Shown here one piece after another: positions 1-64,000 of a stretch of DNA of 64,000 nt. Source of the stretch: Tomocerus qinae (Eukaryota > Arthropoda > Collembola > Entomobryomorpha > Tomoceridae). The number at the start of each line of letters is the position of its first letter. Positions within the stretch are counted from its first letter, which is position 1. The notes beneath the pieces were generated by a model. It had not been told where the DNA came from, ran no database searches, and saw only the letters and a list, made by a program, of their open reading frames with translations. The translations under genes and the position numbers were made by a program. Location of the stretch: assembly GCA_020055645.1 (NCBI GenBank), contig CM034546.1, positions 98,146,001 through 98,210,000 of the forward strand, in the 5' to 3' direction.

Positions 1-2398
1 GGTACATTTGTATCTGTGTGTAGTATTTACACAATTATAATGCAACAATAGAATACATCTAAGCAATAAAACAGTACATGTTACCGAATTTAATTTTGAC
101 CTACATCCTACATGTTGTGCTATGTACTAATAATGTACATACATAAATAATTATTAGCCATATTGATTAGTAATCTACCTCGACAAGATATTCATATTAT
201 TTATATTTTGCAGAGATGATGCATGTAAAACCGAATGCATATTAAGTATTTGATGTATTCATATTGAACAAAAGTAAATGCAGCACCTGTTTAATAATCA
301 TTGTTTGTATGAAACACTTCTGTTTTCATTTATCTACGTCCGCTAATAAGTTATCAACCTTACTCTATGAATGATAGCTTGATAGGTGATAATGAGCAGG
401 TGCAGTGTACATAACCTGTGCTAAACAATGCTGAATCTCTATAAATAATGGAACTATTTTATGTACAATGCATGAGTCAAGAGCAATAAATCTCAAGGTA
501 CTAATACTAACCTAACTACACTTGAACCTGTATTTTTCTAATTTTGCACAACAAGAGATTCTATTTACATGACAAAGATATCTAATGAGGTAATTCCTTA
601 CGCAACTAAATATTAGTAAGTTGATAGTATAATAAAAAGGAATATAAAGCTATCATTTGTTTTGATTTGATTAGGAATATGTAAATAGATTATTACATGA
701 AATAATGTCATTATCAATATCTTTCATAATTGTGTCATTTATAGTCAGGTCATGGGTGCGCCTAACCTACTACTGCCATCAAATTAAATGGCATGTCAAA
801 TAGATGCTATACATTTATATGGATTAGCTTCTGCGTTCCAGATACTTTTTCTGCTCCATTCAATTCTATTCAACTTTTGCCATATTCATATACTTCATTT
901 CTCTGTATTCAACTTACAGATATCTATATATGTACATACTCGACTGAAGTCAACTGGAAAAAATGCAAATAAATTGCTTCACTTGTGGTGTTTCGTAGTT
1001 TCCCTGCATGAATGCAAACAATACGTGTCAAGTACAGATATACTGTCACCATATTGTCTGAAACATTGTCACTTGTCACCGCAAGTGGTAATGTGTATCA
1101 TCTGCACACATTTTATACAATCAAGGTCACAGCACGAGTTGCGGATATTATAGTGACAGAAAGTACCTATTTATATAAACTAAGTATATGCATGGCATAT
1201 CTTTAGTCTGTGCATTGCTGCTTCACATATCTAGCTTACTTACACATACACATAGCACAGTATATGAATTGAATGCATTAATCAACTGCTAAAAAAGCCT
1301 CCACAATGTCTAGCCAAATCAAATAGTGTTTTATCTACAGTGGGTGACAATAGGGAAAGAGCATGTTCAATTTCTCTTAATAGGTCGACAAACGAGAAAA
1401 GTTTGGATTCGAAGAAAAAATGGACAAAAAATTAGCACAAAGAAACAGAAAGGAATGTACCTAAATAGTCGTAAGTATCTATAAATTGAACTACAACTGG
1501 ATTGGAACCTGTATGTAACCAACAACATTATCCATTTATATATCTAGCTGATCAACTTTGATCGCTGACGTATTTAGAATGAGTATTAGTATGTTAGTAT
1601 GTATAATGTAAACCATCTGCTCTTTCACTATCATAAAAATAGCTGCTAAATAAATGCGAATGCTATCAAAATCAAGTTTCTCAGGGAAAGGAAGTGATAC
1701 AGACGCTAAAAACGAGTTAGATGCCTATGGAGTCTGAAAGGATATTGCCTATACTTAATTTCATCAGGTGATTGTATAAGAAGCAACTCTAAACCAGACT
1801 AGATACCCACGCTGACGATGCAGTCGACAAAAATCCTCCTGATGACGTTATAACCATAACACTCCAGTTCAACTGACAAAGTTCAAGATCCTTCACCTTT
1901 AACACATTTCCACTTTCTTTCCACTTAACTATTACACAAGCCTAGTGATAAAAGAACACTATTCTATGCTCATAATATTTATTATGTACAGTACAATTCA
2001 TATAGTAATAATGCCCTACCCATTTCATCTACTAAAACTACATTTCTCTACATAAGCAGTGAATATATCTGGTTGAGAATACAATTTTTACAACCACTTG
2101 TCATTAACCCTGCTCCACAATTCTGCAATTTAATGTTGATATACGTTGTATTAAGTGTAAGACCCATCGCTCTCTTTAACTTATTATTTGCGCAAACCAT
2201 GCGAATTTTCCCATATATTCTAACGTTAAAATGTTCTTTATCACTATAATCAATACATTCCTAACCCTTATCCTATAAATAGTTTTACTGTCTCAAATTG
2301 AGATTGCCAGAAGACACAGCAAAATGATTCAACAATAAAATAGAAAAATGAACAATGTAATAGAATATAAAAAAGAGAATTTTTTAGATTAAGTAGTA
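1..2398. other. AT-rich non-coding left flank
   Basis: No gene can be supported here apart from one weak minus-strand exon candidate at 1375-1282. A short plus-strand frame at 1654-1737 (starting MRMLSKSS) and a second at about 1801-1887 have coding-like composition, but no splice sites join them convincingly. The 3' untranslated region of the downstream minus-strand retrotransposon should lie just below 2399. I could not find its end: no clear poly(A) tail or target-site duplication is visible. Confidence 0.5.
1282..1375 (-). CDS. possible terminal coding exon, unknown gene
   Basis: On the minus strand a pyrimidine-rich stretch ends in AG just before 1375. It is followed by 30 codons and a TGA at 1284-1282. 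The peptide (EIEHALSLLSPTVDKTLFDL and so on) has the composition of a real amphipathic protein segment, unlike the AT-rich translations around it. It could be the last exon of a minus-strand gene starting further right, for example the acidic first exon at 12045, with the transposons lying in introns; that link is a guess. No family is recognised and chance is quite possible. Confidence 0.2.
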
Positions 2399-5302
2399 TT
2401 ATGCAGGAATTTTGAATAAATGATTTTGTAGAATTGATGAAGATCCTTTGACAGCAGCAATTGCTATTTGTTCCAAAATATCTGGTGGTAAGTGGAATCT
2501 TTTACAAAATGCTTCAAGAAAAGTGGGAATTGTTCCGCGGGCACCAACATACAATCCTATTACCTCAAATTGGTAATTAATTGAATATTTACGTTGAAGA
2601 TCCAGGATACAATCTTCGTATATGCTTTTCTTTTCTAAATCAACCGTTGTAGCTTGGTCATTAGTACTTTCAAATCTTACAGTTGGATCCAAAATCAGAG
2701 CTGTTTGTTCTAAATGATTTATGACAATAATATCAACACGTCTGTTTGAACTATTAGTAGCAACTGTTTGCACTTCTTCGAATACATCTAGACCTTTGTT
2801 TCTAAAAGCATTTGCTATGATTGTTCTGATTTGATGATGTCTGTTATTGCGATGTTGTAGACCAAAAGGACAAAAACCAAGAATGTGGGGTAAAGTTTCA
2901 TAAGTCTCACTGCATCGTCTACAGTGGGCCCCATCTTGGGATCTTCCAGGAATGGATCTACTTGCAGTCACGTTAGGTATCATCTTTAAATAATGAGTCC
3001 ACTCAGTACTAGTTAAGCCAGTCTTGAAGAAGAGAGATTTGTTGATTTTTTCACACTGCTTGAACTGACTAATTCCTTTTCCATGAAAATTAAGGGAACA
3101 CCACGACACATATTCTTTATTTCTTAGAATCTCACGGATTTTTTGGGAAACTTGTCTCACCGACAGGGAAGGTATATCAATACTCTGTACTTCCTCTTCA
3201 ATATCCATCCTCTGCAGGCATTTTTCTTGCTGTTTAAGAAGATCACGTAATTCCACTACGTATTTATTGTTAAATCTTAGCAAGGTCAGGCTGATATTAA
3301 AATTTTGTAGAGGAGCTTCCCATAACGAACGAATGATACCTAATCCTTTGTGCTTAGTACTTGAATACATACAATTATTTGGAAAATCACTCGGAAGCAT
3401 TAGCATTTCCTTAACCGAGCTTCTAATGATTTTATCAATATCTTCAAGGAAACATTTTGATAAACTGCATAGCGGTGTTGATTGTATAGAATAGACGAAT
3501 TTAGGCCAAATAAAAGTATTTACAATACTTAATTTTTGATTTGGGAATAAAAGAGGAGTTGACACAAGAGCATTAAGACAGGATGTTAAAACTTGCAAAA
3601 AATTCTTTTTGTTAAGGACAATTTCATTTGAAAAGTTGACCCCAAGATATTTGATAACATCACCTTCATGAATTGACTTAATATTTTGATTGCAAGTAAT
3701 ATCTAGATTTGTTTCCACAAGTTTTCCATTAACTATGTTGATTACATTCGTTTTTTCAACGTTTAAAGACAAGCCAATTTCATCAAACAAATTGTTGGCC
3801 ATATTGAATAGAAAAATGGCACTGGTTTTGGAGTTGGCTAGAAGGGCAGTGTCATCCATGAATCCCAATACTGCCAAATTGTTAAGAGTCTCATTGATTT
3901 TGAAACCAAATTTCTGAGATACTTCTACTTCAGCTATTTGCTTGATTATATGATCAATACTCATGTTAAATAATAGTGAAGAAAGTGGAGAACCCTGAAA
4001 AATTCCACGGGAAAATTCAATGTCATCTGATTTGTTTCCATTCACTTCTAGTCTAGTAGTATTATTAACAATGAGATTTTTGAGAATCTGTCTTATCATT
4101 TGGGGTAAATGAAGCGAATCCAATGTCAAAAATAGGTGTTTATGACCAGCCATGTCATAGGCCTTTAGAATATCCAGAAATAGAATTACCAAGTCCTTCC
4201 TTTTCGATTTGGCAAGCTTTAGACATCCATCTAATATAGATGTATTAACAAACGTCCCCGGACAATGAGCAGAACCAGATTGGAAAGGACATGTTGAGTA
4301 ATATCGACTTATTATTGAGATAATTACTCTTTCAAGCAGTCGTCTTACAGTAGAGCAAATGCTAATTGGCCTCCAATTCTTGGGATCCTTTTCACAGCCA
4401 TTTTTATATACTAAAATTGTCTTCGCCTTTTTCATAGAATCTGGAATAATATTATACTTCAAAATGATTGAAAATATTTTAGCAATTGTTTTCGGACAGT
4501 CTGCTGCTTTAATGGTTCTTGTGTAAATAAAATCAACACCAGGTGAAGAATCAGAGTTCATTCCTTTCATAGCTTCAATTATTTGTTGTTCACATATTTC
4601 TGCTGAGAATCTATTGTCTAACATATTTTGTTCAGCAAAAGTAGGCAAGGATTCATATTCATGACGAGTATGATTATTAGCAGTAGACCATCTCAACGAA
4701 AAAGAATGCTGAAGTTCTTCAATTGGAATGTTACATTTAACTTTGGACTTATTATTCATCAGGATGTCCACGCACTTTTTCCTGTTAAAATAGTAAAAAT
4801 GCTGAATTAGCTGGTTTTGGTAGTCTTGTCGGTTTCTTTTTCTCCGTTCCCTATTACTCCTTGTTGGGTTGCTTGATTGGGAAAATCCTGCATTATTAGG
4901 TTTTTTAACAAAACCAGACTTTTTCCTGATATTGTAATATCGTTTCGCAGGATGTGCTGGAGCAGGTAATTTATCCTGAGTATCTTGTAACGCAGAGATA
5001 AATTCGTCATATAATGATAGAAATGCATTTGCATCAAAATCCTCATCATTTATGAAAACATCAAATTTTTCTTCAAATTGTTTAAGTTTCTCTTTTGCTA
5101 CATCTAGTTCAGTTATTACTATAGGAGAGTCTATGACACTTGAAGATTCATTCAAATTTAACTGTGATTGAGAGTAGTGACTTGTAATAGAATTTCTAAA
5201 GCTTTCCCCATGAGCTTTTGATGTGTGAATTTTGAGTCCTCTTTCCCCTTTATAAGATTTTCCGCAGATTGTACATGTGGTGCAATGTGAATTAGTATCC
5301 AT
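2399..5302 (-). mobile_element. R2-superclade non-LTR retrotransposon (coding part)
   Basis: The coordinates cover only the open reading frame; both untranslated ends of the element are unresolved. The protein combines an N-terminal C2H2 finger, a reverse transcriptase and a C-terminal CCHC knuckle with a restriction-like endonuclease. This is the arrangement of the single-ORF R2/NeSL/R4/CRE group of LINEs. No 28S rDNA, the usual R2 target, is recognisable on either side. Confidence 0.8.
2399..5302 (-). CDS. R2-like reverse transcriptase / restriction-like endonuclease, 967 aa
   Basis: This protein would nick a DNA target and reverse-transcribe its own RNA onto the break (target-primed reverse transcription, known for R2). 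Visible parts, in order: a C2H2 zinc finger (C10, C13, H26, H31); a reverse transcriptase with motif A around D377 (FLDILKAYD), a GIFQGSPLSS motif B, and the FMDD catalytic loop at 481-484; a C-terminal CCHC knuckle (C794, C797, H806, C811); and an endonuclease segment with RVDIIV (D857) and LILDPTVRFE (D872), matching the PD-(D/E)XK-like layout. There is no apurinic-type endonuclease. The frame is fully open, and an in-frame stop 17 codons upstream supports the ATG at 5302 as start. One N-terminal finger and 967 residues is slightly short for R2, so a sister lineage is possible. Activity is unknown. Confidence 0.88.
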   Translation of the reverse strand: MDTNSHCTTCTICGKSYKGERGLKIHTSKAHGESFRNSITSHYSQSQLNLNESSSVIDSPIVITELDVAKEKLKQFEEKFDVFINDEDFDANAFLSLYDEFISALQDTQDKLPAPAHPAKRYYNIRKKSGFVKKPNNAGFSQSSNPTRSNRERRKRNRQDYQNQLIQHFYYFNRKKCVDILMNNKSKVKCNIPIEELQHSFSLRWSTANNHTRHEYESLPTFAEQNMLDNRFSAEICEQQIIEAMKGMNSDSSPGVDFIYTRTIKAADCPKTIAKIFSIILKYNIIPDSMKKAKTILVYKNGCEKDPKNWRPISICSTVRRLLERVIISIISRYYSTCPFQSGSAHCPGTFVNTSILDGCLKLAKSKRKDLVILFLDILKAYDMAGHKHLFLTLDSLHLPQMIRQILKNLIVNNTTRLEVNGNKSDDIEFSRGIFQGSPLSSLLFNMSIDHIIKQIAEVEVSQKFGFKINETLNNLAVLGFMDDTALLANSKTSAIFLFNMANNLFDEIGLSLNVEKTNVINIVNGKLVETNLDITCNQNIKSIHEGDVIKYLGVNFSNEIVLNKKNFLQVLTSCLNALVSTPLLFPNQKLSIVNTFIWPKFVYSIQSTPLCSLSKCFLEDIDKIIRSSVKEMLMLPSDFPNNCMYSSTKHKGLGIIRSLWEAPLQNFNISLTLLRFNNKYVVELRDLLKQQEKCLQRMDIEEEVQSIDIPSLSVRQVSQKIREILRNKEYVSWCSLNFHGKGISQFKQCEKINKSLFFKTGLTSTEWTHYLKMIPNVTASRSIPGRSQDGAHCRRCSETYETLPHILGFCPFGLQHRNNRHHQIRTIIANAFRNKGLDVFEEVQTVATNSSNRRVDIIVINHLEQTALILDPTVRFESTNDQATTVDLEKKSIYEDCILDLQRKYSINYQFEVIGLYVGARGTIPTFLEAFCKRFHLPPDILEQIAIAAVKGSSSILQNHLFKIPA

Positions 5303-7542
5303 ATGAACACTTGTTTTTATATAAGACGGAGGATTAGGAATCTTTATACATTAACATCCTGAGACTGGTCTTGCGACATCATGACATAATTCCAAATGAA
5401 AAAATAAAGAATTTAAGAAATTCCTCCGACACTTTTCAGAAAAAGGAAGATCCTCAGGTAGAGCAGGTCTCAACAATTCGAAAGACATAAATCCAAAGTA
5501 CAAAAACCAATGATAACACGCTTCAAAAAAAGAATTTTGAGGAGCAGAAAATTTTGCGTCCGTCTCCAAGAGAGATCTTGCTCTCCAAACCTCTTGTACC
5601 TGCCAAATAATTTTGTTTGAGTAAACAAAACATAATATTTGTCTCATGTCCCATTTTTCTGAATGCTCAGGCCATAGCTAAATAATTTTACGTCGATTGA
5701 AGACGTCTTTTAGTGATTAGAACATATACATTACTATATCTATGTATTAAATATCTAGATTTATCCCTCCAAAAATACCAGTTTTACATGGAGATTTCGT
5801 GAATTTAGCTTTGAGACATCAATGGAGAATTCCAAGTTATACATTGTTTCGTCTCAGCATAATAAAAGTGTAAAAACATTTTATGCAAAGAAAATACAGC
5901 CCTAGAGACCTCATTTGCGTATTAATTAAGCCTTAGAACTCTAGCTTTCAAGTTCAAACAAAACATGATGATGATTACATTATATAATTAGTACAATTGC
6001 ATTCAACAAATATTTCCCATATACGTAGCTGCACTATTCATGTAGAATGGAAATAAGAAGACTGGTAATTACTTTTCAGAAATGAGAGGAGAGTCTTAAA
6101 ATCGATGTCTTGGATTAGTATTTAACTTTGTGGTATGAGAGAAACGGACAACCACGCACGGGAGAAACACGACGGATTTCAACTTCAACAGGAGTTGTTT
6201 CCCGCTGCAAAGTCGTCGGCATCCGTCTGGTTTACACTCAAACATTTGAGTACGAGCTTACTTAAGGTGAATTGCCTAAGCATAGAAACCGACGTGTATG
6301 ATGTATAAAAGTTGTAGTAACCGTGACTGTTTAAGTAGTGAGCTCTGCTATGTATGAGCTGTGTGAGTTTCGCAAGTGCAATACACCGGAATAATTTACA
6401 ATTCGCAATATAGCTGAAAGAACATAATATACTATGTTAACCCTACGTGTAACTGCAAACGTATATTATAAAGCATAGCTTCTAGCTAAACCCTACATCA
6501 TTCATAACTACTTTAGCAGCTGAAGGAAGAGCTAACACGATTACTACGTACGGGTACGTATAGCAGACCAGAGATTAAACTTATAAGTTTAACTGATATA
6601 TAGTATTGTGGCCATTTAATCACAGTTAAGTTGCAATTTATGATTATACACAAGTCAGTAAACGATAAGACTCGTTATACATACATTTGCTCCAAGTACA
6701 AGCAAAAGTAATTCTTCTGTAAACATTGAACACACTATTTACCAAAATACTTTTCTGCACTTAATAAAATCGAAATTGATATAATAGTGTGCTGATTAAT
6801 GGTACAATTAAATTACGTGTAGCTCAAGTGTAAAAGTTTAGTCATTCCTGTAGACATTCGTTCAATATTGTCCGTAGTACAACATTTATGCTGCCTAACA
6901 TCCATATAATTATATTATTGTTAAATAAGTGTGAACAGATCATAGAATTATAAAATTTGTGTTTCGTTTTGTGATTCAACGGAAGTCTGTAAAGAAAGTT
7001 TTCCCTGATTTGACATTTGACTTGGGAAGGAAATATCGTAATCGATCTTAAAAACTGCTCTTGCAAATAATTAATTGCAGTGCACCAATATATAATCTCA
7101 GCATTAAATCTTAACTATATCGTATTGCAAACGTGCATTAAACAGGAACTAAATTGTTTCAGTGGTCAGTAATAGTAAAATATTACCTAAATAATACGCC
7201 CAAGTAACTTGTGAATTTTGACTTTTAGTGATCACATACCAGAAGAGCATATATACCAACGGAAACCTACTTCTACTAACTACTAACAGAAGGAACAGCT
7301 AGTAGGTGCCGAACTGCACGTTTTTGCTGTGCCACATTGCACCACATTGCTAATTTAATGTAAGTAAAGTTGTAACGTAAGTATAATACCTAAAGTTCAT
7401 TGTGCATTCCCAATCTTTTCTGTATTATCTTTCGTCTAGAGTCTGGTCTTAAAAAGTATACGCACTTCATACCTTGGTATACCTTATAGATCCGAACAAT
7501 GTATAGTTAATTAACTGACACTAAATTATATAAAATATATTT
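5303..7542. other. non-coding stretch between two transposons
   Basis: The 5' untranslated region of the minus-strand retrotransposon should occupy the left part, but no promoter or boundary is recognisable. A 98-codon minus-strand frame at 5647-5351 matches nothing I know. The rest is AT-rich with no splice-supported exon. Confidence 0.5.
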
Positions 7543-7590
7543 GAGCGGTTCGAACGAGTAAGGAGGAATATCAAATTAATTTATTATTTA
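7543..7590 (+). repeat. left terminal inverted repeat
   Basis: Begins GAGCGGTTCGAACGA. It matches the reverse complement of 9847-9894 at 44 of 48 bases. It contains the palindrome TTCGAA near the tip. Confidence 0.9.
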
Positions 7591-7762
7591 TATAGTAACT
7601 AACCAAAATCAACAAATCACAAAGTACAACAAGTTCCCCCAAGGGGATATTAACCCTTCCACGACCAAAATTGTAACAAATTGTTTGAAAATACTTAAAA
7701 TTGTTTGAAGTTAAACTATTACACTGACAAACTACTTGAACTTGAACCACGGATGTGCAATT

Positions 7763-9712
7763 CTACAATAAATCGAGAAAAAACTGCTTTTTGGAGTTAG
7801 GGAGGTACTCAATCATTCTACGCAAATCGTTTAGCTTTTCTTGAGAAATAGGCAACTTTTGTTGATAGGCCCTAGGCAAATTCATATCAATTATCCAATG
7901 TGATTCCCAAGGCATTCTGTTTATTAATCTTGTATGTCCCGAAAAAGGGTTGAGTACGTTATGAGCAACCCAAGGACTGTCGGCGTTATGAGATTCTTTG
8001 GTTCTAATAATGGCAGGAAGATTTGACTGCATTTGAATCCAAAAATAATGGCTAACGTTGAAGCTTCTGGGCTTAGGAATGTATTCAATCAAAGCTGCAA
8101 TATTTTTGAAGTCCGTAAACTGCATTTCAACCACTGTAAACGGATTTTCAATCCTTGTTGACCTTATAACATTAATCCAATCATTAGGTGTATGAATAAT
8201 AGCCGATTTTTGATGTCTTTCAATGGACGCAAAATGACGATCGCAACAAAGAAATGAATGGCCGGACACCAAGAATTTTTGATTCACCTCAGTGAAATAT
8301 TTGTTTTGAAGCAAATATTTTAGAAGACAAACAGTGGAATAGTTGTTGTTCTGTCCTTTGCACCTGTCTGACCATAGGGTGAGAGTTCTTTCTTGAGTTT
8401 CGACTAATTTATCATATTTAGAGACAATGAAATTCAAAATACAAGATCCAATGTCAATTTGCCCACGATTTCCTTGATCTTCGTTCCAAAAGTACATTGA
8501 CGACTGGTCCGTAGCCGGAGATGTTAGTGCTAGGTTGTATGAGGAAAATTTTCTAAGATAGTACATCTCCTGGTGGCTTAATCTTGGCGATAGAAGTATT
8601 TGCTGCAAATCCAAGCATAATACTATAAAATTTGGATCCACTTTAGCTCTTGCAGTATCTTCTTTCATAGCAGAATATCCCAACTCGGCAGACATGTGAT
8701 GATGTTCTAGTTCAATTTCAGTGTTTGCTACTGCTTCATTTTCATTTATGTTGTAGTTAGAGAGCCTTGCGTAGAGCTGGTCGCACACGTTACAAGTATC
8801 TGTTTTGGGAATTCCAAATCGAAGGTTTGTCTCCCTAAATGTGTCTTTATAGGCATTTTCATAATCCATGAAATGATCTCCGTATTTCGAAACGAATAAG
8901 CGGAACATTTTGGAAGCATTAAGATCAGTCTGTAGGTATAATCTATCTGGATTACCATTGGCTCTACAGTAATGCGAGAGATACGTGGGGAAGGATTGGA
9001 TGTGCTCTTTAATCAAATCAACAGTTTCCGTTGGAATCCTATTGGGTCTGTTAAGATGACGACCTCGACCATCTTCAACTGACAAAATCCCCGCTTTCTT
9101 TTTCTTTTGAATTAGTTCTAGTCGCTTTTTTGAAATAGTGAAAACATTCATAAACGTAGCTGGACAACAAGGCAATTTCATTCCATTCTCACTTATCAAG
9201 GAATAGTAGTACGATGCTGTTTTCCTGCTGACATCAATATCCATAGTTCTCATCGCGGGGACAGACCAGTCAATCAGCGATAATAGAATATTTGATTGTC
9301 GATTGTAGTTTTCATCAGAGACTTTCCAAAAGTCATTACTTATTCTTTGCTTCTCTTCTTGAAGGAGAAGACATCCTAGTTTTTGACATTGATTTGTACA
9401 TATTTTTGCCTTAAAACGAAAGAAATGTTTATACTACAGCGCTTCACACTGTCTTTATTATGCCATAGCGCATAACTCTGTTTCATCTAAGACTATTAAT
9501 CATAAAGATAGATTTATTACCGCAGGAATCGTTATAAGGTCCTCACGAACTTTTCCATTTCGGTTGGTGTATTGTAGACCTATATTCCGCAAGAATTTCC
9601 TATTATTGTCAGCCGTTTCCCCCAGGTTGTTCTTTCTCTTTTTACCGTGATTTAATCGGTTAATATCTGCCAAAGTTAACGATTTTTTAGCAGCAGCCAT
9701 TTTTACGCTCAC
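7763..9712 (-). CDS. two-exon DDE/D-type transposase, 612 aa (DUF7869-like)
   Basis: Exon 1 is 9712-9521, ending at a GCG/GTAATA donor. Exon 2 is 9409-7763, after a TTTTAAG acceptor. The junction is phase 0 and gives 612 residues. The N-terminus has a basic segment (HGKKRKNN) and a Cys pair (KICTNQC) followed by QRISNDFWKV, as in DUF7869-type proteins. The probable RNase H-fold core has acidic residues in three conserved blocks: D331 (VLCLDLQQ), D412 (LWSDRCKGQNNN) and D454/E461 (CCDRHFASIE, preceded by SGHS). These are proposed as the catalytic triad by analogy with cut-and-paste transposases. No stop or frameshift interrupts it. The ATG at 9253 is internal to exon 2 and should not be taken as the start. 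Role: excision and insertion of the element, inferred from its position between matching TIRs. Confidence 0.8.
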
Positions 9713-9846
9713 GTAATAATGGCATGAACAAGTTTGAAATTTTCAAACTTACAAAAAACCGCCCTGCCTGGGTTAAAAATTTGATGACAGTTTTTGATGA
9801 CCTTGCATTGCATTGAATTTACCATTTGCGTTACTATGGATTGAAC

Positions 9847-9894
9847 TAAATAATAAATCAATTTGATATTCCTCCTTTTTCGTTCGAACCGTTC
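9847..9894 (-). repeat. right terminal inverted repeat
   Basis: The reverse complement begins GAACGGTTCGAACGA and pairs with 7543-7590. It is followed directly by ATTT (9895-9898), the same word that precedes the left repeat. Confidence 0.9.
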
Positions 9895-9898
9895 ATTT

Positions 9899-11798
9899 GG
9901 TACATAGCATAAAAGTCAATACCACATAACTGTAGTATAGATACACATTATATACATATAATATTTAAGAGTGTATAATATAATGTTAAGAAGAATGTTT
10001 TATAGCTACACGTAAAATATAGATTGGGCCTTCCACGGCATCAGAACACCGTAGACAAAGATAACGAACGTATATAGAGTAGATGGTAGTTTATGTAAAA
10101 TGTAAGCTATAAAGCCATTATTGTGTCTCGTACATAGAGTTGCATATTACTCTTTGGTATTGGTACTAGATACTAGAAAGGTATGCAAGTTCCTTGCAAA
10201 AATTAAGCCACACACCACCCTACATCGTACGATCCTACAATCCTTCCTACCCTCAGTCAGCTTGCCTTGACTACTTTCTAAAGGTACACAAAATATTATA
10301 TGATTCTGCTGTTATGTAGCAGAACTACTTAAAGTTATACTTGCTTGCTACTTTCCATGATTACGTGCACCAGGCCGTTCGTTGTTGGTTTACGATAGGG
10401 ACATGGTACATACACAAAGACCTGAGAATACCTTACAAGTTAAGCTGAATGTGTGAGTGAGTGAATTGTGTGTGACCAACATGAACTAAACCAGACAAAA
10501 CTAAAATACAGATAGGTTTGTCTTCGTATGATCATTTAGGGGATATATGGAATGGAATGGCAAGGTACACGTAATATAACATGTGTAGAGGTGAACTCCG
10601 TCAAGTTGAGACATTTACGTCGTAATAACTAAAAAGTACAGAAGACACGTCCAATTCAATGTTGGCTCTGAATGTTTATTACTAGGAGCCACGTCAGTAA
10701 ACAGTAGGAACACAAGAGACAAATTCTCTCAAAGGCCAAAAATCATTTACATCTCATAAAGTGTATATTTACTTATGTTAGCTCGCATACTCTATTTACA
10801 ATACTCGCTAACTCACCTACAGAAAGACAAAGCGTATCACTACCAAACTAACAATACATATATAATATGAACTACCTACCTGGCGCTTACACATTTTTTA
10901 CCAACATCTCTTACATGATATCAAACAACTGCGACTCTGTTTGATTTTCTTACGCACAATCTACACTGATTACTGTGCCAAAAACAATTTCGTTGCACGT
11001 AGAACTGTATAGGTATACCTTTTGCAGAATTTTTCAAGCGTATATGCATCTCTCTTCGTGCAGTGCAATTTTCAGAATAAATTTCCCTTGCGCTCAGTGC
11101 CACACAAGTGCATTTGTCATTAAGACAAGTCACAAAGTATTTTCAGGACTTTCAATTTAGTTGGAGCATTAGGTCAGGAAACTCGTTTACACTTTCGGAT
11201 CAAATACACATCTTTCTCTGAACTTAAATCCTCTCAATACACTTTATACTAAACTTTTTGCAAAGGTTGGAAATAAGTGCAACTGGGACCAAAATAGTTC
11301 TTTTCCACGCTCAAAATTCTCAAACGCACACAAAGAGTTTTCCTTGACGGGATAAACAGTGCGCGAAATTCACTTTCACTGCCTCGTCTTTTGCTATTCT
11401 ACCGCAAAATTCCGCAACATAAATATTTTTGTTCATTCATTCAAATCTTTTTTGTACATTACAGTTCATAATTTTAGACAATCCAAGATAACTGTTTTAT
11501 CAATCAAGTTGAAAAGTTAAGATTAAAGCACAGCTATAGTGTAAATTTTTAAACAATTACCAAATCGATGTTAAGTAAACGGCTATATTAAAGAGGTGAG
11601 TGTTTCTCAAGTTGTTTCATAATTCATAATTAAATTAAATTAGAAATGGTATAACTACACAATGTTATTGCTGTCAAACGTCAATCGTGATTGTATTAAC
11701 TGGGTAGTACTATTGAACTCTGAAATTTGACTGAACAACAACGAAAGTTTCAGATACATGTAATTAATTTAATTATTAATACATAAACAACTGTTCAC
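9899..11798. other. non-coding, no feature seen
   Basis: Short frames occur on both strands (for example around 10921-11160) but they overlap antisense to one another and look like chance. The right part probably lies in the first intron of the minus-strand gene whose first coding exon ends at 11799. Confidence 0.5.
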
Positions 11799-12045
11799 CT
11801 GCATTAAATCTTGAATTGCTGGAGGTGACGGTACTGTTTGTAAAGAGTTGTGCATTCCAACGACTAGTACTTTCTTCAGCAGAGTGCTGATGATGAGAAT
11901 TGTTTTCATCTGTCGATTGAGGAAATAAAATATCGTCAAATTGGTTTAAATCCAATCCGTCAAATTCATCACTAAACGTCGATAATTTCCTTTGGTCGTC
12001 AACATCGACATTTTCATGGTCAGGGTGATAATCGGACATTGTCAC
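11799..12045 (-). CDS. first coding exon of an unidentified gene, acidic N-terminus
   Basis: The exon starts at ATG 12045 and runs 82 codons plus one base to a strong CAG/GTGAAC donor at 11799/11798 (phase 1). The peptide is rich in Asp, Ser, His and Asn. It contains an acidic hydrophobic patch (FDGLDLNQFDDILFPQ) that resembles transcription-factor activation segments, followed by a Ser/Thr/His-rich stretch. This composition does not identify a family. Downstream exons are not recognised; they would lie to the left, possibly beyond the transposons. A transcriptional regulator is only a guess. Confidence 0.5.
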
Positions 12046-12557
12046 AAAAGCAAGATAATCCCAAATGAACGATCGATGTCCAAGTCTAAGCTGATTTCGA
12101 TCTAGCGAATTAATTTCGATCTATAAAGTATAACCAGTCCACTAGAAAGTTTGAGATTGCGATGCTTCAATCCGTGTTTATGAAGCATTTGGGGATTACT
12201 AAAAATTGTCACATAGTCGTATCTCGTCAGTAAGTATCGCCCATAACGATAGTAATAATATTTTTCATGAGATTAGTCAAAATTAGCCATCCTAACCCAA
12301 CCCCAACTTCTATAGACAATAGGTAGATATTCATTTTTTTAATTTTAATTTTTTATGCAGCAGTATCTCGTTTACAAGCATATAGTATTTTGGACAGTTT
12401 ACTAGGCAGCTGTAGGTAAGCACTCTAGGAACTATGTATTTAGTAATTTAGTAGTATGGATAATGCGAATATGCACGCATAATTATATTTTATGCACTTT
12501 GTAATCACAATTCATTTAATTCGTGTGGTTAGGATTAGTCTGTCGGCATGTGTTCAA

Positions 12558-12589
12558 CCGAGGCTAGCGTAATAGGAAGGCTCACTCAT
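12558..12589 (+). repeat. left terminal inverted repeat of the THAP element
   Basis: 32 bases, from CCGAGGCTAGC to GGCTCACTCAT, identical to the reverse complement of 15044-15075. A further inner match around GCATAGACTCCC lies about 100 bases inside each end. Confidence 0.9.
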
Positions 12590-13426
12590 TCTGTATCTTA
12601 CACATGTAAATTTTGACGGCAAAAGTTCCTTGCGAGTTACTGTTAGAGGGCGCACATAGACTCCCAAAAATTACTTACTTTTCATAACCCTTTACATAGC
12701 TTTATTACAGTTTTTTAACTTTTTTGGGCAAAGACTTGTTATGAAAATTCACTTTATCAATTTTATCCGTCATACTTGTTCTGTAGTTTACAAGATATAT
12801 CTTAACTACATATTTAAGAATAACATTTATTATTTGTAATAAATGAGAAGCATCAGAGCATCAACATCTAATTTGACTTACCAGTACATAATTTGCTAAA
12901 AAACGAATGATTTTTTTATCCACATTATCTACGGTTAGTACTTGAAGTCCAAACGCTGAAAGCGTATCAACGATCATTTTATTATACCACTGAAACGAGG
13001 CGAGAGGTAGCACAAGCCACCTCTGTCTTGAAGAGCTATAAAATGATTGTATTCTAAAGATCTGTTTTCTACCAAAATGTTTTGCGCTGATATAGAGCAA
13101 GGGTTTTGAATTTCGCTTTTTCAAAACTCCGCCACAAAGCTATTTCATAGCATTTACGTTAGTAGTAGCATCATCCGAAACAATTCAAAGTATTTTATAT
13201 TCGATGTCTTCCACTTAATAACCTAGTTTTCTTCCGTAGGAATTTATTTGCTCAGATAACATTTTTGATTGTGTACAATTCTCTTCTGCAGTCTTTTCTA
13301 TCTCCCTAATCTTAAAATCTCGTCATTTCTTCATATGTTTTCTGAGTATTTCTAACTCCTTGTCTTTGGCCTCTAATTTTGCATTTAACTTCCTCAATCG
13401 ATCACAGTACTCTTTCTTACTAATTC

Positions 13427-13591
13427 TCCATTTATTTCTTCGCATGTCTTCTCTCTTCTTGGCCAATAAAAATAGCTTGACATTATCGGGAATAGCAGCC
13501 TCGTTCTCACATTTTTGTTGAGCTTCTGACTTTGATGATGTGGACTGTAAAAAAATCGTTTTCCTAATTGAGTGGTTCTAGAGTTAAATAA
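13427..13591. repeat. internal duplication, copy A
   Basis: The first 150 bases match 14429-14577 with four substitutions and one indel. The match resumes after a gap as GTTAAATAA at the right edge. It spans the end of an intron, its acceptor and the start of the coiled-coil exon of the THAP transposase remnant. Confidence 0.85.
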
Positions 13592-14242
13592 GGCTGAATT
13601 TAGGCAGCGGTACTTTGTTGCCGCTGTTGCCGCTAGGGGTGGCAACAGTGGCGACACAAAAATTACCAGCGGCGACACGCAAAATCCATTAGCGGCGACG
13701 CAGCTAAAACCACTAAACCTAATACAGGCCGGTGCCTTGCTGCTCTGAGCTCAATGCTTAACAGCGGCAACAGAAGATATCAGAATCATGTGTCGGCTGA
13801 ATTTAGGCAGCGTGATCTCGTTGCCTCAATTGCCCCGGTTGCCCCATGCTTAGTCACTTTACCTATAATATGTTGCCTCCCGTCACTATTTTTTGCCTCT
13901 TTTTTTGACCCAACCTAATAAAAAATAAACTGTTTTATTGTTAATGCATAACAAAAATGTAGCATGTTAATTTTTAATTAGGTTAGGTCAAAAAGATGCA
14001 AAAAATAGTGAGGGAGGCAAATGAAAATGACGTTAGGTTAACTGGCTTAACTCGGGGCAACCGGGGCAATTGAAGCCTAAATTCAGCCAATGTGTCTCTG
14101 TTGCCGCTGGTCAGTGTTGCCGCTAGTGGTTTTAGCTGTGTCGCCACTGTATCCGCTATTATGCTGTTGCCGCTAACCCCACATGCATCCCAGCGGCAAC
14201 AGCGGGGACGTGGCAACAACGTACCGCTGCCTAAATTCAGCC
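13592..14242. mobile_element. outer hAT-like MITE (with a nested MITE inside)
   Basis: The ends are inverted repeats beginning GGCTGAATTTAGGCAGCGGT, which pair for about 30 bases. Flanks are TTAAATAA and GTGAATAA, six of eight matching, consistent with an old 8-bp duplication. The interior is unusually GC-rich for this window and full of short variants of GTTGCCGCT in both orientations. It encodes nothing credible. A second element with the same tips lies inside (13795-14088). Confidence 0.75.
13795..14088. mobile_element. inner hAT-like MITE nested in a relative
   Basis: 294 bp with inverted ends GGCTGAATTTAGGC, then a TTGCCCCGGTTGCCCC stretch on the left matched on the right. Flanked by CATGTGTC (13787-13794) and AATGTGTC (14089-14096), seven of eight bases, which fits an 8-bp hAT target duplication. 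The tips are shared with the outer element but the sub-terminal sequence differs. Confidence 0.78.
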
Positions 14243-14428
14243 GTGAATAAAGTTGACTTGTCTCTACGATTTTTCTTTTCTTAGGGCTTGGTCTTTTTTA
14301 AAGCGGTCCTGGTCTTTTATATTGGGGGTACTGTGGAAATATTGTAGGAACAGCACCGGTTTTTAGCTTTCGTATTTTTAGACCTTCCTTATAATCCTGT
14401 TCTTTAAAATGCTTGCTACAAACACATG

Positions 14429-14605
14429 TCCATTTATTTCTTCGCATGTCTTCTCTCTTGTTGGCCAATAAAAATAGCTTGACATTATCGGGAATAGCAG
14501 CCTCGTTATCACATTTTTGTTAAGCTTCTGACTTTGACGATGTGGACTGTAAAAAATCGTTTTCCTAATTGAGTGGTGAATAATTATAAAAGATAAGTTA
14601 AATAA
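14429..14605. repeat. internal duplication, copy B
   Basis: This second copy of the 13427-13591 segment sits between the two halves of the THAP domain, where it is not expected in an ordinary transposase gene. It contains about 20 extra bases before the final GTTAAATAA compared with copy A. Confidence 0.8.
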
Positions 14606-15043
14606 TTAGGTAATATAAATCACTAATTCGGTGTTAATTTTTGTGATATTTTAAAAATGAAAAATAACCAATTAATTGTTTACCTATCCTCTGAAGGAGA
14701 CCAAGTTTTGATTTATTTCCTGTTTCTCCTCTAGAAATATTTTTTAACCACAGTCCTCGAATATTCGGATCTGACGGAAACCCGTGAAAACTGGTTTTGT
14801 CATTGGTATTTGATCTTATTCTTGATGTACAAAAAGGCACAGCACATTGTCTACCCATATTATTAGGTTTCCAACTTTATGTAATTGTAATTTTATAACA
14901 AAAAACTGAAACAATCAGCAAAATCAACTTGTTTGTCTCTGAAAATCTAATAAAAGTAATACTATTTCACATTTGAAAGGGGAGTCTATGAGCGCTCACG
15001 GTAAAGGCGGTAACTATATTTTGTCCGCTTCTATTTGAGACAT

Positions 15044-15075
15044 ATGAGTGAGCCTTCCTATTACGCTAGCCTCGG
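15044..15075 (-). repeat. right terminal inverted repeat of the THAP element
   Basis: Reverse complement of 12558-12589, followed by TTCAA. Confidence 0.9.
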
Positions 15076-15080
15076 TTCAA

Positions 15081-17262
15081 CTGTCAACTACTGCAAATAA
15101 TACTGTTGACGTCCTGCATAGAATTATCATTTTATCGATAAATGTGGAGTGGGTGAGAGAGAGTATACTTTATTCGCTTATAATTTCATTCAATAGTAAT
15201 TGTTCTTAGTATTAATGTTCATGTTTTTGAGATATGCTTATCTAATCTTCTGAACTCGGAAGGTTACTTTTTTTTAAGTAGACTACCAAAATCAAAATAT
15301 TATGATCTTGAAGCCTAGCCTGTAATCAGACTTGGATGTATATGTGGTAGTCCAAAATTTGGTCTCCAAATGATACATCATGCATCATCAAGTGATGGAA
15401 TTGTAATTTATAAATCATAACTCTGAATGGGTCAGAAAGTCAGAATGTTTCAATGATATCAATTCAGAAAATTAAAATGAGCCCTTATTAGCCTGCATTT
15501 AAAATATTTTAAGAATCTGTTCATTCAAAAGATATGAATAAAAACCAAAACTTTTACTTGCTTTTATTTCATATTTTTCATCTTTTGAATGGAATGTCAG
15601 ATTATTCCAAAATTTAAACCTAGTAGACTAATTATGCACACTTTAATAAACTGCATTTAATATCATGGATAAACCCTTCCCTATTTAGTAATTAATTTAG
15701 TATTTAGTGCAATTAGTCTCTTCTTGCAGTGAGGCTAAAGACTAATTGTTAATTAATTTAGTTTGTGAGACTTGTTGACTTGTCCATCTGATTCAGTATT
15801 AATCTGTTGGCGGATTCATCAGTTGCACTACAACATATATGCGGGCAAAATTTACAGACGAATTGGATTTACAGAGTTTGCAGAAGCATAGCATAGCATA
15901 TCCAAATGATATGTACAAGATTGTTAGTGAATAAGAAGATTTTGAGTATGTCGTACTTTGTGGTACTTTACAATACCACACAAACAGTGAACAACAAACT
16001 GCGATTAAAATGAAATCTACAAATTGTGATAATACATTAGGTATATGCAAAGATTTTTTGGATGAGAATTGAATAATTTTTTGGTATAGTTAGGATTCTT
16101 TCTTTCTCTGTGTTTTATAATTCAAGTCACAATGTTACTAAAGTATACGTAGCACTTAAATCTTATCCATTCAGATAGGGAGTCACATAACGTATTGTGC
16201 ATTGTGCATTCATCGAGCAGTAATATCTTAATTTTGGTATAACCTAAAGACCTCGGTAGGTTGCATCGTATATAAATTAATATTATCATGCTTCTCAAAC
16301 ATACTTATATTAATATTCCCATGTGTTCTACTTTTGAGAAAATGATATCAAAAGGATCGTTTGAATGTATTCTCATTTTCTCATAGGACAGTGACTCCAA
16401 TAAGAGAGAGATACCAAACACTAAGGTCAATACAAATAGTCTTGCATTTATTATAATTTTTTCTGATGTTCAGAGTTCAGATGACATTCTATTCTTATGG
16501 AGGGAAAACATCTTAAAAAATGCAGAGGTCAGGCAGCAATATAATCTTCGTTTATGCTATCTCTAATCTCTGTATATGCGACATGCATTTTATATCAGTG
16601 AAACATGTTAAGATCAAAAATTATATATTCTGTAAACACTGTCAAGATTATTTTCTTTCGTTAGGTTATGTAAACTAAAGCGTAGTTGAGGTTGTGACTT
16701 GTGACTCTTGACAGTGACAGTACCTAGGATAAAAATATGAAATAAATGATGTTGGAGAGGCCGAATAAGAAAAGAGGTCGAGTTATTCAAGACTTTTATA
16801 GATATGACATTTGTGGATAAAGATAGATTCCCAGCCCAGCTAGCCTATTTATGTGGTGTTTTTGATAATTTTAACCTTTGTAGCCTTTTTAATATTACAG
16901 ATCCGATAATGGAAAGATTTAGGATCAGGATCACATATTAATGTCAATGTCATACTACAATGAAAACTGAAATCATAACTTACAGTACTGATTACTGATT
17001 ACATTGAGTACATTAAAAGTAAAAGTAAAAATGTAATAGCAGAGCTAAAATTAGTATTATTTAAATTAAATTACTTACATCTAGATTTACTAATCATTTT
17101 TTGCAATACAATGAAAACGATGATTTTTAATAACTAAATAATCGTGAGACATATAATATCCCATGCAGTTATATTTACATACGCATATTCCTTCTACTTG
17201 TTTTTATCGCTTTTTTTTGAAGCATTATCATGGATTATTTATTTTGATTTGTTAGAACAACA
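15081..17262. other. non-coding 5' flank of the ACSL gene
   Basis: No coding region is supported. A loose inverted repeat lies at about 15513-15592 (CATTCAAAAGAT and its complement around an AT-rich centre), and another AT-rich one at about 15684-15765. The first recognised coding exon at 17263 is preceded by an acceptor (GATTTGTTAG), so an untranslated exon and promoter of the ACSL gene should lie here or further left. I could not place them. Confidence 0.5.
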
Positions 17263-20200
17263 ATGGATGGTAAAAGTATTAACGTGAAATTCGACGAGGT
17301 GCTTCAACAAACCAGAATCATGGTCAATGCTGAAGTTCTAGGATCGACAGTCTCTCAGTGTGAGTTTTTAATTTCTGGGTGCCTTTTGTGTGAAGGTAGA
17401 AAATTAAGTTGGTGACTGTACAAGAAATCTAGCTGTCTAGCTGTACGTTTTAAAATTGTTTTTCGAAGGTAGGAAGTAGTTTGTCTTTGTCTGGCTGGAT
17501 GTCAGTTGATGTATCGGTCATTCATATGACTGTCATGACATGTTGGGGAATGCTTTTTAATATGCGTTGTGTAAATGAAAGCTGAAGAATCCTATGAAAG
17601 AATGTATCTCATAATCAAATTTAAGTACAAATTAATGGTTCGCCACTTTAGACCTAGTATAGTTTGTTTACTGACACATTTGTGTTTGTATTTAACACGA
17701 CAAATGTCAACGAATGGAATACATCCACATAGACTTTGCTCCTCGTTTACTGTATTTATGTGTAAATGCTAACAAAGTAAATTATTAATATAAAGGAATC
17801 CCAAACTGATGCTTCTTTTGACCTTCAATTTTTCTATTGCGTGATAAGCTGTGTGCTAATATTAAAAATGCAAGCTCATTTATTATATAAAATTAGTAAG
17901 TAAAGACATTCAAAATGGATGATTGACTACACCTACTAGCAATGTGGGTGGATATTAAATATCATGCTATCGTAATGAACTGTCAGTGAAATTGCTATTT
18001 AAAATTACAATAAATTCATGCTGCGTGATGCACGGGAAAATTTTGAAGAGGTAACCTATAAACAAAGCACCTAAATTAACCTTTGAAATCACAATGGTTG
18101 ACTTTGCCTTATTTTGTGGATTTCAATGTAATTGTTTTGGGATTACTTGCTTGCGTGATAGAAGTTTCATCGACGTTGATTCTTATCTTTTATATATCAA
18201 TGAATCTTTATCATAATTACGTATATTTTGTGTTCTTTATGTTGTTTGGAGCAAGATACTTAACACTTATTAGATGAACCTAATCTCGAAGCAGATTTAT
18301 TGACAAAAAGTATTAACTATCATAAATAAATACTATACTGTGCTATTTGCCATTTGCATATTTATTTTTAGCCTTGCATTTCTAAGGTACTAGCTCTTCA
18401 TGTAATTTCCTTATCACGCTAACCAAAATAATATTATGGCTAACAATATTCTATCACAGATAATGTACATATAATATTATCCCTTTATAATGGGAAATAA
18501 AAAAGGATAGGAAATGTTTGAACTTACAAGCATAAAAACATAACCCTCACAAAAAATGTGGCTTATAATGCTAATGCATCACCATATTCAAATATATTGG
18601 CACAGTTAGTAGTGTTTATTGCTTTTTTATCACCAACATAATAGTACGAACGAGTAATTCAATCTGCTAATATATTGATACTGATATACTACTATTAACA
18701 TATTTTATGGCATTTATTTGTACACTAAATTACATCTTCATTCCACTAATCTCACATTAACTTCTGAACTACATTATCAATTTGGGATGGAGTAGTGTAC
18801 CTAAATATTTGTATAATATTATTTGTACAATTCTGAGCACACCATATTACACGTGTACGACAGTAATGATGTTTGTTTTGATTTTTGATTCACATGAAAG
18901 AGTTAAATGATATAAACTAATGGTGTTTTGTTCTACTCATGCATGTTACAGTTTGCTATCATAATTAATATATAACATTGATAGCATTCATAAGTGTAGC
19001 ATAAGTGTAACAAATGATACAAAATGTACTTACTACGTACTTAGAATTCGTAGTGTAATTCATACCGAACTGAAAGAAACCAGAGCTAGAAGAGCAAAGA
19101 CCAAATGATTGAAAATGTTTAGATATTGCATGGACTCAATCTTTGTTCATGCAGTATACAGCATGGTGCATTCAGATATTATGTTCTACTTGCATCACGT
19201 TATGTAGAAATGTTTGATAACTAATCATGCGGAAGAATGGGATTGAAACTGTTTCAATGACCAAAATTATTATTTTGACTCATGATGACCTCCAATCAAA
19301 CTCTACTACATAGGATCATCATGATAGTAATGTCTATAAATGGACTAAAATTCTATTATGTAAAGAGCTGAAGCTTAGAGAAATATAAATTCTTTCTAGG
19401 ACAAAATCCATAAAGCTGCAGTGAACTGTTTGTACTGCATATAAATCTGTCTGCCTGTGCAGTTCTGCTACAGCTTAGCTATATGCCTCTCTTTGGTCTT
19501 TGTGGTCCTAAAAGTCTGCTGGATCTAAAGTAAGTTGACTGGATCAATACTACGAGCCTATTGGGTGTCCTGAAGCTCACGCCACTTTGTCTGCTAAATA
19601 ACTCCTAGCACAAACGTTATATATGCTATGCTCTCTTCCTTCCTCTCATTGTTTGTTGTGCCCCGTTGAAAGGATCTTCCTGTATGGAAATACCTTACAT
19701 AGAGCAATTAAAATTTTATTATCTTATTAGCATGTGGAGGAATTGAGCCTCCCGTTTCCCGTATGTAATGTAAAGATGATATGACAATTAATTGCGTGCT
19801 CAGATGATGTTAACATTTGTACAATTAAGAGTTGACGGTGCTATATAGCTTATAATTTGCTTGTAAGTGCACTTTGTAACGTCAATTCAGAGTGACTGTC
19901 ATTAGAGAATAACAATAACGAAGTTATTAATGTTTTATATATCAAATGAAAAGGCTATAGTATATCACCAATTTTTTATACATACATCACATGACGCACA
20001 CAGGTGTGACATTGACATTGCCATTAACACTACAGATAATACAGTCTAGTAAAAATAGTGGAATTAGTGTTACCAAAATGAGGCAATTTGAAATTTGATA
20101 AGCAACGAAACTTTACTAAGTGCATTAATTAATGTGTATACTAATGATCTCATGTGACTAATGTAACTACCTCTGCAGCAAATTATTAATTCCACTGACA

Positions 20201-23200
20201 AATACTACACTGTGTCTTAATAATTATAGTATGGTAGCTAATTACTTACACTTTATTTTTTTACAGTACTACTACACAATTCTATAGGTACAATTGCACA
20301 TTTTATTTGCGTGTAAGACGGACGGGTCTTAATCTTAATCATAAATCTTATTACTAGTAACTTGTTTAGTATTAAAATTTTTCCTTTACCCTTTTCACAC
20401 AGAATGTCATAATCATAACGTTTCAATTAGTGGTGTATCTGTACTTACTGAACTATTTACTATTTTAATGTGGGAGAACAGTTTCCTAAATTGAAATAAT
20501 TTAACTTATCTTTGAACCACGGCATGACACTGATTTTTTCCTTTGCATGTCCATGTAAAGCAAAAGTAAACAGAATATGTAGACACCCTTGTTTAGCTAG
20601 ATAATATATAATGATTGTAAGGGCTGAAGCAAGTCTCACTTCACGCTTGACTGTTGGCGAGTGTGTTAACTGTTTTGGTTGCTTAACTGGGCTGAATCTT
20701 CGTGTGATCAAAATAAGCATAATATTTCCAATACTCTTTTCAATGTGAGATATTAAAACTTAGATATTTTCTATATCTGTTTTCTGTATTCACATATACA
20801 GTTTAGTTTCTTTGACATGTGGCAATTAAAATTGAAACCCAAACTGTCCAACTTTGAACATTCGATTTCTTTTGCTACCGTTGGCTAGTTTGGGATTGTT
20901 CGTTTACTAATGATATCTAATTCATGTGAAATATCGGCGAAGTGTCAAATAATACACATTGGCAAGGCATGCATTGGATATTGTACGAGGTTTTAAAAAA
21001 TTAATCAGCTACAGAAATCGAAGGCACTAAAACTTATCATGTAGCTTATCTTATTAGGCAGATTTAGTATATTATAAATGTAAAAGAGCATTACCTTTTT
21101 AAGCCACAATTGAATAGTAAATGGCCGGAAATGCCAGTGCAATAATTTCTATTTCGTTTGTTTTAACTGCTATGGAGTGTAACGCTAAAATCTTAATTGG
21201 TTATGACTTTCATGCATTAAAAATAGATAATAACATGTTCGTTACATATACAGCTTATTATTATTAGAAATTGGTATGATGCTTGTAACCTCTGTAGTGT
21301 TTTCTGCGTTCTACCATAAATAATACTGATGTGTGCAAAAACTTTTAAAGTCTTGATCTTAATTTCTATCAATTTGGTTTATTTTTTAGTAAAAAGAAAA
21401 ATGGAAGACGCGTTGGACTGGATTCCTGGTGGTGCGGCAGGAGCTGCGGCGATAGCTGGTGCAGTGGCGATGGGAACTTACTATGTGGCCACTCGACCCA
21501 AACCTGAATCTCCCATGTTTCCTCTCCATGAACAAGCATTCCTTGAACCTGTAAGTGAAATGTTTTTGTATGTATAGTGGTTTTCACATTTTGTGACATT
21601 CAAGTATTTATCACCCATTATTGTAGCGACTGGATAAGCCAAGCGAAGTTTCCGTTTTGTCAAAGTAGGATATCCTTTTGTAAATTGCACGCACATGTTT
21701 ATCAGTCAATATCTTAATCTATAGATGAAGTGTGAAAATGACGTAGAGCTATTCAGTCGGTTTATAAGTTATTATAATGTTGTATATGCATAAGTTACAG
21801 AGCTAGTTATAAGTCTTAGTATCAACAGTTTTCTAATGTGTCGCTGCGTCAGTGTCAAATACATTCTGTGAGCTCAACTTATCTTTAATATAAGGTTTGG
21901 TTAATAAAATCACAGTTGACAGATAGTAAATATAGCATTGACAGCGGCTTTTGTGAACGTAACTTAAGAACTGTTTATTTCGCTATTTTGATATATTGGT
22001 TATCACTTATGGTTAGGTAACTTCTTTCATTTTCAAAGTTGTATCTTCAGGATACCGTATCAGGAGATAGACAGTTTGTGAGATATCTTACACTTTATCA
22101 AAACCAACTATCACTTTGGATTTGGATGAGTACCAAAACTTATGACGTAGAGTTAGATCTGTATTCCATGTGTGTGCACTATTTAAGTTAAATTGTGCTG
22201 TATGTGAAGTTAAGGTTTTTAAAAATAGGATAATTTTTGTTGCAAAGTTGCAAATTGTCAGAAAATTGAACTATTAGTAGTGTCTTAATGAGAATTTTGT
22301 AAAACTGATTAAGAGGCAGTTCTAGCAGACAGGAAGGACATGTTGTACTGAGATAAGTTTCTTTCCTTCCGTTTGCAAATTTGTAACTTGTATGTAGTCT
22401 GTGGATGGACGTGACAACTTCTTCGTAACTTTTTGTGAACCGAATCCAAGAGAAGCCGGGTAGGTGGCGAAAGGTTGTTGCAACCCAGAATGCTGTTGAG
22501 ACGGTAAAGATTATAGGAAGATGGGTTTTCTTTTCGGGTTTTGGTGTATGCAACATTGTAGTAGGTATGTTTAAAGATGAATGTTATCTCAGAGTAGGCC
22601 AGTAATGTTATTTAGCTGTTTTATTAAGATGCAGTCGTAGATTACATTGTGAGCATATAGGAAAAGGGAGAATTAAGAGTGAGAAAGTATTATTTGTTTT
22701 TAGCATGTAATGGGTTGAGGTTGGAGTCTGCAGGATTAAAGCTCAGTTGGGTATTGTAAAGTCAGGAGATAGGTGTAGGCAAGGTGCTCCCTACGTTCCT
22801 TCCCGAAACCCGAAAAAACTGTAGTCTATATTTAAATCGGCTACTGAAAGTGCAAAGGAGCCATCCCTAGCAGTACTTAGCGAGTTGTGTGTAGTTTATT
22901 TGCAAAACCAGCAAGAGCAATAAGATCAACCTTGTCATGTTTTATTCTGTTGTGGAGCCTAGAATCGTGTTGTTCCTCTTACTCAATCTTGTCTCTCTCT
23001 CTCTCTGCTCTGCTCTGCTTTATATTATTATTGTGCTGACTCTTACAATATAGTATGTAATGTCAGCTAAGCCCGACTCACACCGAGCTGCACGATTCTC
23101 ACGATAAATAGAAGTTGAGCAGAGCACATTGAACAGCGAGAGACGCGACCAACAAAAGGAAACATTCACATTTTTAACATAGCACTCACAAAAGACACAA

Positions 23201-26200
23201 TCATACGCAATATATCCATGTAAATGACTACATGTGTAACATTGCATTTCGATCCTCTGTATTTTCCATTACATTTCATTTGCTATAGAAAGTCTGTAGA
23301 TTAACTGAAGGAGATGGCTGTTGTGTGGATTGGTAACAGTGCAAATATTCCGTTTCGAATTCATTGGCAAACGTGTAGTACACTAAGGAACGGATGTTCT
23401 AATGAGAAAATAAAAAAAGCTAGCTCCTACATTTACATCATAGTATTAGTCTGTGTCATCAGAAAATGTCTCTCCTTCTATACATTATCTCGCTCTTTAA
23501 TGGGTCACAGTAGTAAAACCAAAGCATATGATTTCTTCTGACTCTACCTTTCTTTACCTATGACTTAAGTCATTACAACCAAAGTAAGCATGTACTTTAA
23601 TGTGTACATAGAATACAATGAATTTAACGTTCGGTTTATTTCGGGCTCGGAGGGACTCGGCCTTAAGATGAGCGTATATAAAATTGCAGTGACAACGACA
23701 TTAGCGTAGCATTTCAACATCTGCATACAATAAGACTCTACATTGGCCATGAAAGGTAGGGTGCTAGTACTTGTTTCATTACCTAATATTATAACTATAC
23801 TTATACTATTTGTCTGAGGCAGAGAGGTATGTGTATATCGTAAGTAAGGTAAAGTAAGTCAGTGTGTTTAGCGTATAAAGGCCAATCTAAGGCACATCAA
23901 CACATCCGAGAGACTAGACCATGTCAGCCAAACTAATAAAATGTTGTCTTGTCTTCGTTTATATACCCATTATTATGTCGTCGGGTTTCCATTTGTTCTA
24001 ACTTCCAACTAGCATAGTCTAATACACAATCCCCATACATATTAGTATAGACTTGTTATCTGTGTAAGCATATACACAATTTTGTCAATAGTTTCTTTAC
24101 TGGTATTTTTCCTGAACACTCACGCAACCAATCTATACACTTGCAATTTTCTAAACCAGTACATTCTAGTGCTAACCAGTGATTTTCATTGAAAATCGAC
24201 GTAGAAATTAAGGAAATACTCATGTGTCTCTGTGTATCTCTCTCCAGGGATGGAATTGCTGAGATCAAGATGTATGCAAACTTACGTTGCTATTAACATA
24301 AATTGTAATGTGATTATGGTACCCTATTTTGTATCTGTAGGAGGATTCTTAATATATGACTACCTACTAAAGTTTAGTACTAGTGTACTCTAATACTGCT
24401 GAAATAGATAGGGATCATCTTGGTTCATGTTCATGATCATAGCACATATGCATCGAGTCGATAGCAGACGTTCGTGCAAATGATGCTAGGCAATATTAAG
24501 TATGTGTAGATTTTCCCAGTTGGAGCTAGCATTGCTTGCTCTGCATTTGTATTGTTTCGAGTTGTTTCTCAAATGATATTTTGAGACTCATCTCATCTCC
24601 TTGTCGTTTTTAGTTGCCGGTTCAGCTCGTTTCACATAGTTGACTCCTGACTGGGTGATACTATGAGACAAGAAGGAGACCAGCGTGATGTGATCATGTG
24701 AATGAATTTATGTGAACGGAATTGTTAAAACAAATAAATATGTCTTGTATTTTCCTGTACATATCCTCTGCACTCTTTGGTGTTATAGGTTATAATAAAC
24801 ATTTATAATGTTTCTTAAAATGTATCAGCTATACTGTGATCTCTGGAGAGCATAAGTTAGAAAGATGTATTTCTCGTAAACGATAGGTCTTCCTTGCTTA
24901 CTGGCTACATAGCTAAATTGTGTGTGTGCGCATAAATAAATGAGTCGAATGTAATAATAGAATAGAAGACTGTCAGTGATCGTTAGTTAGTCATTCACGT
25001 GATAATGTTCTATATAGTAATATCCTCACCTTTGTCCAACTATTACCAAATGATATCATGTGTTATTCAGTAAAATATATAGTGTTTTGGCGTCTTTTAA
25101 TAGCGACGGCAAGGTCACATAAAATGTCTACCATTTAGTAGTACAAATAGTATTTTCGGCAATCATGTGGTAAAATTAGTTTCACTAGTTTCTGAACAGG
25201 TAAGGTACATAGAACTTTAGATGTGTTCTAATGTTGTCATTGAGCACGTGCATGTCATATTTACAAAAATTATTAATACGAGTGTATTTATACACTTCGT
25301 CTTGTAGTACTGATGTTTATGCATGGATCCTGTGTCAACAGTCTAATGAGTTAATCCTCCCATCCGTCCTCATCCATATGATTTTCTATGCAACTTGAAT
25401 AGTAACTCAAATTAAATCTGCTTTTCAGTATGAAAAGCATGGATAATATTTAATAGATTGAATTGTGACACGGATTAGTTTTAAGGCAAATCTGCCAACT
25501 GCCATGTCATGTTTTTCTTTCCCGCAGTTTCATTCATGGTGCGTCACATAGATTGAAATAAGTAGGTGAATAGTATATGTACATATGATTTAGATGCTAA
25601 GGAAGGATAATTGAAGCTGAGTAAAGGACTATAAACAATATTAGGTGATTTTGACACTTCCTCTCTCGGGCACTTTATTTATACTTCGTTTCACCTCAAG
25701 CAAAGAATAAATGACAAGGGGAAATGTGTAGGTTTGATATAGTAGAGTTTATGATCAGTACATACGATCATTATCATAAGATATAGTCTCTTAGTACGAT
25801 TTAATAATAATAAATGTAAATAAGGTGTATATTTTCTATTTTGGACTTCATTTGTAGCACAACCATGAAAATGATGTTGGTGAACAACGCAATAAATTAT
25901 CAAACGTAACTTGGACGGTTTGGCCTTGTGTTTCGAATAGAAATCATGTGCTCAATGTACACTTTACTTACAAAGTCAATAGATTATGATCTTTGGTTGG
26001 CTATGTACTGTTTACATTTATATGATAGACATATCATAGATAATGTGTGTAAATACTATTACATTTTCCTATGAATCGCTTAGTTTGTTGGTGGTTTAGT
26101 CTGCCTTTGACATTTTCAGTTTGGCTGATGTAGCCAAATATGTTGAACTTCAAATGAAATTAAAATCGTAGTTTATTTGGATTCTATAGGGCTATCCTCT

Positions 26201-29200
26201 GCTGTGAAAGCGATATGTCTGCGACACTCTAAGCGCCAATTGGCATCGCTTGCTTCTTTCGCATATCGTGCATTACTTCTATGTCGTGTTGCTAAAAACT
26301 AGTGACGGTAACTACTAACAAGGATAACAACGTGATCGTCTTTCCCAAGTTTATCCAAACTGAAATAGTTGTGCCTTCATCAGCAAAGGTGTTCGTATAC
26401 ATTTGTGAAAGCTAAACCTCGTGAGCCTTGTATTATTAGCATAAATATGTATTGCATGTGTCTATGAATTATTTCCACATACATTTTGCTCACCTAGTTA
26501 CTTCAATCTTTATTAATAGATGCTAAATGTAAGTGTAGCGTGTGTAACACAAGTCGTAAATTTTTCCACAACCTTTGTCCACGCTCAATTTCGTCATAAA
26601 AATGTGTAAATGTGTCTACTACATACGCTATGAATGATTTACGTCATCAAATTGGATGTCTGACTGTATCAGAAGACGAGGAATTTAGATGCAAAGCTGT
26701 AGCGTAATAATTGTTAACATAATATTTTTGGGAAATTGGTCAAGATACACTACTGCTGTATGCCTAATGCCTACAACTACATCACAAATTACAATTAGTC
26801 TATATACATTATGTAGTAGACGAAACATTAATTAAATGTGTAAGCAATGGAGTGGTATTTATGACTATGACTGAACTTGAACTGGTAGTCTGCTAGTATT
26901 TGTCTCCAAGTGTCATACGAATTTGAGAAGCCAGGCAGTCATAGAGGCAAATGTGGTCATGAAGAACGGAGTAATTATAAAAAAAACTTTCTTTTGGGCT
27001 GCTGTCAAAAGCAGTTAGATTAATGAATCGTTTATTTATTTTAAAATGAAGGATGGTGGCAGTTGCATTTAATATCCTTCGTATTCGTAGTAGTAGTCTA
27101 CTGTCTGCAGTTGACTCAAAACTACTACAATTTATTAATTTGGTTAAATTGTACCAACAAAATTAGGCCTATAATTACTGTAGGGTTTTTTAACGAAGAA
27201 AAATAGAAAAACACAAGAAAACAAAGTATAATTAATTCCTTTCCAAAGCTCACAACTTTCACCTCTGAAGCTGTACTTTGTTAAGTTTCGACTGATTTCA
27301 GCCAGACAGGATCAGAGCTGCTTCCTTTGTTATGTTAACGTATTGAATGTAACAAGAATAAATCTGTCTTGTACTTAATTGTATCGTCTTAAGACTTAGT
27401 CTGTCTCTATCCCATGTCATTGTGCTAACGAACTTACCTAAAATGTTTCCCAATCATAGTAGACTCTTAGAACTGTTAAATACGCTCGTTGACATACTGG
27501 TGCATATGCATGACCAATAAATGTTAGGTTCATTTACTTAGTCACAGGAATGAGCCTCATATACTTAATTAATTTACAGATTCCCCATTGACTAAAATTC
27601 CTTTGCTTCTAAACTACTACTAGGAGTTGAATACAATATAGGTCATTAAGAACATTACAAATGCCTATAGGTAAATTATAGCTGAATTGTGAATGTACGT
27701 ACATTGTAGTACTAAATTACTATCTGTACCTTTAAAAGTGAAGGATGGTATAGTAAATGTGTTTACGATAAGACAATGATAAAATAATATTGGGCATTCA
27801 TTGTAACTGTAATGTAATATTTAGTAGTACTTAGGGGGAGGGATGTCGAAAGGAAACAAGAAAGTTGGTAAAATGCAGAAAATTCAAGGGAGATGTTAAA
27901 ATTTTTGAAGAGCAGTCAACAGTCATTTGTTGTATCGTGTTTGTTTGGAAGTGAGTAATATGCGAGTAGATATATTGGAAAGAGACAGAGAGAAGGGACG
28001 AAGTGGAGGCTAGAAGGCAGTGGAGAGCATGTAGTAGTGAGATAGAGATGAATGTAGAAACAGGCGGGGTTGGACCAATTGGATCAACAGCCGGATTTTT
28101 GGCACCCGGTCCTTTTGGCACTTTTTAGATAGAGAAGTATGGAAGAGAAATGTATGGGATGGCTATGCTCTTTAAATCCAACTCACATCTCCTTTATGTT
28201 TTATTTGGTACTAGAGGTGTGTGCTTGGCTAATGCTAATGTGTAGCTGGAGTGTAAGTGGATACAGAGATATTCAGGATAGGATAAGAAAGAAACAGCAT
28301 AGCGACATTCGAACTTGAGATCATGCATACTCCGTGGTAAAGGTAAAGGAGAGCTATAAAGAAAATGTATCTCGTCATCAACTACCAAATAATATTATCG
28401 TCATCATGAGCATTCTGTCGTTTTACCTCCGGAGGTTTGGCATTAGTAGCTCCAGAGAGATCGTACGATAGCGCAACAATAGGTCGGTGAAGTGCAACTT
28501 GAATTTGGAAGGTTGTTTGTGTTGATTTTGCTAAATTTCAATGATCTCAGGATTTGGAATTTTTGGTGGAAAGTTCTCGAAGCGAAAGGAGATCAAATGC
28601 ACTCCGTGTGTACGTGAAGAGTGTAGTCAGTGTGTAGTAGTTAGTAAGTAGCTAATACCTCGGTAAGAAAAGAGAGAGACTTGTTGCAACTCCATGTTCA
28701 CTTCAGTTCAGTTTAGTGTTTGTTGAGTCAATTTAATAGGCTCTTTCTTAAGTCTAAATCAGGACTGGAGTGTGAAGTGGGAATCTGGGAAACTTTGCTG
28801 GGATATGCAAAGAAGATTTGTGGCTGTGTTTGTGTATCCTGGCTGATTAAATTACCTACAGTTCGATTTGTGTACAAAGGAGAAAGTGGATTGTTGCAAA
28901 GTGTAAGCTCGACACATCTCTTTAGTTCAGAATTCATCAAAATCCAAAATGTGCGGAAGCTGTTGTTTTGTTCCTGAGTCCATTCGAATCCCCTTGGATT
29001 TAGGAAATCAGTCTGAGGTTATCAAAGTAGGTGCCTGCCTGCACATTGTAAGTAGAATAGAGTTTTCTTTTCTAACTAAACCTCTAATTTGAATTTAGTT
29101 GTAGTGTTAGTAGTAGTAGTAGTATCCTATAGTATATACGTACGTAAATATATCTGCAATTAGGATATATCAAGTATGTATTGCAATGCAATTTACAGTA

Positions 29201-32200
29201 GCGGCTAATTAAACAAACAAGGTAAATAGCTTTCATTATATCCTGCACTGCACTGCTTTCGAAATATATTTAGTTGTCCATCTATAAATACAAGAGTCAC
29301 GGCTCTTGCGGTGTTTTCTTGACTGTCTATATTAGTAGTATTGAGGGTGGCTTGAACAGATTGGTATTGACTTTGCTCGGCAAACAGGAGACACTGTTTT
29401 TGCTGCGATAAAGGAAATCCAACCAAATTGTAAATATTAGCAGTATGCAATTGATCATGTAGTTTTTTGTTGGTCGTACTTAGTAGGATTAGATAAGTTG
29501 AGCGTTAGCTTATCTAGTTAGCTAAATCCGATTTTAATGAGCTTGTTTTATTTGTGGTACGTTTGGGTTGCATTTGTCTGTGTGGGTGTGGTTTGATCGA
29601 TTGGTATTTCTGTCATTGTCTGTGAATGTCTTACGTTAAGTTAGCCCAGACTACGTATTTATTATCCATTAGCACAGGAAAAAATTGACTGAGCACATTT
29701 GCCGTCGGAATGCCAGCACCAGTTATTATTACGGCTTTCAGTTAAAGTGCTCCTAGTAATGTGATCCATGCCTGCTGTAAAGAACTTATTTTTTATGCGC
29801 ACTTTTATTACTCTTGTAATCAATATGAGTACCAATTGTAAAATACGAACTTTCAAACTTTGGACTTCATTTTCGCGAATACTCAGCTTCATTAAATGTC
29901 AACTAAAACTACTGCGTCTGCCAATTGCCAGATAGTTTTAGTTTACCAAAAAAATCAGACTAAGCTGTTACACTAGTTTCATGTAATGCAAGGATTATAG
30001 TCTGTAAAAATAAGCGATAGAAAAGGTTATTGAGTGATTGCCTGTGCATGCATTATTATTCTTTTATATAGGTACTCCCTGCGGGTGGTAAGCCTAGTAG
30101 GCCTACTTAGTATTTTTAGCAAAATTTGATACTACATACACACGTGTAAATATTCTCAAGAAAATCTTAACAATCTTAAGTAGTTCTTGATATATTATAT
30201 ATTATATATACTATTATCTTTCAAATGTTATGTAATTATAAACGCTGAAAGAATAAAGTAACAGCATGGTAAGCAATAAACAACTCATCCTTCTATTGCA
30301 GGTTTTGCCGTAAGATATATTTATGGGAACATAAAAATGCAAAATTTCTGCGCAAGAAAAATTTTTATTTCCAGCTATGCACTTTGATTTTGACATTTAT
30401 CATTACGTTGTTAGACTCAGATAGATAGAACAGGAAAGTCTTAGATCTCTGTTAGTTCTAGAAGTTAAGTTATAGTAACTTATTTAATAGTAGTTTGCAT
30501 ATAAACATTACATTTCAAAGAATTTTCAGTTTATTTTTGGATGAATGTTACATAGATATATTATTGTCATATTTTTACTGAAACCGTTGGAATAAACCGA
30601 ATAAACTGACGGAACAGAGTTATGTTGAAATTGGGATAGATGTTAGGAAGAAACATGAACAGAGAGAGACATAAAATTTGTTGTTTCGTTATTTAGTGCT
30701 TTCCAAAAATAACTATCCTTTAAGTGAACGTAGAAAAGAAAGTGAAGGGAAGGAAAAGGTGTATAACAAGGTGAAATGAAGTCAGTATAGTTATATTAGT
30801 AGTTGGAGAATATTTACACGTGATTTGCAGTAGAAAAAGCAACATTTTAATAAGCATCTAAAAATGTGTTTGTACTGCTGGTAATCTTTAAAGATCTACT
30901 GAAGAATGTGTGTAGCACTTCCGAAGTGAGGGTAAGGATGAGTAGGATGAAAAAGGCCAGAGATAAGGATGACTGCAAAGTGTGCAAACTACAAAATAAT
31001 CCATATGTTTATCGCTATCATGTATCTTGTCAATCCTGTGAAGGTCGTACGTATGTGTTTCCTTTTGAAAAGTTGAAGCGGATTTTTTAAGGATGCTGAG
31101 AGCAATTTAAAGTGTTCTTTATGTGTTGTTGATTCGGTATTGTTTTAGAAAATGAGATCACCGTTACTGAATGTAATGTTGAATTTATTTGGAAATTAAG
31201 TAGAGAGTATTGTCATTGACAGGCATTATCGAATTTCTTGTGAATATGGCAATGATGAGCGTAAATAAAGTTGTCTAGAGGAAGGACAGTGTTTACTTGT
31301 AATTTTCTATTGACTTTTTGTCGTTTATTTGGATGTTTCTATAAAGTGTGGTCTCGGATCATGTCCTATAGAGTAAAGTAGATGAGAATTTGCTCAGTTG
31401 GTAGATGGAGGTTGAGAAAGCGGAATGATCCGCTGAAAGATGTACATTGTACATGCATGCAATGTAATCAAAATATACACTCACCTCGTCACATCACATC
31501 AGTGGCAATATAACCTTGGCACTAGATTTCAAGACTTGGGGATTTCCGCTTCTTAAACCGTGTAACTCCTTCCTGTATTGTTCTAAAGACAGACGGATTT
31601 GTGCAATCACAAATTGCAGGAAAATGGAAACAATCAGCATGATTATATTTACCACTTGTACCGTATTGTTTACTTTGTTATTAGAGAGGAAATGCCACAG
31701 GATTTCAACAAACGATAACTCTCAATCATTAGTAATTAGGGATTTTCTTGGCATTATTGTGTAACTGGGACTTTCATTTACAAGTAAAAGGCAAACCGTT
31801 TTGGGTTTCAAGATATTTCTTACTCGTTCGTCCTATTCCACAATTGGAAAGACAGAATCTCTGGAAGTAATCCCTTGCTGAGAATACTGGGTGATCTTAA
31901 GAGGACAATACAAAACAAAAATTGGAAGCAAAAACCTGTATTATTTATGAAAAAGATAAAGTTTAGGCATGGATGTTTACGTTATAGGCGTATTTATATG
32001 CAAATTAGTACTTAACTATGGTACATATTTTGAATTTCTGAGCTATTAGAGTTTTGCCCAAAAAGTTGACCTGAAGCTGGCCACGTGCCATTTGGGGTAA
32101 TTTACTTCTTCACACGTACACACCCACTCTAGAAAGCTGACGCTACTTTACGTACACATTCGTCCCTAACCTTTATGTTCTTTTACAAACTCTGTTAAAC

Positions 32201-35200
32201 TTTCTCTTGCAACTCTGTACAAATGCTCAGAGGACAAAAATTGCATTTGATATGCGGAGCAAGTGCAGAGCTCTTTTACTCATATTTATGGGCTTAGTGA
32301 TTTTCAGTGGAGCTTAGCAAGTATGTGTTAAGTTAATAATGAATACTTGTACAGATGCACATGGGAGCATCGTGTATCATGTACCATAATGGTGATTTGC
32401 CGATTTATTTTTGTCATTTGTCACGTCAGGACGTCAAATAGTTAGGTAGGTAGACTTTTCTTTGGAATGTTTGCTTTTGCCAGCGCAAATTGCTCTTTAG
32501 GATTCTACTGGGGTTTGTACAGTTGTCTTTGACTATTAAGCAGCCATTGTTAACGCTAGAAATCTTCGGAACCTAATAATAAATGCAGATTTCGTTTTAC
32601 TTCGCTTAGCAGTGGCACTCTCTCTACGTTTAGTAAATGAGTTCTGTGAAGGGTGAAGGAGGAAAGGGAGACCTACTTAATTTTATGTTTATTGAGTTAT
32701 AAAACCTTGTTAGTTAACTCACATGATGTTTGGCATGACTAAAACCGAAAATGATCTCAACGAACAAAGTAACAGTCACATGTATTGACATTGATGGTAG
32801 GGAACTTATCAGACAGTCGGGGTTATAGCATAAAACTAGGGAAAACTGTGACACTGACGAGCAAGTTAAAGTATTAATACTACATTGTAATGTAATACGT
32901 GTACATTTGCAAAGAATTAGAAAGGATCATAAGCAAGGAAGCCAGATAATAGCAAATTGAAAAGATTTTTAATTGTCACTATAAAAAATTGATATGTAAT
33001 ATTTCAGGGTGCCGAATTAATCCGTACCTCACGCTTCTGTAAAGATGCCAAAGAAGGCAAGTTCATGCGATACTTATATGAGGACTGTCGAACGTTGTAC
33101 GACTCCTTCCGGCGGGGTGCTAAAGAGTCAAGTAAGTCAGTTATCAGTTACTAATTGTTTGTCGATGTATAATTTTGGCAATAATGATTAATCCCCATAT
33201 TATTGCTAACAGATAATGGACCATGTCTGGGATGGAGAGAAGGGAAGAACAAACCATATCAATGGCTACATTACAATGAAGCGCTTCTGCGGGCGAAAAA
33301 CTTCGGATGTGGCTTGGTTCATTTAGGTTTGTTTTGGAATTATTATTAGATATTATATTTAGTTTACTATGATTTTAATTCATGTATAAGGATAAGCCAT
33401 TTCATGAAATTTTTGACGTTTTTGCAGGTATACAACCTGGTTCCTATGTTGGAATTTATAGTCAAAACTGCCCAGAATGGATCCTGTGCGAACAGGGTCT
33501 GTACTGCTATTCCATGGTGATCATCCCACTTTACGACACATTGGGTGCCGAGGCCTGTGCTTTTATTATAAATCAAGGTATGTTGTCGGGGTATATGAGT
33601 TCTCTAAAAGGAAGAGAATGTTAAAAAATTAATGATGTAGTTATCCGTAAATACTGGTTGTAAAAACAGTTTTTTGTTTAAACATTCTACAGCGGAGATG
33701 ACAACTGTGGTATGTGATGATGACGCTAAAATTAACATGTTATTGGACAAAGCTCCTTCATGTTTGAAGCGTGTGGTTCACTTCAGAGAGATAAAGAAAG
33801 ATACACTCGCCCGAGCTAAGAAACAAGGTATAGAAACTATGCGCTTTGAAGAAGTGGAAAAACTTGGTTCTGCCAATAGCCACGTGCATCGTGAACGGGT
33901 AAATTTTTCTAGCTATTTCATCATTTTTACCAAATGTTTATATGTTTACAGTAGCTGAAGATTTTAACCACTTACACTATATAGCATGTTTTAGTTTTGC
34001 CAATTTTCTAATGTTTCACAGTTATTAATGTTTACAGTGTTGTGATTGATGTGATGAATGTATAAATTCATGAACCAATATTTATGGATCATTTTGTTAT
34101 TTTCAGCCCCCAACCCCAGACGATATAAGTACTGTATGCTACACGTCAGGCACGACAGGCAATCCCAAGGGAGTGATGTTGAGTCATGAAAACATAGTTG
34201 CAGATGTGTCTGCTGTTCTTCTTCAGCTCGGAGAACATCGGCCAAACCGGCATGATGTCATGATCTCCTTCCTCCCCCTTGCTCACATGCTTGAGCGGTG
34301 CTGTCAGGTAAATGATGTGTTATGTTATGACATATTTCTTCTTATATTGACACTTTGACATGTAGACATAATAGTTTCAATATAACGGAGATGTATGTGT
34401 TTTTTGTCTGTAGGTGGCAATGTACATGCAAGGTGCATCTGTTGGATTCTTCATTGGTGACATTCGTGGACTTATGGACGACATGAAGGCTCTGAAACCC
34501 ACTGTGACTCCAGCTGTACCCAGATTGCTCAATCGAATCCATGACAAGGTATGTGTCAATCTCACTATTAAAACTTTCTAAATATTTGCGTATAATTTTC
34601 ATTTGAAATGTAGAAACCACATGTTTGTAATTTAGTAATACATTGTTGTTTGGTGGTGACAGGTTATAGGAACAGTCAATGGTTCTGTTATTAAACGGAG
34701 TTTACTACGTATGGCAATTAACAGTAAAACTGCTGAACTCCAGAAAGGAATCATGAGAAAAAATAGCATTTGGGATACGCTTGTTTTCAAAAAAGTTCAG
34801 GTAATTTATCATGCCTTTTTTATCATCTACATTTTAGATTTTGAGCTTAAAATATTTTAATTTTTGGTTTTTAGGAAAGTATGGGTGGTCGAATTCGACT
34901 TTTGGTTGTAGGGTCAGCCCCTCTTAGTGCAAACGTTCTTACATTCATGAGATGTGCTTTGGGATGTGTCGTAAGTTTTTGAAAGTAAATTTTTTAATTT
35001 CCAAAATTGGAAAATGTATTAACCGTTTTTAACATTAAATATATGTGCAGGTTGCTGAAGGTTATGGGCAAACTGAATGTGTTGCACCGGCGACTTTGAC
35101 TATTCAAGGTGACTGCACACCGGAGCACGTTGGCCCTCCTATTGCTTGCTGTTGTATTAAACTGGTAGATGTACCTGATATGGAATACTATGCCTCTGCT

Positions 35201-36208
35201 GGACAGGGTAAGGGTAAACTATTTTCGAACTGTTTAGCTTTATAGATGCAGAATGCAGGTGCATATTTATTTGAGTGACAGATACTGTGACGACATTCAT
35301 CATTATTTGCAATTTATTTACAGGCGAAGTCTGCGTAAAAGGTACTAACGTTTTCAAAGGTTACTTCAAGGACCCAGAAAGGACGAAAACAGCTATTGAT
35401 AAAGATGGGTGGCTTCATACTGGAGATATTGGAATGTGGCTTCCGGTACTGCTTCTTTTGTTTTACAATGATTCTTGTGAATCTCGAATGCAAAAGGAAA
35501 TGATGACTGACAGTTGTTTTTGATGTGTGTGTTATAGAATGGAACCTTGAAAATCATCGACAGGAAGAAGCATATTTTTAAATTGTCACAAGGGGAATAT
35601 ATTGCTCCAGAGAAAATTGAAAATATATATACCCAAAGTCAATTTGTGTCTCAAGTTTATGTCTATGGAGAATCTCTGAAGGTAATTCAATTATTTTTAT
35701 GTTATTTATCCTAGTGCGTCATCGGATGATAGATACCATTTGTTATGTAAAGGGATGAAAAAAACTGTTCTATATTAAAGATTTCTTTTTGTTACAGTCA
35801 TGTGTAGTAGCTATTATTGTGCCGGATGTTGAAACTGTAAAACAATGGGCACAAGAAAACGATATTCCTGGAACGCTATCAGTTCTATGTGCAGATGAGC
35901 AAATAAAGGACCTAATTTTGTCAGACATAACTCAACTGGGAAAGCAAGCTGGGCTCAAGTCTTTCGAACAAGTAATTAATTTATAGAAATATTTAGAATT
36001 TCCTTGAGGAATTAATTAAGTTTTAAATCCTCATGTGCTAAGTGTTAATTTGGATAATTAATTTTTTCAGGTAAAAGATATCTATCTACATCCTGATCCT
36101 TTCTCTGTACAAAATGGTCTGCTAACGCCGACAATGAAGACAAAACGACCTCAACTGAAAACCTATTTTAAGCCTCAACTAGAAGACATGTACTCTAAAT
36201 TAAACTGA
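17263..36208 (+). CDS. Acsl: long-chain fatty acid-CoA synthetase (ACSL1/5/6 type), about 718 aa
   Basis: The enzyme activates long-chain fatty acids to acyl-CoA with ATP, normally on ER or outer mitochondrial membranes. Exons: 17263-17359, 21390-21550, 33008-33131, 33213-33326, 33428-33577, 33693-33898, 34107-34307, 34414-34548, 34663-34800, 34875-34970, 35051-35207, 35324-35445, 35538-35681, 35798-35971, 36071-36208. All junctions keep frame. The second exon gives a hydrophobic Gly/Ala-rich anchor followed by YYVATRPKP. Then come NGPCLGW, the AMP-binding loop [30 protein letters not shown], and the family signature [10 protein letters not shown] leading into [19 protein letters not shown]. 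The length is normal. The first exon joins the second in frame, but ATG 21401 may be the main start (682 aa). A second alternative N-terminus is encoded at 28949. The donor after 35445 (GTACTG) is weak. A possible poly(A) signal is AATAAA at 37170. Confidence 0.95.
17360..21389. other. ACSL intron 1
   Basis: 4 kb, AT-rich. Plus-strand frames at 17575-17772 and 18083-18277 have no coding character. No RNA gene or mobile element is recognised. Confidence 0.5.
21551..28948. other. ACSL intron 2, left part
   Basis: Large AT-rich intron. A CT-rich microsatellite lies at about 22991-23020. A somewhat GC-richer patch at about 23060-23150 may be an old MITE fragment, but no partner end was found. 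A 122-codon minus-strand frame (22556-22188) lacks family resemblance. A 26-codon plus-strand frame at 28048-28128 is Gly/Pro-rich and stands out from its surroundings. The last few hundred bases should hold the promoter and 5' leader for the alternative exon at 28949. Confidence 0.5.
28949..29026 (+). CDS. Acsl: alternative first coding exon of ACSL
   Basis: ATG at 28949 is followed by 26 codons and an AAA/GTAGGT donor, phase 0. That is the same phase as the end of the anchor exon at 21550, so it can splice to 33008. The peptide starts [11 protein letters not shown] and ends [12 protein letters not shown]. Joined to [10 protein letters not shown] of the next exon, it lines up better with the equivalent region of known ACSL proteins (a DL..QS motif, then R.SR) than the 21390 exon does. 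This isoform (about 658 aa) lacks the hydrophobic anchor. It has three cysteines near the N-terminus that could be lipid-modified; this last point is inference. Confidence 0.65.
29027..33007. other. ACSL intron 2, right part
   Basis: Mostly AT-rich and featureless. It contains a short TAG-repeat tract at about 29108-29124 and a small plus-strand frame with a zinc-finger-like pattern at 30938-31090, listed separately. Confidence 0.5.
30938..31090 (+). other. short ORF with a C4 zinc-finger-like pattern
   Basis: About 50 codons starting [12 protein letters not shown] and then containing CKVC, 14 residues, CQSCEG and an aromatic/basic tail, ending in TAA. The spacing and the CEG after the second Cys pair recall the first zinc module of nuclear-receptor DNA-binding domains (CxxC, 13 residues, CEGC). 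The last Cys of CEGC and the FFRR are missing. It may be a decayed fragment or chance; it lies inside an ACSL intron in sense orientation. Confidence 0.25.
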
Positions 36209-39200
36209 TCACTGATCCTACTGTAGACTCTCATATTATATTATTAATTGTTTACTATTACTATGATTATTGCTACTGTAATGAGATGCTTCTACTTAAG
36301 TTTATTAGCTAATTATTGTCATGAATTTCATTACGTTACTATTCAGTACCCAAAGAATTGTTTCTTCAGTGATTCACTGTAGTTGTTAGAATTGTGAATA
36401 ATGTAGGTAATTTTAGTTTAACGTTTAGTCACCTACTACTATGTTTACATTGTGTTACTTTACAGTATCAAATCCATCCTCAGTTAGTACTTAATGTTGG
36501 CTAATTATCCAGCATGGGTCACATTTTGAAATCTAATCTCAGTTGATATTACTATAATTATCATATTTGAAGGCGGATGTGTTTGCTAATTGTATTAATT
36601 ATGTAATTTTTTGTGTGAGCTTGAGTATCTTACATCTTGTACTACCTGTGCGGACTATTTATCTGTTAATCTTTAAAATGATCGTACTCCTCCACGCAAC
36701 TATTCTATATACTATTCATTCAAAAATTTGTACGTATGAAAATGTAAGCACTAGTTGTGTGTGTATGAACGGAGAGAAAAATGAATCGTCAGATGTTATT
36801 CTACTGTGGTTGGTTAACTTCCTACTGTAAATTAACCACACGACGGGCAAGTGCATAAAATTGTAAGGTGCACTAATCTAGAGTACAGATGTACTGCGTA
36901 ATGATAAAGTTATTATTATGTGATCCTCCACTCAAGTCCAGTAGACTATTGAAAAGAATTGTAGCAATATGAGTCTCCCACTACCAACAAATGTTGGCTT
37001 AATGTTTAACGTATAAAGTTTATGTTATATGTCTCTCATCTCTACTTTATTATCTATTTACAGAACCACTACGCAGATAAAATGTAAGTTTGTAAACAAA
37101 ATACAATAAGTACGTACACACATAAAGTATCAACCAACTCACGACATACTTGATGATGGAGACATACACAATAAAAATTGTAATGTTTATAAGAAAATCT
37201 CTCGTGAAATATTTAAATGCGAAGTAAATTGTGGTATGTAGTGGAAATATAGACTTAACGTGTAACTTTTCGATCTGACCATTGACCTCTGACCTTTCCA
37301 GTTTTATGAGACACTTCTCTATCAAAGTTTACTTTAAAATACTGTATTATGTACTACTATTAAAAATACATTTATGTAAGAATGTAATATTTATTAAGAC
37401 ACTCTAGCTATGGCCATTATTATGTAGTATAGTTACCAAAGTCCCTACTAGCTATATTTAGTGATCTAGTTAAAAGAAGTTGTTGTGACCAAATTTAATT
37501 ATTTGAGCATCATTAACGTGTAATGTAATGAACAAGACGACTTAGGTAGCTGAAAGGAAAATATTAAAGGTTAATGGTAAAGAAATACTAAACACATAGG
37601 ATGTTGTTATCTGTGTAATGTATAAGTCAGTATAAATAGTGTATAAATGGAGATGGTCTGGTTGGTGAACGTGAACGGTAGCTTTTCAGTCGAGTCGTAG
37701 TACGATGCTGATAGAAGCTGATAGTCAAAAAATTTGTAGAGAACGAATCATGGAAATAAATTTAAAGAGCTGCCAAGAGTTTCTAGGGACGAGATGCTAA
37801 GCTTTAATAAATCTATTGCGTAATTATATTCGTAGACAAATTCAAGTAAGATATGCTATTTCAGTTTTTTTGTGGAAAAACGAAAATTCTCATGGAATAT
37901 TATATACAGAAATGTACTTAATGCGTATGATCAAATACTATAATTACCTACTAATTATTTCTTCTCTGTCAAAAACATTCAATTAGCTATGCTACAGAAA
38001 ATACTAAGTATATGAAAGATTTATTCGAGCTAGAACACTAATTAAGGCTAATTGGCTAGTTTCTAAGATTAAAAAAAGCTATTATAGTGGATTAAAACGT
38101 AATAATAAGACACTACACCAACATACTCATGTAACGAAAGTGTTTTCCTGTGTAGAAATGTGCACATGCATGTACAATTAGAAGTAATTAAAGCAACTCT
38201 CCTATCAATGATAATTGCATGATTATGCACGTATGGAAATTAGACAAATCGATATCGCAGAATTGTATTTGCAGCATGGAACTGTAATAAGTAAATAAAA
38301 TTTGATTAAGGTGATTCGTAAAGGCTTCTTGCAATAAAGAAATAATTTATCTAATATTGATGAGTACGTGACAAAAATAATTTTAAATCTGAATCGAGAT
38401 CCAGAGAAAATTATACATACAACTAATCCAGTCCCTGCAGTTATGCTGCGACGGATTCATTGGATTCTTTCTTTTCTACTCGAATTAATTAATACTATAG
38501 GCCACTGAAATGGAAACTAAAATTAAGAAGTGATATGACTAGTATAGGTTTAACAATCAGAAAATCGTGTTACTATTGAATTGTACATAAACCGGTAAGC
38601 TAAGCAATGTTTTGTTCGTTTTTCCTAAACACAGAATCTGGAAAGCGGTTTAATCAGTATTGAGTCACTGTTAAGTTTAAAAAAAGTTAAGATTACTGAA
38701 ATAAATATGGCAAATGTTTGTCTTACAGAAATTATAGTCTCTGCACTGTTCATAAATAGGTAGTTCATAAATAAACATCCACGAGCATCTTTGGTGAAAG
38801 AGTGGATTCCCGACTCGTGAGGTAGAATTCTTTTACGTCACAAAATACTCACTACCTATAATTTCTATCATTATGCTACATGCAAATCAGCAATTCGGTA
38901 TGCTGCATAGTACTGCAATCGTTACTACCGGGTTGGTTTTTATGGAAATACATTCGTTTCATCATAAAAATTTGGCATAAGTCCCAGGAATATTTCCAGT
39001 ATGGTGCTGGTGCTACTACTGTACGGCCTGTGAAAACGATCCAAGACTACCAAAATGGTATTCCTTAGGGTATTCCCAGATTGCCACTTTTCTTGATAGA
39101 AAAAATCCCATTGTCGGAAAGATTAAAATGCAAATCATATGCATAGGTACATCACATCGTGCCGTAAGCATCTCTTAGACTAATGACTCGCGACAAAATG

Positions 39201-41130
39201 GAATGAACGAGTTTTAGATGATCACGACGAACATGAAAGAAACTGTTTGTTCTAGAGTTCTAAAGAAGTCTGGGATGAGACTGTGACATACGGATTTAAC
39301 CAACTGATTCTTTTTACATTCCACAGCTGAGTTTTGGGAGAAGAAAAACTCTGAAGCGCATTTCCCCTTGACATTTTTGCAATAAAAATCGTTTCAATTG
39401 GCACTTGGAATTTTGTCGCCTTTTTATGATTCTACTTGGCTAAAAATCTTTTCTTAAAGAAACCAGCAGACTTTGACGTGTGGGCAAGAAAAGTACAAAT
39501 CACAACTTATTTTGCAGCCTTTCTGTGTCTATATGGTACCTTGTATAGCTACATAATTCTACATTTGAAACTAAAGTTAAGATTTCCAGTTCATGGAAAA
39601 TTAACCAAAAAGTCAGAAGGTGACCTTTCTTTGAATAGGATGACATTTTACTGAGTTATTCAGCATGCAACTTTGAGTAGTGGGATCTTAATGCGGTGAA
39701 AGTGGTTTACCGAAAAGACTTTTATTCGGAGAAAGTCAAAAACTGACTTAGGTAAGTTCTTGAGAAACGCTGCCGGGCACGTACTTGAGCACCTATTGTT
39801 CTAGAAATAGCTATGAATATAAAAATTGAAATGTTATTTTAGTATCTCAAAGCGTCACATTTAGATTAAAAATAAATATTGTCCTCAGTTCAGTGTTCTT
39901 AACACTTTTCTATAGCATCTTGCGTCCTGTGTAGGCAGATAGGTATTGAAATGGGTAACTTGGTATAAAATGTGAAGGTAGATTTTTTGTACTAAATTAG
40001 AGATAATCCATTGAGAAATGGGTATTGCTTTGTGGGGAATATTATAGTGACAAGATTTCCTTGAGGAGCAGTTATAAGACATGAAATAGGGTAGAAGGGG
40101 CTATAAATAATTCATGTAAATGTTAATGGGTACGTGGAGATGAATGACAGATGTCAACATTAGTATGTGTTAATGGGAATTGGGATTCAGGTCACGTAAG
40201 AGGATGTAAATAGGTGTTTGTGTACATAGTTGACTGCAGGAGAATGGATTTCGCAGGTGTAGAGACCGAAGACACATGTAAATGGTGAGCAATTTGGTGT
40301 CTATGTGATTGTGATGGTAATTCAGTTGCTCGGCTGTCTTAACCTGTTAAGTATCTGACAAGCAGACACACTTTATGTTTATGGGTATATGAATGTGTGG
40401 GAAAATAAAAGCTTTTTCCATTCAGGCGACAGCTAGGACTTGTGGAATGAATGAATACGAAATGAAGAGAGTCAAATTGATACACATGCATATGAATAAA
40501 TAGCTAATAAAAGTGAAAGAGTAAAGTGTGAATGTGTCTCTTTGAAATATTGCCGTCGAGTGCGGTGGAGTAAATTTGGAGAAAGAAGACATGGAGAGGA
40601 TAAAGTAAATTGAATTTGAAGAAAATAAAAGTAATCTGTCGGAGTAGGAAGGAAAGCGGCAATAGAAAGCGGATTTGATCAGATAAAGAAAATAATAGGA
40701 CTTTGATCTTGTCTTTGATATTTTGACAAGTCGGATGAAACTCAAAGGGAACATACATTTGGATCATTTACTGTAAATAATAAAGTGAAGGGGAAATCTG
40801 CCGCAGCGATTCGGCTAGAAGTGAAAATGAGAATGCATCGGTTTGACCTTCTGGCGGAAAGTTTAGAGAAATAAAAAAATTGGGAGGACAGTATTGCCAA
40901 CAAGGCAAGGCCGTGAAGACTCTCAAGGAAATCTAATCCCCGGTTACTGGAATGAAGAGTCGAAAGTAGAGCACCATCCGGAGCAGAGACATGACACGAA
41001 CGTGAGGATAAGAGCAGATGAAACTAAATGAAACGAAATCAAGGAGTAGTAGAAGTAGAACGAAGCCAAAGAAGATTGAGGCAATATCTATAACTTTCTG
41101 CATGCAAGATTTTGTAACAGTGCCGGGGTA
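36209..41130. other. intergenic between ACSL and the helical-repeat gene
   Basis: The ACSL 3' untranslated region begins here, with a candidate AATAAA at 37170-37175. Two plus-strand frames (38880-39068 and 39436-39654) have some coding-like composition but no splice sites or family match. From about 40,400 the plus strand becomes purine-rich, leading into the promoter of the next gene. Confidence 0.5.
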
Positions 41131-41132
41131 TG

Positions 41133-41285
41133 TATAAATGCGGAAAATAGTAAAGTGGACGGAATTCGTAGAGATCCCACTACTCCTCGGTTTTCCATGA
41201 CTACTTACTACATCCACACACACTGCCTATCTATCCTATACAGAAGATGTATTATAGCTGCGAATATTAGAAAGAGTGAAAATAG
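41133..41285 (+). promoter_or_regulatory. probable TATA box and 5' untranslated exon of the helical-repeat gene
   Basis: TATAAA at 41133-41138 in a locally GC-richer stretch is followed about 150 bases later by a consensus donor (AATAG/GTAAGTATG, exon end 41285). The matching acceptor ends at 41400 (TTCAACGTAG), giving a 115-base intron. Reading this exon in the frame of the next one gives a stop at the junction, so it is untranslated. Confidence 0.5.
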
Positions 41286-41442
41286 GTAAGTATGCTGAAC
41301 TAAACTCATCGGATCGATACGGAGAGGGAAACTTGTTCGGGCTTAATATTCCTCCAGAGTGCCAACAGATAATTTTGTGTTTTTTCTGTTTTCAACGTAG
41401 GGCAGCCCGCTTGGACCTCCTCCAGAGGTCCAGGCTTTAAAA

Positions 41443-44400
41443 ATGAAAAACTCGAGTAGCACATCACCCGAGTTGAAAATTCATGGAGTGCTGTTAAGTA
41501 AAAATTCAATTTCCCCTGTAATCTTGGAAGCTAAAAACTCTTTGGATAGTATTTACAAGGTTTCCTCCCGTCTGAATCGATCCTTTCTAGGGGAGGGGTC
41601 ATTTCTATCCTCTATCTATATTGTACCATTGATATTGGTACGTTGAGTTCACCTCTTTGTTGTCATTCTACTATTGTTGTTCGTTCGTTTGGTCTTTGTC
41701 TTATTGTTGTCATTGCCGTTCGTTTCGTTCCGTGTGGCTGAGAAAATCCGTTTAGTGAACATCTCCATACATATAATAACCTACCTTATCTATCTGTCAA
41801 TGTGTCAATCTGTATTTCTATCTACTTAAGAATTGTCTCTCTGTCTACCGCACCGTAATATAGTAAATACAATAATACATACGCTCCCCTCTCTTTTTAT
41901 CATCAAATATTATATCTATACTAACACATTCTCGATTGTCACTGGAATGCGGACTCGGAATGTTAATCTTCGCATGCACTAGTCTAATATACATATTCTG
42001 CATGTTTGTTATGCATTACTATTTGTCATGCTCTTCCAATTAACCACACTTGTGTGTACTCACCTTTCGGTATACTAGAATGAAATTAGATTACCTTAGT
42101 CACCCACTACGGTGATTCAATTTACAACTAAGTCACTACACCACTAAGTACACTACTTATTTATAGATAGGTGGGTTAAATAACAAACCCATAAATATAG
42201 TTTAATAGCTCAAGGTTTTATGTTTCCTCGTACTGTATATCAAAGAAAAAAGTAGTTCGGATATGCTTAAAACGTCATGAATGACTAAGTCTATAATTGA
42301 AAAGAGAACTCGCATGTTGTTCCCTGCATTGCGTATATAGTAGCTATGCTTTACACTATGCTTTAGTTCACCGGGTATTTTTCACTGTATTCTATTGATG
42401 TCCCTCTAATCTGTAGCGTTGCGACTACTGTCGGCTATTATTACAGTGACATTTCCCGGATGTTCATAGCTTTCCAGGACTGTATTTACTCTTCTAGCTA
42501 ATTGCAGGACTCCTTTTCATTACATTCTCTTGCTTTCTTTATCGTTTCTCTCTCTCTCTATTATTCACGAGAAACATGACCTCTATTTGGGATTGCTGAG
42601 CAATTTTATCTGTCCTGATATACAATATTTACTCTGTCTGAAAAGAGGCTAGTCTATTATTAAAGATATAATACCCGAACATGAAAAACTCTTTTTGTTT
42701 AAATATGTTTGCCGAGCATTCACGGAGACAGTAAGTATGACAAGACAACATGTCTATTCTCCTGTACAAATACTTCTCCGGTGCATTACAACAGAAGATA
42801 CACAGAAAATAGAATGCATGTGCTCGATTGACTTGACATGTGCTGTGGTTGTGTTAGTTTTGGGTTACCAGCATTCTCTTCGACTTAGGAATGTCACAAG
42901 TAGTAGTAGTGTTCTAGGTTGATAGAACCAACTTCTTTTTTACCCTGTTTGTTCGTTTCAGAGTCAGATAAGTAAAGTACTCGTATCAACACTGTTTGGC
43001 GAATTTTACTCCAGGGTAGTTCATTGCGTCGCTTTCGGTGCAGGAAAAAGAGAAAACTGTTCTAGATAGAATTTATTGTTTAATAGACTCACAGCTTGGA
43101 ATGTAACTTTATTTGAGTGCTTTTGTCTTGTTTTATCATATTTACTGATATCATTTACAACTTCTGCGGTGATGACTTGAATGGAAAATATAATACACTA
43201 CTAACGACTTATATTTTCTATTCAGTGTTTTACTGATAACAAAAGCATACTTTGACAACCACGAAATTTTCTCTTTTTGTGTAAACAGTTTGTGGGATTG
43301 GTATTTGCCTCCATTTGGCTCTTTTGTGCCTGTTTCTACTACAACATGAGGGGAAAGAAATTTAAGTTACCGTGTCAAAACCGGAACAAGTCTCCTGAAG
43401 TTGAAGATCCGCCGACGACTGTGTTGACACCTGCGATGCTCCAAGTCAGAAGGCAAGAAAGACTTGCTGAACTCCAAGCTGAGTGCTCACATTTAGAACA
43501 ACAGCTAACAGGTAGCTAAAATACATTTTCTAAAAATTTATGCACAATGCCGTTAGTGAGTCTCTTTACCTGTCACTCTTTCATCTACGACAATTTATAG
43601 AGTGAAACACACTTTATAGCTTAACTTCGTTGTAAGGTGATAAGATATTCCATTTAATATTCATGCTTCCAATTTTGTGGTTTTCCTTCACCGTGTGCTT
43701 TATATGCAATGAAAATGAACGCATGAACTTCACCTTTCCTGCCGACATTCCAGATCATCCAGATACTCTCTACCTTAATTCATTTTATTAGTCTTATGGT
43801 GAGCGAGTTTTGTGTAAAGTAAAGCAACTAGTTGGGTTAAGTAGTAGTTAGTCTAGGGCTCTTTTGAAAATGTCAACCTCAATGAATTTCCTCATCCATT
43901 AGTTGGAGTTTAATTTACCATAGAAATTTGCTATAGCATGAATTTAGCCTGAAGAGATTAAGTAGTTAGTGCTAACTCTATTAATATGTATCATTAAGTT
44001 GAAGTATATAACTACATTAGATGCAAGAGCACTACCTGTTTTAAACGTTTGGCAGCTTGAACCTAATATTTGTATCGTTTTTTCTAGAATACTATCTAAC
44101 CGCAAAGGATTGTGATAATAATATCTTTTCAGAGGAAAAGGGAACTCGTCTAACATCAAGAGCAAGTGATTCGGATCTGGAATATCTAAATAGTGACAGT
44201 CCACCTTTAAAACGTACATAGAATATTCATAGATTTTTATCCTAGGTAGAAAACCATATCTTAAGCTTTTATAATCGTTTTTAGGGAATTCGATATCTCT
44301 TCAAGATCTTCCTCAATCTGTCCTGAGACTGCGAAGAGAAAAGGAGTTGAGAACACTGAAAACAGAAATAGAATACTTGAAAAAGGTGTCGGAAATTACG

Positions 44401-46842
44401 ACGAGACGCTCACAATCCACCGGTTAGGGCTCATGCACTATTTGTACAACTGTCCGTAGAGCTTGTTGATAAATAAAACACCATATAAGACTGGGGACAC
44501 TTGATATAAAATTCATAACCTGTCTACTTTAAACAAAGAAGAATACTTACAACACTTTTGCTTTTATCCTTTTCAGAATCAGTTTCTAAAAACATCCAGC
44601 CATTATCTGTAGCAATAACAATAAGTCCTCGAGAACCTGACATTAAATTTCCCGAGAACAAAAGCAATATTTCCAGTTCGGTTGAAAACAATGTCAACAT
44701 TGAATCTGAAGGTTATACAATATATAAGTAAACTTTTCTTTTGCTTTCTTCTTATTTTATTCCATTACGACTCTTTCCTTCCAATAAACTTTTCGCTTTG
44801 TTATTCCATCAAAACATTTGCCATGAATTACCTTTCTTCTTTAGTTCTTCCGTTGTCTCAACATATTGATCAACTCAAGACGCAACGCAGATTAAATCAA
44901 ATTCGAACTGAATTGGAAGACTTGGCTATTAAGTTTATAAGCAAAGCGGATCAAGAAGGTAAATTAACTTTTTACCAGTTTTATGCCTCATGTGTTAGCT
45001 GAAAGTATACCAAAAACCTTGAAACTTCACTCCGCTTAGCTTCCAAAAAATTACCTTAACTGATTTGATCATCATGATCATACACATACTGATAGAAATA
45101 ATATCATCAAACGGTGAAAGTTTCTAATACTGTTAGTATACGGCAAGAGAAAGTTTTATAGTACGCGAAAGCTATATTATTATAAAGTAATAGTGAAAGT
45201 AGCTTTCTCTTGCTTAGATAGCTCCTTAAGCCAATTTTGTCCCATTAAATATGCACATATAGTAAAGTCAAAGAATATTTGTTCAAAATTGGATTGCTAT
45301 CTAAAATCGCGATCATAACTTCTAATAATGGATAAACAAAATTATTGCGCACAAAGTGTTGTGTTGACTAATTCGGTATTCATTTTGTAAACAATTACAT
45401 TTCTTTTGTTATTACAGCAAAGTGTTCATCTCTTCAAGACTTACCTAGAACTGCTTTAAATGTTCAAAGAGAACGGCAGCTTTTGACCATTACAAATGAA
45501 ATCGAAAAAATGAAAAAGTACAGATTGGGACACGATAGTATTGTCAATACAGGTACCGAACATAGCTGAGCTTAAAGCTAATATAGCCCTACACATTATT
45601 TAATATCATTTTGAAACTGATGGTTTTAATGCTCAAATACGTTAGTTCTGCAAGGCAAACGACGTTTGTCACAGAAAAGCTTGATTTCGCTCAAGGAGGA
45701 ACCATCACCGTCTTTCAAACAAGCTGAAGAAAAGGAGGCCGAAAAGGAAACAAAAGGTTAGCAGCATATTAAATGTAATTGTAGTTTCCATTAGTGTATT
45801 GATATTCCACAAACGTGGAAAATACCAGAAAATCTATAATCAATATAGTGTGAAGTTTAATTGCGTATTTTCCACTCCTTTGTCTCAAGGTCTTTAATGT
45901 GCGACTTTTCTCTGTGCCTTGTTTTGAGCAATATTGATACGTTTTGGCAAAGTTTTGTTATTTAGTTTGACAGGTATCATTTCTGTGCATTAAACTATAA
46001 TGTTGCAGACGTTTCTCTTTTATTGATCTGTTTTCTGCAAATTGAGTTTTACATAAATCATCCTGTGTTAATAGAGGAGTTTAATAACATACCCCATTGG
46101 CATACATGCAATAATTGGTGCACACCATGCCATGTAGCAATGGGTACATTATTGAACTCCTCTATACCTACTTAAGTGTGTGCCCATAATTTAATATTTT
46201 ATGGTAAGAGGAGCGAGCACTTAATGGATATGTATTAACGTATCCAAATCACACTGGAAAGTTCCAGAGAGTTGAATCCACGTTATATGTATATTTTCTT
46301 TCATGACTGGTATGTATAAATCTTTGTTTTCCCATAAACTTTAACAGACAATCCTGGGCCTGCGTATGGAAGTCATAACTCTAGCTTAAAGAGACAGCGA
46401 GAACAAGAGTTATACCGAGTAAGGACAGAGTTAAAGAACTTGGCTGACAAACTCAATTATACGATTGAAGGTATAAATCTCTTTTCATCCAAATATTCAG
46501 AGATATCACTTGGGAATTCATTTAATGACACCATACATGACATTTATATGAAAGAATAGATTTATTAACCACTTTCCTCAAGTAGTTATGATGTTCCATT
46601 TATTTGATTGCTAATGTATGGGTTGCTGTAACAGATCGAAGTAAATTCACATCAGGCACTAATTCAATGCGCTCATCCTTTAAAAAGCAAGCAGAAATCA
46701 TTGCAGAAGACGGTATACAATCTTTTATGAGACCACTTACTCAGTTGTTTATTTATCCAATTTATTGGTTTTCTTTCTGCCAGTAATGTAAATGTTTACC
46801 TTTGATCTTGTGCTTTTAGTGGAAACAGCCCAACATGTATGA
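41443..46842 (+). CDS. unrecognised single-pass membrane protein with repeated helical modules, 451 aa
   Basis: Coding exons: 41443-41637 (exon begins at 41401), 43289-43511, 44133-44213, 44285-44422, 44577-44711, 44845-44958, 45418-45552, 45646-45756, 46348-46470, 46635-46712, 46820-46842. All eleven join in frame. The first junction completes one transmembrane helix (about residues 54-82: SSIYIVPLIL joined to FVGLVFASIWLFCACFYY), followed by basic MRGKKFK, which suggests a cytosolic C-terminal side. No signal peptide is evident. The C-terminal part repeats a charged helix about six times with the loose pattern R-x2-RE-x-EL-x2-[LI]-x2-E-[LI]-E-x-L. Two copies begin SLQDLP; two others share RTELEDLA / RTELKNLA. 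The helices are separated by Ser/Pro-rich linkers. From the second exon to the last, every intron is phase 1. Function unknown; a membrane-tethered coiled-coil scaffold is a guess. Confidence 0.75.
46074..46162. repeat. short hairpin in an intron (MITE or pre-miRNA-like)
   Basis: Arms starting GAGGAGTTTAATAACATACC pair with the complement at the right end (AACTCCTC) with few mismatches. TA flanks both sides. The loop region also pairs partly (GGCATACATG with CATGCCATG). The size, about 89 bases, fits a tiny mariner-like MITE and also a miRNA precursor. Confidence 0.55.
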
Positions 46843-49116
46843 TGTATTTCGAGAAAGATGCTGGAGATGGATGTTTGCCTCTAAACCATTCAAAGTTGGA
46901 GAAAGTCAACACTTTTTTACTTTAACCTTTAGAAGTACCAATAATAATTCACTCAACTCAATTAGAAAAGACAGCAGACTTGACTAGACTCATTGTCAGT
47001 TCTCTCTACCGGGAGAAAAGCAACATACTCATGTGAAAAACAATACCTAAACTAAACCTATAGCGATAAATGAAAAGTCAATACAATTGATTGGTGCTTA
47101 AACACACACTAATAAGTATTAATGTATTTATAAGGAAGCCCTAAGATGTATTCAAAAAATCGAAAATACCAAGTTGACCTTATTGCTCACTTTGCTTACC
47201 GTTGTTACTATTATACTACAGATAGATATTGCCGGAAAAGAATTGTAACAAACTGTATTCAATTGTCTCTTCCACTAGAATCCCTGTGACTATTGTTGTT
47301 GTGTATATTCTTAGACTTTTATCAACTCGTTGTTACTTACCTCTACTAGATTACAATAGGTACACCTTCATTGTACATTATAATAACACTCCAGTTCCTC
47401 TGTACACGTGATAATCCGCCTCCTACTATGTCTATCCATGTATCAATTCGTGTATTTTAGAAACTATGTTCATTTTCCGTGAGTAATCCTAGCAAATCTT
47501 TATAAAAAATCTATTACAAAGCACACCATAATATTTTTTATTTAAATTGTTATTATTAGCCTACTTAAGAGTATGCTCAATTTCATGCTGTATGCATCTG
47601 GTATGCAATATTGATATTTTAATTAAGATCTACTTTATTTCGAGATTGTTACTTCGGCAGATTTAAATGTTTGTGTCAAAGGTTATTAGATTTTCGTGTA
47701 CCTGGCTAACTTAAATAAGATTTATATTATAGGATCTTATATTGTAGATTTACTTAAGTGTTGTAAAAATATTGTTACGTAGTGCATCTAACCGGTTAAT
47801 AACCTTTGTTAAGAAGCACATTTCTTCCACTTCATAAATATTACCTTACCATATAATACTACTTTTAAATCTACCTGTGTTTATAATGTAGTTTACTAAC
47901 CCTCCTAGATGATAAGTGAAATACACGACATGGCATGTTACTTAGCACGACGCTATCAAAACGGATACTGAAACAGAACTGACAACCGAATCGGTCTTAC
48001 ATTGCTCCTAGTTTATCATCAATCAAAAAAAATCAAATAAAAATATGCAACACACACTCACTACACAAGTTGTAACGAAAACAATTTTCAATTTCATCTG
48101 CATGTACCTAAAAGCACCATTTTAGGAATAATTTTACCATTTTATCTTGTTCTTTTTGTGATGGTAAAAGAGTTTGATGTGGAGAAAAATGAATAATGGA
48201 TGAACGTGACAGGAAAACGAATGTAAATGTAAGAATGTTGTCATTTTGTAATATGAAAATTCGTTATCAGTTCTCTTCATATGAAACTTTCCCAATTCTC
48301 ATTACTAAAACCAAACAGTCAAACTGACAGGAGGTATATCTGTGAAGGATTTACAGATGAAGGTACACATACGTCCATTTATGAATGTATTTGCCTTTTA
48401 TGTATGCATCATTGTATCCTGTACATAATATAACCAATATACATATACGTCAATCAAACCAATAATGATCACGATGAACTTACTACAGTAAAAACTACTG
48501 TTTTTTTGAGTATGCAATTTGGATGAAACTCTGAATCGATAATGGAAATGGTGCAATTTTGACAAATGCATGTATGTCTCTCCGTTATACATATTTACTA
48601 GATATCTTCTTTTCTTATGTATGTGAACTTTAGATAGATGCGGCAATAATAAAAATGAACACTTGCAAAAGTAGCTCAGTCTTTTATTTTTTACCCAGGA
48701 GGAAAACCACTGGTTAGCATAAATAATACGTGTGTCTGACTGTGACAAATTACAATTTCATTTAATATGCCATTAGAGCCCGGCGATAATTTTGCTCCGA
48801 TTTTCTTACCGACTCATTTTGTATTCAGGACGCATATGTGGACAAAGCCTTGTGTATTTATCTCTTCTGTAGTTAGTCAGAAAGTCAGATGTAATGAGAA
48901 AATGTTGAATTATATAATTATTCCCCTCTTTCTTATAGCTTAATTGCAATTAGGCAGCTATTTTCATTAAATTTGCACTGATGACAGGGATGACCGATAT
49001 GTATAAAGGCATTTGGGATTAGATTTATCTTAGCAGTAGCTTCAAAAGTCAATACTAGAATGATATTCCTCAGATTTTTGAAATAGAGATTCAAAGGACG
49101 AAATTAGCTTTCCAAA
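46843..49116. other. intergenic, no gene seen
   Basis: The 3' untranslated region of the helical-repeat gene starts here. A 116-codon minus-strand frame (48748-48398) has no family resemblance and no splice support. The right end is the upstream region of the ionotropic receptor; no promoter element was recognised. Confidence 0.5.
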
Positions 49117-51608
49117 ATGTGGTTTACGGTATTTATTGTTAAAATCATCTTTCCCTTAGTAAGCTCGCAACTTTTATATAACGATTTGACAGAAACATGC
49201 GACAAAGATCATAGTGAGGTCAAACTTAACCCAATCCAGAATAAAATTCAAGAAGTTCTGCTTTATAATTTCAAATGGACGAGACCACCAATAACTGCGA
49301 GAATAATAACGTACGACTCTAAAGAAAATGATGCACGATTCGATTGGAATTCCGTTTCCTGTTGGCCGAAATTATCGGGGAATAAGAGACCGACGGTCCC
49401 AAGCTTAGATCCAAGACGTTTGGGAGTGGGTGCACCTGGCAAAACAGAAATATTTCGCTACGTTATAATAATCTGGCTATTTGACGAAAGCGCAATTGAA
49501 GAACTAAGACATAACATTGCAGATACATTCAATAGACGATGGGATCGAATTGTTTTAATTGCTCCAGAAAAAATAGCTTCTAAAATGTGGTACACGTACG
49601 AGTTTCAAGATCTGAAAGAAAAAACTGTCGTTGTGTATGAAACTGGAGAAATTTGGATAGATCCGTTCGTGTTCGATAATGGTCGAATGGATAAAATCAA
49701 GAGCATGAATGAAAAAAGAGTCTTGATAACTAAAATGGGATCAAATCTCCGTGGACGACATTTAAAGGTGGCTGGATGTGAGTGGCCACCTTGGATTTTC
49801 AAGAAAAGTGGAGAAGTTGGAAGCGAAATTCTAGCTGGAAACCACTATAACATTATTAAAGCGGCCTCTGAACTATTTAACTTCACTTTTGAAACTGCTT
49901 ACTGGGGTGTTGACTACGGTCAGCATCTTGAAAACGATTCTTGGATAGGGATGTACGCCGGCGTATTTTATCCTAAATTCGGCTACCATTTAACGTAAGA
50001 CGTTTCTATTATTGCTTGCATACTTAACTATGAATTTCAAAGGTTGCAATTAATAGGATCTTTATTGTATTTGCAACATTTGGAACACCCACAGATTCTT
50101 TTTGAGGTAAGCAAATATTTCTTTAAATTTATTATTGCTCCAAAACAAGTGGTTACAATATTTCCTGTCGTCTTTAGTCACGATATCGTCTGGTCTTATG
50201 GAGTTGACTATCCCAGCACAATCACCACAGCAGATATCATATTCGTCACAGGTCATCCTCGGACAGAAATCCCATGGAACGCTTTCATGCTGCCTTTTAC
50301 AGAAACTGTATGGGTGTGGACAATCGCCTCGTTTATTGTTCTCGGAGTTTTACAAGGGTAAAACTGTTAACATCTGAATAATAATCATTCTTTCATTCTC
50401 ATCAGCCTCTAATTTTTACTATTGGATTTTCCTCATACAGATTCATAATGTGGCTGAGGGTAGGGAGAAAATGGAAATACATAGTTTATGACAGTGCCGT
50501 ATTTTTACCTTATGCAATGGCGACAGAACAAGGGCTGTGCGATATTCCACCTGGAGTCAGATTGACATGTTTAGTATGGCTGTTAGGATGTACGGTTCTA
50601 GGAACTGGATACCGCAGTACTTTGCGAGCAAATATCGCATTCCCGAAACCAGAAGTAATTCCGCTAACATATGAAGAACTAGGTAATAGACCTGACTATT
50701 TTACAACATTACACACCCAAGGCGCTGTAGAAACAACCTTCATCAAGGAGACACAAACTCCAGCAGTTGTCAAAATAAGGAGGACCATAAAATATGAAAA
50801 AGACGAGGAAAAATGTTTGTACAATACAATTTTGACACGGAAAACTGCCTGCATTACATGGTCACCTTTTATTGAGCAAGTTATCGCTAGGAGTTTCACC
50901 AAAAACAGTAAAGTTGACCCTCTGCTCTATTCCACCAATGCTGCGAAAAGGGTCATGATGTCTTTAGCCTTTCAAAAGAATTCTATGTTTGTCGACTCCT
51001 TTTTTGGAATAACAGCTGGAACTGCAGAATCGGGAATTTTACGGAAATGGGAATTGGAAGTTAATCAGGATTTCAAAGATATGGGCGTTTTGAAAATTAA
51101 AGGAATGAAAGGTAGTGCTCTGTATAATGAACTGGAACGTCTGGAAAATAAAGACGATGGTGACAAACCTCTGACCACTGGCAATTTGAAGATCGTATTC
51201 GGAATACTGCCTCTAGGGTTTGTTTTTGGTGTCGTGCTCTTTGGTATTGAAAAGCTCTATTGGAGCTGTCAAACAAATAAACCTTTCTGGTCACGCACTT
51301 GGTCTCGCTACCAAAACTACAGGAATAAAATCTTCCGGCCATCCAACAAAGGTTTACAAGTAGATCCCGAAAGGAATTCTTCTCCCGTCAGATATGTGTC
51401 TGTGAAAAGCAATTTTGAACATTCATTCCCAAAAAGTTCACCTGAACTGGTAAATCTAGGAGTACGAAGTAAAGGTTTTGACATAAGATACGGTGATATT
51501 GCAAGCAATGAAAATATGACCACTTTGCAGAGGAGGAGGTCGGTTCATCAGCAGAATAAACCCAATTCACCTTTTCCTTCTTACGAAGATAGTTTGGGAA
51601 AAGTTTAA
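49117..51608 (+). CDS. divergent ionotropic receptor (IR), 741 aa
   Basis: IRs are ligand-gated cation channels of the iGluR superfamily used in chemosensation in protostomes. Exons: 49117-49994, 50178-50357 and 50441-51608; the phases agree (2, 2). A signal peptide is likely (MWFTVFIVKIIFPLVSSQ). The ligand-binding lobe includes CEWPPWI and GNHYNIIKAA in exon 1, and VDYPSTITTAD after the first junction. TM1 is about residues 336-356 (TVWVWTIASFIVLGVLQGF). The pore region (FLPYAMATEQGL) leads into TM2 (VWLLGCTVLGTGYRSTLRAN), and TM3 is about 603-625. A long Ser/Arg-rich cytoplasmic tail of over 100 residues follows. The canonical glutamate-binding residues are not evident, as in divergent IRs, and it is not IR25a or IR8a. 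Most of intron 1 is open in one frame; skipping it gives the better alignment. Confidence 0.88.
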
Positions 51609-52477
51609 TTGTACTCCACAATTATGCAAATATAGTGCTGATGCTAAGCAGTAGTAGGTTTTTTGAGGGAAGGTGTTTTTCAAAATACATAAATGCTTAA
51701 ATTAATGTAAAATATTGTAAGAACTACAAGGTAATGATGAAAGCATGGTTGGCAGATTAGGGAGATGATTTCAATTAGGCCCCGGTGAAAATATAAATTA
51801 GAAAATTATTGGAATTTTGCAACAATAAGCAATAACTAAGCTAATAAGCTCATAATATTCTTTTTCTTCACCGCAAATTATTGTACATCTATGCAGATCA
51901 AATGTATGTAACCGAACACGTTTGCTGGCCGTGTTAATTTTTTATGCATCAGGGCATCAGTGGAAATCTCCATTCCACTGCCTAAATTGCTATATTTAGT
52001 AATTCCGTGCTCTAATGGCCAATTATTATTATTTAATGTAAGAATTGCTGTCACATGCCAAGAAAATGCTAATTTAACAAGCTCGTTAACACTGACAGAC
52101 TGCTACTGGTCCCATTTTCATGAAAAATTCAAACCAACTGGTCTCTCTGCATGAAATTGTTTATGTCTAGGCTTTCATTGTGCAAATAGGTGATTTTACT
52201 CGCTAATTAACGCTAATGGTTGTCTCGCTCACTCTAGATAAAAGCTTTATTCATTTATGTAAATTCAAATTTCACAGCAGACACGTCATTACGTAAATCT
52301 AAAACAGTATTCTATTCGTGTTCGACTTATGTGTAAGATCACATCAAATTTTCTATCTGTAAAACGACAAATGTTAAGAAGAGCTAAATAAACAATCCTT
52401 GTGAAATTGCTTTAAAATTTTCTCATTTGCTGATACTTATCAGCGGAATAAGTTCCTATTTTCTAGCCTAGTTTCAG
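51609..52477. other. IR 3' region and upstream region of glutaminase
   Basis: No coding exon is supported. AATAAA at about 52387 could end the receptor transcript. A good acceptor (CCTAGTTTCAG) ends at 52477, just upstream of the glutaminase ATG, so another 5' exon of glutaminase must lie further left, perhaps in this stretch. Confidence 0.5.
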
Positions 52478-52493
52478 ATACTCAAAAATCATA

Positions 52494-55350
52494 ATGGAAG
52501 AAGGAAATTTTTTACTGACTGTAAGTCCTCCAGGTGAAAGTGAGTTTGCTATGAAAAGGAGTCGACGAACATCTGTCGCTTATGTAGATTTTCTTACCAC
52601 GCCCCAAGATCTTCCTTGTGATTACGGAGATGATAGAAGACCATCAGTTCCAATTTATCCTTACGAGGACGAGTAATTCAGAATACATCAAACATACGTA
52701 TTAAATGGCATAAATTCATCTCTGATGGAGCACAAGCTCAAGTAGTACTGGCGATTACATAAAATTAAGCAGACAAACATCTGAATACGATTTTATATGG
52801 TTTTAGAGAGCAAGAAAAAAAAGAAACCATTGATGACACAATTTTTAACATGTTCCAAGATGACAATGGAGAACTGCTCGTGGGAAAGTTTTTAGCAGTG
52901 AGTTTTTGTTGCATCTGTAGTATATTAATAATATTTACATTAATTTTACCCGAAATTGCATGCAAAGGGGTGTATAGTTTAAATCTTGATATCTTGAAAA
53001 TACCCGAATGCTACTCTTGATTACTGAAAATTAATTTGTATGAAAGAGTTTAGAAAATTCGGGATTAAAAAGAACTGACCAGAGGCTTCAAGAGTTGTTC
53101 CAAAATCTTCGTCGGCTGCACAAGGATGAAGAAATCAGATTTCGAGGACGCAATGGAGGGGAATTTGTGGCTTCTATTGAAACATTACGAATTGACAGAG
53201 AAACCTTCAAGGATATCATTTTTCCCAACATAATTATTATTTCAGGTGTTTTTCGTCATCAGTTTGTCATTCCTAAATTCGACGTATTTTGTCAACATAT
53301 CGAAGAATTGTATCTGGAATGTAATGAAATTACGAGTGGAAATATTCCTACAAATTATATCAAGCAAGTTGCCAAAATGGAACCAAATTATTGGGGCGTC
53401 AGCCTTTGTACAATTGATGGACAAAGATACTCCATCGGAGATACAAATGTCCCGGTCCCACTACACTCATGCAGGTAATAATAGGAATAATCAAACAATT
53501 TTATCACAACAATAATAATAGAAACCCTGAAAAAATTGTCTTATTTTCAGCAAGCCGTTTGCTTATGGCATTGCTTTGAACGAGCTCTCAAAGGAAGTTG
53601 TACATAAATATGTAGGACAAGAGCCTTCGGGACATATTTTCAACGAATTGGTTCTTGATAGCCACAGTAAGAAACATAGAATAACATATCCATAATTCTG
53701 CTTCAATCTGCATCTAATTATGCACATGTCTCTTGCTTTAAGCAATGCGTTCATGTGGGTACACGTGCTAATTTTTTGCAATTTGTTTCATATTCATCAA
53801 TGGAAATTAAAACCAAGATCGACCTCACAATCCAATGGTGAATCTTGACTTTCTAATTTTTAACCTTCACATATTGAATATTGAATATCAAATTCAAAGT
53901 TAAATGTATCTCTAGATCAACGCAGGAAGCATTATGGTCCATGCTTTGTTACAGCAGCTGGCAAGACCGGATGTTGCATCATGGGAGAAATACACTTTGA
54001 TCCACGAATCTTTTTTGGTGAGATCTAGTTTGTTTTAAATCAGTTTTCGCAATGCAAATGTAAATTGAGTTTCATGACAATTTTATCTGATTACACAGAA
54101 AATGAGTGGCCATGAATACATTGGATTTAACAATGCTGTTTTTCTTGCCAAGAAGGAAGCTTCCGACAGAAATTTAGCATTGGGGCATTACATGAAAGAA
54201 TACAATTGCTTTCCTCCGGGTACTGATCTCAATGATTGCATAGACTTCTATTTACAGGTCATTTACATATTCTATCTACATCTACTACTACATTAATGTC
54301 AATGTAACCATTATCTGGATTATTTGCTTCTGATTTCCTCACACAAAAGCAAATAAAATTGCTTGAGAAGTTTTTATGGTATTTTATGCTGGTAAACGTA
54401 TTTAGTTAATTATTCTATGATTGTATTATTATCATATAGACGACAAGTTTAGAGGCAACCTGTGAGGTATTTTCAGTGATGGCGGCTACCCTTGCAAATG
54501 GAGGAGTTTGTCCCACGACAGGGGAAATAGCCTTGAAAGGCGATGTCGTTGCAGATGTGTTGTCGATAATGCACTCATGTGGGATGTTTGAATATTCAGG
54601 AAAATTCGGTTTCCAAGTAGGACTGCCTGCCAAATCGTGTATAGGAGGATTAATTATCCTTGTTGTACCGAATGTCTGTGGAATGGCATTATGGTCACCT
54701 AGATTGGATTACTTCCGAAATTCTGCTCGGGGAGTTGCATTTTGCAAAGTAAATTATGTCGTTTTAATTTTTTACATGTAATTTTTGTGTCTATGTAGTC
54801 TATGAAGTATTTTTAAGAGCAAAATTGTCTATTTCAGAAACTTGTGAAAGTTTTCAATTTCCATACATACGACAACATGAAGTTTACAACGGATAAAATC
54901 GACCCAACAAAGTTGAATAGGGATACAAAGGGATCAAATGTTACCAGTTTACTATTTTCTGCAGCACATGGAGATTTGGATTCAATCACTAGGCTTCATT
55001 TATCGGGGGTTGATATGGGGCTGTATGATTGTGACGGACGGACAGCATTACATTTAGCTGCTTGCGAAAATAAGTATGAAGTCGCCGACTATCTTTTGAA
55101 GATTTGCGGTGTCAATCACAGAAGAAGGGATAGGTAATTAAAAAATTTCAAAAGTTATTTTCTAGAAACAAGTGTTGATGTTTTTATTTATTTAACCCTG
55201 CCATTTCTTTCTAACTACAGATTTGGTCACACGCCTTACGATGATGCCATAACGTGTGGCAACGCAGAAATTGCTGAACTACTGCGAACTTGGGTTCCTC
55301 GTCCACATCGAATCTCAGTATCAGACCCCGGGAGAACAAATGAACCTTAG
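52494..55350 (+). CDS. GLS: glutaminase with ankyrin repeats (GLS/KGA type), 609 aa
   Basis: Hydrolyses glutamine to glutamate and ammonia. Exons: 52494-52672, 52807-52897, 53047-53474, 53551-53666, 53818-53837, 53916-54017, 54099-54257, 54440-54748, 54838-55133, 55221-55350. All junctions keep frame. An N-terminal EF-hand-like region ([11 protein letters not shown], then [18 protein letters not shown]) is followed by the serine-dependent beta-lactamase-like domain. There the S-x-x-K pair is S231/K234 (HSCSKP), with QEPSG, HNPM-INAGS (N280) and LPAKS. The ankyrin repeats follow ([11 protein letters not shown], then FGHTPYDDA). Exon 5 has only 20 bases. The N-terminus is acidic and has no mitochondrial presequence. 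An acceptor 16 bases before the ATG shows an upstream exon that may supply one, or this may be a cytosolic form. The acceptor before 53047 (GTATGAAAG) is weak but the alignment demands it. Confidence 0.95.
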
Positions 55351-55498
55351 GGTAGTCTTTGCTATAAATCTGCAATTTATTATTTGATGTTCCTCATGAT
55401 GAAAATTCCTAATTTTAAAGTTCAGTAGATATAACTAGTATTCGTAATGGACATATAGAAGTTACAGAAAAGATTAAAAAATAACTGCAGTTGAGTTT

Positions 55499-55512
55499 AA
55501 TAAATATTTATT
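55499..55512. terminator. palindromic poly(A) signal between convergent genes
   Basis: AATAAATATTTATT reads the same on both strands and so offers AATAAA to both genes. It lies 149 bases past the glutaminase stop and 632 bases past the phospho-lyase stop. For the minus gene another candidate (TTTATT near 55628) is nearer, so shared use is inference. Confidence 0.5.
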
Positions 55513-56143
55513 GATTGAACAATTGTGCTTTTGTACATAAGAAAGTGGCTGTTTTTCATACTGTATCAAATTCAGTGTGCACTGAAATTATCGACTGGGC
55601 TTTTTCGCCATAAATTGACAATTAATTTTTATTTCGCAAATCAATAAGTATAGAGCACGAGTTGTGCATAAAATAAAATAGCTAGCCTATGTATTGTTAT
55701 TACCATAATAATAATTGTATATTTCTACTTATAATGTGTACGTGTAAAGAAATTCCACAAAAATATTTGTACAAGACATGGTTATTTAGGTTTAATTAAC
55801 ATGCTACTTAAGGATGAAGTAGGGAATAGTCCGGAACCGAAATTAAATGAACTATTTGTATAACATAGAGAATTACCAATGTTCCACATAAGACGGAGAG
55901 TAAAAGATTTTGGAAAACACGTATGTAAAGTTAATGTGGATGATCTATATTCTTAATCTACCAGGTGAAAATCCGGCACCATTATAAAGAAATACGTGTA
56001 CGAGAGTTTAAACTCTTTCTTTTTTGAAGTCCACACACTGGATGATTTGTAGATTGTTAAACTACATTTTACATTGTACTTGCTGTTATACCACCTATAT
56101 GTAAGTTATGTGTATTTACAAAATGTGAGATCAAAAAAGTTTT

Positions 56144-62881
<6,738 letters not shown>

Positions 62882-64000
62882 TTTCTAGTGATTTTAAATA
62901 ATCTGTTGTTCTGGAACAAACACTGGATTATCGGTTGACGTAAATCTGTTCTTGGTTTTCTCCTCAGCAGATAAATCGGATGTGATTCCCAACTTGTAGG
63001 TTGATTGAAGTGGAAATCAAGAGCCACGTTCGTGTGAGGGAATCAGCTGGCCTGATGCGACTGCAAATAAAAGTCGATGGATTTCAGGTTATATAGTGCA
63101 AGAAAGTATAACTCGACTGCTTCTGCCTTGTGAAGTCTCAACTCAAATCGCAGTCGCCTTGCATGTCGCTTACTAATGCTCTATATAATATAGCTTCTGT
63201 GCACCGAATAGTTCGTGTTCAGCTTAAACATCAGACGGGTATTACTCTGTTCTGTAATAGACTATGAAATACGTTTAGACAAAATGGGCTAATGAATACA
63301 AATACTCATATATGTAGATATAGTATATACATAGCAAAATATACTAGTACACATAGTAGAGAGTACAGAATCACAGACAGCACGGTTCATAGCTAACAAA
63401 GTTCGGAAAGTTTTCTATTTTATTAGTATGTGACTATTTGACTGTACTTGGGTAGTTTGAATATCTCCGTCACTCGTTCATGTCATGCAAATGTGTACAC
63501 TCTACGCTGTCTCAATTCTTTTGTCTCCTAAAGTACAACATCAAATGAGAGCTGAGTCTTTCTGTCTGACTTTGTGTAACGTAATCAAATACAATTCAAC
63601 ACATTGCTCATGAAAACTATTCTCTTGCGCATATACTAATGGATATAGTAACTATCAACCTTCTTTACTTTAGTATTTTTCAGCTAATGACTAGTTTACG
63701 GAACTGTATTGTATTTTTGTCTTAATTAGAAAGCTTTATACATCATTCTGCCTACTCGATGTCAATGTAAACGCATTGAGGTGTGTACATGAATTAATAA
63801 TTTCAATGACTATGTAAACTCAATAGAAATTGAATTTTGAATGCGAATGCTCACTAATGACGATGATATGCTGTGGATATGCCATATACTCTAAAATGTA
63901 TCATGTCCTATTCCATCATTGCATATTATTTATGCATATTGGGTATGGCATTAATTTTCGAAAGCTAGCAAACAGTTTTTCAATAAGGTTAGTCTAATTC
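62882..64000. other. upstream region of the phospho-lyase gene
   Basis: Contains the 5' leader and promoter region of the minus-strand gene. No clear TATA box or other element can be assigned, and no further coding sequence is seen up to the window edge. Confidence 0.5.

Follow-up and report, generated by a model that had tools for sequence, protein, structure and literature searches.

Eleven coding exons on the forward strand (41443-46842) of the window, by which we mean the whole stretch of 64,000 nucleotides analyzed, can be joined from the sequence into a frame of 451 residues (Table 1). The ends are GT-AG at all 10 introns; intron 1 is in phase 0 and the remaining 9 introns are consecutively in phase 1. 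An earlier note on this DNA had claimed a 451-residue protein with phase 1 introns from exon 2 onward; most of what it observed is confirmed, and the length was reproduced exactly. The start that it gave, 41133, is a non-coding TATAAAT, and the model begins with the ATG at 41443, with an in-frame TAG upstream at 41398-41400. A further coding exon upstream (ATG 41197, donor 41285) was rejected because it breaks the frame; if it is an exon at all, it is 5' untranslated. The eight internal exons E4 to E11 are all phase 1-1 with lengths divisible by three (78-138 bases). The locus looks like a genuine animal gene, with protostome-like neighbors, that encodes an uncharacterized, membrane-anchored protein.

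Table 1. Coding exons of the 451-residue model, with positions in the window.
Exon	Position	Strand	Content
E2	41443..41637	+	First coding exon; N-terminal 65 residues and beginning of the hydrophobic stretch; weak support
E3	43289..43511	+	Phase 0 in, phase 1 out; transmembrane helix, basic juxtamembrane stretch, helix copy 1
E4	44133..44213	+	Phase 1-1; linker exon, Ser/acidic
E5	44285..44422	+	Phase 1-1; SLQDLP and helix copy 2; homologous to E8
E6	44577..44711	+	Phase 1-1; linker exon, Ser/Asn-rich
E7	44845..44958	+	Phase 1-1; helix copy 3 (RTEL); related to E10 by shuffles, not by tblastn
E8	45418..45552	+	Phase 1-1; SLQDLP and helix copy 4; homologous to E5
E9	45646..45756	+	Phase 1-1; charged linker exon bearing RRLS
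E10	46348..46470	+	Phase 1-1; helix copy 5 (RTEL, LADK); related to E7 by shuffles, not by tblastn
E11	46635..46712	+	Phase 1-1; linker exon
E12	46820..46842	+	Final coding exon: VETAQHV and stop

We compared the codon use of the exons with that of stop-free stretches from 10-40 kb of the window. All nine exons from E3 to E11 exceeded the control mean and were equaled by 3.8-23% of the control stretches, which is weak support for each exon taken singly. When acceptor, donor, length, and codon score were combined, using untrained splice frequencies, none of 363 phase 1-1 pseudo-exons from 47.2 kb treated as non-coding matched any of E3-E10 (E3 itself being phase 0 in), and one matched E11. The donor of E4 is weak (AAC/GTACAT, top 31% of GTs). 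The acceptor of E6 ranks among the best 0.6% of AGs, its donor only within the top 21% of GTs. E9 has a weak acceptor (top 45% of AGs); stronger ones would start the exon at 45655, which keeps the frame, or at 45675, which does not. Splice scores are ordinary for E4, E10, and E11. Alternative sites nearby were listed for E5-E12; as read from the sequence, one at 44246 for E5 puts a stop into the frame, and a stronger, in-frame acceptor for E11 would move its start to 46656.

The first coding exon, E2, is unproven and the weak part of the model: 59% of the control stretches equal its codon use, which is no better than that of non-coding DNA. Its acceptor at 41401 ranks in the top 4.4% of AGs. 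It is therefore conceivable, albeit unlikely, that the helix-bearing part (E3, E5-E8, E10) is real while E2 and perhaps E11-E12 are mis-assigned and the protein has another N- or C-terminus. The unexceptional splice scores of E11 fit such an error, as does E12, which at 7 codons including the stop is too short for the codon test and has a stronger acceptor at 46784 that would make the protein end in VM instead. Against it, the hydrophobic stretch continues in frame from E2 into the transmembrane helix of E3, the donor of E2 is good (top 3.9% of GTs), and the open frames of at least 45 residues between 36.2 and 41.4 kb contain, by eye, no obvious ectodomain.

Hydropathy places one transmembrane helix at about residues 58-83, ahead of a long, charged, Ser-rich tail. 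Structure predictions were run on single exons, and AlphaFold2 gave for E3 a transmembrane helix at 2-21 with a pLDDT of about 90, followed by a low-confidence helix at 55-73. E3 had one match at E ≤ 0.001 in the 334-Mb genome of the animal itself. The product is predicted to be a single-pass membrane protein, and its long C-terminal tail is predicted to be cytoplasmic because a positive stretch, RGKKFK, directly follows the hydrophobic helix.

The tail carries a repeat of about 25 residues with the pattern L.[VL].R...L..[LIV]..E[ILC]..[LM], the initial three places of which are kept in 4 of 5 copies. We counted five copies (43409-43510 and in the exons starting at 44285, 44845, 45418, and 46348), one fewer than the roughly six noted previously; a candidate sixth helix in E11, matched by eye, was dropped as weak, with 28 of 2000 shuffles as good against E10. 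Six columns are hydrophobic in at least four of the five copies, and none of 20000 row shuffles did as well. A Leu and a Glu are invariant, and hydrophobic columns 11, 14, 18, and 21, with heptad spacing, are present in every copy. AlphaFold2 predicted a helix at 10-44 of E5 (mean pLDDT 86). Tested for helical periodicity, E10 stood out (152/5000), and E3 (645), E5 (1732), E7 (1866), and E8 (3779, each of 5000) were not significant; nor was a joint test of the copies (2651/10000). The zipper-like face is thus a reading of the conserved columns, since apart from E10 the periodicity tests were not significant. A profile of the helix gave 12 matches against PDB, none significant; coil and zipper structures occur among them (FOSW with E 0.1, and designed coils), together with unrelated proteins such as Cas10 and release factor 2. 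Taken by itself, each copy has little length from which to form a stable coiled coil.

We then compared the exons with one another, shuffling 2000 times each the 34 of 45 pairs that scored at least 18; the other 11 pairs were left unshuffled. E5/E8 scored 84 with 16 of 30 residues identical, was not equaled by any shuffle, and was recovered by tblastn against the window (E 5.5e-5). E7/E10 scored 48, again with 0/2000 shuffles as good, but its tblastn matches (E 0.34 and 1.3) are at chance level, and the same list holds unrelated matches with E 0.11 at 58800 and 0.34 at 53065. The earlier note called both pairs clearly homologous and suggested a gene grown by exon duplication, which is supported in part: duplication is well supported for E5/E8 and probable for E7/E10, where the shuffles agree and tblastn does not. 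Among the 10 pairs of the five helix exons, 9 were equaled by at most 71/2000 shuffles and the tenth (44845/45418) by 392/2000; values just as low occur for some pairs in which one exon bears no helix (46348/46635, 28/2000; 44577/46635, 73/2000). Since charged helices can look alike by chance, convergence may account for the similarities outside E5/E8. The order of the exons suggests that a block of three, E5-E6-E7, was copied to E8-E9-E10, although its middle exons (E6/E9) lack similarity (1250/2000 shuffles as good). Two marks of tandem exon duplication are present, namely exons homologous beyond chance (E5/E8) and symmetric exons of the same phase (E4-E11).

Conservation between E5 and E8 is highest at second codon positions (22/30 versus 18 and 17), which are also the most conserved in three more pairs (12/15, 15/23, and 17/23); this would be as expected of coding sequence, with the caveat that the alignments were picked by protein likeness. 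The E5/E8 match was absent when 41001-47000 was compared with itself by blastn (E up to 1), and the copies are merely 24-39% identical to E5. The duplications are old, with similarity at the DNA level gone. Both this age and the low identity would fit a lineage-specific orthologue of an annotated but uncharacterized animal protein, in which the repeats are a charged helical region under low constraint, the exon number is fixed, and splicing is constitutive. The protein reached no curated cut-off in a Pfam scan and matched no PDB sequence, so that the lack of a recognized family in the earlier note held over these two collections, and the lack of a matching Pfam family is also in line with such an orthologue. 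We regard this as possible, if somewhat doubtful, as the invariant Leu and Glu and the hydrophobic columns across the five copies suggest constraint on the helix itself.

Weak Pfam matches were seen to Anillin_N (PF16018; E 0.011, 16.9 bits) and NumbF (PF06311; E 0.15, 12.9 bits). They would allow a relative of Numb or anillin, with SPPLKRNSISLQDLP as a NumbF-like phosphorylation region and LTP..RRQERLAEL as an anillin N-terminus. The resemblances are short and local (residues 148-217 for NumbF and 99-142 for anillin), both scores fall far short of the 27 bits that the curated cut-off demands, the repeat array lies outside the two matches, and the scan showed no further domain in common with those proteins, which makes a relationship highly improbable. 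A KCNE-like single-pass channel subunit, considered from a resemblance of the N-terminus, had no Pfam support; the KCNE family was absent among the matches listed at E up to 10, of which HMMER filters drop most above 0.1. The literal string SLQDLP gave no paper in a literature search.

Our preferred, still tentative reading is that the cytoplasmic tail of this single-pass protein is a multivalent helix scaffold that grew by exon duplication. Five related helices would follow one another along the tail, separated by Ser-rich linkers that are probably disordered. A short leucine-zipper-like face on each helix might serve for self-association or docking, the presence of several copies would render the tail multivalent, and phosphorylation at RxxS/RRxS and SP sites could modulate it. 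The array would have grown by copying phase 1-1 exons, probably including the three-exon block, and with exons of this phase helices can therefore be added or skipped with the frame intact. Forms with differing helix number are only possible, as we infer exon skipping from the phase. Copying exons for short charged helices looks like an uncommon, not unprecedented, route to a docking platform. It is rather improbable that the gene represents a family, so far undescribed, of membrane-anchored scaffolds made of helix arrays, where skipping or duplication of phase 1 exons sets how many docking helices lie on the cytoplasmic face and where splicing and evolution thereby tune the valency of the platform. 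Should helix number differ between transcripts or between species, this locus would offer a compact natural case in which to study how exon duplication and splicing adjust binding valency at a membrane; if it is constant, this is an uncharacterized but ordinary membrane protein.

Micro-exon genes of schistosomes consist mostly of very short symmetric exons and have a secreted design. The present gene is likewise built largely from symmetric exons, but its internal exons are longer than micro-exons and it has an internal transmembrane helix. The heptad-spaced columns recall a leucine zipper or short coiled coil, from which the repeat differs in having about two heptads per copy, linkers between copies, and no significant PDB match. 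The PEVK exon arrays of titin combine exon duplication with alternative splicing that alters how long a repetitive segment is (PMC6469411). Exon duplication is shared with those arrays, whereas the giant titin of muscle carries Pro-Glu-Val-Lys springs and here five helical copies stand behind one membrane anchor. A hairpin at 46071-46165 was considered as a microRNA precursor and rejected: a second genomic copy shares its outer arms and not its middle, a pattern as would be expected of a small inverted-repeat transposon.

Joining the eleven predicted coding exons (E2 to E12) of the helix-repeat gene gave a single open reading frame of exactly 451 residues, the length proposed in the earlier note. 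The start ATG at 41443 is preceded by an in-frame TAG. The claim of phase 1 introns held, with intron 1 in phase 0 and the next nine in phase 1, and the lengths of E4 to E11 are all multiples of three; these phases would allow alternative splicing of the phase 1-1 exons. When splice sites were scored with metazoan frequencies, 19 of 21 (11 acceptors including that of E2, 10 donors) ranked in the top quarter of AG/GT sites in the window; the E4 donor ranked lower, in the top 31%, as did the E9 acceptor, in the top 45%. As a control, 47.2 kb treated as non-coding, on both strands and including the strand opposite the helix-repeat gene, yielded 363 pseudo-exons that were phase 1-1 and no shorter than 60 bases. 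When acceptor, donor, length and codon score all had to be equalled together, none of these rivalled any of E3 to E10, and one rivalled E11. With a looser sum score, the density of equals per kb was 0.53 for E4, 0.55 for E10 and 0.97 for E11, and no higher than 0.11 for any of the other six exons. Because their equals are frequent, E4, E10 and E11 lean more on the frame, and E10 on its homology as well. A codon-use score, with a training set of just four open frames from the window (two from one gene, one glutaminase, one transposon-type), mildly favoured E3 to E11 (9/9 exons) and gave E2 no support. Hence, the N-terminus is plausible, short of established. Two acceptors outscored those of the model: 46784 (+), in place of the E12 acceptor, would end the protein in VM and not VETAQHV, and 46656 (+) would take 21 bases off E11 while keeping the frame.

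Exons were compared in 45 pairs, of which only the 34 scoring at least 18 were shuffled (2000 shuffles each). Two helix-exon pairs had been called homologous. E5 (44285) and E8 (45418) scored 84 (0/2000 shuffles; tblastn E 5.5e-5), and their homology is secure, allowing for 45 pairs. E7 (44845) and E10 (46348) scored 48 (0/2000), which makes their homology probable by shuffling, but tblastn E values of 0.34 and 1.3 were at the level of unrelated matches. The observed score was reached in 2 of 2000 shuffles for E5/E10, 5 for E3/E5 and E8/E10, 12 for E5/E7, 62-71 for E3 against E7, E8 and E10, and 392 for E7/E8. Pairs with a linker exon rivalled the weaker helix pairs (E10/E11, 28/2000; E6/E11, 73/2000), and helix pairs other than E5/E8 and E7/E10 carry weight only as a group. 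The linkers E6 and E9 showed no likeness in this comparison, so the case for a block duplication of E5-E7 into E8-E10 is made by the two helix pairs and the sequence in which they stand. A tblastn search found no convincing further exon copies in the window (best E 0.11). Growth by exon duplication is not itself new: repetitive proteins are known to be lengthened in this way, titin PEVK being one example (PMC6469411), and we propose the same for the helix-repeat gene.

Ungapped alignment of the five helix copies (in E3, E5, E7, E8 and E10) revealed five columns conserved in 5/5 copies: column 11 is Leu, 14 aliphatic, 17 Glu, 18 aliphatic or Cys, and 21 Leu or Met. Six columns were hydrophobic in at least 4/5 copies, equalled by 0/20000 row shuffles in a generous test: all registers were fitted by eye, with E7 placed from its right-hand end, and this fitting was no part of the shuffles. 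Helical periodicity was weak in tests. With the other four copies as alignment, E5 was predicted to be helical over residues 10-44 (mean pLDDT 86). E3, folded from its single sequence (mean pLDDT 64), gave a first helix predicted with confidence (pLDDT about 90) and a second predicted with low confidence. Hydropathy exceeded 1.6 in a single stretch (19 windows, centres at residues 57-76), in agreement with the one transmembrane helix claimed. Basic residues beside a membrane helix mark the cytoplasmic side (positive-inside rule), so the RGKKFK stretch C-terminal to this helix suggests a cytoplasmic tail. As the most likely reading, we tentatively infer a cytoplasmic multivalent helix scaffold: a membrane anchor would be followed by short repeated charged helices that have conserved hydrophobic columns and sit on Ser-rich linkers, an arrangement that could plausibly serve docking or self-association.

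The earlier note had recognised no family, and the whole protein matched in Pfam (E ≤10) just Anillin_N (0.011) and NumbF (0.15), both below the cut-off. Searched by themselves, the first 139 residues hit Anillin_N (0.035), LapA_dom (0.047) and DUF4233 (0.14), and four helix exons searched singly against Pfam gave no matches. The whole protein had 0 matches among PDB sequences; the helix profile had 12, none significant (best FOSW, 0.1, and merlin, 0.12). As expected for an animal gene, no match was confirmed in viral contigs (E3 alone) or prokaryote genomes (whole protein). The protein thus matched no family among those searched. E3, the transmembrane exon, had one match at E ≤0.001 in its own genome. 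A literature search for the literal string SLQDLP returned 0 papers.

The window lies at 98.15-98.21 Mb on a 140-Mb contig of a 334-Mb assembly (115 contigs), and its gene content is that of an animal. We named the ionotropic-receptor-like gene by resemblance; the two of its frames that were scanned matched no Pfam model, and it is perhaps a divergent member.

Features around the helix-repeat gene
Feature	Position (strand)	Observation
Reverse transcriptase frame, presumably non-LTR, R2-like	2402-5350 (-)	983 residues, uninterrupted; RVT_1 (reverse transcriptase domain), E 1.1e-26; zinc-finger-like stretch close to start
DUF7869 frame, presumably transposon type	7766-9433 (-)	556 residues, uninterrupted; DUF7869, E 3.9e-14
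Acyl-CoA synthetase gene	~21.4-36.2 kb, by-eye reading of open frames (+)	upstream, same strand; frame 34074-34355, AMP-binding, E 3.9e-23 (Pfam)
Hairpin	46071-46165	in the E9-E10 intron
Ionotropic-receptor-like gene	49108-51608 (+)	downstream, same strand; few large open frames
Glutaminase gene	(+)	downstream, same strand; EF-hand_14, E 1.8e-15; Glutaminase, E 2.2e-8 (Pfam)

The hairpin is near-perfect and flanked by TA. Folding of 46066-46170 gave an MFE of -42.8 (z -6.1), and nothing in Rfam matched at gathering scores. A second genomic copy (G000:C5, locus L003) has the outer arms in common and differs in the middle. The hairpin is probably an old small inverted-repeat transposon and not a microRNA.
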